64,000 nucleotides of DNA from Odontesthes bonariensis (Eukaryota; Chordata; Actinopteri; Atheriniformes; Atherinopsidae). Positions 1 through 64,000 of the stretch are shown here, one piece after another (positions within the stretch are counted from its first letter, which is position 1; each line of letters opens with the position of its first letter). The stretch spans positions 8,233,536 to 8,297,535 of the forward strand of contig NC_134524.1 of assembly GCF_027942865.1 (NCBI RefSeq). Reading direction: 5' to 3'. The translations under genes were made by a program, and so were the position numbers. A model generated the notes under the pieces. The model did no database searches, was not told the DNA's origin, and saw only the letters and a program-made list of their open reading frames with translations.

Positions 1-410
1 ATTTTATTTTATATTCACTAAGTGTTTTATATAATCACCCATATTCAATGCATCTCCTGTTTGTTTAAAGGTTCATGTCTAAGATCATATCATTGTAATA
101 AACAGCTCATATATCTATATATATGTTATAATCACAGATTGTGTCGTATGCTTTCTTTACGTAATGTCTGTCCAACCAAACGAGAACTTCACGAAAGTAG
201 CGAGATATGAGACTGAATATTAATTGAATATTAATTTAACACCAGGATCGTAAGATTTCGAACAGTTTTCCGACCGGACTGTGACTTAAAATTAAGTCAA
301 AACCTAGGTTGGTGGTGCCCCTAAATTCGAGGTAAGGTTTATTTGAGACTGTAAGAACATCTCATAAATCCTTATATTTAATAGGTATATAAATACCCGG
401 TAACGCTACA
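1..410. other. Unique left flank of the tandem array
   Basis: AT-rich sequence with no homologue in the downstream units. Similarity to the other units begins at the attgagtcgc motif at 411. I see no gene, RNA or clear repeat here. Confidence 0.6.
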
Positions 411-1020
411 ATTGAGTCGCACTTTTCCTCACACAAAAGGGGCTAAATCTCTACAAATAACATTAAATACCTTCATCTTGGCATTATGTGTCAAATATAT
501 CCAGCAACTAAATGCCTGTTCAAAAAAACAACTTAAAAGAAACATGGTGACTGAATTACAGTTTTTGTGGATGCAAAAGTCCCACTACAACTAAGCCAAA
601 TAACTTCACAAAGGTATGAAATTATTGCACAAACTTGTAGCTCCCGGTGCAAAGTACAGGCTTAATGATCCTCGCTGCAGGAGACAGCTGGTTCCTGATT
701 GGCTACTCAGCTCCTGCAGCTGTTCAGGGTCAGAACATTTAACAGTAACAAAATGATAAACATATGACAGAGAGTACAGAACAAGTTCAAGCATTGCACT
801 ATTGTTCCTCTGTTTTATGACACGTTTTTCTATTTCAATACAGTTCCAATCTGTTACTCAAATGTGTGTGTTGACTCAAGCAGGTAAACATTAAGGGGAA
901 ACTTGAATACAACATATAAACATCTTTTAAACAAAGGTAGATTTGGTGGCCACACACATGTGAAATGTAAATATTAAGTGTCTCAGAATTGCTTTTATGC
1001 TAAATGTATGTTAATGTGTA

Positions 1021-1024
1021 GCCT

Positions 1025-1069
<45 letters not shown>

Positions 1070-1080
1070 CGTATATATAT
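1021..1080. repeat. CA/TA microsatellite
   Basis: Alternating acacac then tatata tract. The same tract, with different lengths, lies before the hAT element at about 14800, 29200 and 40180. The hAT target site (ATATTTAC) lies at its edge. Confidence 0.8.
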
Positions 1081-1084
1081 TTAC

Positions 1085-1985
1085 TAGGGCTGGGCAACGA
1101 TTAAAATTTGTAATCTAATTACTCACATGATTTCCCTGATTAATCACAATTAATCGCATTTGTACGCATTTGTTGTGCGAACACACTTTTAACATCAGCA
1201 TCTTTCTGTAGTTTTTATGTAGAAGCCTCGCTCCACTGTCTGTTTCCTTGAATGACTTGCTGCTATCAGTTGTGTGTTTTGCCTTTAAGTGATATTTTAG
1301 ACTGGAACTACTACGCTGAGAAGACAATTCAACTTGGCAGTGTTTACAGATGACTTTGGTTCTGTCGACTCCGCCGTCTGGAAGAACTTTAAAATGAAAA
1401 TGACAGAGTAAAAGTTCCGTACCCTTCTCCATGTTTGGTGGATCCGCCGATTACTTTCTTTTCCGGTTCCACAGCAGACGGCAACTTTTACAAAATAAAA
1501 GCCTGTGAGCAACAGACTTTTACAATAATAAAATAAATAATAAAAACATCGTTAATGCGCGATAAAATATTTGCCGGCGTTAAATAATTAACGAGTTAAC
1601 GCGATAATAACGAGTTAAAGCTATGGTAGGTAATCCTAGAGAGCTAGCAAGAGAGCTAGCAAGATTCGAAAGTGTCCCCTCCTCTAAGCTCCACCCCCCC
1701 CTCCCCATTCCGTAGGGAGCCGGCAGAGGGGGGCGTAGGCAGAAAGCAGAGGCATCTGATTGGTTTTTGTAGGCGCTCCATTCCGAGATCAGCGGGACGC
1801 TGATCTCGGATTGGTCAGCTTTTTCTCAGTCCTGCAGCTGCCACAGAGGTCTGATTATTTTCGTCCCTTTTTCTAAATACATCTTGTATAGATTTCTCTC
1901 AGGACAGACGGACCATTTCACCCAGTATTACAAAATGTGTTTCTGAACAGGATTACCAACCATGCCTTTAACTCGCCCAGCCCTA
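1085..1985 (-). mobile_element. hAT DNA transposon relic with BED zinc finger (unit 1)
   Basis: Ends are TAGGGCTGGG and CCCAGCCCTA, flanked by the 8-bp target duplication ATATTTAC (1077-1084 and 1986-1993), which is diagnostic of hAT. On the minus strand a short open frame (from about 1432 down) begins MEKGTELL and contains CKHC and HLKAKH, a Cx2C...Hx4H BED-type zinc finger as found at the N-terminus of hAT transposases. The catalytic domain is absent. All four units share the same target site, so the insertion predates the duplications. In this copy a second element is nested at 1619-1967. Confidence 0.85.
1619..1967. mobile_element. TTAA-flanked MITE nested in the hAT relic
   Basis: 349 bp with imperfect terminal inverted repeats: the left end AGCTATGGTAGGTAATCCT pairs with the right end over about 16 of 19 positions. 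It is flanked by TTAA at 1615-1618 and 1968-1971. The empty site (cgagTTAActcg) is visible in the hAT copy of unit 3. TTAA targeting fits piggyBac- or Kolobok-type elements. No coding capacity. It occurs only in unit 1, so it inserted after duplication. Confidence 0.85.
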
Positions 1986-2448
1986 ATATTTACATGTACA
2001 CATTCTGCACTCATATTCAAATATATTCTTGGTACATAATTTTGTTGGGCTTACTTCCAGCCTCTTTCTCTATGGAGCTAAATCAGTTTCAATATTCACA
2101 AATGCGCAGGATAAGATTCACAAATGTATTTCTGATGCACACACAAATATAACTTGATTTACAAGCTGCTTCTGGTCTGTGGACTTTGCTGCATTTGTGT
2201 GTGAATTTTGAGACTCCCCTGACTTGCTTCAACCCACAAATGTCTTTTTTTTTTTAACACGGAATGATCTGCAACCAATCAGATATCTGCCTTTTTTCAG
2301 CCAATCATAAGAACGCACCCAACGTGTGAGAGTGGTGTAAAAAGAGAGTGGCAACACTCCCATAGACTTCTATAGAAAGAAAGGAATGCGGAAGTTACGT
2401 GGGTCACGGAGACGCCAGAGTTCCAAACAAGAGATGCAGCTCTGTTAA

Positions 2449-3199
2449 AGGGATAGTTCGCCTCTTTTGACATGAAGCTGTATGACATCCCACATTAGCA
2501 ATATCATTTATGAACATTGACTTACCCCCTGCTGCGTCCTGTGAGCCGAGTTCCAGCTGAGTTTTGGAGTCCACGAAGCTAGTCCGGCTAGTTGGCTGGG
2601 GCTTAAAAAATAAAACGTTTTGCTTCTCAAAAAAATATGCGTTCAAAAGAGTAATACATTTGCATCACAAAAATCGTTCTGATGAAAAAGTCAGACCTCA
2701 CTTCGCTTGGCGCTATTTTTGCCTCCCTTGATATCAATGCGTCCAATGTAAAACTGTGCAGACTGAGCACTCCCTAGCCACCTAGCAATAGCTGCACCTG
2801 TTACGGTGTTTGCTGCTCAGAAGCAGGGGAGTGCTCAGTATGCTCTTCATGGTTCATGCTCGCACTATTTTCTTAGCGGTGGCGGAGTAATATCAACGAA
2901 CATCCAGTACAAAATGTCAAATAAAACACGATAGAAGCAACGAAATTTGATATGGATTACCAGTGCACACCAGTAACCACTCCGGTGAGTTGATTATTTT
3001 GAAAACGGATGTTTATGGTACTTTTACGGACCTTTCTGGACATTCACATGACTTGCCATTCTGAAACAGGTTGAGATGAATCAAAATTAGGCAAATACCG
3101 GAGACAGCAGTAAACATCAAAAAAGCGGTGAGGGGGGTTCTAAAACATTGCAGACGACTCATAAAAGAGGCTTAATGTTGAAAATACCGCAGTTCTCCT
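2449..3199. mobile_element. Second TTAA-flanked non-autonomous DNA element
   Basis: Starts AGGGATAGTTC after TTAA (2445-2448) and ends GCAGTTCTCCT before TTAA (3200-3203). The ends are only partly complementary. It sits in a block (about 2331-4060) found only in unit 1. No convincing coding sequence. Bases 2331-2448 and 3204-3534 around it also lack counterparts in the other units and look like parts of an older inserted element that I cannot classify. Confidence 0.6.
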
Positions 3200-3534
3200 T
3201 TAAATACAGTTTCAGTATAACGCTGTGCTTTGTGTAACAAACCTACCTTGGGCTCAATCCTCGTGTACTGGCACTGCGCCTACATCACAGCCCATATTTA
3301 CGTGCTGAGGAGAGCCCTGCCAACCAGTGAGCATCCATGATACACGAATAAAGGTAAATATGATTGGCAGTCACTGTGGAAGTGGAATCAACAGCCAACC
3401 CGTTACATAAGGACATTATTAGCGATCTACGAGTGGGCTGTCAAAGCTAGCATCATCTGTTTACATTGGCAAACGCTGCGCAAACTACTTCCGGCAGAAA
3501 TTAAGTGCATTTGTGGAGGGTAATGGCGCCGCCC

Positions 3535-4036
3535 TAGCCTGGATGCCAGCCGAACTTAGCCCCGCCCTTAAAAGTTTTGGTCGGGAAGTTCGGTCTGGCT
3601 CTGCTCAGTTGGGAAATCATTATGCCCGACCAAGAATCGGTCGACCCAATCAGATTGCCAGGGCGGGCTTTATACGATGATGAACAGATGATCAACAGGG
3701 ACATTATCGACTACGTCACTAAAGAGCGCTTGGTTTGACTTCGTTTGAAACAAACATGGCTGCCGCTGGAGAGCTAGGGTGTGTAGATTCTGCCATCGAG
3801 TCTGTTCTACAGGATCTCCACATTGCATTCGTTTTGAAAGACGAACAGAGGAACGCGATAAAGGCTTTTATCGATACACATACTACGTTGCTCTGATTGG
3901 TTGTAGGTCTATCCAATTGAGCGAAGAGGCATTTTTTCTCCTGGTTCGGTTGAAACACGCCCCATACTCAAATCTCTATTGAGCGGTATCAGACTCACAT
4001 TCTGACTAGAATCGTGGGTATGACGTAGTCAGGCTA
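3535..4036 (+). mobile_element. 502-bp non-autonomous element with helicase-like 5' coding start
   Basis: Ends TAGCCTG and CAGGCTA, flanked by the 9-bp duplication GCGCCGCCC (3526-3534 and 4037-4045). From 3756 a short plus-strand frame starts MAAAGELG and includes LKDEQRNAIKAF, which resembles the Q-motif region of RecQ-like helicases. The frame ends after about 46 codons, before any ATP-binding motif. I read it as a deletion derivative of a larger helicase-bearing element. Family assignment is uncertain. Confidence 0.6.
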
Positions 4037-4103
4037 GCGCCGCCCAGGGTTTGTCGCGTAAAGTTGTCTATATAACGTAGCCTGCGTGCCTTTCGCTGCG
4101 CAT

Positions 4104-5161
4104 TCAGTGTTACCAGATTGGGCGGCCCAATTGGGCGTCTTTTGACTGCCTCCGGCGGGCAGAAAATGCCTTCGGCGGGCGAATGCAATTTGGGCTGCTT
4201 TCAACACGTTTGGGCGGGGATTTTTGTTCTCACAACAGTTATGCATTTTATTCAGTGAATAAAAAGGTTAATGTTAAAAGTGAATAAACAAATCAAATTG
4301 TGTTCCTATCAATCCATACAGTGTAGGCCTATGTACACAGCAGGCGGCATATATGCCATAGCTGGTTGAACAGAGCCATATAGTGGTTGAGTACAGGTGT
4401 CGTGCCAAAAAGTGATTGTCTGCCAGAATCTGATTTGCCGCCGCGGGAGCGCGCACAGCAGCCCGTTGAGTGGTAGCGCAAAACCGTCTGCTTTTCTCTG
4501 GATTAAGCGATCATACTATGCAGATACACACAACTGCATTATAATGTAGACCTAATTATAGCTTCGAAAGTTTGACGTTTATCACGTAAAGACAATTACG
4601 TGATAAACATGTATCTATGCTCGGTATATCTGATGACTTTGTAGAGCCCTGTCTTTGGAAATTAGACTGTAATGAATATGATTTAGGCTGTTGGTGGATT
4701 TTCAATAAAGATATGATAACTTTTGCAACGATCCTCGTGACTGCATTGTTTTTTATCCGATCTGGGCCCTTCATAGTATTTGCTTCCCATGTTTGGATGC
4801 GTTTTGCAGTTATCAATCAGTTTTCACCTGCCAAAAACTGATTGAAGGCCAAATACAGTCCGGATCTCGCTTTTGCAATATTTGCACCGTGCCTTGGACG
4901 GATCTTGCGGGATAGGTGCAATCCATACTTTTAGGACGTCCTCCTGCAGTATACTGATATGAAAAAAAAAAAAAAAAACTTTGTAACACTGTGAATGATA
5001 CTTGTTATGTGGTTAATGAGTAATATGTTTCAGAATTTAATTATTACTCAAATATTAAATGTTTTCATGTGAAAAACGTTGTTGGTCGTTTTTTTGCTGA
5101 AGTGGGCGGGTTTTGGAACGTGATTGGGCGGAAATCGCTCAACCTAATCTGGCAACACTGA
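4104..5161 (-). mobile_element. DNA transposon relic with TCAGTGTTRCCAGATT ends
   Basis: The left end TCAGTGTTACCAGATT and the complement of the right end, TCAGTGTTGCCAGATT, match at 15 of 16 positions. The flanking 6-bp duplication is GCGCAT (4098-4103, 5162-5167), and the empty site is seen in the other units. A minus-strand fragment around 4950-4830 reads WIAPIPQDPSKARCKYC, a zinc-finger segment like those at the N-terminus of cut-and-paste transposases. Other reading frames are decayed. Present only in unit 1. Confidence 0.7.
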
Positions 5162-5794
5162 GCGCATTTTTCCTCTGCTTGTGTTGTGCGGTAATGAAAA
5201 ACATCTCATTTAACACGTTTGGCTACTTAATCCCGTTGTTATGAGAAGTTATTTAGTTATTAATCTTAATCGCTTTAATTGTGCAACGATCAATACAACC
5301 CAGAATCTTTATACGCATTTGTGAATCTTGAATCTGATTTAGCTCCATATTTTCTCTTCTTATACACATCTGTTGTGATATAAACAGAAGCGACTTTGTA
5401 ACGCCAGTCTCACACACATCAACCCCAAATTAAGCACAAACTGTGTTTGCACAGTCAACAGGAGGCCGCTGATGACTACTTACACTGGTTATGGTGACAG
5501 TAGAATAATTTAGAGCGGAGTTACTGAATATTTCCATAAGTGTTGCACTTTGTAGACGGTCCCTTGCCACTACCCTGTGCGCGTGGAGTCTCGTGTTATT
5601 TATCACACAAGAACATATTATTTACATAAAAGTGTGCATGTATTATTCAGCTCGTCGTTGTTTGAGAGAGGTGTGATTTGTTCTATGAGGACGCTTAATT
5701 TTAGAGGTATTGATTCGAAAACTGAGAATATGTGAATATCTGTCCAACTTTACTGAACCGGAAGTAAAGTTGGCGAGACGAGGAAGAGGGAGGA
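5162..5794 (+). other. Ubl1 upstream region shared by all units
   Basis: Gene-free sequence conserved in all units immediately upstream of the Ubl genes, with matching stretches before Ubl2 (about 15910-16550), Ubl3 and Ubl4. It presumably holds the core promoter. No TATA box stands out. The only regulatory motif I can name is the IRF-like site listed separately. Confidence 0.5.
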
Positions 5795-5806
5795 GAAAAT
5801 AGAAAC
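5795..5806 (+). promoter_or_regulatory. IRF/ISRE-like site upstream of Ubl1
   Basis: GAAAATAGAAAC, about 76 bp before the Ubl1 start codon. It contains the IRF core AANNGAAA but has one base too many for the full GAAANNGAAA element. The identical 12-mer lies before Ubl2 (16551-16562), Ubl3 (31084-31095) and Ubl4 (41893-41904). It may be a weakened ISRE compared with the perfect ones at RBR4, Ubl5 and USP. Confidence 0.4.
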
Positions 5807-5881
5807 GCGCATATTAAGTTCGGTTTCATAGTTCCATCTGCTCGACAAGAACAGCGCGGAGAAATCTGGAAAGAAGAGAAA

Positions 5882-7010
5882 ATGGTTGTCCAGGTCAAGG
5901 TGATTGGATTTAGGGATGAAAATATGACAATCAATCTGTGCAACAGCGAAGAGGAGTTGAAGACCATGACTGTGCTGCAGCTGAAGAAGAAGATAGTTGA
6001 ATATAATCCAACACTTCAGGAAGGTAAAATCTCTGAGTTTGTACACTGACGTGGTTAAAATAAACACTACAGAGTAGTTTTCAGTCAAATTTAATTATGG
6101 CTGTACACCAGTTCAGTTTATTTTCTTTAGTACAGCCGTTTAGAAGCTTTGATCGGTTTTGAAACGGGTGCTACGCCAAAAAGGAAATGAATGCCAGAAA
6201 TGGCTGCAGCGCGCGCACCGTCTTCTTTTTCGCGCAGTCTCTGAGGTATTTATTAAATAAAGAGTTGTCCTTGAATTTATGTTTAAATTTGTGGATTATT
6301 TACTGCTCACTGAATTTATATAGATCGTTATAAATGTATATGACGCTTAAGTTGCCTTCAATTAATGGGATGGGCATAAAGGGCTAGTTCACTGCATGCT
6401 GATCACATAAGCTTAGACCCTGTATTAAAATGACAATAGTTAGAAAGATCAAATCTGAACATTATCATTCTAAAGAGGGTATACATTCAATAATACCTTA
6501 TTTGGGATTTGTGAAAACTGAAATAAGGGCCATTTCACTGCTTTCTTTTACCAAATGTATGTGATCAGCATTCGAAAAATGCAGTGAAATGGCCCTTAAT
6601 GTCCAATTCTTTTAATTCGCGATTCAGCAGCTGTGAATCGGAAGACAACTTCAGAGTCCTATAAATGAAGCCACTTTAATCAGAGAGTTTTCCATTTACC
6701 AAAGCGAGACAACTGCTCCCAGCTTTTGGCTTTACAAATGTTTCTGCCATAAAATTGCTCGATTTAATTTAAGAGAGTTATATTGTACAGATTGCTAAAG
6801 ACCAACTGGTTATTTCCATCCACCAAAATAACCTTTAAACTAAACTTATGGGACATTATAGTTGTTTTATGCCAGCCAAAAGGTGATTGCAGCATTTCCT
6901 TGTTGTCTTTTCCTTTTTGAAATAAACATTGGGGTCACATATGACCCAGACACATAGAAAATGATACTTCTCAGGAAGGAAAGTATCTATTATTATAATT
7001 ATTATTATTA

Positions 7011-7054
<44 letters not shown>

Positions 7055-7101
7055 GTTATCCATCCATTATCTATACCGCTGAATCCGTCGGTCGGGTCGT
7101 G

Positions 7102-7133
<32 letters not shown>

Positions 7134-8486
7134 TTATCATTGAATTTGTAGAAAAAGTCTCAAACACCAAAGCTTGGGGCAGAAGGCACGTCTTGGTGAA
7201 GTGGAAAGCTCTATTATAAGAACTGACATCACAATATTGAAATGGCTTAATTTATAATGATGTGTGAGCAGTTGATAATTGACAAACATTACCATAAATT
7301 CAAAGGATACCCTTTATTTAATAAGTTATGAACACATCCTCCATGTTAATTTCACTGTACTCTCTACACACAAACTGGCAGAAGGCAAAACAAACATGGA
7401 GCCAAAACGCTGAGAGGAACAGCCCTAATCCACAGAAACTGAGTGAAACGAGCTTTAACAGGCAGCATACACTCCCTCATGTTTCAATGATCACTTTCTG
7501 ACAGATCATCACTTTTTGGCACAGCACCTAATTGGTATGTAGGCCTGTCATCAATAGTGAGATTAAAAGATATTCACTCTACTAATTTGTCAGTATTTTT
7601 CTTTAAACTGCTTCATAACTGGTGGATTTTTACTTGTTTTCCTTCTGCTTGGATTGTTTTTGCAGTATTATTAAAAGAAACTGGGGACAACGGCAGTGCA
7701 GGTAAACTATTTATGATATTTTCTGTCTTTTTTTATAAAACAAAGAAAAGGAGATTTAAATATTTTCACTTGATGCCAAGTACACAATTCGAAACCAATC
7801 GCATCTGAATTCTTGACGAATGAAAGAAAACTATAAAACTTTAGATAATTAAAATGTAGATGCAAGACATACAAATGTCCAAATGTGATCCGTCACAATG
7901 GTTGAAATGTTATTTGTTCAGCTAAGGGATTAGTTTAGTCAGTTTTATTGATGTGTAGTTCCCGTGTCAGCAACCTTTCATTAACGAATTATTGAAAGTG
8001 AAGTATATGAATTTATAATGATCTTTTTTACTTTAATGGTCATCTGAAGAAGCCAAACTTTATGTGACTCTAAGTTCGGGCAGTAGCAGGTCGAACTACT
8101 TCTTTCACTTTTTTAGAGTTCTAGATGATAGATTAAATAATAATAATAATTATTATTATTATTTGATTACCCTGGAGAAATGCTCAGCCTTGCCCTTGGA
8201 TGGCTGTCAGAAGCTGGTTTTAACCTGTTTTTGTGTGTGTGTGTGTGTGTGTGTGTGCATTTTAGAGCTCTTAATATTTTTCCCTGAAACAAAGTGGTTA
8301 AGCAGTGACTCTGCTCTGCTGACTCACTATGGAATCCAACACAAATCCATCATACGGTTGGTTCTGACATTGAGTGGCGGAGGATGTTCTCCGGGAGAGA
8401 GCGGTGATGGGATGGGTGACAAGGACGGTGAAACCCGAAGAAGTCAGGAGAAACTTGCTAACTTTCAAAAATGCAACCTACAATAA
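5882..8486 (+). CDS. Ubl1: ubiquitin-like modifier with C-terminal tail (A type)
   Basis: Three coding exons: 5882-6023, 7666-7701, 8266-8486 (399 nt, 132 aa), all with GT/AG junctions in phase 1. Exon 1 begins MVVQVKVIGF, followed by TMTVLQLKKKIVE, aligning with the first beta hairpin and helix of ubiquitin. The 36-nt exon 2 inserts 12 residues before strand 3. Exon 3 gives ELLIFFPETKWL, then LTHYGIQHKSIIRLVLTLSGGG, matching ubiquitin's LIFAGKQL...LHLVLRLRGG. A 33-residue tail follows the glycines (residues 97-99) and would have to be cut off to expose them. Likely role: conjugated modifier. It faces RBR1 convergently. Polyadenylation signal at 8954-8959. Compared with Ubl2/4, exon 3 lacks the EGK turn and has a neutral C-terminus. 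Confidence 0.8.
6365..6616. mobile_element. Palindromic MITE in Ubl1 intron 1
   Basis: Left arm gggcataaagggctagttcac and right arm gcagtgaaatggcccttaat form an inverted repeat enclosing about 190 bp. Counterparts lie at about 17109-17356 (unit 2), 31654-32041 (unit 3, enlarged by nested sequence) and 42451-42700 (unit 4). The same family lies in RBR intron 2. No coding capacity. Confidence 0.7.
6984..7133. repeat. ATT microsatellite in Ubl1 intron 1
   Basis: Two long runs of ATT (about 6984-7054 and 7105-7133) separated by a short unique stretch. Single runs lie at the equivalent place in unit 2 (17720-17768), unit 3 (32571-32622) and unit 4 (43063-43124). Length differences between copies show that it is unstable. 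Confidence 0.9.
8231..8258 (+). repeat. TG microsatellite before Ubl1 exon 3
   Basis: A TG run just before the catttt-ag acceptor of exon 3. It is shorter in units 2-4 (for example 33719-33731). It overlaps the polypyrimidine/branch region and could affect splicing strength. Confidence 0.75.
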
Positions 8487-9265
8487 CCTTTTTTTGGCCG
8501 TATGCATCATTTCTGTTGGTCGAAGGTTTGTCACCTTGTGATGCACTAACCGTAACCACCACGTCCTCACTGAGCGTGCATCAAGCCTCCTTCCCAGGAC
8601 TTTCAACCCCACAGCAAAACAAGTCACCTGGAGATTTAGCACCACTTGTCATGACAATTTTTAAGTTTCTACAAGAGAAAATGTGCCTTTTTGTTTAAAG
8701 TTTTTGTGGTTTACTCTGGCCATAAAGCCTTTTTATTTGGGTTCATTGAATATTACGAGACAATCATGTATTAATATGAATGTATTGTGTATGTTTGTGT
8801 TGTTAATCTCTACTCATAACATTTTCTGCAACACTTACAGTATGTACACATGCTCTCTGCCATATTATTGTTCTGTGTTATTTTGCTATGCAGGTATAAG
8901 ATTTTTAATGTCACATTTTACGTGGATAAGTGTTGCAGTTTCATACACATTTGAATAAAGATTAACCACAGAATAATGTAACTTGTAAATTTATCTACAC
9001 AACAAGAAATACGCTCACATAGATTAAACTGTTCACAGCTTCACATACAGATACGAAAGGTTTCACAGTCTTTACTGAGTTCCCTTATATTCACCAGTGT
9101 TTGTGTGTTAATGAGAGCTTTCCAGTGGTTCACATCGAGGTGTCTCGATTGTTTGCGTGAAAGGTCTTCGGTGTTGTAATGCCCCTTATTGGGGCCCTCA
9201 TGCCATCATGCACTTACTCGGATCAGACATCAAACAGACTTTCTGTTGAAAAGGATTTTTTTATT
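8487..9265. terminator. Convergent 3' ends of Ubl1 and RBR1
   Basis: Plus-strand AATAAA at 8954-8959 serves Ubl1. Minus-strand AATAAA (tttatt at 9260-9265) serves RBR1, whose stop is at 9473. The two transcripts end about 300 bp apart, tail to tail. Equivalent plus-strand signals: 23377-23382, 34404-34409 and 48481-48486. An equivalent minus-strand signal lies at 34710-34715. Confidence 0.65.
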
Positions 9266-9472
9266 AACTAGAACTGAGAAGAGATCAATCAGGAGTAAAG
9301 AAACATAAAACACATCTTCAGTGATATAGTTAGCATCATTAAGGAACACAGGCGATAATGATCGATGCTGTTAAGGAACATGGAAAGATAGGTCTGCAAC
9401 ATTTGTAGCTTCTGAGAATCTTACTTTAAAATTTAAAGGGAAAGAGAACCGTTGTGAGCAGCTGGTGCGTAT

Positions 9473-10639
9473 TTATCTTCTGTGCCATATGGGTATGGAG
9501 GTTTGTCTGGGAGCCACACCATCGCTGCAGGGGATGAAGTAGGAGCTCGTCCTCAGGCACTCAGGAGTGAGCTTCAGGCACACGAAGCAGAACTCCACCT
9601 GGCAGCGAGGACAGATGATGTTCTTGCAGCCCGTCTTGTCGTGCTCCACCTTGTAACCGCAGGTGGGACAGGCCCGGATAGAGGGACAGTCGGAGACCCC
9701 CTGCACCTGAGTGAGGGCGCTGGTCTTGCAGGTCCTGAGGAGTTCAAGGTCTTGGTTGACGCAGCCATCGTTGTCGCAGCGATCAGAGCGTGGAGCCGTA
9801 CCTTTCCACGGCTTCAAACACTGCCAGCAGAACTGGTACAGTTTCTTCTTGTCTGCCGTGCACACCGTGCACTGAACACTGAGGTTAGTCAGGTCCTCTC
9901 TTTCAACGTGAGATTTGCAACCAGGACACTATCACAAAACAAGCAAACAAACAAAACAAAGTTAAGCCCGGGGCGGTCGGTGGCGTAGTGGGTTGAGCAG
10001 GCGCCCCATGTACAGAGGCTACAGTCCTCGCTGCAGCTGGCCCCGGTTTGAGTCCCACATCGGACGGCCCTTTGCTGCATGTCATTCCCCTCTCTCTGTC
10101 CCTGCTTCCTGTCTCTCTTCAAATATCCTGTCCATTAAAGGCATAAAAATCCCCCCCCCAAAAAAATTTAAAAAGAAAAGTTAATTCTCCAGGAAATCTG
10201 CTCCTTTTTATTTGATTTTTTTCTTTATTTGATAAGATTCTAACAGTACTGCAGTAAATGCAGCACGGGTGCAGGACCTGGTGCCAGTTTTCCAGCGCTA
10301 AATGACTGCACTTACATTTTTACTCTCATCCAGGACTGTTTGTTCACAGTTTGTGTCACAGTGATAAAACAGCTGCCATATAAGGTGGCAGCCTGATCAT
10401 CGGGATTAATAAAAGGACGAAAACAGCCATCAAACCAATGATTAATGATCAAGCGGGACACTTACGGTTTTAAAGTCGCAGTACTCAGTGGCAGCCAGGC
10501 GGGCGATTTTCTGTTCAAAGTCGTGCATTTCTTCAGCTGTCAGCACCGCCAGCCGACGCACCTCTGCATAAGACCACACAGCTCCACACAGTTGCACGGT
10601 GCCTTCCTTTAAAGCGGGGCACTTGAATTTGTATCGGCC
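9473..10639 (-). pseudogene. RBR1: 5'-truncated RBR-type E3 ubiquitin ligase
   Basis: Two open exons on the minus strand: 10639-10466 (58 codons, GRYKFKCPALKEG...EYCDFKT) and 9928-9473 (151 codons, CPGCKSHVERE... to IWHRR and stop). Joining them gives C-x4-C (CDFKTC), the normal start of an IBR domain. RING2 follows with ACPTC, the putative catalytic Cys in DKTGC, CPRC and FCFVC. The RING1 half and N-terminus, encoded by two further exons in RBR4, are not found upstream; similarity to RBR4 stops inside intron 2. Both exons are open, so a truncated product from another promoter is possible. An IBR cysteine-rich loop reads NLSVQC here against NLCVQC in RBR2 and RBR4. Confidence 0.7.
9966..10176 (+). 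mobile_element. tRNA-derived SINE in RBR1 last intron
   Basis: Has a Pol III A-box-like TGGCGTAGTGG and a B box (GGTTTGAGTCC here, GGTTCGAGTCC in the other units), a body ending ttaaaggcataaaaatcc, an A-rich tail and target duplication AAAGTTAA. Orthologous copies: 24381-24561 (5' part missing), 35395-35608 and 49485-49698. The insertion predates the array. Not a functional tRNA gene: no acceptor stem and no intact cloverleaf. Confidence 0.8.
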
Positions 10640-11160
10640 CTGAAAATTTAAGATGACATTGCCATTATATTGCCAGTTAAAGATAAAATGGAACTGGTTG
10701 GAGATACTGAGCACCTGTTACAGGTAGATAACAGTGAAACTGAATCAAAACAGGTCCCATAAAGCTGAGGGGCCTTTTTGCTTTGTGATATGATACATAT
10801 CTATATAGATATAGGTATCTTACAGTAAAATATAAAATACATGCCCACCTTAAAACGACCTAATGAAAATCTTTTAACTTTGTTGTTCACAGTAAGAGGA
10901 ATTTGACAGAAAGATAAACTGATTTATCTGTATAATATGGGCTTTCGGGTGCCATTAAAATAATTGATGCCCTCAAAGCAGAGGAAGGCTGTGAAAATCT
11001 AGAAAAGCATTTCTGGGTGGCAGTTAACAGGGACAGTGGATGCCAGTTTGAGGGCTAGAAAACCAAGATAACTCTCAAATTTCTAGAAATTAAAGGCCTC
11101 CATTGATCGTAAAAACACCCTCAGGAAGACGACGCTGAAGTTGGCCTCCGATTCGCAAAT

Positions 11161-11303
11161 TAAAGGGATGGGCATAAAGGGCCATTTCACTACATTTTTT
11201 GCATTTTGATCGCCCTAAACTAGGTCCTGTATGGACACTACAAAAGTTACACTGCTCAAATCTGGATAGAATTATTCTAAAGACGGTACAGAGTCTTTAA
11301 AAC
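11161..11303. mobile_element. Half of a palindromic MITE at the RBR1 truncation point
   Basis: Begins attaaagggatgggcataaa, the left arm of the MITE seen whole at about 50649-51173 in RBR4 intron 2. After about 11303 similarity to RBR4 ends and the unit-specific spacer begins. The same half copy lies at about 25546-25688 and 36556-36684. Confidence 0.65.
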
Positions 11304-14193
11304 ACATTGTATGTTGGTGCACTATGAGGGTGGGCAAACCGTTAATATAATAGATCCATGGGGCAAACGGGTTTACCTTTGGACTATGTGGGGGGAATGA
11401 AATCATCTTGCTGTAAAAGTGGGGGTGACGAAACACCACCATCCCCCACAGGTGCGACACCCATGGTCCCCAGGAATGACTGCGAGATGGATGGTTGTTT
11501 GCGTCTGTGAGGCCCTGTGATGGACATGCGACCTGTCCTGGGTGTACACTGCCTCTCACCCAATGGCAGCTGGGATAGACTCCCATCCATCCATTTCCTC
11601 ACTTAATTCAATCCAGGGTTGACTGTCACATCACACATATATACTTTTATATGTGTGTCATTGTTAACTCATTTTTGTTAAATAATTAAACTGTATACCC
11701 TTCTTAAACATTTTATCATTACATTTTCATAATTATTGCACTAAAATACTGGGTCATGAAAGAACATCTGTTCATTAGATGACATAATATTCAGTTTATT
11801 TAGTGCATCATACAATCAAGTGATTTAACAGTAATTGACACTTTAATTCCAGGGAAATGGAAACTTTTCATGTTCAGACAGTGTTTTATTCTGTGTTAGC
11901 ATTAATTTTACCAGTATGCTAACCACTGTTTTCTTAGCTGACCCATTGAATGGGCCTTTTTCTTTGTGTGTTTGAGACATTTGGCTGTCCATAAGGGGTG
12001 GATTACCATTGAATTACCATTATTTATGGTGCTAGTTTAGTCTTATTTCTTTCCCCACCACAGCCTCCATAGTAATGCTGGACAGTCTCCCTTTGTTTGT
12101 TTTTGTGTGGTCCTCCACGTCTTTGTTGGTCTGCTAAGCATATTTAAATGGAAATATTGTTCCCCTCCTTTTTGTGATAACCAGGATTCAGACCGCCAAT
12201 TTAACCTTTTAATGCATTTAATTTCATTGTAAATAAAATCTATCTTGTCGGTCACAACAGACTAAATGTAAAATGGATGGCGCATAAATGTGGCCAAGTC
12301 ACAAAAGTCAAAAAGAGGAAAAATGCAAAGACTCATTATCGTCTGAGTTTCTGTGTTTGACTTCGTCTTTTGGTTTCTTGGTTTTCTATTTTTCATCTGT
12401 CGTCTTCCTGCGTTTTATTTTGTAGTATTTATCCTCACGTGTATTCTGTTGCTTCCTAACCAGGCCTGGTCCTCAGTTACTGGTTGCCACACCTGATCCA
12501 TGTTTGTTCTCACCCCCCTCGGTATGTATCCCCCAGGTTTTCCTTTGTTTAGTGACAGGCTTTCTACTCCTCCCTCTAAATAATTTCCTTGTTCTTTTGA
12601 AAGTTAGTGAGTTTGTCTTCCTGTCTTCTGTTTGTTAGTTTGATTTATTTTATGCCTGCCTTGGCTATGCCGTTACTATAGTTATCAGTAAAGCCTTTGT
12701 CTTTCGTCATCTTCACCTGTCCTCACCTCCTCAGTCCTGCATTTGGGTCCAAAACCTCCAGTTCCTCCAAGATCCTTAACACTCATGAAGGTGATGAGAG
12801 AACAGGAAACATTAAATATCTAACTTACATCGTTGCTTGATTGCTTAAAGACAGATGCAGCAAAAGTTAGAAAGAAGATGGACATCTACAGTGCTACAAC
12901 ATAGTCGTACATAAAACAGTATGGAGCCTCTCAATAGGCATTGTGTGAAAGAACAAAAACTGCCTTTAAGTAATTTGATCATCTTAGGTTACAAGTGAGC
13001 AACTGTATTTTATACTTGAGATACAGAACTGTATTAATAGCAATTTTAATCTTAACAAAAGGGGTAAGAAGTCACAAGAACCATGAGTTGAAAATATCTT
13101 ATCATCCTTTTAGTTATATATATGTATAAATGAGCTAAGTGTCCATCCATTTTCACAAGCATCCCTGGCAAAGTGATCTTAAAAAGTGACTCACCTGATC
13201 CATGTTCAACAATGAAAAAGTGATTCAGCCAAATGAAAAGAACCCTCCATAGTTCTTTGAACACAATTGTTATACAAAGTTAGAATTAATTGTATCCGAA
13301 CACACTTCAACATGGGGAGCCAGGGATCGAACAACCAATCCTCTGATTGGTCAGACCACCGTCCCTCCTGAGCTACAGCTTCAACCCCCCAAATTTATGA
13401 AGTGATCTGAAACCTATTTTACCACAGAAACTTTAACTGAAAGGAAAAGTACTTAATTAACTTGTTGCAGTTTATTATTTACTGAATGAAAAAGAAAAGA
13501 TTAAACATGGGAACAAATAAAGAAGCAGGTGGATAAATTCTTCCAAAACAAGTTTTTTTCCTGCCACAATGAGATTATAGAAGGTTATGATGGTGTGACC
13601 ATCTTACCTGAGCAGAGCTAAAGACTGAAGGAACTCGCTATACTGAGCAGGTGTCAAGTGTTGTCCAATAAATTATTTCATGTCCATGAGATGGATTTTC
13701 CATTCACTTTGACTTATAATAATTCCTTAAAGTGCTGCAAAAAAGGGACATTTGACAATTTAAAGTGTGATTAAACTTAGCTGTTATCAACTTGAGAAAC
13801 AGGAGGCAATAACAAATACTTGCTTGTTCATATTCTTTTCCAAATGTCTGATCATCAAGCTGTAATCTTCAACAAAAGCATCAACATTAAAGATAGTGTG
13901 ATAGAAAATGAATAGATGCATTGTCTGAATAGATGGGAAAGTTTTTAATTTGTTTTTTTTATGAGCGTGTTCATGACCTTCAGTTATTGTCTCAACTCAG
14001 CAAAGAACTCTGTGTGAGCACAACCCTCACGATCAACATCAGATTAATGCTTGATATCGAACCTGTATATTCTTCTGAATGTTTATCTGATGTTGCTTAT
14101 ACTTTCCTCTAAAATGAACAGGAATAGCTGCGGCTGCAGATTCAACAGATATCCAATCGTGTCTAAGTCCATGGCAGACCTGCTGTTTTTTTA
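11304..14193. other. Spacer between RBR1 and unit 2
   Basis: 2.9 kb found in units 1-3 (also 25689-28588 and 36685-39568) but not in unit 4. It holds a C/T-rich repeat-like tract (about 12340-12790, ending near cctgcatttgggtcc) and a SINE fragment at 13310-13390. The remaining open frames are short and unlike any family I know. I found no RING1-like segment here by reading both strands. Confidence 0.6.
13310..13390 (-). mobile_element. tRNA-derived SINE fragment
   Basis: On the minus strand it reads TGTAGCTCAGGAGGG (A box like) and TTGTTCGATCCC (B box like), about 40 bp apart, as in fish tRNA-derived SINEs. Copies at about 27694-27774 and 38682-38762. It lacks the paired stems of a working tRNA. 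Confidence 0.55.
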
Positions 14194-14846
14194 ATTGAGT
14201 CGCACTTTTCCTCACATAAAAGGGGCTAAATCTCTACAAATAACATTAAATACGTTCATCTAAGTAGATGAGCAAACATGGCGTCTAAATGCCTGTTCAA
14301 AAGAACAACTTAAAAGAAACATGGTGACTGAATTACAGTTTTTGTGGATGCAAAAGTCCCACTACAACTAAGCCAAATAACTTCACAAAGGTATGAAATT
14401 ATTGCACAAACTTGTAGCTCCCGGTGCAAAGTACAGGCTTAATGATCCTCGCTGCAGGAGACAGCTGGTTCCTGATTGGCTACTCAGCTCCTGCAGCTGT
14501 TCAGGGTCAGAACATTTAACAGTAACAAAATGATAAACATATGACAGAGAGTACAGAACAAGTTCAAGCATTGCACTATTGTTCCTCTGTTTTATGACAC
14601 GTTTTTCTATTTCAATACAGTTCCAATCTGTTACTCAAATGTGTGTGTTGACTCAAGCAGGTAAACATTAGGGGAAACTTGAATACAACATATAAACATC
14701 TTTTAAACAAAGGTAGATTTGGTGGCCACACACATGTGAAATGTAAATATTAAGTGTCTCAGAATTGCTTTTATGCTAAATGTATGTTAATGTGTAGCCT
14801 ACACACACACATATATATATATATATATGTTCGTATATATATTTAC

Positions 14847-15492
14847 TAGGGCTGGGCAACGATTAAAATGTTTAATCTAATTAATCACATGATTTCCCTG
14901 ATTAATCGCATTTGTACGCAAAATCCAAAAATGAATTCAAAAGTAGTGTACAGCTTTTAGCATTTAGTTTTATTTTAAATGTGCTGCCATATGAATGAAA
15001 GTGCCATAACATTTGTTGTGCGAACACACTTTTAACATCAGCATCTTTCTGTAGTTTTTATGTAGAAGCCTCGCTCCACTGTCTGTTTCCTTGAATGACT
15101 TGCTGCTATCAGTTGTGTGTTTTGCCTTTAAGTGATATTTTAGACTGGAACTACTACGCTGAGAAGACAATTCAACTTGGCAGTGTTTACAGATGACTTT
15201 GGTTCTGTCGACTCCGCCGTCTGGAAGAACTTTAAAATGAAAATGGCCGACTAAAAGTTCCGTACCCTTCTCCATGTTTGGTGGATCCGCCGATTACTTT
15301 CTTTTCCGGTTCCGCAGCAGACAGCAACAGACTTTTACAAAATAAAAGCCTGTGAGCAACAGACTTTTACAAAATAAAAGCCTGTGAGCAACAGACTTTT
15401 ACAATAATAAAAGAAATAATAAAACCTGCGTTAATGCGTGATAAAATATTTGTCGGTGTTAAATAACTAACGAGTTAACTCGCACAGCCCTA
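14847..15492 (-). mobile_element. hAT relic with BED zinc finger (unit 2)
   Basis: Same insertion as at 1085, with the same ends and the ATATTTAC duplication (right copy 15493-15500). The BED-finger fragment on the minus strand begins near 15275. A short acagacttttacaaaataaaagcctgtgagc segment is tandemly repeated inside. No catalytic domain. Confidence 0.85.
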
Positions 15493-15500
15493 ATATTTAC

Positions 15501-16640
15501 ATATACACATTCTGCACTCATATTCAAATATATTCTTGGTACATCATTTTGTTGGGCTTACTTCCAGCCTCTTTCTCTATGGAGCTAAATCAGTTTCAAT
15601 ATTCACAAATGCGCAGGATAAGATTCACAAATGTATTTCTGATGCACACACAAATATAACTTGATTTACAAGCTGCTTCTGGTCTGTGGACTTTGCTGCA
15701 TTTGTGTGTGAATTTTGAGACTCCCCTGACTTGCTTCAACCCACAAATGTCTTTTTTTTTTTAACACGGAATGATCTGCAACCAATCAGATATCTGCCTT
15801 GTTTCAGCCAATCATAAGAACGCACCCAACGTGTGAGACCATTTACTCATAAGCCAATCACATTAAGCCATTCAAACTGCGCTATATGATGTAGCCTGCA
15901 TGCCTTTTGCTGCGCATTTTTCCTCTGCTTGTGTTGTGCGGGAATGAAAAACATCTCATTTAACACGTTTGGCTACTTAATCCCCTTGTTATGAGAAGTT
16001 ATTTAGTTATTAATCTTAATCGCTTTAATTGTGCAACGATCAATACAAGCTGGAATCTTTATATGCATTTGTGAATCTTGAATCTGATTTAGCTCCATAC
16101 TTTCTCTTCTTATACACATCTGTTGTGATATAAACAGAAGCGACTTTGTAACGCCAGTCTCACTCACACCAACCCAAAATTAAGCACAAACTGTGTTTGC
16201 ACAGTCAACAGGAGGCCGCTGATGACTACTTACACTGGTTATGGTGACAGCAGAATCATTTAGAGCGGAGTTACTGAATATTTCCATAACTGGGTGTTGC
16301 ACTTTGTAGACGGTCCCTTGCCACTTCCCTCTGCGCGTGGAGTCTCGTTTTATTTATCATACTCGAAGAACATATTATTTACATTAAAGTGTGCATGTAT
16401 TATTCAGCTCGTCGTTGTTTGAGAGAGGTGTGATTTGTTCTACGAGGACGCTTAATTTTAGAGGTATTGATTCGAAAACTGAGAATAAGTGAATATCTGT
16501 CCAACTTTACTGAACCGAAGTGAAGTTGGCGAGACGAGGAAGAGGGAGGAGAAAATAGAAACGCGCATATTAAGTTCAGTTGCATAGTTCCATCTGCTCG
16601 ACAAGAACAGCGCGGGGGAGAAACCTGGAAAGAAGAGAAA
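15501..16640 (+). other. Ubl2 upstream region
   Basis: Gene-free, shared among units, without the insertions that fill the same place in unit 1. It holds the IRF-like 12-mer GAAAATAGAAAC at 16551-16562, 78 bp before the start codon. Confidence 0.5.
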
Positions 16641-17720
16641 ATGGTTGTCCAGGTCAAGGTGATTGGATTTGAGGGGGAAACGATGAGAATCGATCTGTGC
16701 AACAGCGAAGAGGAGTTGCAGACCATGACTGTGCTGCAGCTGAAGAAGAAGATAGTTGAATGTTTCGATGATCCTGAAGGTAAAATCTCTGAGTTTGTAC
16801 ACTGACGTGGTTAAAATAAACACTACAGAGTAGTTTTCAGTCAAATTTTATTGTGGCTGTACACCAGTTCAGTTTATTTTCTTTAGTACAGCCGTTTAGA
16901 AGCTGTGATCGGTTTTGAAACGGGTGCTATGCCAAAAATGAAATGAATGCCAGAAATGACTGCAGCGAGCGCACCGCCTTCTTTTTCGCGCAGTCTCTGA
17001 GATTAAATAAAGAGTTGTCCTTGAATTTATGTTCAAATTTGTGGATTATCTACTGCTCACTGATATAGATCGTTATAAATGTATATGACGCTTAAGTTGC
17101 CTTCAATTAATGGGATGGGCATAAAGGGCTAGTTCATTGCATGCTGATCACATAAGCTTAGACCCTGTATTAAAATTACAATCGTTAGAAAGCTCAAATC
17201 TGAACATAATCATTCTAAAAAGGGTATACATTCAATAATACCTTATTTGGGATTTGTGAAAACTGAAATAAGGGCCATTTCACTGCTTTCTTTTACCAAA
17301 TGTATGTGATCAGCATGCGAAAAATGCAGTGAAATGGCCCTTAATGTCCATCCCTTTAATTCGTGATTCAGAAGCTGTGAATCGGAAGACAACTTCAGAG
17401 TCCTATAAATGAAGCCACTTTAATCAGATAGTTTTCCATTTACCAAAGCGAGACAGCTGCTCCCAGCTTTTGGCTTTACAAATGTTTCTGCCATAAAATT
17501 GCTCGATTTAATTCAAGAGAGTTATATGGTACAGATTGCTAAAGGCCAACTGGTTATTTCCATCCACCAAAATAATCTTTAAACTAAACTTATAGTTGTT
17601 TTATGCCAGCAAAAATGTGATTGCAGCATTTCCTTGTTGTCTTTTCCTTTTTGAAATAAACATTGGGTTCACATATGACCCTGCACATAGAAACTGATAC
17701 TTCTCAGGAAGGAAAGTATC

Positions 17721-17769
<49 letters not shown>

Positions 17770-20700
17770 TTATCATTGAATTTGTAGAAAAAGTCTCAAA
17801 CACCAAAGCTTGGGGCAGAAGGCACGTCTTGGTGAAGTGGAAAGCTCTATTATAAGAACTGACATCACAATATTGAAATGGCTTCATTTATAATGATGTG
17901 TGAACAGTTGATAATTGACAAACATTACCATAAATTCAAAGGATACCCTTTATTTAATAAGTTATGAACACACCCTCCATGTTATTTTCACTGTACTCTC
18001 TACACACAAACTGGCAGAAGGCAAAACAAACATGGAGCCAAAACGCTGAGAGGAACAGCCCTAATCCACAGAAACTGAGTGAAACGAGCTTTAACAGGCA
18101 GCACGCACTCCCTCATGTTTCATTGATCACTTTCTGACAGATCATCACTTTTTGGCACAGCATTGGTATGTAGGCCTGTCATCAATAGTGAGATTAAAAG
18201 ATATTCACTCTACTCATTTTTTCAGTATTTTTCTTTAAACTTCTTCATAACTAGTGGATTTTTACTTGTTTTCCTTCTGCTTGGATTGTTTTTGCAGCAT
18301 TCTTAAAAGAAACTGGGGACAACGGCAGTGCAGGTAAACTATTTATGATATTTTCTTTTTTTATAAAACAAAGAAATGGAGATTTAAATAGTTTCACTTG
18401 AGGCCAAGTACACAATTCGAAACCAATCGCATCTGAATTCTTGACGAATGAAAGAAAACTATAAAACTTTAGATAATTAAAATGTAGATGCAAGACATAC
18501 AAATGTCCAAATCTGATTCGTCACAATGGTTGAAATGTTATTTGTTCAGCTAAGGGATTAGTTTAGTCAGTTTTATTAATGTGTAGTTCCCGTGTCAGCA
18601 ACCTTTCATTAACGAATTATTGAAAGTGAAGTATATGAATTTATAATGATCTTTTTTACTTTAATGGTCATCTGAAGAAGCCAAACTTTATGTGACTCTA
18701 AGTTTGGGAAGTAGCAGGTCGAACTACTTCTTACACTTTTTTAGAGTTCTAGATGATAGATAGTTATATAATTATCTTTATCATTATTATTATTTGATTA
18801 CCCTGGATAAATGCTCAGCCTTGGATGGCTGTCAGAAACTGGTTTTAAAGGCCAACTTCCACTAAAAACAGGTTTTACTCGCTCCTTCTGAAAAAGGGAG
18901 GCTCACCCCTAGTTACATACACATACTAGGCTTCCAAGTGTTGCGTCACCTCCACAGGCTGTTTTCCCGAATTTACAGAAACAATGCAGAGCCACGAGCG
19001 AATCAGAAAAGCCTGTACATTCTACGTAGAACTGAAAAAAAGGCGTTGCCCACTTGGGATTATGCCCGCCCTCCTCGGACGGGCCCTATAACTAAGCAGA
19101 AACCTGTAGTCTGTCATTCCTCCTCATCGAGCCTCTCACTACCACCTTTCCATAAACTACATTTGACACTGAGCATATACAGAATGTTATTTTCAGGAGT
19201 TGCTAAAAAAAAACAAGCAAATAACTAGTTTAACCTTTCCTTGGCTAACCTAATACTAACGCTGCACACGGAGACTTCACAGCCACCATGGCAAATTACA
19301 TAGACCGGGGAACGTGTTTGAACAAGGGGGGGCCACAATTGCAAGAGGGGGTCACCAAAATTTTAGGTCGGGCATTATGCATAGCCGAGGCTCTGCACAG
19401 TATACACAGACACGCACGTCAGCCAGCACGGAACAGCGCAGAATAAAATGCACAGAAAGGTACCTCGTTGGTCGGTGGTAACGCAACTGAAGCTGCTTGC
19501 TTGTACCAGTACTAAAGCACTATGAGAAACACTGAACCCAGAGAAGTGCACGTCCTGTAAGATGTTAACTCAACTCAAACTCGCTTGTACAATGCAGAAT
19601 AAAAAGAAGAGGGACAGACAGGGACGTTTGGGTTTCTCTGCTCAAGCTGCTGCCCCGCGACCCGATCCCAGGAAAAGCGGCAGATAATGGCTGGCACACA
19701 GCGGTGCTAATAAAAACATTGGCTTACCCTTAAAACTTCCCAAAGGCTTGCCTGCGTCTCAATGTCCACCACTACTCCGAAATCACGCTGGTCGAAGCGC
19801 TTATCGTTGTGAAAAACCTGTCCCTTGCACCTTCCTGGTTCTTTTTAGCACATCGGAATTGCTTGGTTGATGAGGCGTTGTAAGATCCCTGCTAGCCTCA
19901 CTTGAACAGTGCCCATTGCTAGCCTCAGCGAGCTTTGGTTCGGTTAGCGTAGTAGTTGAAGAACATTCGTCACTAGCCCCTTTCACACTGAGACCTGCTA
20001 CCATCGCGGGTCCAAATTGCCACTTCGACCGCGTCGAGCAATGTGAAAGCTTGGCGTGTTAGGTGACCTGTGTAACTTGATGTTAAACAGAGTGAAATTA
20101 GTCCTCACATGTCGCTGTTGTTCTGAATCAGCTGTGCATTCTGTCCTCACGTTACGTCACGCCACTCCGACCCGCGTCAATTGCTGTCACATCAAACTCA
20201 GCTCGGCAAAAAGCTTTCCCATCAGATGATGCTGTGCTTTTTACTTGTTTTGCTTTTAAATATTCAAAAATAGGTTTGTGCCTTTTCATTTTGGTTGTAT
20301 ATTCCAGCCACGAACAATCGCGCAATTTTCAGTGCTGCGCGGTATAGGCTCTCGGATACACACAGAGCGGGGAGGGGGGGGGGGTTCCTTCATTCATGGG
20401 GGGAGCCAATCAGAGACGCCTCATTATCGCGTCACGGATATGCAGGAGAAATACCGGAAAACCCTGTCGTTTCTTGTCAAGCCATTCTTCCTGCCCACAA
20501 AAACAGCTTGAAGCAAAGCAACCATAATGTTTTTTTAAACAGAATCGACGCCTAATGCATTCAATAACAATGGTGAACACAACAGTATTAATGAAATGAC
20601 GATGGAAGTTGGTCTTTAACCTTTTTTTTGTATGTGTGTGTGCATTTTAGGGCAGATGCTTATCCATGAAGGAAAGCGGTTATGCAGGGACTCTGATCTG

Positions 20701-20868
20701 CTGTCTGACTTTGGAATCACACACAACTCCATCATACACATGGTTATGAAAATGAAGGGCGGAGGATGTCCTTCGGGAGAGAGCGGTGATGGGATGGGTG
20801 ACAAGGACGGTGAAACCCGAAGAAGTCAGGAGAAACTTGCTAACTTTCAAAAATGCAACCTACAATAA
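16641..20868 (+). CDS. Ubl2: ubiquitin-like modifier with C-terminal tail (B type)
   Basis: Exons 16641-16779, 18298-18333 and 20651-20868 (393 nt, 130 aa), phase 1 junctions intact. Exon 1: MVVQVKVIGFEGETMRIDLCNSEEE, then TVLQLKKKIVECFDD. Exon 2 adds FLKETGDNGSAG. Exon 3: GQMLIHEGKRLCRDSDLLSDFG, then IIHMVMKMKGGG. This is close to ubiquitin QQRLIFAGKQL...LHLVLRLRGG, including the isoleucine at the position of ubiquitin Ile44 and a basic C-terminus before the glycines (residues 95-97). The same 33-residue tail follows. Intron 2 holds a 1.8 kb DNA transposon and the 3' untranslated region a solo LTR. Neither interrupts coding sequence. It is the best-preserved B-type copy. Confidence 0.85.
18849..20615 (-). 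mobile_element. TTAA-flanked DNA transposon relic in Ubl2 intron 2
   Basis: Ends AGGCCAACTTCCA and TGGAAGTTGGTCT, flanked by TTAA at 18845-18848 and 20616-20619. The empty site is seen in units 1 and 3. Minus-strand fragments around 20004-19740 look like pieces of an exon-containing coding region (for example HNDKRFDQRDFGVVVD followed by a GTAAGC donor), probably of a Kolobok- or piggyBac-like transposase or accessory gene, but I cannot place the domain. Shared with unit 4, where part of the interior is missing. Confidence 0.75.
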
Positions 20869-21478
20869 CCTTTTTTTGGCCGTATGCATCATTTCTGTTG
20901 GTCGAAGGTTTGTCAACTTGTGATGCACTAACCGTAACCACCACATCCTCACTGAGCGTGCATCAAGCCTCCTTCCCAGGACTTTCAACCCCACAGCAAA
21001 ACAAGTCACCTGGAGATTTAGCACCACTTGTCATGACAATTTTTAAGTTTCTACAAGAGAAAATGTGCCTTTTTGTTTAAAGTTTTTGTGGTTTACTCTG
21101 GCCATAAAGCCTTTTATTTGGGTCCATGGAATTGTAGCAGCACAGATGCATGAACAGTTCCCTCACCTGCCTGTAGGGCATGCTGTCAATTATTCTATCA
21201 GAGGAGTGGCAGTATAAAAGGAGCCCTCCCTCCTGCTTTCCATGTCTGCTTCCATCGAATTGTCTGCTTCCGGGTTAGGGGTCATTTTCCCGACAAGGTA
21301 TGTCTGCTGCTGCCGCGGCATGTTCACATTTTGGTCTCTCCGGTGTGCTGATTGTTTGTTGTTGCTGCAGTGGTGGCCGTTGTGCATCCCTGGCTCCAGT
21401 GGCTCTCGGGGGGCTGTCTCCCCTCGCGGTGGTGAGTGTTTGATCTCTCTCTGTGTCTCCGTATATACGCTACATTTT

Positions 21479-22132
21479 TATGGAGTTAAATAGCTGTCAA
21501 AATGTTTGTGTGCATAAACTAGAAATGCATGCATAAATGAGTCCAAAAGTTTTGACATTAAGAATTACGAATTACGAGTTACGCATGCAAGTTCTCTCTT
21601 TTTTTTTTAATACAACTTTATTTTGCTTTACAAGATGCAAAAACATGACAACGCATGCAAGTTTTCTGCCGTAACTTTACTGTCAAAAATACGTCATCAC
21701 TTTACAGACATTACTTATGGAGCAAAAGATACATCGATCCTTCCTCTGCCATCATGTTAGGCTCTTCTTCTTCTTCTTGAATCGCTCTGAGAGGTTTCTG
21801 TTCTCCCGGGCAAAGTGTCTCAGTCTTGGGTTTTACCGCGAGACTTGAACGAATGCGCGGAAGTTGGATCAATGTATCTTTTGCTCCATAAGTAATGTCT
21901 GTAAAGTGATGACGTATTTTTGACAGTAAAGTCACGGCAGAGAACTTGCATGCGTAACTCGTAATTCTTGATGTCAAAACTTTTGGACTCATTTATGCAT
22001 GCATTTCTAGTTTATGCACACGAACATCAAAACATATGCATGCATTTCTAGTTTATGCACACGAACATCAAAACATATGCATGCATTTCTAGTTTATGCA
22101 CACGAACATTTTGACAGCTATTTAACTCCATA
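21479..22132. mobile_element. Foldback (long inverted repeat) element nested in the solo LTR
   Basis: Two arms of roughly 300 bp, starting TATGGAGTTAAATAGCTGTC and ending with its complement, flanked by CATTTT on each side. The right arm holds three copies of a 41-bp direct repeat (tttctagtttatgcacacg...). The left arm carries the small retroposed piece described separately. No coding capacity. Present in units 2 and 4. Confidence 0.8.
21594..21650 (-). mobile_element. Tiny retroposed mRNA 3' tail
   Basis: 57 bp flanked by the 13-bp duplication ACGCATGCAAGTT (21581-21593 and 21651-21663). On the minus strand it reads as the end of a polyadenylated transcript: unique sequence, AATAAA, about 11 nt, then poly-A. 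Direct repeats plus poly-A indicate LINE-machinery insertion of a severely 5'-truncated cDNA. The source gene is not identified. Confidence 0.7.
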
Positions 22133-23895
22133 CATTTTAAGGCTAACGCTAGTATGCTCAGTTGACAGGTGGACTGCCGCCTGGGTCGCTCTCCTCTCCT
22201 CCTCCGGAGCGTGTGTCTGTGCGTGTCATCATAAGGTGCCGTTGTAATTTTGGTCGCACTGACCGGTAGGCTGGAGACACTACTGCTCTGCACGGAGCTT
22301 CTTATCCTGTTTTGCTGACTGACCATTCATCCAACCTGCTCTGCGTTTTTATCCATGCGGCTCAAATTGGAAGCTGTTAAATTATCACACTGCTGCGCCG
22401 ATACGTGTGGCCTGAAAAAGGCCAGGGCTTGGGATTCCCTGTTTTATTATTGTTATCGTCTAGTGCTTCAGCCTTAACGGCTGCGCCCGGCGCCGACGGA
22501 CGGCGGTCTGTGCGCTGTGCCTGACGCATGGAGGGTCTCTGGTAGTTTTAATTGATTTCGAGGTTACACTCCCTTAGTTTCTGTTTTGTTTTCTTTGTTA
22601 GTTTCCGTTAGCTACTTTAAGATAATTTGTATTTTGGTTTTGTTTATTTCTTTCTCAGTTGCTAATTTGACTTCATTAATTTTGTTGAGTTATGTTAATT
22701 TGTGTATTTTTGGTTTGAGTGTGACCCTTACTAATATTTGTTTTATCTCCTTCTCAGTGCTGGAGTCTGGTGGCTGGGTGCTGGTGGTCCGGGTGGTGGT
22801 CTTCCCCCTTTTTGCTGTGTTTCCTTGGGATTTGAGTTTTCTCACATTTGGGTTCCTCTAGAGGGTTTGTTGTTTCCTTTATATTTTTTGGTTAGGATTC
22901 TGCCCCCCTTCTCACTAGCCTCTGTGTCCCCAGTCACGCTCAGCACTGTTAAGGTCTTCTCTTCTTTTCCTGTATGAATGTTTTAAATCATGTTATAAAA
23001 AAAAGGCAACTATTGTAATAAAAGCTATATCTTTTTGTACAAACATCGAACTACGTCTCCACATTCATCGTATCTTAAACCTGCGTGTCCTTGAACCTAA
23101 ACTTAATAATTCTCTGGGTGAAATTCCTGGAGTGGCGTTGTTGGATCACACCGAAAACCATTTGAGCTTAACCTAGTCTGCTCGGCTGCCACAGAATATT
23201 ATGAGACAATCATGTGTTAATGTGAATTTATTGTGTATGTTTGTGTTGTTAATCTCTACTTATTCCATTTTCTGCAACAATTGTTTATTATTGTTCTGTG
23301 TTATTTTGCTATGCAGGTATAAGATTTTTAATGTCACATTTAAGGTGGATAAGTGTTGCAGTTTCATACACATTTGAATAAAGATTAACCACAGAATAAT
23401 GTAACTTGTAAATTTATCTACACAACAAAAAATACGCTCGCATAGATTAAAATGTTCACAGCTTCACATACAGATACGAAAGGTTTCACAGTCTTTACTG
23501 AGTTCCCTTATATTCACCAGTGTTTGTGTGTTAATGAGAGCTTTCCAGTGGTTCACATCGAGGTGTCTCGATTGTTTGCGTGAAAGGTCTTCGGTGTTGT
23601 AATGCCCCTTATTGGGGCCCTCATGCCATCATGCACTTACTCGGATCAGACATCAAACAGACTTTCTGTTGAAAAGGATTTTTTTTTATTAACTAGAACT
23701 GAGAAGAGATCAATCAGGAGTAAAGAAACATAAAACACATCTTCAGTGATATAGTTAGCATCATTAAGGAACACAGGCGATAATGATTGATGCTGTTAAG
23801 GAACATGGAAAGATAGGTCTGCAACATTTGTAGCTTCTGAGAATCTTACTTTAAAATTTAAAGGGAAAGAACTGTTGTGAGCATCTGGTGCGTAT

Positions 23896-25024
23896 TTATC
23901 TTCTGTGCCATATGGGTATGGAGGTTTGTCTGGGAGCCACACCATCGCTGCAGGGGATGAAGTAGGAGCTCGTCCTCAGGCACTCAGGAGTGAGCTTCAG
24001 GCACACGAAGCAGAACTCCACCTGGCAGCGAGGACAGATGATGTTCTTGCAGCCCGTCTTGTCGTGCTCCACCTTGTAACCGCAGGTGGGACAGGCCCGG
24101 ATAGAGGGACAGTCGGAGACCCCCTGCACCTGAGTGAGGGCGCTGGTCTTGCAGGTCCTGAGGAGTTCAAGGTCTTGGTTGACGCAGCCATCGTTGTCGC
24201 AGCGATCAGAGCGTGGAGCCGTACCTTTCCACGGCTTCAAACACTGCCAGCAGAACTGGTACAGTTTCTTCTTGTCTGCCGTGCACACCGTGCACTGAAC
24301 ACAGAGGTTAGTCAGGTCCTCTCTTTCAACGTGAGATTTGCAACCAGGACACTATCACAAAACAAGCAAACAAACAAAACAGGCGCCCCATGTACAGAGG
24401 CTACAGTCCTCGCTGCAGCTGGCCCCGGTTCGAGTCCCACATCGGATGGCCCTTTGCTGCATGTCATTCCCCCTCTCTCTGCCCCTGCTTCCTGTCTCTC
24501 TTCAAATATCCTGCCCATTAAAGGCATAAAAATCCCCAAAAAAGAATAATAATAAAAAAGAAAAGTTAATTCTCCAGGAAATCTGCTCCTTTCTATTTGA
24601 TTTTTTTCTTTATTTGATAAGATTCTAACAGTACTGCAGTAAATGCAGCACGGGTGCAGGACCTGGTGCCAGTTTTCCAGCGCTAAATGACTGCACTTAC
24701 ATTTTTACTCTCATCCAGGACTGTTTGTTCACAGTTTGTGTCACAGTGATAAAACAGCTGCCATATAAGGTGGCAGCCTGATCATCGGGATTAATAGAAG
24801 GACGAAAACAGCCATCAAACCAATGATTAATGATCAAGCGGGACACTTACGGTTTTAAAGTCGCAGTACTCAGTGGCAGCCAGGCGGGCGATTTTCTGTT
24901 CAAAGTCGTGCATTTCTTCAGCTGTCAGCACCGCCAGCCGACGCACCTCTGCATAAGACCACACAGCTCCACACAGTTGCACGGTGCCTTACTTTAAAGC
25001 GGGGCACTTGAATTTGTATCGGCC
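23896..25024 (-). pseudogene. RBR2: truncated RBR E3 ligase copy with a nonsense codon
   Basis: Exons 25024-24851 and 24351-23896, equivalent to the two exons of RBR1. In the first, GAA of the others is TAA at 24989-24991 (codon after CPALK), so it is interrupted early in the RING1/IBR linker. RING2 in the last exon is intact and identical in motif order (ACPTC, DKTGC, CPRC, FCFVC). No RING1 exons upstream. The 5' part of the intronic SINE is deleted. This is the most clearly non-functional RBR copy. Confidence 0.85.
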
Positions 25025-28000
25025 CTGAAAATTTAAGATGACATTGCCATTATAATGCCAGTTAAAGATAAAATGGAACTGGTTGGAGATACTGAGCACC
25101 TGTTACAGGTAGATAACAGTGAAACTGAATCAAAACAGGTCCCATAAAGCTGAGGGGCCTTTTTGCTTTGTGATATGATACATATCTATATAGATATAGG
25201 TATCTTACAGTAAAATATAAAATACATGCCCACCTTAAAACGACCTAATGAAAATCTTTTAACTTTGTTGTTCACAGTAAGAGGAATTTGACAGAAAGAT
25301 AAACTGATTTATCTGTATAATATGGGCTTTCGGGTGCCATTAAAATAATTGATGCCCTCAAAGCAGAGGAAGGCTGTGAAAATCTAGAAAAGCATTTCTG
25401 GGTGGCAGTTAACAGGGACAGTGGATGCCAGTTTGAGGGCTAGAAAACCAAGATAACTCTCAAATTTCTAGAAATTAAAGGCCTCCATTGATCGTAAAAA
25501 CACCCTCAGGAAGACGACGCTGAAGTTGGCCTCCGATTCGCAAATTAAAGGGATGGGCATAAAGGGCCATTTCACTACATTTTTTGCATTTTGATCGCCC
25601 TAAACTAGGTCCTGTATGGACACTACAAAAGTTACACTGCTCAAATCTGGATAGAATTATTCTAAAGACGGTACAGAGTCTTTAAAACACATTGTATGTT
25701 GGTGCACTATGAGGGTGGGCAAACCGTTAATATAATAGATCCATGGGGCAAACGGGTTTACCTTTGGACTATGTGGGGGGAATGAAATCATCTTGCTGTA
25801 AAAGTGGGGGTGACGAAACACCACCATCCCCCACAGGTGCGACACCCATGGTCCCCAGGAATGACTGCGAGATGGATGGTTGTTTGCGTCTGTGAGGCCC
25901 TGTGATGGACAGGCGACCTGTCCTGGGTGTACACTGCCTCTCACCCAATGGCAGCTGGGATAGACTCCCATCCATCCATTTCCTCACTTAATTCAATCCA
26001 GGGTTGACTGTCACATCACACATATATACTTTTATATGTGTGTCATTGTTAACTCATTTTTGTTAAATAATTAAACTGTATACCCTTCTTAAACATTTTA
26101 TCATTACATTTTCATAATTATTGCACTAAAATACTGGGTCATGAAAGAACATCTGTTCATTAGATGACATAATATTCAGTTTATTTAGTGCATCATACAA
26201 TCAAGTGATTTAACAGTAATTGACACTTTAATTCCAGGGAAATGGAAACTTTTCATGTTCAGACAGTGTTTTATTCTGTGTTAGCATTAATTTTACCAGT
26301 ATGCTAACCACTGTTTTCTTAGCTGACCCATTGAATGGGCCTTTTTCTTTGTGTGTTTGAGACATTTGGCTGTCCATAAGGGGTGGATTACCATTGAATT
26401 ACCATTATTTATGGTGCTAGTTTAGTCTTATTTCTTTCCCCACCACAGCCTCCATAGTAATGCTGGACAGTCTCCCTTTGTTTGTTTTTGTGTGGTCCTC
26501 CACGTCTTTGTTGGTCTGCTAAGCATATTTAAATGGAAATATTGTTCCCCTCCTTTTTGTGATAACCAGGATTCAGACCGCCAATTTAACCTTTTAATGC
26601 ATTTAATTTCATTGTAAATAAAATCTATCTTGTCGGTCACAACAGACTAAATGTAAAATGGATGGCGCATAAATGTGGCCAAGTCACAAAAGTCAAAAAG
26701 AGGAAAAATGCAAAGACTCATTATCGTCTGAGTTTCTGTGTTTGACTTCGTCTTTTGGTTTCTTGGTTTTCTATTTTTCATCTGTCGTCTTCCTGCGTTT
26801 TATTTTGTAGTATTTATCCTCACGTGTATTCTGTTGCTTCCTAACCAGGCCTGGTCCTCAGTTACTGGTTGCCACACCTGATCCATGTTTGTTCTCACCC
26901 CCCTCGGTATGTATCCCCCAGGTTTTCCTTTGTTTAGTGACAGGCTTTCTACTCCTCCCTCTAAATAATTTCCTTGTTCTTTTGAAAGTTAGTGAGTTTG
27001 TCTTCCTGTCTTCTGTTTGTTAGTTTGATTTATTTTATGCCTGCCTTGGCTATGCCGTTACTATAGTTATCAGTAAAGCTTTTGTCTTTCGTCATCTTCA
27101 CCTGTCCTCACCTCCTCAGTCCTGCATTTGGGTCCAAAACCTCCAGTTCCTCCAAGATCCTTAACACTCATGAAGGTGATGAGAGAACCGGAAACATTAA
27201 ATATCTAACTTACATCGTTGCTTGATTGCTTAAAGACAGATGCAGCAAAAGTTAGAAAGAAGATGGACATCTACAGTGCTACAACATAGTCGTACATAAA
27301 ACAGTATGGAGCCTCTCAATAGGCATTGTGTGAAAGAACAAAAACTGCCTTTAAGTAATTTGATCATCTTAGGTTACAAGTGAGCAACTGTATTTTATAC
27401 TTGAGATACAGAACTGTATTAATAGCAATTTTAATCTTAACAAAAGGGGTAAGAAGTCACAAGAACCATGAGTTGAAAATATCTTATCATCCTTTTAGTT
27501 ATATATATGTATAAATGAGCTAAGTGTCCATCCATTTTCACAAGCATCCCTGGCAAAGTGATCTTAAAAAGTGACTCACCTGATCCATGTTCAACAATGA
27601 AAAAGTGATTCAGCCAAATGAAAAGAACCCTCCATAGTTCTTTGAACACAATTGTTATACAAAGTTAGAATTAATTGTATCCGAACACACTTCAACATGG
27701 GGAGCCAGGGATCGAACAACCAATCCTCTGATTGGTCAGACCACCGTCCCTCCTGAGCTGCAGCTTCAACCCCCCAAATTTATGAAGTGATCTGAAACCT
27801 ATTTTACCACAGAAACTTTAACTGAAAGGAAAAGTACTTAATTAACTTGTTGCAGTTTATTATTTACTGAATGAAAAAGAAAAGATTAAACATGGGAACA
27901 AATAAAGAAGCAGGTGGATAAATTCTTCCAAAACAAGTTTTTTTCCTGCCACAATGAGATTATAGAAGGTTATGATGGTGTGACCATCTTACCTGAGCAG

Positions 28001-28588
28001 AGCTAAAGACTGAAGGAACTCGCTATACTGAGCAGAACGTGTCAAGTGTTGTCCAATAAATTATTTCATGTCCATGAGATGGATTTTCCATTCACTTTGA
28101 CTTATAATAATTCCTTAAAGTGCTGCAAAAAAGGGACATTTGACAATTTAAAGTGTGATTAAACTTAGCTGTTATCAACTTGAGAAACAGGAGGCAATAA
28201 CAAATACTTGCTTGTTCATATTCTTTTCCAAATGTCTGATCATCAAGCTGTAATCTTCAACAAAAGCATCAACATTAAAGATAGTGTGATAGAAAATGAA
28301 TAGATGCATTGTCTGAATAGATGGGAAAGTTTTTAATTTGTTCTTTTTTTATGAGCGTGTTCATGACCTTCAGTTATTGTCTCAACTCAGCAAAGAACTC
28401 TGTGTGAGCACAACCCTCACGATCAAGATCAGATTAATGCTTGATCTCGAACCTGTATATTCTTCTGAATGTTTATCTGATGTTGCTTATACTTTCCTCT
28501 AAAATGAACAGGAATAGCTGCGACTGCAGATTCAACAGATATCCAATAGGTGGCAGTCTAAGTCCATGGCAGACCTGCTGTTTTTTAA

Positions 28589-29242
28589 ATTGAGTCGCAC
28601 TTTTCCTCACATAAAAGGGGCTAAATCTCTACAAATAACATTAAATACGTTCATCTAAGTAGATGAGCAAACATGGCGTCTAAATGCCTGTTCAAAAGAA
28701 CAACTTAGAAGAAACATGGTGACTGAATTACAGTTTTTGTGGATGCAAAAATCCCACCACAACTACGCCAAATAACTTCACAAAGGTATGAAATTATTGC
28801 ACAAACTTGTAGCTCCCGGTGCAAAGTACAGGCTTAATGATCCTCGCTGCAGGAGACAGCTGGTTCCTGATTGGCTACTCAGCTCCTGCAGCTGTTCAGG
28901 GTCAGAACATTTAACAGTAACAAAATGATAAACATATGACAGAGAGTACAGAACAAGTTCAAGCATTGCACTATTGTTCCTCTGTTTTATGACACGTTTT
29001 TCTATTTCAATACAGTTCCAATCTGTTACTCAAATGTGTGTGTTGACTCAAGCAGGTAAACATTAAGGGGAAACTTGAATACAACATATAAACATCTTTT
29101 AAACAAAGGTAGATTTGGTGGCCACACACATGTGAAATGTAAATATTAAGTGTCTCAGAATTGCTTTTATGCTAAATGTATGTTGATGTGTAGCCTACAC
29201 ACACACATATATGTATATATATATGTTCGTATATATATTTAC
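28589..29242. other. Unit 3 start, no gene
   Basis: Shared 5' part of the unit, equal to 411-1084. A minus-strand open frame (28966-28778) recurs in every unit but has no recognisable family, no good splice sites and no coding-like conservation beyond that expected of young duplicates. Confidence 0.5.
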
Positions 29243-29909
29243 TAGGGCTGGGCAACGATTAAAATGTTTAATCTAATTAATCACATGATTTCCCTGATTA
29301 ATCACGATTAATCACATTTGTACGCAAAATCCAAAAATGAATTAAAAAGTAGTGTACAGCTTTTAGCAATTAGTTTTATTTTAAATGTGCTGCCATATGA
29401 ATGAAAGTGCCATAACATTTGTTGTGCAAACACACTTTTAACATCAGCATCTTTCTGTAGTTTTTATGTAGAAGCCTCGCTCCACTGTCTGTTTCCTTGA
29501 ATGACTTGCTGCTATCAGTTGTGTGTTTTGCCTTTAAGTGATATTTTAGACTAGAACTACTACGCTGAGAAGACAATTCAACTTGGCAGTGTTTACAGAT
29601 GACTTTGGTTCTGTCGACTCCGCCGTCTGGAAGAACTTTAAAATGAAAATGACAGAGTAAAAGTTCCGTACCCTTCTCCATGTTTGGTGGATCCGCCGAT
29701 TACTTTCTTTTCCGGTTCCACAGCAGACAGCAGCAGACTTTTACAGAATAAAAGCCTGTGAGCAACAGACTTTTACAAAATAAAAGCCTGTGAGCAACAG
29801 ACTTTTAAAATAAATAATAAAACCTGCGCTAATGTGCAATAAAATATTTGTCGGCGTTAAATAATTAACGAGTTAACGAGATAATAACGAGTTAACTCGC
29901 CCAGCCCTA
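29243..29909 (-). mobile_element. hAT relic with BED zinc finger (unit 3)
   Basis: Same insertion and target site as at 1085. It retains the site cgagTTAActcg that was used by the TTAA MITE in unit 1. The BED-finger fragment begins near 29681 on the minus strand. Confidence 0.85.
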
Positions 29910-30196
29910 ATATTTACATATACACATTCTGCACTCATATTCAAATATATTCTTGGTACATAATTTTGTTGGGCTTACTTCCAGCCTCTTTCTCTATGGA
30001 GCTAAATCAGTTTCAATATTCACAAATGCGCAGGATAAGATTCACAAATGCATTTCTGATGCACACACAAATATAACTTGATTTACAAGCTGCTTCTGGT
30101 CTGTGGACTTCGCTGCATTTGTGTGTGAATTTTGAGACTCCCCTGACTTGCGTCAACCCACAAATATCTATTTTTTTTTAAACAAGGAATAAGCCA

Positions 30197-30393
30197 ATAG
30201 AATAGAATAGAATAGAATAGAATAGAATAGAATATACTTTATTGTCATGTCAGCATGAAAATTGCCTTTGGTCTCACTGAATAAAAACACAAATAGACAA
30301 AAACACATATACAGATCGTTGCATCCACACCCCCCTCCAACCACCCCTCCCAACATCATATACAAGTCAGACAGTAGTTCCAGACCTATACAC
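30197..30393 (-). mobile_element. 5'-truncated LINE-like fragment with AATAG repeat tail
   Basis: An (AATAG)n tract at 30197-30234 is followed by tactttattgtcatgtcagc and a short body absent from the other units. Read on the minus strand, this is a short LINE-type 3' end with a CTATT tail. No clear target duplication. Specific to unit 3, upstream of Ubl3. Confidence 0.5.
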
Positions 30394-31173
30394 CACATTA
30401 AGCCATTCAAACTGCGCTATAATGTAGCCTGCGTGCCTTTTGCTGCGCATTTTTCCTCTGCTTGTGTTGTGCGGGAATGAAAAACATCTAATTTAACACG
30501 TTGGCTACTTAATCCCCTTGTTATGAGAAGTTATTTAGTTATTAATCTTAATCGCTTTAATTGTGCAACGATCAATACAAGCTGGAATCTTTATACGCAT
30601 TTGTGAATCTTGAATCTGATTTAGCTCCATACTTTCTCTTCTTATACACATCTGTTGTGATATAAACAGAAGCGACTTTGTAACGCCAGTCTCACACACA
30701 CCAACCCCAGATTAAGCACAAACTGTGTTTGCACAGTCAACAGGAGGCCGCTGATGACTACTTACACTGGTTATGGTGGCAGTAGAATCATTTAGAGCGG
30801 AGTTACTGAATATTTCCATAACTGGGTGTTGCACTTTGTAGACGGTCCCTTGCCACTTCCCTCTGCGCGTGGAGTCTCGTTTTATTTATCATACTCGAAG
30901 AACAGATTATTTACATAAAAGTGTGCATGTATTATTCAGCTCGTCGTTGTTTGAGAGAGGTGTGATTTGTTCTATGAGGAAGCTTAATTTTAGAGGTATT
31001 GATTCGAAAACTGAGAATAAGTGAATATCTGTCCAACTTTACTGAACCGAAAGTGAAGTTGGCGAGACGAGGAAGAGGGAGGAGAAAATAGAAACGCGCA
31101 TATTAAGTTTGGTTGCATAGTTCCATCTGCTCGACAAGAACAGCGCGGGGGAGAAACCTGGAAAGAAGAGAAA

Positions 31174-32577
31174 ATGGTTGTCCAGGTCCTTGTGTTTGGA
31201 TTTGTGGGGGAAAAAATGACAATCAATCTGTGCAACAGCGAAGAGGAGTTTCAGACCATGACTGTGCTGCAGCTGAAGAAGAAAATAATTGAATATAAGC
31301 CAACACTTCAGGAAGGTAAAATCTCTGAGTTTGTACACTGACGTGGTTAAAATAAACACTACAGAGTAGTTTTCAGTCAAATTTTATTGTGGCTGTATAC
31401 CAGTAGTTCAGTTTATTTTCTTTAGTACAGCCGTTTAGAAGCTGTGATCGGTTTTAAAACGGGTGCTATGCCAAAAAGGAAATGAATGCCAGAAATGGCT
31501 GCAGCGCGCGCACCGCCTTCTTTTTCGCGCAGTCTCTGAGGTATTTATTAAATAAAGAGTTGTCCTTGAATTTATGTTCAAATTTGTGAATTATTTACTG
31601 CTCACTGATATAGATCGTTATAAATGTATATGACGCTTAAGTTGCCTTCAATTAATGGGATGGGCATAAAGGGCTAGTTCATTGCATGCTGATCACATAA
31701 GCTTAGACCCTGTATTAAAATTACAATCGTTAGAAAGCTCAAATCTGAACATAATCATTCTAAAGAGGGTATACATTCAAGAATACCTTATTTGGGATTT
31801 GTGAAAACTGAAAAAAGGGCCATTTCACTGCTTTCTTGAAAATATACTACCAAATTTATGTGATCAGCATGCGAAAAATGCAGTGAAATGGCCCTTAAAG
31901 CAATACAGATTGCTTTAAGGGCCACATGAAGGAGACAGGCCAATCGTAATTTTAAAACTCATTCTAGCCGCACAATTTTTTTTCAAGCTGTTATTTTAAG
32001 GTAGAAATGTTACATAGCATTACTTTAATGTCCATCCCTTTAATTCGTGATTCAGAAGCTGTGAATCGGAAGACAACTTCAGAGTCCTATAAATGAAGCC
32101 ACTTTAATCAGAGAGTTTTCCATTTACCAAAGCGAGACAACTGCTCCCAGCTTTTGGATTTACGAATGTTTCTGCCATAAATTTGCTCGATTTAATTCAA
32201 GAGTTATACTGTACAGATTGCTAAAGACCAACTGGTTATTTCCATCCACCAAAATAACCTTTAAACTAAACTTATGGGACATTATAGTTGTTTGATGCCA
32301 GCCAAAAGGTGATTGCCCAGGAGATGATTCCTCCTTAAAATGACTTGAGTTCAATAAACCCTTTAGAAAAAAGAAAAAAAAAATCCAAACAAATATTCTG
32401 GTCAAAACTTACTGGAGCTTATCTCAAGACAAAAATGTGCACAGCATTTGAAATGCAAAATCCAATTTTCTATTATTTAAATGTTGTCTTTTCCTTTGTG
32501 AAATAAACATTGGGGTCACATATGACCCAGACACATAAAAACTGATACTTCTCAGGGCGGAAAGTATCTATTATTAA

Positions 32578-32623
<46 letters not shown>

Positions 32624-33960
32624 TTATCATTGAATTTGTAGAAAAAGTCTCAAACACCAAAGCTTGGGGCAGAAGGCACGTCTTGGTGAAGTGGAAAGCT
32701 CTATTATAAGAACTGACATCACAATATTGAAATGGCTTCATTTATAATGATGTGTGAGCAGTTGATAATTGACAAACATTACCATAAATTCAAAGGATAC
32801 CCTTTATTTAATAAGTTATGAACACACCCTCCATGTTATTTTCACTGTACTCTCTACACACAAACTGGCAGAAGGCAAAACAAACATGGAGCCAAAACGC
32901 TGAGAGGAACAGCCCTAATCCACAGAAACTGAGTGAAACGAGCTTTAACAGGCAGCACGCACTCCCTCATGTTTCATTGATCACTTTCTGACAGATCATC
33001 ACTTTTTGGCACAGCACCTAATTGGTATGTAGGCCTGTCATCAATAGTGAGATTAAAAGATATTCACTCTACTCATTTTTTCAGTATTTTTCTTTAAACT
33101 TCTTCATAACTGGTGGATTTTTACTTGTTTTCCTTCTGCTTGGATTGTTTTTGCAGTATTATTAAAAGAAACTGGGGACAACGGCAGTGCAGGTAAACTA
33201 TTTATGATATTTTCTGTCTTTTTTTATAAAACAAAGAAAAGGAGATTTAAATATTTTCACTTGATGCCAAGTACACAATTCGAAACCAATCGCATCTGAA
33301 TTCTTGACGAATGAAAGAAAACTATAAAACTTTAGATAATTAAAATGTAGATGCAAGACATACAAATGTCCAAATGTGATCCGTCACAATGGTTGAAATG
33401 TTATTTGTTCAGCTAAGGGATTAGTTTAGTCAGTTTTATTAATGTGTAGTTCCCGTGTCGGCAACCTTTCATTAACGAATTATTGAAAATGAAGTATATG
33501 AATTTATAATGATCTTTTTTTACTTTAATGTTCATCTGAAGAAGCCAAACTTTATGTGACTCTAAGTTTGGGAAGTAGCAGGTCGAACTACTTCTTTCAC
33601 TTTTTTAGAGTTCTAGATGATAGATTAAATAATAATAATTATTATTATTATTATTTGATTACCCTGGAGAAATCCTCAGCCTTGGATGGCTGTCAGAAAC
33701 TGGTTTTAACCTGTTTTTGTGTGTGTGTGTGCATTTTAGAGCTCTTAATATTTTTCCCTGAAACAAAGCGGTTAAGCAGTGACTCTGCTCTGCTGTCTGA
33801 CTATGGAATCACACACAACTCCATCATACACATGGTTCTGACATTGAGTGGCGGAGGATGTTCTCCGGGAGAGAGCGGTGATGGGATGGGTGACAAGGAC
33901 GGTGAAACCCGAAGAAGTAAGGAGCGACTTGCTGACTTTCAAATACGCAAGCAACAATAA
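31174..33960 (+). CDS. Ubl3: ubiquitin-like modifier with C-terminal tail (A type)
   Basis: Exons 31174-31315, 33157-33192 and 33740-33960 (399 nt, 132 aa), all splice sites intact. It starts MVVQVLVFGFVGEKMTINLC. The third exon matches Ubl1 (ELLIFFPETKRLSSDSALLSDYG, then IIHMVLTLSGGG) but keeps SDYGITHNSIIHM like Ubl2/4. The tail after the glycines differs at its end (SKERLADFQIRKQQ instead of SQEKLANFQKCNLQ). The promoter carries the IRF-like site at 31084-31095. Polyadenylation signal at 34404-34409. No retroelement in its 3' region, unlike Ubl2/4. Confidence 0.8.
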
Positions 33961-34922
33961 CCTTTTTTTGGCCGTATGCATCATTTCTGTTGGTCGAAGG
34001 TTTGTCACCCTGTGATGCACTAACCGTAACCACCACGTCCTCACTGAGCGTGCATCAAGCCTCCTTCCCAGGACTTTAAACCCCACAGCAGAACAAGTCA
34101 CCTGGAGATTTATCACCACTTGTCATGACAATTTTTAAGTTTCTACAAGAGAAAATGTGCCTTTTTGTTTAAAGTTTTTGTGGTTTACTCTGGCCATAAA
34201 GCCTTTTATTTGGGTCCATGGAATATTATGAGACAATCATGTGTTAATATGAATGTATTGTGTATGTTTGTGTTGTTAATCTCTACTAATTCCATTTTCT
34301 GCAACATCTGTTTATTATTGTTCTGTGTTATTTTGCTATGCAGGTATAAGATTTTTAATGTCACATTTTACGTGGATAAGTGTTGCAGTTTCATACACAT
34401 TTGAATAAAGATTAACCACAGAATAATGTAACTTGTAAATTTATCTACACAACAAAAAATACGCTCACATAGATTAAAATGTTCACAGCTTCACATACAG
34501 ATACGAATGGTTTCACAGCTTTTACTGAGTTCCCTTATATTCACCAGTGTTTGTGTGTTAATGAGAGCTTTCCAGTGGTTCACATCGAGGTGTCTCGATT
34601 GTTTGCGTAAAAGGTCTTCGGTGTTGTAATGCCCCTTATTGGGGCCCTCATGCCATCATGCACTTACTCGGATCAGACATCAAACAGACTTTCTGTTGAA
34701 AAGGATTTTTTTATTAACTAGAACTGAGAAGAGATCAATCAGGAGTAAAGAAACATAAAACACATCTTCAGTGATATAGTTAGCATCATTAAGGAACACA
34801 GGTGATAATGATCGATGCTGTTAAGGAACATGGAAAGATAGGTCTGCAACATTTGTAGCTTCTGAGAATCTTACTTTAAAATTTAAAGGGAAAGAGAACC
34901 GTTGTGAGCAGCTGGTGCGTAT

Positions 34923-36064
34923 TTATCTTCTGTGCCATATGGGTATGGAGGTTTGTCTGGGAGCCACACCATCGCTGCAGGGGATGAAGTAGGAGCTCGT
35001 CCTCAGGCACACGAAGCAGAACTCCACCTGGCAGCGAGGACAGATGATGTTCTTGCAGCCCGTCTTGTCGTGCTCCACCTTGTAACCGCAGGTGGGACAG
35101 GCCCGGATAGAGGGACAGTCGGAGACCCCCTGCACCTGAGTGAGGGCGCTGGTCTTGCAGGTCCTGAGGAGTTCAAGGTCTTGGTTGACGCAGCCATCGT
35201 TGTCGCAGCGATCAGAGCGTGGAGCCGTACCTTTCCACGGATTCAAACACTGCCAGCAGAACTGGTACAGTTTCTTCTTGTCTGCCGTGCACACCGTGCA
35301 CTGAACACTGAGGTTAGTCAGGTCCTCTCTTTCAACGTGAGATTTGCAACCAGGACACTATCACAAAACAAGCAAACAAACAAAACAAAGTTAAGCCCGG
35401 GGCGGTCGGTGGCGTAGTGGGTTGAGCAGGCGCCCCATGTACAGAGGCTACAGTCCTCGCTGCAGCTGGCCCCGGTTCGAGTCCCACATCGGACGGCCCT
35501 TTGCTGCATGTCATTCCCCCTCTCTCTGCCCCTGCTTCCTGTCTCTCTTCAAATATCCTGCCCATTAAAGGCATAAAAATCCCCAAAAAAGAATAATAAT
35601 AAAAAAGAAAAGTTAATTCTCCAGGAAATCTGCTCCTTTCTATTTGATTTTTTCTTTATTTGATAAGATTCTAACAGTACTGCAGTAAATGCAGCACGGG
35701 TGCAGGACCTGGTGCCAGTTTTCCAGCGCTAAATGACTGCACTTACCTTTTTACTCTCATCCAGGACTGTTTGTTCACAGTTTGTGTCACAGTGATAAAA
35801 CAGCTGCCATATAAGGTGGCAGCCTGATCATCGGGATTAATAGAAGGACGAAAACAGCCATCAAACCAATGATTAATGCGGGACACTTACGGTTTTAAAG
35901 TCACAGTACTCAGTGGCAGCCAGGCGGGCGATTTTCTGTTCAAAGTCATGCATTTCTTCAGCTGTCAGCACCGCCAGCCGACGCACCTCTGCATAAGACC
36001 ACACAGCTCCACACAGTTGCACGGTGCCTTCCTTTAAAGCGGGGCACTTGAATTTGTATCGGCC
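34923..36064 (-). pseudogene. RBR3: truncated RBR E3 ligase copy with RING2 deletion
   Basis: Exons 36064-35891 (58 codons, open) and 35357-34923 (144 codons plus stop). The last exon lacks 21 bp relative to the others, between two caggcac repeats, so FCFVCLKLTPECLRTSS becomes FCFVCLRTSS: seven residues and one cysteine close to RING2 are lost in frame. The IBR start and the DKTGC motif remain. No RING1 exons upstream. Like RBR1 it reads NLSVQC in the IBR. Confidence 0.7.
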
Positions 36065-39000
36065 CTGAAAATTTAAGATGACATTGCCATTATATTGCCA
36101 GTTAAAGATAGAATGGAACTGGTTGGGGATACTGAGCACCTGTTACAGGTAGATAACAGTGAAACTGAATCAAAACAGGTCCCATAAAGCTGAGGGGCCT
36201 TTTTGCTTTGTGATATGATACATATCTATATCTATATAGCTATAATACATGCCCACCTTAAAACGACCGAATGAAAATCTTTTAACTTTGTTGTTCACAG
36301 TAAGAGGAATTTGACAGAAAGATAAACTGATTTATTTATCGAGTGCCATTAAAATAATTGATGCCCTCAGAGCAGAAGAATGCTGTGAAAATCTAGAAAA
36401 GCATTTCTGGGTGGCAGTTAACAGGGACAGTGGATGCCAGTTTGAGGGCTAGAAAACCAAGATAACTCTCAAATTTCTAGAAATTAAAGGCCTCCATTGA
36501 TCGTAAAAACACCCTCAGGAAGACGACGCTGAAGTTGGCCTCCGATTCGCAAATTAAAGGGATGGGCATAAAGGGCCATTTCACTGCATTTTGATCGACA
36601 GAAACAAGGTCCTGTATGGACACTAGTTACACTGCTCAAATCTGGATGGAATTATTCTAAAGACGGTACAGAGTCTTTAAAACACATTGTATGTTGGTGC
36701 ACTATGAGGGTGGGCAAACCGTTAATATAATAGATCCATGGGGCAAACGGGTTTACCTTTGGACTATGTGGGGGGAATGAAATCATCTTGCTGTAAAAGT
36801 GGGGGTGTCGAAACACCACCATCCCCCACAGGTGCGACACCCATGGTCCCCAGGAATGACTGCGAGATGGATGGTTGTTTGCGTCTGTGAGGCCCTGTGA
36901 TGGACAGGCGACCTGTTCAGGGTGTACACTGCCTCTCACCCAGACTCCCATCCATCCATTTTCTCACTTAATTCAATCCAGGGTTGACTGTCACATCACA
37001 CATATATACTTTTATATGTGTGTCATTGTTAACTCATTTTTGTTAAATAATTAAACTGTATACCCTTCTTAAACATTTTATCATTACATTTTCATAATTA
37101 TTGCACTAAAATACTGGGTCATGAAAGAACATCTGTTCATTAGATGACATAATATTCAGTTTATTTAGTGCATCATACAATCAAGTGATTTAACAGTAAT
37201 TGACACTTTAATTCCAGGGAACTGGAAAACTTTTCATGTTCAGACAGTGTTTTATTCTGTGTTAGCATTAATTTTACCAGTATGCTAACCACTGTTTTCT
37301 TAGCTGACCCATTGAATGGGCCTTTTTCTTTGTGTGTTTGAGACATTTGGCTGTCCTTAAGGGGTGGATTACCATTGAATTACCATTATTTATGGTGCTA
37401 GTTTAGTCTGTTATTTCTTTCCCCACCACAGCCTCCATAGTAATGCTGGACAGTCTCCCTTTGTTTGTTTTTGTGTGGTCCTCCACGTCTTTGTTGGTCT
37501 GCTAAGCATATTTAAATGGAAATATTGTTCCCCTCCTTTTTGTGATAACCAGGATTCAGACCGCCAATTTAACCTTTTAATGCATTTAATTTCATTGTAA
37601 ATAAAATCTATCTTGTCGGTCACAACAGACTAAATGTAAAATGGATGGCGCATAAATGTGGCCAAGTCACAAAAGTCAAAAAGAGGAAAAATGCAAAGAC
37701 TCATTATCGTCTGAGTTTCTGTGTTTGACTTCGTCTTTTGGTTTCTTGGTTTTCTATTTTTCATCTGTCGTCTTCCTGCGTTTTATTTTGTAGTATTTAT
37801 CCTCAGGTGTATTCTGTTGCTTCCTAACCAGGCCTGGTCCTCAGTTACTGGTTGCCACACCTGATCCATGTTTGTTCTCACCCCCCTCGGTATGTATCCC
37901 CCAGGTTTTCCTTTGTTTAGTGACAGGCTTTCTACTCCTCCCTCTAAATAATTTCCTTGTTCTTTTGAAAGTTAGTGAGTTTGTCTTCCTGTCTTCTGTT
38001 TGTTAGTTTGATTTATTTTATGCCTGCCTTGGCTATGCCGTTACTAGTTATCAGTAAAGCCTTTGTCTTTCGTCATCTTCACCTGTCCTCACCTCCTCAG
38101 TCCTGCATTTGGGTCCAAAACCTCCAGTTCCTCTAAGATCCTTAACACTCATGAAGGTGATGAGAGAACAGGAAACATTGAATATCTAACTTACATCGTT
38201 GCTTGATTGCTTAAAGACAGACGCAGCAAAAGTTAGAAAGAAGATGGACATCTACAGTGCTACAACATAGTCGTACATAAAACATTATGGAGCCTCTCAA
38301 TAGGCATTGTGTGAAAGAACAAAAACTGCCTTTAAGTAATTTGATCATTTTAGGTTACAAGTGAGCAACTGTATTTTATACTTGAGATACAGAACTGTAT
38401 TAATAGCAATTTTAATCTTAACAAAAGGGGTAAGAAGTCACAAGAACCATGAGTTGAAAATATCTTATCATCCTTTTAGTTATATATATGTATAAATGAG
38501 CTAAGTGTCCATCCATTTTCACAAGCATCCCTGGCAAAGTGACCTTAAACACCAAAAACCCACCTGATCCATGTACAACAATGAAAAAGTGATTCAGCCA
38601 AATGAAAAGAACCCTCCATAGTTCTTTGAACACAATTGTTATACAAAGTTAGAATTAATTGTATCCGAACACACTTCAACATGGGGAGCCAGGGATCGAA
38701 CAACCAATCCTCTGATTGGTCAGACCACCGTCCCTCCTGAGCTACAGCTTCAACCCCCCAAATTCCATTTATGAAGTCATCTGAAACCTATTTTACCACA
38801 GAAACTTTAACTGAAAGGAAAAGTGCTTAATTAACTTGTTGCAGTTTATTATTTACTGAATGAAAAAGAAAAGATTAAACATGGGAACAAATAAAGATGC
38901 AGGTGGATAAATTCTTCCAAAACAAGTTTTTTTTCCTACCACAATGAGATTATAGAAGGTTATGATGGTGTGACCATCTTACCTGAGCAGAGCTAAAGAC

Positions 39001-40220
39001 TGAAGGAACTCGCTATACTGAGCAGGTGTCAAGTGTTGTCCAATAAATTATTTCATGTCCATGAGATGGATTTTCCATTCACTTTGACTTATAATAATTC
39101 CTTAAAGTGCTGCAAAAAAGGGACATTTGACAATTTAAAGTGTGATTAAACTTAGCTGTTATCAACTTGAGAAACAGGAAGCAATAACAAATACTTGCTT
39201 GTTCATATTCTTTTCCAAATGTCTGATCATCAAGCTGTAATCTTCAACAAAAGCATCAACATTAAATATAGTGTGATAGAAAATGAATAGATGCATTGTC
39301 TGAATAGATGGGAAAGTTTTTAATTTGTTTTTTTTATGAGCGTGTTCATGACCTTCAGTTATTGTCTCAACTCAGCAAAGAACTCTGTGTGAGCACAACC
39401 CTCACGATCAACATCAGATTAATGCTTGATATCGAACCTGTATATTCTTCTGAATGTTTATCTGATGTTGCTTATACTTTCCTCTAAAATGAACAGGAAT
39501 AGCTGCGGCTGCAGATTCAACAGATATCCAATCGTGTCTAAGTCCATGGCAGACCTGCTGTTTTTTTAATTGAGTCGCACTTTTCCTCACATAAATGGGG
39601 CTAAATCTCTACAAATAACATTAAATACGTTCATCTAAGTAGATGAGCAAACATGGCGTCTAAATGCCTGTTCAAAAGAACAACTTAAAAGAAACATGGT
39701 GACTGAATTACAGTTTTTGTGGATGCAAAAGTCCCACCACAACTACGCCAAATAACTTCACAAAGGTATCAAATTATTGCACAAACTTGTAGCTCCCGGT
39801 GCAAAGTACAGGCTTAATGATCCTCGCTGCAGGAGACAGCTGGTTCCTGATTGGCTACTCAGCTCCTGCAGCTGTTCAGGGTCAGAACTTTTAACAGTGA
39901 CACAATGATAAACATATGACAGAGTACAGAACAAGTTCAAGCATTGCACTATTGTTCCTCTGTTTTATGACACGTTTTTCTATTTCAATACAGTTCCAAT
40001 CTGTTACTCAAATGTGTGTGTTGACTCAAGCAGGTAAACATTAAGGGGAAACTTGAATACAACATATAAACATCTTTTAAACAAAGGTAGATTTGGTGGC
40101 CACACACATGTGAAATGTAAATATTAAGTGTCTCAGAATTGCTTTTATGCTAAATGTATGTTAATGTGTAGCCTACACACACACATATATATATATATAT
40201 ATGTTCGTATATATATTTAC

Positions 40221-40834
40221 TAGGGCTGGGCAACGATTAAAATTTTTAATCTAATTAATCACATGATTTCCCTGATTAATCGCATTTGTACGCAAAATCC
40301 AAAAATGAATTCAAAAGTAGTGTATAGCTTTTAGCAATTAGTTTTATTTTAAATGTGCTGCCATATGAATGAAAGTGCCATAACATTTGTTGTGCAAACA
40401 CACTTTTAACATCAGCATCTTTCTGTAGTTTTTATGTAGAAGCCTCGCTCCACTGTCTGTTTCCTTGAATGACTTGCTGCTATCAGTTGTGTGTTTTGCC
40501 TTTAAGTGATATTTTAGACTGGAACTACTACGCTGAGAAGACAATTCAACTTGGCAGTGTTTACAGATGACTTTGGTTCTGTCGACTCCGCCGTCTGGAA
40601 GAACTTTAAAATGAAAATGGCCGAGTAAAAGTTCCGTACCCTTCTCCATGTTTGGTGGATCCGCCGATTACTTTCTTTTCCGGTTCCGCAGCAGACAGCA
40701 ACAGACTTTTACAAAATAAAAGCCTGTGAGCAACAGACTTTTACAATAATAAAATAAATAATAAAACCTGCGTTAATGCGTGATAAAATATTTGTCGGTG
40801 TTAAATAACTAACGAGTTAACTCGCACAGCCCTA
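40221..40834 (-). mobile_element. hAT relic with BED zinc finger (unit 4)
   Basis: Same ends and target site as in the other units. The BED-finger fragment begins near 40649 on the minus strand. Closest to the unit 2 copy (both end aactcgcacagccc). Confidence 0.85.
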
Positions 40835-41982
40835 ATATTTACATATACACATTCTGCACTCATATTCAAATATATTCTTGGTACATCATTTTGTTGGGCT
40901 TACTTCCAGCCTCTTTCTCTATGGAGCTAAATCAGTTTCAATATTCACAAATGCGCAGGATAAGATTCACAAATGTATTTCTGATGCACACACAAATATA
41001 ACTTGATTTACAAGCTGCTTCTGGTCTGTGGACTTTGCTGCATTTGTGTGTGAATTTTGAGACTCCCCTGACTTGCTTCAACCCACAAATGTCTTTTTTT
41101 TTTTAACACGGAATGATCTGCAACCAATCAGATATCTGCCTTGTTTCAGCCAATCATAAGAACGCACCCAACGTGTGAGACCATTTACTCATAAGCCAAT
41201 CACATTAAGCCATTCAAACTGCGCTATATGATGTAGCCTGCATGCCTTTTGCTGCGCATTTTTCCTCTGCTTGTGTTGTGCGGGAATGAAAAACATCTCA
41301 TTTAACACGTTTGGCTACTTAATCCCCTTGTTATGAGAAGTTATTTAGTTATTAATCTTAATCGCCTTAATTGTGCAACGATCAATACAAGCTGGAATCT
41401 TTATATGCATTTGTGAATCTTGAATCTGATTTAGCTCCATACTTTCTCTTCTTATACACATCTGTTGTGATATAAACAGAAGCGACTTTGTAACGCCAGT
41501 CTCACTCACACCAACCCAAAATTAAGCACAAACTGTGTTTGCACAGTCAACAGGAGGCCGCTGATGACTACTTACACTGGTTACGGTGACAGCAGAATCA
41601 TTTAGAGCGGAGTTACTGAATATTTCCATAACTGGGTGTTGCACTTTGTAGACGGTCCCTTGCCACTTCCCTCTGCGCGTGGAGTCTCGTGTTATTTATC
41701 ATACTCGAAGAACATATTATTTACATTAAAGTGTGCATCTATTATTCAGCTCGTCGTTGTTTGAGAGAGGTGTGATTTGTTCTATGAGGAAGCTTAATTT
41801 TAGAGGTATTGATTCGAAAACTGAGAATAAGTGAATATCTGTCCAACTTTACTGAACCGAAGTGAAGTTGGCGAGACGAGGAAGAGGGAGGAGAAAATAG
41901 AAACGCGCATATTAAGTTCAGTTGCATAGTTCCATCTGCTCGACAAGAACAGCGCGGGGGAGAAACCTGGAAAGAAGAGAAA

Positions 41983-43062
41983 ATGGTTGTCCAGGTCAAG
42001 GTGATTGGATTTGAGGGGGAAACGATGAGAATCGATCTGTGCAACAGCGAAGAGGAGTTGCAGACCATGACTGTGCTGCAGCTGAAGAAGAAGATAGTTG
42101 AATGTTTCGATGATCCTGAAGGTAAAATCTCTGAGTTTGTACACTGACGTGGTTAAAATAAACACTACAGAGTAGTTTTCAGTCAAATTTTATTGTGGCT
42201 GTACACCAGTTCAGTTTATTTTCTTTAGTACAGCCGTTTAGAAGCTGTGATCGGTTTTGAAACGGTTGCTATGCCAAAAATGAAATGAATGCCAGAAATG
42301 ACTGCAGCGCGCGCACCGCCTTCTTTTTCGCGCAGTCTCTGAGATTAAATAAAGAGTTGTCCTTGAATTTATGTTCAAATTTGTGGATTATCTACTGCTC
42401 ACTGATATAGATCGTTATAAATGTATATGACGCTTAAGTTGCCTTCAATTAATGGGATGGGCATAAAGGGCTAGTTCACTGCATGCTGATCACATAAGTT
42501 TAGACCCTGTATTAAAATTACAATCGTTAGAAAGCTCAAATCTGAACATAATCATTCTAAAAAGGGTATACATTCAATAATACCTTATTTGGGATTTGTG
42601 AAAACTGAAATAAGGGCCATTTCACTGCTTCCTTTTACCAAATGTATGTGATCAGCATGCGAAAAATGCAGTGAAATGGCCCTTAATGTCCATCCCTTTA
42701 ATTCGTGATTCAGAAGCTGTGAATCGGAAGACAACTTCAGAGTCCTATAAATGAAGCCACTTTAATCAGATAGTTTTCCATTTACCAAAGCGAGACAACT
42801 GCTCCCAGCTTTTGGCTTTACGAATGTTTTTGCCATAAAATTGCTCGATTTAATTCAAGAGAGTTATATTGTACAGATTGCTAAAGGCCAACTGGTTATT
42901 TCCATCCACCAAAATAATCTTTAAACTAAACTTATAGTTGTTTTATGCCAGCAAAAATGTGATTGCAGCATTTCCTTGTTGTCTTTTCCTTTTTGAAATA
43001 AACATTGGGTTCACATATGACCCTGCACATAGAAACTGATACTTCTCAGGAAGGAAAGTATC

Positions 43063-43125
<63 letters not shown>

Positions 43126-45970
43126 CATTGAATTTGTAGAAAAAGTCTCAAACACCAAAGCTTGGGGCAGAAGGCACGTCTTGGTGAAGTGGAAAGCTCT
43201 ATTATAAGAACTGACATCACAATATTGAAATGGCTTCATTTATAATGATGTGTGAACAGTTGATAATTGACAAACATTACCATAAATTCAAAGGATACCC
43301 TTTATTTAATAAGTTATGAACACACCCTCCATGTTATTTTCACTGTACTCTCTACACACAAACTGGCAGAAGGCAAAACAAACATGGAGCCAAAATGCTG
43401 AGAGGAAAAGCCCTAATCCACAGAAACTGAGTGAAACGAGCTTTAACAGGCAGCATGCACTCCCTCATGTTTCATTGATCACTTTCTGACAGATCATCAC
43501 TTTTTGGCACAGCATTGGTATGTAGGCCTGTCATCAATAGTGAGATTAAAAGATATTCACTCTACTCATTTTTTCAGTATTTTTCTTTAAACTTCTTCAT
43601 AACTAGTGGATTTTTACTTGTTTTCCTTCTGCTTGGATTGTTTTTGCAGCATTCTTAAAAGAAACTGGAGACATCGACAGTGCAGGGAAACTATTTATGA
43701 TATTTTCTTTTTTTATAAAACAAAGAAATGGAGATTTAAATAGTTTCACTTGAGGCCAAGTACACAATTCGAAACCAATCGCATCTGAATTCTTGACGAA
43801 TGAAAGAAAACTATAAAACTTTAGATAATTAAAATGTAGATGCAAGACATACAAATGTCCAAATCTGATTCGTCACAATGGTTGAAATGTTATTTGTTCA
43901 GCTAAGGGATTAGTTTAGTCAGTTTTATTAATGTGTAGTTCCCGTGTCAGCAACCTTTCATTAACGAATTATTGAAAGTGAAGTACATGAATTCATAATG
44001 ATCTTTTTTACTTTAATGGTCATCTGAAGAAGCCAAACTTTATGTGACTCTAAGTTTGGGAAGTAGCAGGTCGAACTACTTCTAACACTTTTTTAGAGTT
44101 CTAGATGATAGATAGTTATATAATTATCTTTATCATTATTATTATTTGATTACCCTGGATAAATGCTCAGCCTTGGATGGCTGTCAGAAACTGGTTTTAA
44201 AGGCCAACTTCCACTAAAAACAGGTTTTACTCGCTCCTTCTGAAAAAGGGAGGCTCACCCCTAGTTACATACACATACTAGGCTTCCAAGTGTTGCGTCA
44301 CCTCCACAGGCTGTTTTCCCGAATTTACAGAAACAATGCAGAGCCACGAGCGAATCAGAAAAGCCTGTACATTCTACGTAGAACTGAAAAAAAGGCGTTG
44401 CCCACTTGGGATTATGCCCGCCCTCCTCGGACGGGCCCTATAACTAGGCAGAAACCTGTAGTCTGTCATTCCTCCTCATCGAGCCTCTCACTACCACCTT
44501 TCCATAAACTACATTTGACACTGAGCATATACAGAATGTTATTTTCAGGAGTTGCTAAAAAAAAACAAGCAAATAACTAGTTTAACCTTTCCTTGGCTAA
44601 CCTAATACTAACGCTGCACACGGAGACTTCACAGCCACCATGGCAAATTACATAGACCGGGGAACGTGTTTGAACAAGGGGGGGCCACAATTGCAAGAGG
44701 GGGTCACCAAAATTTTAGGTCGGGCATTATGCATAGCCGAGGCTCTGCACAGTATACACAGACACGCACGTCAGCCAGCACGGAACAGCGCAGAATAAAA
44801 TGCACAGAAAGGTACCTCGTTGGTCGGTGGTAACGCAACTGAAGCTGCTTGCTTGTACCAGTACTAAAGCACCACTACTCCGAAATCACGCTGGTCGAAG
44901 CGCTTATCGTTGTGAAAAACCTGTCCCTTGCACCTTCCTGGTTCTTTTTAGCACATCGGAATTGCTTGGTTGATGAGGCGTTGTAAGATCCCTGCTAGCC
45001 TCACTTGAACAGTGCCCATTGCTAGCCTCAGCGAGCTTTGGTTCGGTTAGCGTAGTAGTTGAAGAACATTCGTCACTAGCCCCTTTCACACTGAGACCTG
45101 CTACCATCGCGGGTCCAAATTGCCACTTCGACCGCGTCGAGCAATGTGAAAGCTTGGCGTGTTAGGTGACCTGTGTAACTTGATGTTAAACAGAGTGAAA
45201 TTAGTCCTCACATGTCGCTGTTGTTCTGAATCAGCTGTGCATTCTGTCCTCACGTTACGTCACGCCACTCCGACCCGCGTCAATTGCTGTCACATCAAAC
45301 TCAGCTCGGCAAAAAGCTTTCCCATCAGATGATGCTGTGCTTTTTACTTGTTTTGCTTTTAAATATTCAAAAATAGGTTTGTGCCTTTTCATTTTGGTTG
45401 TATATTCCAGCCACGAACAATCGCGCAATTTTCAGTGCTGCGCGGTATAGGCTCTCGGATACACACAGAGCGGGGAGGGGGGGGGGTTCCTTCATTCATG
45501 GGGGGAGCCAATCAGAGACGCCTCATTATCGCGTCACGGATATGCAGGAGAAATACCGGAAAACCCTGTCGTTTCTTGTCAAGCCATTCTTCCTGCCCAC
45601 AAAAACAGCTTGAAGCAAAGCAACCATAATGTTTTTTTAAACAGAATCGACGCCTAATGCATTCAATAACAATGGTGAACACAACAGTATTAATGAAATG
45701 ACGATGGAAGTTGGTCTTTAACCTTTTTTTTGTATGTGTGTGTGCATTTTAGGGCAGATGCTTATCCATGAAGGAAAGCGGTTATGCAGGGACTCTGATC
45801 TGCTGTCTGACTTTGGAATCACACACAACTCCATCATACACATGGTTATGAAAATGAAGGGCGGAGGATGTCCTTCGGGAGAGAGCGGTGATGGGATGGG
45901 TGACAAGGACGGTGAAACCCGAAGAAGTCAGGAGAAACTTGCTAACTTTCAAAAATGCAACCTACAATAA
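41983..45970 (+). CDS. Ubl4: B-type ubiquitin-like gene with a lost splice donor
   Basis: Exons 41983-42121, 43650-43685 and 45753-45970 (130 aa if spliced as Ubl2). Exons 1 and 3 encode the same protein as Ubl2 apart from exon 2 (FLKETGDIDSAG). The donor after exon 2 reads GGAAAC instead of GTAAAC (second base at 43687), so normal use of exon 2 is unlikely. Exon 2 is 36 nt with phase 1 at both ends, so skipping it keeps the frame and yields a 118-aa protein whose loop is close to ubiquitin and Ubl5 in length. Intron 2 and the 3' region carry the same transposon and solo LTR as Ubl2. Functional status is open. Confidence 0.65.
43686..43687 (+). other. Mutated 5' splice site of Ubl4 exon 2
   Basis: GG here against GT at the same place in Ubl1 (7702-7703), Ubl2 (18334-18335) and Ubl3 (33193-33194). 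No strong alternative GT follows immediately. Confidence 0.85.
44201..45717 (-). mobile_element. TTAA-flanked DNA transposon relic in Ubl4 intron 2
   Basis: Same insertion as 18849-20615, with TTAA on each side. A block of about 250 bp in the interior (19523-19772 of the unit 2 copy) is missing here. Confidence 0.75.
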
Positions 45971-46234
45971 CCTTTTTTTGGCCGTATGCATCATTTCTGT
46001 TGGTCGAAGGTTTGTCAACTTGTGATGCACTAACCGTAACCACCACGTCCTCACTGAGCGTGCATCAAGCCTCCTTCCCAGGACTTTCAACCCCACAGCA
46101 AAACAAGTCACCTGGAGATTTAGCACCACTTGTCATGACAATTTTTAAGTTTCTACAAGAGAAAATGTGCCTTTTTGTTTAAAGTTTTTGTGGTTTACTC
46201 TGGCCATAAAGCCTTTTATTTGGGTCCATGGAAT

Positions 46235-48297
46235 TGTAGCAGCACAGATGCATGAACAGTTCCCTCACCTGCCTGTAGGGCATGCTGTCAATTATTCTAT
46301 CAGAGGAGTGGCAGTATAAAAGGAGCCCTCCCTCCTGCTTTCCATGTCTGCTTCCATCGAATTGTCTGCTTCCGGGTTAGGGGTCATTTTCCCGACAAGG
46401 TATGTCTGCTGCTGCCGCGGCATGTTCACATTTTGGTCTCTCCGGTGTGCTGATTGTTTGTTGTTGCTGCAGTGGTGGCCGTTGTGCATCCCTGGCTCCA
46501 GTGGCTCTCGGGGGGCTGTCTCCCCTCGTGGTGGTGAGTGTTTGATCTCTCTCTGTGTCTCCGTATATACGCTACATTTTTATGGAGTTAAATAGCTGTC
46601 AAAATGTTTGTGTGCATAAACTAGAAATGCATGCATAAATGAGTCCAAAAGTTTTGACATTAAGAATTACGAATTACGAGTTACGCATGCAAGTTCTCTC
46701 TTTTTTTTTTTTAATACAACTTTATTTTGCTTTACAAGATGCAAAAACATGACAACGCATGCAAGTTTTCTGCCGTAACTTTACTGTCAAAAATACGTCA
46801 TCACTTTACAGACATTACTTATGGAGCAAAAGATACATCGATCCTTCCTCTGCCATCATGTTAGGCTCTTCTTCTTCTTCTTGAATCGCTCTGAGAGGTT
46901 TCTGTTCTCCCGGGCAAAGTGTCTCAGTCTTGGGTTTTACCGCGAGACTTGAACGAATGCGCGGAAGTTGGATCAATGTATCTTTTGCTCCATAAGTAAT
47001 GTCTGTAAAGTGATGACGTATTTTTGACAGTAAAGTCACGGCAGAGAACTTGCATGCGTAACTCGTAATTCTTGATGTCAAAACTTTTGGACTCATTTAT
47101 GCATGCATTTCTAGTTTATGCACACGAACATCAAAACATATGCATGCATTTCTAGTTTATGCACACGAACATCAAAACATATGCATGCATTTCTAGTTTA
47201 TGCACACGAACATTTTGACAGCTATTTAACTCCATACATTTTAAGGCTAACGCTAGTATGCTCAGTTGACAGGTGGACTGCCGCCTGGGTCGCTCTCCTC
47301 TCCTCCTCCGGAGCGTGTGTCTGTGCGTGTCATCATAAGGTGCCGTTGTAATTTTGGTCGCACTGACCGGTAGGCTGGAGACACTACTGCTCTGCACGGA
47401 GCTTCTTATCCTGTTTTGCTGACTGACCATTCATCCAACCTGCTCTGCGTTTTTATCCATGCGGCTCAAATTGGAAGCTGTTAAATTATCACACTGCTGC
47501 GCCGATACGTGTGGCCTGAAAAAGGCCAGGGCTTGGGATTCCCTGTTTTATTATTGTTATCGTCTAGTGCTTCAGCCTTAACGGCTGCGCCCGGCGCCGA
47601 CGGACGGCGGTCTGTGCGCTGTGCCTGACGCATGGAGGGTCTCTGGTAGTTTTAATTGATTTCGAGGTTACACTCCCTTAGTTTCTGTTTTGTTTTCTTT
47701 GTTAGTTTCCGTTAGCTACTTTAAGATAATTTGTATTTTGGTTTTGTTTATTTCTTTCTCAGTTGCTAATTTGACTTCATTAATTTTGTTGAGTTATGTT
47801 AATTTGTGTATTTTTGGTTTGAGTGTGACCCTTACTAATATTTGTTTTATCTCCTTCTCAGTGCTGGAGTCTGGTGGCTGGGTGCTGGTGGTCCGGGTGG
47901 TGGTCTTCCCCCTTTTTGCTGTGTTTCCTTGGGATTTGAGTTTTCTCACATTTGGGTTCCTCTAGAGGGTTTGTTGTTTCCTTTATATTTTTTGGTTAGG
48001 ATTCTGCCCCCCTTCTCACTAGCCTCTGTGTCCCCAGTCACGCTCAGCACTGTTAAGGTCTTCTCTTCTTTTCCTGTATGAATGTTTTAAATCATGTTAT
48101 AAAAAAAAGGCAACTATTGTAATAAAAGCTATATCTTTTTGTACAAACATCGAACTACGTCTCCACATTCATCGTATCTTAAACCTGCGTGTCCTTGAAC
48201 CTAAACTTAATAATTCTCTGGGTGAAATTCCTGGAGTGGCGTTGTTGGATCACACCGAAAACCATTTGAGCTTAACCTAGTCTGCTCGGCTGCCACA
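46235..48297 (+). mobile_element. Solo LTR (fossil) in Ubl4 3' region, with nested foldback
   Basis: Orthologous to 21133-23193: TGTAGCAG...GCCACA with GAAT on both sides (right copy 48298-48301). The nested foldback element spans 46581-47236 and again contains the retroposed mRNA tail. Nearly identical to the unit 2 copy by eye, so the two units separated recently. No internal viral genes. Confidence 0.75.
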
Positions 48298-48991
48298 GAA
48301 TATTATGAGACAATCATGTGTTAATGTGAATTTATTGTGTATGTTTGTGTTGTTAATCTCTACTTATTCCATTTTCTGCAACAATTGTTTATTATTGTTC
48401 TGTGTTATTTTGCTATGCAGGTATAAGATTTTTAATGTCACATTTAAGGTGGATAAGTGTTGCAGTTTCATACACATTTGAATAAAGATTAACCACAGAA
48501 TAATGTAACTTGTAAATTTATCTACACAACAAAAAATACGCTCGCATAGATTAAAATGTTCACAGCTTCACATACAGATACGAATGGTTTCACAGCCTTT
48601 ACTGAGTTCCCTTATATTCCCCAGTGTTTGTGTGTTAATGAGAGCTTTCCAGTGGTTCACATCGAGGTGTCTCGATTGTTTGCGTGAAAGGTCTTCGGTG
48701 TTGTAATGCCCCTTATTGGGGCCATCATGCACTTACTCGGATCAGACATCAAACAGACTTTCTGTTGAAAAGGATTTTTTTTTATTAACTAGAACTGAGA
48801 AGAGATCAATCAGGAGTAAAGAAACATAAAACACATCTTCAGTGATATAGTTAGCATCATTAAGGAACACAGGCGATAATGATCGATGCTGTTAAGGAAC
48901 ATGGAAAGATAGGTCTGCAACATTTGTAGCTTCTGAGAATTTTACTTTAAAATTTAAAGGGAAAGAACTGTTGTGAGCATCTGGTGCGTAT

Positions 48992-51900
48992 TTATCTTCT
49001 GTGCCATATGGGTATGGAGGTTTGTCTGGGAGCCACACCATCGCTGCAGGGGATGAAGTAGGAGCTCGTCCTCAGGCACTCAGGAGTGAGCTTCAGGCAC
49101 ACGAAGCAGAACTCCACCTGGCAGCGAGGACAGATGATGTTCTTGCAGCCCGTCTTGTCGTGCTCCACCTTGTAACTGCAGGTGGGACAGGCCCGGATAG
49201 AGGGACAGTCGGAGACCCCCTGCACCTGAGTGAGGGCGCTGGTCTTGCAGGTCCTGAGGAGTTCAAGGTCTTGGTTGACGCAGCCATCGTTGTCGCAGCG
49301 ATCAGAGCGTGGAGCCGTACCTTTCCACGGCTTCAAACACTGCCAGCAGAACTGGTACAGTTTCTTCTTGTCTGCCGTGCACACCGTGCACTGAACACAG
49401 AGGTTAGTCAGGTCCTCTCTTTCAACGTGAGATTTGCAACCAGGACACTATCACAAAACAAGCAAACAAACAAAACAAAGTTAAGCCCGGGGCGGTCGGT
49501 GGCGTAGTGGGTTGAGCAGGCGCCCCATGTACAGAGGCTACAGTCCTCGCTGCAGCTGGCCCCGGTTCGAGTCCCACATCGGACGACCCTTTGCTGCATG
49601 TCATTCCCCCTCTCTCTGCCCCTGCTTCCTGTCTCTCTTCAAATATCCTGCCCATTAAAGGCATAAAAATCCCCAAAAAAGAATAATAATAAAAAAGAAA
49701 AGTTAATTCTCCAGGAAATCTGCTCCTTTCTATTTGATTTTTTTCTTTATTTGATAAGATTCTAACAGTACTGCAGTAAATGCAGCACGGGTGCAGGACC
49801 TGGTGCCAGTTTTCCAGCGCTAAATGACTGCACTTACCTTTTTACTCTCATCCAGGACTGTTTGTTCACAGTTTGTGCCACAGTGATAAAACAGCTGCCA
49901 TATAAGGTGGCAGCCTGATCATCGGGATTAATAGAAGGACGAAAACAGCCATCAAACCAATGATTAATGCGGGACACTTACGGTTTTAAAGTCGCAGTAC
50001 TCAGTGGCAGCCAGGCGGGCGATTTTCTGTTCAAAGTCGTGCATTTCTTCAGCTGTCAGCACCGCCAGCCGACGCACCTCTGCATAAGACCACACAGCTC
50101 CACACTGTTGCACGGTGCCTTCCTTTAAAGCGGGGCACTTGAATTTGTATCGGCCCTGAAAATTTAAGATGACATTGGCATTATATTGCCAGTTAAAGAT
50201 AAAATGGAACTGGTTAGGGATACTGAGCACCTGTTACAGGTAGATAACAGTGAAACTGAATCAAAACAGGTCCCATAAAGCTGAGGGGCCTTTTTGCTTT
50301 GTGATATGATACATATCTATATCTATATAGCTATAATACATGCCCACCTTAAAACGACCGAATGAAAATCTTTTAACTTTGTTGTTCACAGTAAGAGGAA
50401 TTTGACAGAAAGATAAACTGATTTATTTATCGAGTGCCATTAAAATAATTGATGCCCTCAGAGCAGAAGAATGCTGTGAAAATCTAGAAAAGCATTTCTG
50501 GGTGGCAGTTAACAGGGACAGTGGATGCCAGTTTGAGGGCTAGAAAACCAAGATAACTCTCTCAAATTTCTAGAAATTAAAGGCCTCCATTGATCGTAAA
50601 AACACCCTCAGGAAGACAACGCTGAAGTTGGCCTCCGATTCGCAAATTAAAGGGAAGGGCATAAAGGGCCATTTCACTGCATTTTTTGCATTTTGATCGA
50701 CAGAACCAAGGTCCTGTATGGACACTACAATAGTTACACTGCTCAAATCTGGATGGAATTATTTTAAAGAGGTTGTAGATTCATTAAAACCTTTTTTGGG
50801 ATTTGTGAAACCTTTGTCTGATTTGTGAAAATGCAGAATAGGGCCATTTCACTGCTTTTTTGCATTCTGATCACCCTGAACTGGGTCCTGTATAGAAACT
50901 ACAATAGTTAGACTGCTCAAATCTGGATGGAATTATTCTAAAGAGGCTATAGATTCATTAAAACCTTGTCTGGGATTTGTGAAACCTTTTTCTGATTTGT
51001 GAAAATGCAGAACAGGGCCTTTTCACTGCATTTTTGGTAGGTTTCAATGAATCTACAACCTCTTTAGAATAATTCCATCCAGATTTGAGCAGTGTAACTA
51101 TTGTAGTTTCCATATAGGACCTTGTTTTGGTCAATCAAAATGCAGTGAAATGGCCCTTTATGCCCACCCCTTTCATTCGCGAATCGGATGCCAACTTCAG
51201 CGTCGTCTCAGGAAGGTTGAGCAAATTCTGAGGTGGTTGAACTTCTACACAAGTCTAAGATATTTTAAACACAAGTCATGTGGACTGATGAAGTTGAAAA
51301 TGAGCAAATGTATGTTGAATACTGACCCAAACTGAAACTGAAACATTAATATAAGGAGACAATTAAAATAGTGAAGAAATATCTCGTTTTAGCACTACAA
51401 AACCACTGAAAAACTTTTGCATTCCACTGTGCACAGTATAAAAATGATCTGACCTCTCTAAAAAGGAGAGAAAGGGATCAAACTTGCTTTAGTTTGGATA
51501 ATTAAACCCTCAACAAAAGGTGCTGTGACATGTAAGATTCGGTAGGCCTATAAAAAATAACCCTCTACATGGGAACAGTGGCGTGAGTAAGTCAAATGTA
51601 GGACAGCACCTGATCCAGCAGGCTACGACACCACCCAGTCAGAGACTCCGGGGTGACAGCATGGCCGCAGGACATCTCTGCCCGGAGGCACCTGTCTCCT
51701 TCCTCGGACGCTGAGAAGCACAGCAAAAAGAGCAGACATTGAACGCAACACTTGCCTTCCATCACCAGAAACAGTGAAAAAAAAAAAAAGTCTTCGTGCA
51801 CATATTTCTTTTACAACATGACACATGAAGGTTCTTAAATAGCTTTAAATATGCACTCATCATGACAGGAGAACGTCTGAAAGTAACCAGCACGAACTGG

Positions 51901-52040
51901 TTAGCTACAAAATCTCGGAACATTTCGATTCGGTAGTTTGAGCGCTTACGCAGCGGATCCAGATCATCGGGTCTGTTGACGAACTTCAACGTGGTGTCAT
52001 TTGGGTCATATCTTTTCTCGTCCTGACCCTGTGTGCTCAT
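48992..52040 (-). CDS. RBR4: full-length RBR-type E3 ubiquitin ligase
   Basis: Four coding exons on the minus strand: 52040-51950, 51710-51610, 50155-49982 and 49447-48992 (822 nt, 273 aa), all GT/AG and in frame. Residues 1-31 form a short N-terminus (MSTQGQDEKRYDPNDTTLKF). The RING1-like part spans about 38-82 (C38, SCGH at 44-47, WC58, KC71, C82). The IBR begins C118-x4-C123 and includes CTVC and FCWQC. RING2 is near 209-235, with ACPTC and the predicted thioester cysteine C223 in DKTGC. Likely role: accepts ubiquitin or the neighbouring Ubl from an E2 and transfers it to substrates. It is transcribed head-to-head with Ubl5 and has an ISRE 97 bp upstream. RING2 reads CPTCSYK against CPTCGYK in the copies. 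I know no standard symbol for this fish family. Confidence 0.85.
50649..51173. mobile_element. Whole palindromic MITE in RBR4 intron 2
   Basis: Left arm attaaagggaagggcataaagg and right arm ctttatgcccacccctttcatt are complementary, and several internal segments (for example the tagaataattccatccag region near 51060) are inverted copies of the left half. Related copies lie in all Ubl intron 1 sequences. Units 1-3 retain only the left part of this element. Confidence 0.7.
51174..51609. other. RBR4 intron 2, remaining part
   Basis: Intronic sequence between the MITE and exon 2. I see no gene or repeat that I can name. Confidence 0.5.
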
Positions 52041-52137
52041 TTTGGATCTGAACAGCTCTTCTGCTCTCCGTGGACGATCCTTCTCTCTGCTCGCTCACCG
52101 GGGAATGCGCGCTGCGGCGCATAGATGTGTTTTTAGC

Positions 52138-52147
52138 TTTCAGTTTC
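52138..52147 (-). promoter_or_regulatory. Perfect ISRE upstream of RBR4
   Basis: TTTCAGTTTC on +, that is GAAACTGAAA on the RBR4 strand, inside AGAAACTGAAAGC. This matches the interferon-stimulated response element GAAANNGAAA bound by ISGF3/IRFs. It lies 97 bp upstream of the RBR4 start codon. Confidence 0.65.
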
Positions 52148-52658
52148 TTACTCATATGACTGCAACCCCTTTGTTCCTTTTTACCGAACACAAACATGTA
52201 TATTTATTATTGCTACATATTCATTTAAAACATTCCAATGAAGTTAGTAGATCAGCTGTAGTTCATCTTTATATTAAGAAATGATCTGTCGATTGCTTTT
52301 ACTGAAACAACCAGAAGAAACAGCCGGTAAACATCCTAGTTACTTACTGCTGGTAAACACGGTTATTTCCAGGAATCGTCAGCACAGTTGGCATGCAAAT
52401 AATTAAAAAAGCAAAACACACCCTGGCCATATTGTTTTCGCTCAGCCGCCTCTGTTTTGTTCACATATACTTTAATATGCATAACTCCCTTAATAAACTC
52501 AGTGCTGAAAACTTTTATTTCTGCACTGTGTTGTTACAGATTTTAATAAGTTGATTATCTAATAAAATCACATAAAAAAAAGATTTGTTTTTTTTAAAAG
52601 TAGAGCTTGTTCTTGTTAAAAAAAAAAAAGACAATATCCAAATGGAGTGGTTGGAATA

Positions 52659-52685
52659 ACAACAACAACAACAACAACAACAATA
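52659..52685 (+). repeat. AAC microsatellite
   Basis: Eight or so aac/caa repeats followed by an A-rich stretch, about 160 bp upstream of Ubl5. Confidence 0.85.
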
Positions 52686-52726
52686 AAAAAAATAGATGAC
52701 TTCAAAGATGCTAATAGGCTACTGGT

Positions 52727-52736
52727 GAAAGTGAAA
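52727..52736 (+). promoter_or_regulatory. Perfect ISRE upstream of Ubl5
   Basis: GAAAGTGAAA, followed by GT, in the context ctggtGAAAGTGAAAGT. It is 103 bp before the Ubl5 start codon and in the Ubl5 orientation. It fits the GAAANNGAAA interferon response consensus. Confidence 0.7.
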
Positions 52737-52839
52737 GTATTCTGCGTCCTCTCTGACGTCAGAGCCCGCGCCCCTTCCCAAACGCCAACGTCCTGCGGGA
52801 GCTTCAGAGCGGCAGAAGGAGCGCAGCAAGCGGGACGAC

Positions 52840-55211
52840 ATGGGGAAAATCTACCAGGTGGAAGTTTATGGGCTGAGAGGGGAGAGGATGCTGGTCGACC
52901 TGTGCAACACCGAAGAGCAAATGCAGAAAATGACGGTGCTGCAGCTGAAGGAAAAAATAGCCCAGAGGATGCCGGACGGGGCAGGTAAACGCACCGAGAC
53001 ACGATGGAGACTTAAATCATTTAAAATGCAGCCATTTGACGAACATAAGTATTCGGCAACTTCCTATTTGTTTGATCTATTTTATATCGACGTATGAAGA
53101 GCAAAACAGGTGATCAGCTGATCAACTTTGACACGAAGGCGTGTTTTCAGTGTTGAACTCTAAAGTAGTTTGTTTAGACGAGGCTGTGTCGAAGTTCATG
53201 CTGTAAGCTCAAAGTGCAGCTGAAACAAACTGCATTTATATAGCATTTCAAGTACAAAAATGTATACAAAGGTGAGATGTAAACAACACTGAGTGAAAAT
53301 ATCCAAGCAGAGAGCCAATAGCCAACCTGCGTTCAGTGTTGTAAATGTTCAGTGGAGTAAATAATTAAATTTTATTCTATTCCCGCTGTCACAGTTTTTA
53401 GTGACAACATATCTCACTCTGCAGGTTTAGCTTTAAGGATGGAAAGTATTTGAACTCTACAATGAAATGAAAGTAACTTCACAATTTGAAGATTTAAGTT
53501 TCAGTTTAATTGTTTTTATATGACGCAGCACTGCAAGAATAAGCTTTATACTATCCACCAGAGGCGGTCCTGGCTAGATTTACGCCCTGGGCGAACCCCC
53601 CCCCCCCCCCCCAAAAAAAAAAGTGTTGGTCATCTTACTTTAAAAAAGTAATTAGTTACAGTTAAAAATTACTTCTCCCAAAAATTAATTGAGTTAGTAA
53701 CTCAGTTACCGCATTGTTACTCAGCAAAGTAACTGTGACGTTGTTTTTCATGTTCTATACGCTATTACGTTCTATAACATCTTTAACATCAAAGATGTTT
53801 ATATTAACTGACTGAAGAATAAAAACACTATAAGTATTGTAGAACATTTGGTATTTATTTGAACTCAATAGATTGCAGCCTGCCATGTTAGCATGTGTTA
53901 ATGTGAGGTGCTTCATAATATTCGAGTTGCTCGAGGCAGACGTGGATAAAGTCTTTTTTCCTGGGCATAGCGTGTATGTTACATACACATTCTTGCCTTT
54001 AATTTCAATGAGCGAGAAGTAGTGCCGGTACTTCCAGTTAGAGAACGCTACCTTTGAATTTCCCTGGCTCTTTGCCATTGTTGCTGTCTTGTTGTGTTTG
54101 GCAGTCAGAGCGTGCAGCGAGATAGCTTGAGCAGGGCATGATCCGGCCACCCAGCCAATCATCATCGCATTTGCAATGTGGTCATCATCCCCACCCCTGC
54201 TGATGTGACCCGACACCTTGGGCTTCATTCAACCAAATTGTAGTAATGCGCCACTTCACATTCTCAGCAACGGCGTTGCAACAATGGGAAAAGTAATTAA
54301 TTAGATTAGTCGTTATTGAAAAAAAATAATGCCGTTAGTAACGCCGTTATACTCTAACGCCGTTATTTCCAACACTGGCCACCAACACAACAACATATTA
54401 TATTATTTGTATTATTTTATCATCTATAATCTTAAATACAAAAAGGTACAAAAAAAACCCCAGAGAAAACACGATAAATAAATGAAATACAGTATATAAA
54501 TATCAATGACAAATTCTTAAATAACCTAAAAATCCTAAAAAATAACCGTTAACCAATGTCTTGAAATACTGGTGATGGCAACTTCTTCCGTCCAACTCAT
54601 TCCTGGGGAAAACAAAGTCAGCAGGTGCCTCACTTGGTCCTCTGCAAACCAGATGTGTCCGAATTCTGTCAGTCAGAACTGCAGGCCAATTAGCAGGGTC
54701 AGGAGACAGAAGCTCATCCTCAGGCACAGGTGGGATTTTTGGTTGAGGCATTTCTAATAAAGAGAAAATGGTATCGTCATTAGTATACATGTTATTTACA
54801 GCATTTATAGCATTTACAAAAGTAAAGAATTATGCAAAAAACACACATAAACACCACACATAAACACCTGAGGAGTCCTGCAAGGAATATGAGGCTGAGG
54901 CTGAGGTAGATGGCTCCAGGACCATCCCTGAAGAGGCCTGTGTGGCTGCAGGAAAGAATCTTCTCCTAAATCTGTACTAATGGATTCTACATATAACAGA
55001 ACAATCAATCTCTTTGGGTGTATTTGAATCCGTTTGATTCTTCTCACCTTTATGTGTGTTTGTTTGTTCGTGGACAGGAACGGATCAAATGCGGCTGATC
55101 TTCACAGACAAGATGCTGGATGGAGGCTCAAGCTTGCTGTCTGAATATGGAATCCAGCACATGTCTGTCATCCAGATTGTGATTAAGGTCCCTGGAGGAC
55201 TGACGGCATAA
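52840..55211 (+). CDS. Ubl5: single-domain ubiquitin-like protein ending in GG-LTA
   Basis: Exons 52840-52984 and 55078-55211 (279 nt, 92 aa), phase 1 junction with GTAAAC donor and acaggaa acceptor. MGKIYQVEVYGLRGERMLVD, then MTVLQLKEKIAQ, then DQMRLIFTDKMLDGG, LLSEYGIQHMSVIQIVIKVPGG and LTA stop. It aligns over the whole ubiquitin fold, including the LIF strand and the C-terminal Gly-Gly (88-89). Only three residues must be removed to expose the glycines. It lacks the 36-nt middle exon and the 33-aa tail of Ubl1-4, with which it shares the LCN(S/T)EE and MTVLQLK segments, so it is the likely outparalogue or ancestor. Polyadenylation signal at 55344-55349. ISRE upstream. Intron 1 contains two hAT relics. 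Confidence 0.85.
53559..54760 (-). mobile_element. hAT transposon relic in Ubl5 intron 1 (outer element)
   Basis: Starts CAGAGGCGGTCCTGGC at 53559, a hAT-like end. A minus-strand fragment (54750-54560) reads LLSPDPANWPAVLTDRIRTH, then LVCRGPSEAPADFVFP, matching the N-terminal TTF-type region of hAT transposases related to zinc finger MYM-type proteins. The right end was not found. It is interrupted by a second hAT element. A C17/A10 tract lies at 53596-53622. Confidence 0.6.
53623..54378 (-). mobile_element. Nested hAT relic with BED finger
   Basis: Ends gtgttggtc and ccaacactgg, with characteristic gtaattagttac/taacgccgttat flanks. The minus-strand frame 54228-53755 includes KNVYVTYTLCPGKKTLSTS and IMKHLTLTHAN, a BED-type finger. 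No catalytic region. It lies inside the outer element. Confidence 0.65.
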
Positions 55212-55343
55212 CCGAGACCACCCACACCTTCTGCTGCTGCCGCCGCTGCCTCCTGCGATGGCTCACGAAGACGCTGTTCATAACTGTCTAACCTTGTAAT
55301 AATCCTTTCAGTGTTTTAAATGTCTGTTTCTGAAGTTGCTCCA

Positions 55344-55349
55344 AATAAA
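55344..55349 (+). terminator. Ubl5 polyadenylation signal
   Basis: AATAAA 133 bp after the Ubl5 stop codon, followed by an A/T-rich stretch. Confidence 0.7.
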
Positions 55350-55956
55350 AAAGTTTTTATTCGGAACACATTGCATTAAAAAGCCTTTATTCAACTTAAA
55401 CCACGTGAACAGGACATCAAGATAAATATGAAGGAACAGGTCATAATAGAGGACCATCATGGACCCCCCAGAAGTCTGTCACAAAATAAAGAGCACAAAT
55501 TATCTCAGATATAAGAGCTCATTCAATTTAGGACTCACATTAAGATGAATATTTCAGTGCTGCAGCAGGCAAACCGTCTTTCTATGTTGTGTTGGCAATA
55601 TTATATAAGTGGGTTTTATTTATGAAATGTGGCAATGGAGAAAGTTTCTTATTAAAGGTAATGCAGTGCTGCAAATGTTGTGTTCAAATCTAGCAAAAAA
55701 ATTAGACACAACACAATATACCTATATAATCATACAATGTGGGAAATTTCAGGTATTGGTCTCAGTCGAACATAAAGATGAATATGTATTTATATGTTAT
55801 GTTGAATCTACATTTGACTGTAAATTAAGGAAAAGGCAGGCCTATGTGGCCTTCTGCAATGATCACTGACGTGAAGCCATTTTGCTTTAATAGGAACTGT
55901 CGGTCCTCCGACACCCCGTGAATGCAGCCTTCTTGCTTGTTTGCTTGATAGGATGC
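55350..55956. other. Ubl5-USP intergenic region
   Basis: No recognised gene. An open frame at 55609-55869 (86 codons) has no family resemblance, no good start context and ends just before the USP promoter. I leave it unannotated. Confidence 0.5.
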
Positions 55957-55966
55957 GAAAGAGAAA
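55957..55966 (+). promoter_or_regulatory. Perfect ISRE upstream of USP
   Basis: GAAAGAGAAA followed by GT, in the gene's orientation, just before the presumed 5' noncoding exon of USP (donor at 56043) and about 220 bp upstream of the start codon. Confidence 0.65.
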
Positions 55967-56042
55967 GTATGAGAATTAGTTTCAACAGCATTGAATAGCT
56001 CGTTCCTAAACGTTTTCTTTAAAGTGTGGATCTCAACCGAAG

Positions 56043-56132
56043 GTAGGTGCGTGTTTACACGTTTTCCTGGTATTTCTTTTTGATTCTTATATGCAATTTG
56101 ACAGTTTGTCTCCTTTTTTTTGTTACTGTCAG
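56043..56132 (+). other. Intron in the USP 5' untranslated region
   Basis: ACCGAAG|GTAGGT donor and a pyrimidine-rich TTACTGTCAG| acceptor bracket 90 bp between the ISRE and the start codon, implying a noncoding first exon ending at 56042. Confidence 0.55.
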
Positions 56133-56185
56133 GGTTGTAGAAGTGGACTGACCGTCAGAAAGGAGTCTACATGAACGTGTAGGAA

Positions 56186-59100
56186 ATGGTCGACAGCATG
56201 TCTACAACGTTTACAGCTGATCCAGGTGGGTACAAGCTGGGGAGCGGTTTTGTGCCGACATAAGCAACCCTGACCACGATAAGCGACGCACCGGGAACGC
56301 GCTTAGGAAGGTTTTTAAAGGCAGGCCGATGTGAAAACAATGACCTTTGTATTTAATCGATTAAAAGTCGTGAGAACCCTTAAGAACAAAACTGCTCATA
56401 AAGATCTTGGGTCGAGTTCCGTTTGCCCTCAAGCTCCGCGTGAAAAGTCATCCTAAAGATGCGCGCGCTCGCTGAAAACTTTTTTTTTTTTTTTTTTAAG
56501 AATATGAAAGCAGGTTGAAAACTTTGTGAAAGAAACGGACTTTTTACATGCATTTACATGCATACAATGCATTTTACATTCTGAACAAACAGCTGTCTTC
56601 AGCTGTGACAGATAAAGTAATGAACACTACACTTATACTTTACTAATACTAGCACACAATACTTTAAGAGTTTTCTCTTTCAACACAGCCTTTATGAGGA
56701 AATGTGTACTCATACAAACAAATATTGTCCTGCTTAAACATGTCAAATCCTTGTTCCTGATCATATGTCGCTTTTTCAAGATATTGTCTTCTATTGTCTT
56801 CCTCCCTCACAATAAATAAGTGTAGAATTTCGAATCCTTCTTTTTGTCCATTAAATCAGGGTGAACTCATCTTGATGGCTGGGAATACACTATTAGATAT
56901 ATACTGTCCCCCCTTTGTTTAGATGGACTTGAGGTTCACTCATCTATCAAATTCATCCAGTTGACTTGTTACCTCTCCAGTTATTAATCCTGAAGTTTTC
57001 GTACTCCTATGACCTAATTTATTCATTAGTCGTGATGAAAAATGAGAATTTAAGCTAAAAAAACATTAGTAAAAGTAGTATTTTCGACTCTTTAACACGA
57101 AATTTCAATCTTTAGCTCTCTGGACCCCAATAAACGGGTTTCACATTCTGTCATGAGAGCAAAACAAGGTGCTGAAATGGTCTGAAAAGTTGCCAAATCT
57201 GGCAGCAAAATCATTAAGTTAGCAACACCGGCAGCGTCAATTCTTCTCTCTCTACACCAAAACTTTGTAAGTTTAAAATATTAGTTTTTAGCTTAGCTTG
57301 TGAAAATGTGAAAACATGTGGCATAAGAACCTGTGAAAAGTGTGAAATTATGTGGGCTATAGTCATGTGTCAAAGGTTATTATTGCACAATATCTTTTAA
57401 TTTATCTGGACTGTTGCTTGTTTTTAAATTCATTCAAATAATTTTATTTGTTTCTCTTTATATTCTTTTATGTATTCTTAATGCTTTTATTTTATGTAAA
57501 GCACTTTGAATTGTTTTGTACATGAAATGTGCTATACAAATACATTTTATTTTATTTTATTTTATTTTATTTTATTTTATTTTATTTTATTTTATTTTAT
57601 TTTATTTTATTTTATTTTATTTTATTAAAGACAACAACCTGAACACAACCTGAAGACAACAGGATGCACCTGAACACAGTTTGGGGCTAAGGTTGAAGGA
57701 GGATAGATATTTTAATTTTCAAAGTTATTACAGGTTATTACACACACTGATCATATGAAGAGAATTTACACATTTTTTTAAAATCCTCCAGCAGCTCATA
57801 GAGAATATCACGGCTTGATCAACCACGGAGCAACATGCTACCTGAACAGCGTGCTGCAGGTGCTGTTCATGACCAAAGACTTCAGAGAAGCTGTGCAAAG
57901 GTTTGTTCTTTCCAGATTTACTGGAAACTACTTATATACTATATTTAATTCAGATCAGGCTTACACTTCACTTTTTGGATGGCTAATGGCTGCTATTTCT
58001 TCAGGTTTGCCAATGACGATCCAAGGGGTGAATCTATTGATCGAAATCTTAAAGACCTGTTTGAGAATTTACTGAAACAGACAACATCCACACGTGAAAT
58101 ATTGACGACCCTGCGCATCGACAGAGGTACAGTATGAGCATGCAGAACAATCACTTCTTTACTAAACTTTTTATAAATCAAAGGATTTTATGTGAAAGTT
58201 ACATTGACGAATGAAATTATATCTAGAGGTGTTACAGCAGTCATTTGACGATAAAACTCTTTAAGTATTTATCATAGTGGGTAATTGTGAGGTACATAGG
58301 TATGATTTTTATTCTGCCTGTTTCCTCAGTGTATGAACAGTGTGATGCTGCAGAATACTTTGAGAGGATTTTAAAGCTGACCAGTCCCAAAGCAGCGAAG
58401 GTAAATACTAAATCAGTATCGTAGAGGAAACTTGAGGTAAATTGATTGAAAAATCCCACTTATTCGGAGGCCTCTGTGCACTTGTTATCAGATCTTTCAT
58501 GGTAAGTTGAGCCACACGACCACCTGTTCTAGATGCAAGTCAGAGACTTACAGAGATGGGCGATTCTGGCATCTTCCTCTTGGACTGGTGGATTCCAGCG
58601 CCGGAGACTACAGTGTGGTGAGGGTGTTTATGTTTATGCATTCAGCAGACGCTTTTATCCAAAGCGACTGACAAATGAGGATATACACGGCCTAAAATGA
58701 ACATTTTCATACATGAAAAGGACCAAGAGGAGGAAATTGGGATTTGTACTTTATATACTTGCTGTGGATCTCTCTAAATCCAAACATGAAACTTTAAATG
58801 GTGAACTTTAAATTACCTTTATCAAGCTATCAAGAAATGATTGGATTGCTGTGCTGGGCATTCTGCAGCAACCCAGATGTCAGTGTTAGCAGTGAGGAAG
58901 CTTTGTGTCACCTGGTCTTTAGGTGCTGATTGCGTCACCTGCCATTTATCTTTTAATTTACTTCTCATTATATATTCTCTAGGTTTTTCTTTGTTTTCTG
59001 TTGGGCGTAGTTCTTTTCCTTTTCCTTGACAGCCAGTCTTTTGGTCTCTGTTACTTTCTGTAAATAAGTTTATTATTAAAGCCAGCGAAAATCATCTCCA

Positions 59101-62100
59101 GCTTGGGAGTCTTCCTTTTGGGTCCACTTTTAGCCTCTGGTGACGTACGGATGACACCAGGTGACAGGGAAATTGTAGTTAAACTTCTGCTGTGCAGAAG
59201 GAGAACATAAAAAGAAAAAAAAGTTCTTCCAAGTAGCACTTTGGCCGTCAAAGGGCCGGATGGGCCGGTGCTGCAGCATCTTTAGCGACCCCCTCTGGAT
59301 GCGCATGGACTTGAAACAAAATGGCAGAAGCAGGTTAACGTAACATTCTCACACTTAGATTAAAATCATTTCCCTTGTTTGGTGCATTTTAAACTGTTTT
59401 GGATTCATTCTGTCAGTTTACTGACTTCATACATTGTTTTCTTGCATGTCGTCTGTTTGGTCATTGCTTTTTCTCTCTTGATCTGAAGGTTGGAATTGAT
59501 TAATTCAGTGTTTTATGTTAAAACCTTCCTTCTTATGAAAGCATTTTTTAGCACTATTACACCAGTCATCACTTTATTGTCAGAGCTTATGTCTCAAGTA
59601 AAAGACACGGGTGAATTTTTCAGGAGGATGGCATCAAGGAGTTTTTCAAAGGCTCAGAATTCAGTGGAGAGAACCAGATGTACTGCGAGCAGTGCGATAC
59701 CAAGGTCGATGCTACTGCAGTGAGTGAATAGAAAACGTGTTTGTTTTGTCTGATTTATTCATGTTAAAGTGGAAGCATAACAACACTCTTACACTTCTTG
59801 GTGGGGAACTGTGTTCTTTAATTTAGAGAAATGTAGTGGAGCATCATCCAGATGTTTTGATTCTGCTGCTGAAGAGGTTTGACTTCAGCTACCGACACAT
59901 GTCTTATGTCAAAATCAACGCTGTGGTGGATGTTCCATTCACCCTAAAAATATCAGAGGTATATATTTAATACATTTCAGCACTGGTTATAATCCAGAAA
60001 AATGATCATTCCTGATTCTAATGTTTAGCATTTTTTCCTTGTTGATCAGAATCAGACATACGAGCTGTATGCAGTGGTGGAGCACTTTGGGGATCTAACA
60101 AGTGGACATTACACGGCAACAATCAAGTCTCCAGATGACGAGGACAGATGGTACAACTTTAACGACACCTGGATCACACCAGTAAGACTTTAACAGCTTT
60201 TATGCTCTTTTGCTGAGAGTTGTTGTAAAGTTTTGCATTACAACAGAAAAATTAGATTTACTAAAAACTTGGTTTGCTTGTTCTTTCCACCAGCTTGATG
60301 TCCATTCATTAAAGAGCCATGAGAACATCATAAAGTGAGTATTAGTCCCTCTTTTGATTCAAAGAATACGTTTATTAGGGTTAATAACATCATTTAGAAG
60401 TCAATGTCGTTATAATCCCCCGTCACTTATCAGTTTAATAAACTCTGGACATCACTGTCAGATGCGTGTAGGTTCACAATGAAATTTATATATGTATTCA
60501 CAGCCTTACAAATCTAGCAAAAATGATCTGCGTAAACATAACTGCCTTTGTGCGTTCATACAGTTTTAATCATGAAATTACACAAAGTTCCCCCTTATGT
60601 TCAACTGACCGGCCTATAAACATGTTGAGCATGATCAAACCAAAAGTATGACAAAGAAATGGAAACATTTGACTAAAAGAAGAGGTGACGTACTGAACTG
60701 ACATTTCTGTTTATAAAATGAGACACAAAATTAGGTTTTATTTATTCTTATAAATAGCAGCCCAGAGTTTACAATGGGAAGTTGTATCATTTATTTTCTT
60801 TTCAAATTTCTCCAATTAGATCTCAGAGTGCCTATCTTCTATTTTACAGAAAGAAAGGTAAGAATCAGACATTTTCAGTAAATCTATGGTGATGTGAATG
60901 ACTACATCTGAGTATTTCTTACTTTGTCTGCATTGATTTAGTATATTATTTCCAATTGGTTCTGCAGATACTGTCACTCAAGAGTTCCCCATAAATGAAG
61001 GTCCGCCACTGACCAGCATACTGACCGATACAGACGAAGCCAGTGATGGCTTTGTGGCTGGTTCCATCAAAAGAAACGAAGACATTACGGAGGCATTGAG
61101 TGCTGACCCCTGCTGCAATGTAGATCCAGAAACCACGCATAGTTTTCCAGATGATCTAGTTAGAAAACAGGAGCGTGATGAGGCTAAAATAATGAGGGCT
61201 GATGAGGACAGGGGGGGAAACATTCTGATCTCTACTGAAGCTAATCCTAAAGATCAAGTTCCTGAAAATGCAGAACTAGTCATTTCTGAAGAGAGGAACT
61301 CAGATGTTAATCATGATGTTAAACCTGCAGTCATTGAACAACCGAATTACAAACAAGATGACATGAGCAATGCAGAGGGAGGCGTATTTGATGCAAAGAC
61401 TGATGAGAATGAACAGACAGAAAAGAAGGAAAAAGTTAAGGATGCAGTTGATGATCACAGCAAAGGGTTTAGCAGTGTTCAGACAGTCAATGATGGTAGT
61501 CAAAGTGATGGAGAAGATGATAACCTTAAACCTGCTGATGTCAACAAAAAGGGCGACGAGAGGATGAAAACAGTTGTTAAAGATCAGAAAGAAGGAGCGA
61601 CTGAAGCTGCTAAATTAAAACCTGAAAAACAAAGGCTGTTAACAATATACGACCTCTGCAGGCCCGATCATGTCATGAGTAGTGGTGACAGAGAGCAAAA
61701 CGTCCCCAAAGATGATCAGAGCTGTGAGGAAAACTTTGATAAGGATCGAGATGATAGACAGAAGAAATCAGAGCAGAGTATCGGCTTTTCACGTGGAACA
61801 CAAAAGGATGATGGCGTGGAGAAACGCGCCCAAAAACAGGACAATGAAGAACATGCTGGTGCCACTCATACACAGTCGGGATCGGACATAAAAGGAGGAC
61901 TCACAGGGAACCAAGGAGCTCAAAGAAATGAAAAGACAAGATCGGAGATTTTACAGCCAAATACAAGAGGTGGATTGTTTTCAGGAGTTCAAGACAAAAG
62001 AGAAGAAGAATCTTTGGAGGTCCTTAGTGGTGGTAACAGAAGCACCGCGACAGAAAACATTATAGCAACTGTAGAGGAAATCTCATTTGGCAGCATTAAC

Positions 62101-62436
62101 AAACAGGCAGAAAATAATGAAGGGAATACTGAGAGGAAGTCTGACAGAAGAGGTGCGAAATCCAGTTTCCCAACACCAGCTGACGGTATTAGGCTCAATG
62201 AGTCGCATTTCCCGGGAAAAGCTAAAAAGAAAGTGTCTGATGCAAAGGAAAAAGCAGTTGGAATGAAATATACCAAATATTGGGGCCACTCAGCAACACT
62301 AAAGCTAGTAAGAAAAAAAGATAAAGACAGAAGGAAAGACAGAAGGAAACATCTGGGAGTTTTTCTTCCAGGGAAAGACAGAAAAATGAAGACCAGGATT
62401 AAGAGACGGATTAGGATGAAATCCACTCCAAGTTAA
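56186..62436 (+). CDS. USP: ubiquitin-specific protease with long charged C-terminal tail
   Basis: Eleven coding exons: 56186-56225, 57792-57900, 58005-58126, 58330-58400, 58492-58617, 59624-59719, 59827-59958, 60050-60181, 60294-60334, 60820-60857, 60968-62436 (2376 nt, 791 aa), all frames consistent. An in-frame TAG lies two codons before the ATG. The Cys box GLINHGATCYLNSVLQ has nucleophile C29. The zinc-binding knuckle is C126-x2-C129 and C177-x2-C180. The His box GDLTSGHYTATIKS has H252, followed by RWYNFND. The domain ends SAYLLFYRKK near residue 302. So the triad looks intact. VYEQCDAAEYFERIL resembles the USP18/USP47 group. The last exon adds about 490 Lys/Glu/Asp-rich residues without a domain, ending in a basic stretch (RRKDRRKHLGVF, KTRIKRRIRMK) that may direct nuclear entry. 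Likely role: deconjugates ubiquitin or the neighbouring Ubl, and may trim its precursor. Confidence 0.9.
57500..57627 (+). mobile_element. LINE 3' end with TTTTA repeat in USP intron 1
   Basis: Reads aaagcactttgaattg, then gtgctatacaaataca, a motif pair typical of fish LINE 3' untranslated regions, followed by a pure TTTTA repeat of about 80 bp (57544-57627). Strongly 5'-truncated. Confidence 0.6.
58633..58680 (+). repeat. Conserved fish repeat motif in USP intron 5
   Basis: cagacgcttttatccaaagcg with its flanks is a widespread teleost interspersed-repeat core. The rest of the copy is not recognisable. Confidence 0.5.
58681..59623. other. USP intron 5, remaining part
   Basis: Long intron. 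About 58840-59300 looks like an interspersed repeat (ending ttattattaaagccagcg, then ttttgggtcc), similar in style to the tract at 12340-12790. I cannot name its family. No exon-like frame. Confidence 0.45.
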
Positions 62437-64000
62437 AGCAAACAGGACATGTCTTTGTGGGGAGTCAGAGAATCTTTTAATATCCGACCTTCAGTAGCCG
62501 TGTTGCCATATCAGAAATCAAATAGCAATCAGACTGAATGCCAACCCTACAGACATGTTGTTCTTAGATAGGTTTTTTTGAAGAGTGTTGTTAGCACTCC
62601 TGTCTCTGTTCAGTCCATTTACCAGCATGTTCAGTTCAAATGTATGTTCACATTCACTGACTTAATATTTTCTGTGTCTTAGAAGAATTATTTTAAACAA
62701 TTAAAAGGGTGTTTAGACCGTTTTGTTGAATTCTCTCCACTTGGGCCTGTATTTCGCTTGTCATTGAGCTTATTCAGATTACAGGTTTCATGCATGGTGC
62801 TCTCGCTGTGTTGTTGTACAAGTTAAAATTACTGAGAGCAAAGAACAACAAATAATCAAACTGACCTTCAGTATTTACATCAGAAGAGTATTAAAATAAA
62901 AAGAATACCAAATTTGAGATTTTTCTTCCAAATGCTTACCTTTTTTTTCTGCTAAATGTACAAAAACTTTGTTTTGTGTCTTGACTTGAAGTAAAAAATC
63001 TCTCGATAAACCACTCAAGTTTCCATGAGATTATATTCATTAGATATCACTTTATACGTGGTCAACAAAAACTTTGCCCTGGAGTTAACTTGCAGAGCTG
63101 ACAAACACCAACATGTCATAAATCTTGAGTTTGATTGTCAATGAATGCCAAAGTAACAGGCAGTAAATTCAGATATACAACCTCAGAGAATGAAATGATT
63201 TAAAAACCTCATAAACCAACATTTTGTTCACAGTAGATGATAGAAAACATATCAGATGTTGAAAGTGACACATTTAACCATTTCATGAAATATATATATG
63301 CAATATATATACATTTTAAACTCAAAAACGTTTGGGACAGGGTCGTGTTTCCCACTTTGTAGCATCCCCTCTTCTTTTAACAGCGTTCTGTAAACATCTG
63401 GGAACTGAAGGCAAGGAGATCATGGGCATCCAATATTGATTTTCAGGTGTCTCCATATTTGCTGAATCTTTGAATGTACTTGGGTGGGATGTAGAGGATG
63501 TTCTGTCAGGTTTAGTGGACCCAAATGCAGGACGGAGAAGAGTGACTTCAGATCGTGAACAGACACCACATGAAATGATCCTGCAATGACCAACTGAAAA
63601 CCTGGAGTCATGAGGTAATGGAAAACCTATGAGGCAATAACACAGGGTGTAAATACAGCTAAAAACACAAGGGGGCAACCTCTACAAAATGAAATAAGAC
63701 GTACCTATGAAAACACAAAACCCCACAGACATTTACACTCTTTAATTGAGAAACACTCTATTGTAGATGCAGTTTTTTAGCTGAACCTCTGCCCATCATT
63801 ATTTCTGAGAGACTCTGTCTCCCTAAGGTGCTCTTTTTATTCCCAATCATGTTACTGATATGCTACCAATTATATTCATTATTTGCAACATATTCCTCTG
63901 GCTGTTTCCTTTTTCTTGTTCATGTTGCTGCCGTTAAATCGAAGATGAGCTCATATTCAACATGAAATGTTAAAATGTCTCAATTTGAACATTTGATATG
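62437..64000. other. USP 3' region and right flank
   Basis: Candidate USP polyadenylation signal AATAAA at 62895-62900. About 63320-63560 resembles interspersed teleost repeats (cgtttgggacagggtcgtg; ggacccaaatgcagga, the complement of a motif in the unit spacer near 12740). No gene was recognised to the end of the window. Confidence 0.5.

Follow-up and report, generated by a model that had tools for sequence, protein, structure and literature searches.

A probably interferon-driven cluster of ubiquitin-like modifier, RBR-type ligase and USP genes in Odontesthes bonariensis

Three ubiquitin-cascade families share one genomic neighbourhood

Analysis of a 64,000-nucleotide stretch of the Odontesthes bonariensis genome (hereafter, the window) and its surroundings points to a real, probably interferon-driven cluster in which three ubiquitin-cascade families, namely ubiquitin-like modifiers (Ubls), RBR-type ligases and USP proteases, have expanded together within ~210 kb. 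Positions 48,992 to 62,436 of the window hold three intact genes: U5, a Ubl of two exons; R4, an RBR-type ligase of four; and a USP of eleven. That this interferon-responsive cluster acts as a tagging pathway, with E1 and E2 coded elsewhere, is in our judgement an even call, and a dedicated pathway is plausible. The predicted genes of the window are:

U1, 5882-6023 and 8266-8486, plus strand: two-exon Ubl of 120 aa; Pfam ubiquitin 21.1 bits, under the cut-off of 25.4
RBR1, 9473..10639, minus strand: 5'-truncated, exons 3-4 only
U2, 16641-16779 and 20651-20868, plus strand: two-exon Ubl of 118 aa; Pfam ubiquitin 37.6 bits
RBR2, 23896..25024, minus strand: 5'-truncated, with a stop codon in exon 3
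U3, 31174-31315 and 33740-33960, plus strand: two-exon Ubl of 120 aa; Pfam ubiquitin 29.5 bits
RBR3, 34923..36064, minus strand: 5'-truncated; RING2 part interrupted by a gap of 7 codons
U4, 41983-42121 and 45753-45970, plus strand: two-exon Ubl with a coding sequence identical to that of U2
R4 (RBR4), exons 52040-51950, 51710-51610, 50155-49982 and 49447-48995, stop ending at 48992, minus strand: 273 aa
U5 (Ubl5), exons 52840-52984 and 55078-55211, plus strand: 92 aa, GT-AG intron; Pfam ubiquitin 37.4 bits (cut-off 25.4)
USP, 56186-62436, plus strand: 11 exons, 791 aa, all introns GT-AG; Pfam UCH 152 bits

The linkage of the Ubl, RBR and USP genes, which the initial annotation had proposed, extends to whole families rather than to one accident: a single ~210-kb stretch of one contig, in a genome of 945 Mb, holds 11 RBR copies (8 with four exons), 6 Ubl copies and 14 USP copies. 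Our genome-wide searches score the best candidates only, so that their counts are lower bounds. Among the matches listed, 11 of 11 for RBR exon 4 fell at C24:8.1097-8.3175 Mb, 8 of 11 for the Ubl at C24:8.150-8.289 Mb and 45 of 47 for the USP exons at C24:8.116-8.294 Mb; the other three listed Ubl matches lie inside polyubiquitin frames (E about 9e-4). As far as these searches reach, the three families are located in this single place in the genome. The chance of their random co-location is ~5e-8, a value that applies to families picked after the fact. A second, diverged neighbourhood comprises a USP (8140417, minus strand), an RBR (8144804, minus), a Ubl (8150030, minus) and a further USP (8151808, plus). 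To the left the cluster is bordered by a gene with LDL-receptor-A domains, probably LRP10, and to the right by an amino-acid permease gene, probably of SLC7 type. The linkage is stronger than could be seen from the window alone.

Ubl genes encode precursors with a conserved Gly-Gly

Among the Ubls of the window, U5, U2 and U3 belong to the ubiquitin fold judged by sequence (above the Pfam ubiquitin cut-off), and U1 scores below the cut-off. The closest PDB relatives of U5 are ubiquitins, and its substitution rates relative to U1-U4 (dN 0.43-0.50; dS 1.87, 2.29 or saturated) indicate that it is under purifying selection. The view of U5 as an intact Ubl with a C-terminal Gly-Gly holds for its integrity and fails for its terminus. 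The predicted protein ends KVPGGLTA: in the primary product three residues still follow Gly-Gly, and trimming of this precursor would be required to expose it. Gly-Gly is present in 6 of 6 Ubl genes of the cluster; in U5 and in the diverged Ubl (8150030, minus) it is followed by three final residues (LTA and VAV, respectively), while in U1 a Gly-Gly-Gly is followed by 33 residues. The tails leading up to it read IKVPGG, MTLDGG, LTLSGG and MKMKGG, and across the six genes (five distinct sequences) ubiquitin position 72 is Lys or Thr and position 74 is Pro, Asp, Ser or Lys, never Arg in either case.

Ubl1-4 and RBR1-3 stem from recent segmental copying, and their matching stretches are 92-99.6% identical. 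Exon 1 of U1-U3 differs by 10-15%, against 2-3% in the flanks (p 7e-4 to 1e-9), and within the first 40 codons 22 of the codon differences alter the amino acid and 2 are silent (summed over three non-independent pairs). Comparison of dN with dS over whole genes gave p 0.11-0.28 for U1-U3, which leaves positive selection unproven, and the same contrast between exon 1 and flank could come from mosaic copies or from gene conversion in the flanks. Around exon 2 of U2 and U4 the flanking DNA is clearly different. U1-U4 have diverged mostly at the amino-acid level, a pattern that would suit components targeted by pathogen counter-measures.

RBR-type ligases have a reduced RING1

R4 is the sole full-length RBR of the window. 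Its 273-aa model uses a canonical GT donor at exon 1; an in-frame 57-base exon may also lie between exons 3 and 4. We considered and ruled out four complete Ubl-RBR modules, as RBR1-3 are without exons 1-2, one of them has a stop codon and one the 7-codon gap.

An intact RING1-IBR-RING2 architecture had been assigned to R4, and this proved partly right. On the side of RING2, RACPTCSYKVEHDKTGCKNIICPRCQVEFCFVCL fits the pattern CxxC...GCxxxxCxxC...FCxxCL, which we take to be the catalytic-Cys motif, with TGCKN holding the putative catalytic Cys; the Cys pattern is conserved in 7 of 7 other four-exon copies. Two of the three IBR models listed in a Pfam scan scored above cut-off; the strongest stretch falls within RING2, and a weaker second one appears at an E-value limit of 1. 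The putative IBR part aligns (E 0.002) with an exon from a different RBR-type locus in the same genome and has its Cys pairs, with Lys in place of the consensus His. RING1 retains one of two zinc sites: under the ligand numbering that we assume, C3, H4, C7 and C8 are present and C1, C2, C5 and C6 absent, and R4 exons 1-3 drew no match from any RING model. The same four ligands, again without the C1/C2 pair and C5/C6, occur as SCGHAVTPxSLTxWC in 8 of 8 four-exon copies. The zinc site that is missing here usually aids E2 binding, and its loss counts against a role of R4 in tagging. Given the absence of a complete C3HC4 RING1, R4 is best described as RBR-like with a reduced RING1, and not as a textbook RBR.

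Against its nearest paralogue, exon 4 of R4 has dN 0.245 and dS 1.47, which indicates purifying selection. The hydropathy maximum over 19 residues is 1.12, and no membrane span is predicted. Nothing useful came from searching viral contigs for R4 or for the USP, or from an NCBIfam scan, and 18 pattern matches to R4 in bacterial genomes included none that was confirmed.

The USP array contains many copies without the catalytic His

The Cys and His boxes ascribed to the window USP were found (GATCYLN and SGHYTA), within a UCH domain at about residues 21-299 that is followed by a charged tail of ~490 residues. Its closest solved relative is USP47, a deubiquitinase, and on that ground it should cleave ordinary ubiquitin as well; USP18 was also matched, over residues 20-301. 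A dN/dS of ~0.3 against two other copies points to purifying selection. Across the array the catalytic Cys is retained in 12 of 14 copies, and the catalytic His is retained in 5 and lost in 9. The copies without the catalytic His may be incomplete genes: all 14 copies have open reading through exons 5-8, but searches missed exon 4 in 5 of the 14 and located exon 3 in the window copy only; the GT expected after exon 7 was not seen in 11 of 14, where the end offset of the test may be at fault. If expressed, copies without the catalytic His would bind tags and not cut them, acting as shield, sensor or decoy.

Promoters and salmonid data support interferon induction

Each of the three intact genes has an ISRE-like site ahead of its predicted start codon:

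52138..52147, minus strand: ISRE-like GAAACTGAAA, 107 bp ahead of the R4 start codon
52727..52736, plus strand: ISRE-like GAAAGTGAAA, 113 bp ahead of the U5 start codon
55957..55966, plus strand: ISRE-like GAAAGAGAAA, 229 bp ahead of the predicted USP start codon

The ISRE-like motif GAAANNGAAA[CG][CT] was observed 5 times in the window against 1.06 expected, with 3 of the 5 at the three predicted starts. Random placement gives such a site to at least 3 of 7 promoters with P 0.0002 (P 0.009 for a shorter core), and in a permutation control only 2 of 112 motif and spacing variants matched all three promoters, these being the ISRE core and one variant overlapping it. Beyond the window the enrichment is modest (P 0.010, or 0.065 with two near-identical RBR promoters counted once). 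Among all copies, the exact core lies within 300 bp of 3 of 8 RBR and 2 of 6 Ubl genes and within 2 kb of exon 2 in 6 of 14 USP genes; it is absent, where looked for, at the four right-hand RBRs and at 8 of 14 USPs.

Published data on what seem to be the same genes point the same way. Under IFN-gamma, the salmon RBR named ARIT shows log2 fold values above 11 (11.6 and 13.5, among the highest in the tables consulted) and USP18-like a value of 4.93 (PMC12234341). In salmon the ARIT family is annotated as RNF144. The same source places USP18-like as the sister clade to USP18 and raises as a question whether ARIT is an ISG15 ligase. In trout, 'RNF144A-A' (LOC110500498; 5.2) and 'USP47-like' (LOC110500501; 3.1) appear in one infection-response table (PMC8467531), and their near-consecutive gene numbers suggest that the RBR/USP pair adjoins in trout too. 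Matched by description, the cluster RBRs are probably the ARIT family and the cluster USPs probably USP18-like. A salmon 'ubiquitin-like protein' that moves with RNF144A-A was not taken as proof, since it may be ISG15. Taken with the ISRE-like sites, the salmon and trout data on these presumed orthologues make interferon induction of the cluster genes well supported, in agreement with the immune role first proposed for them.

A candidate tagging pathway and its alternatives

We infer conjugation of the Ubl by the RBR and its removal by the USP. Infection would switch on the cluster genes together; a catalytically intact USP, the window copy for example, would clip the short precursor tail after Gly-Gly; E1 and E2 enzymes encoded elsewhere would charge the Ubl; and the RING2 cysteine of the RBR would accept it and attach it to target proteins, an attachment that the USP would reverse. 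The suggestion that the system is self-contained did not survive: 0 of 70 exon matches to the E2 family and 0 of 21 E1/ThiF matches in the genome fell on the cluster contig, and none of 8 E1/E2 exons of the same genome matched the 324 kb around the window below E 0.3. These searches have limited sensitivity, as family searches of the same type listed 0 of 15 RBR and 0 of 39 Ubl matches from the cluster itself, and in the control for the 324-kb search ubiquitin found 3 of 6 Ubls and 1 of 8 RBR queries clearly found the cluster RBRs; a much diverged E1 or E2 could therefore be missed.

Well below even, and still considerable, is the probability of a co-regulated immune neighbourhood without a shared tag, in which the RBR and USP work on ubiquitin or ISG15, the Ubl is a free regulator or decoy, and clustering stems from shared interferon control and tandem duplication. 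The kinship of the USP to USP47 fits such an arrangement, as do the lack of E1 and E2 finds in the cluster and the presence elsewhere of two canonical ISG15 genes (158-aa frames ending FRLRGG on C7). So do the Ubl tails: the E1 of ubiquitin or of ISG15 may be unable to charge a Ubl that lacks Arg72 and Arg74, or conjugation may never take place. Yet Gly-Gly is constant in all six genes though the residues directly ahead of it vary, and the cleavable three-residue tail on both diverged Ubls would be superfluous for a purely free regulator.

In another reading, which is unlikely, the ISG15 machinery would also handle the Ubls: its E1 and E2 would charge them, HERC or the RBR would attach them, and USP18 together with USP18-like would take them off. 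The match of the window USP to USP18 would suit this, as would the sister position of USP18-like and the question about ARIT (PMC12234341); however, the ISG15 of this genome ends FRLRGG and the cluster Ubls never have Arg at 72 or 74. A chance cluster without joint function is very improbable. The recent copying within the window and the truncation of RBR1-3 speak for it. Such copying accounts for the window repeats, but not for the co-location of diverged members (exon 4 of these RBRs shares 56-67% identity with that of R4, and one Ubl is ~50% identical per exon) or of 14 USPs within the same 210 kb; the ISRE-like sites of the intact genes also count against chance.

Comparison with known systems and significance

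The tagging pathway would resemble ISGylation (ISG15/UBE1L/HERC5 or TRIM25 or ARIH1/USP18) in its interferon-type promoters, Gly-Gly modifier, ligase and USP of the USP18/USP47 branch. ISG15 differs in having two ubiquitin domains and an LRLRGG end (FRLRGG on C7 here), whereas the cluster Ubl is a single domain whose tail is divergent and carries a removable extension; the ISG15 genes are not known to be clustered with the ligase and protease. FAT10 (UBD) is an interferon-induced Ubl of two domains with a tail other than LRLRGG, and is not known to need trimming or to have a linked RBR or USP. The cluster Ubl is likewise of interferon type and without LRLRGG, but has one domain and needs trimming.

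Like salmon ARIT, R4 is RBR-only: neither end carries a further domain, and a membrane span is not predicted (PMC12234341). Compared by description, the ARIT structure is called typical in that account, whereas R4 and 7 further copies are without one RING1 zinc site; the excerpted account mentions neither a linked Ubl nor clustering with a USP. The cluster USPs share with USP18-like and 'USP47-like' a position near USP47 and USP18 and, in salmon, interferon inducibility (PMC12234341), but here form one array of 14 copies, of which 9 lack the catalytic His. Among prokaryotes, the ubiquitin-like operons of Caldiarchaeum also bring together genes for a modifier, a ligase and a protease (PMC6043591, PMC5654768). 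Those operons carry E1-like and E2-like genes (PMC5654768), none of which was found in the fish cluster, and the fish genes are separate spliced animal genes.

The cluster would supply a neighbour for salmon ARIT and USP18-like, which are described without one in the excerpted account (PMC12234341). A modifier, a ligase and a protease at one interferon-type locus name candidate partners for each other and make a dedicated pathway testable with few constructs. Ubiquitin-like pathways are usually discovered gene by gene. With the dead USP copies comes the question of what would lead a host to multiply tag-binding proteins that are unable to cut. We tentatively propose a second interferon-driven tagging pathway parallel to ISGylation, made up of the Ubls, the half-RING1 RBRs, the linked USP and a bank of dead USPs. 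If this is true, fast-evolving single-domain Ubls would have their own E1/E2 preference and be loaded by half-RING1 RBR ligases, the linked USP would trim or remove them, and the catalytically dead USPs would bind tags as shields or as decoys for deconjugating enzymes of viruses.

Linked Ubl, RBR and USP genes in the window

One Ubl gene, one RBR gene and one USP gene of the window (C24:8233536-8297535, C24 being contig NC_134524.1 of a 945-Mb, 187-contig assembly) are linked, intact and constrained. All three genes proposed by the initial annotation were found, with canonical introns:

Window 48992-52040 (-): RBR4
Window 52840-55211 (+): Ubl5
Window 56186-62436 (+): USP, 11 exons, 791 aa

RBR4 and Ubl5 are divergently oriented, with 800 bp between their starts; downstream of Ubl5 comes the USP. 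Two details of that annotation needed revision. The Gly-Gly of Ubl5 is present but not C-terminal; LTA comes after it, and Ubl5 is therefore a precursor. RBR4, described as having an intact RING1-IBR-RING2, does have an intact RING2, with a cysteine of the TGCKN type, but its RING1 is reduced. In all eight four-exon RBR copies of this family RING1 reads SCGHAVTPxSLTxWC; in the C1-C8 numbering that we assume here, ligands C3, H4, C7 and C8 are kept, and the C1/C2 pair and C5/C6 are absent. Judging from this motif, the cross-brace lacks one of its zinc sites entirely.

Substitution estimates indicate that all three genes are constrained: dN is 0.245 and dS 1.47 for RBR4 exon 4 against its nearest paralogue, 0.28-0.35 and 0.88-1.13 for exons 5-8 of the USP compared with two further copies, and 0.43-0.50 for Ubl5 against Ubl1-4, with dS 1.87, 2.29 or saturated.

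The genes belong to a single wider cluster

Genome searches, which scored the best candidates only (E <= 0.001) and thus give minimum counts, with distant members elsewhere possible, placed all 11 listed RBR exon 4 matches on C24 (8.1097-8.3175 Mb), together with 8 of 11 Ubl matches (8.150-8.289 Mb) and 45 of 47 USP exon matches (8.116-8.294 Mb). The remaining three Ubl matches are weak and lie inside polyubiquitin frames; the other two USP matches are weaker and elsewhere. IBR-domain genes do exist outside the cluster (15 matches on other contigs). Across C24:8093536-8417535 we counted eight four-exon and three truncated RBRs, six Ubls and 14 USPs, flanked on the left by an LDL-receptor-A-domain gene (presumably LRP10) and on the right by an amino-acid permease (presumably SLC7) and a RING gene (presumably CCNB1IP1). 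A second neighbourhood at 8140-8154 kb holds a USP, an RBR, a Ubl and a USP, all diverged members, which shows that the association predates the window's recent duplication. The Ubl of this neighbourhood (8150 kb) ends, like Ubl5, in Gly-Gly plus three residues. Other features outside the window are:

C24:8123363-8129281: long open frame between two USP genes, left of the window, by its look presumably a BEL/Pao LTR retrotransposon polyprotein
C24:8130558 and 8134218 (+): ubiquitin-like segment lacking Gly-Gly, left of the window, in tandem units ~3.7 kb apart (E 0.002 to ubiquitin)
C24:8303461-8318216: four tandem four-exon RBR genes, right of the window, exon 4 dN/dS ~0.7 to 2.2

Recent duplication and the USP array

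Ubl1-4 and RBR1-3 are part of a recent tandem segmental duplication whose matching stretches are 92-99.6% identical. The Ubl1-4 frames are intact, with two exons and Gly-Gly-Gly followed by a 33-residue tail; RBR1-3 are truncated at their 5' ends. Exon 1 differs by 10-15% among Ubl1, Ubl2 and Ubl3, mainly in amino-acid-changing codons, whereas the flanking DNA on both sides differs by only 2-3%. This pattern fits diversifying selection, though gene conversion could also have produced the contrast with the flanks. Two further repeats occur in the window:

Window 1115-1450, 14970-15293, 29376-29699 and 40344-40667 (-): BED zinc-finger fragment, one per duplicated module, probably transposon-derived (two of the four Pfam-scanned)
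Window 18866-19228 and 44218-44580 (+): 120-aa open frame (a Pfam scan of the second copy gave nothing over the cut-off)

In the USP array, the catalytic Cys is found in 12 of 14 copies and the His in five; two copies have a His one position further on. Nine copies have Arg or Tyr instead of the catalytic His, two of them also lacking Cys; these His-less copies lie left of the window:

C24:8157693-8222153: USP copies without catalytic His

Every one of the 14 copies has open exons 5-8, but exon 4 was not found in five, so some copies may be decaying. The His-less copies are probably a bank of pseudoenzymes or decaying copies. Three recent USP pairs have dN above dS (0.08/0.06, 0.03/0.01 and 0.08/0.06), and an older pair has dN below dS (0.18/0.29).

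Promoter sites support interferon control

The ISRE-like sequence GAAANNGAAA[CG][CT] occurs five times in the window, where 100 first-order Markov sequences give an expectation of 1.06. Three of the five, all on the coding strand, lie 113, 107 and 229 bp upstream of the predicted starts of Ubl5, RBR4 and the USP. Random placement would give at least three of seven promoters such a site with P 0.0002 (0.009 for a shorter core), and these sites support interferon control of the three genes. The exact core is absent from the 300 bp upstream of Ubl1-4. Outside the window the support is mixed. Two left RBRs carry a core 108 bp upstream of the exon-1 anchor, the 8150-kb Ubl has one at 74 bp on the opposite strand, and five USPs have one within 2 kb of exon 2; the leftmost RBR has a site with one mismatch only, and the four right-hand RBRs have no ISRE-like core in the 300 bp upstream of exon 1. 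The corresponding P is 0.010, or 0.065 when two near-identical RBR promoters are counted once.

Presumed relatives in the literature

Salmon ARIT is described as an RBR outside known groups with an IFN-gamma log2 fold above 11, and salmon USP18-like as a clade sister to USP18 among the USP47-like proteins (log2 fold 4.93); the passages covered mention neither linkage nor a partner Ubl for either (PMC12234341). Trout RNF144A-A LOC110500498 (5.2) and USP47-like LOC110500501 (3.1) share an infection-response table; their near-consecutive numbers suggest neighbours, as with the consecutively numbered PSMB genes of that table (PMC8467531). LOC110500499 and LOC110500500 were not found in use in the literature searched. 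IPNV raises LOC110500498 in at least three leukocyte groups (PMC11258392), poly(I:C) gives positive fold values for RNF144A-A probes in cod (PMC3534563), salmon rnf144a is up in fish with high bacterial load (PMC7656060), and a salmon 'ubiquitin-like protein', a probe that may be ISG15, co-varies with RNF144A-A (PMC7316828 eQTL section, PMC3819742, PMC3511526). Nothing on an RBR or RNF144 of the RBR4 kind appears in the available portions of PMC13030082, PMC12575339, PMC8287582 and PMC10300353.

A candidate Ubl pathway

Genome family searches placed none of 70 E2 and none of 21 ThiF/E1 matches on C24, at limited sensitivity, since searches of this kind listed no cluster RBR or Ubl exons. Eight E1/E2 exons from those matches, compared with 324 kb around the window, gave nothing better than E 0.3, in a search whose ubiquitin control detected Ubl2, Ubl3 and Ubl4 and missed Ubl1, Ubl5 and the 8150-kb Ubl, and in which one of eight RBR controls clearly detected cluster RBRs. 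Canonical ISG15 lies apart from the cluster, as two 158-aa frames on contig C7 ending in FRLRGG; these loci (L035 and L036, C7:23.02 and 23.03 Mb) are ISG15-like, intronless, nearly identical and ~8 kb apart.

A search of mostly open-access literature, bioRxiv preprints aside, found no published account of a Ubl/RBR/USP cluster. The single parts are of known kinds; the clustered set with interferon-type control appears undescribed in that literature. In the proposed pathway, the USP would trim the Ubl, E1 and E2 enzymes coded elsewhere would charge it, the charged Ubl would be loaded onto RING2 of RBR4, and the USP would take it off again. The main argument against it comes from the C-terminal tail, which is divergent, with K or T at ubiquitin position 72 and P, D, S or K at 74. 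K63 is His in all cluster Ubls, and K27, K29, K48, V70 and Gly-Gly are retained; the strongest support for the pathway is that Gly-Gly stays constant while much else changes, and that diverged copies also keep a short cleavable tail.
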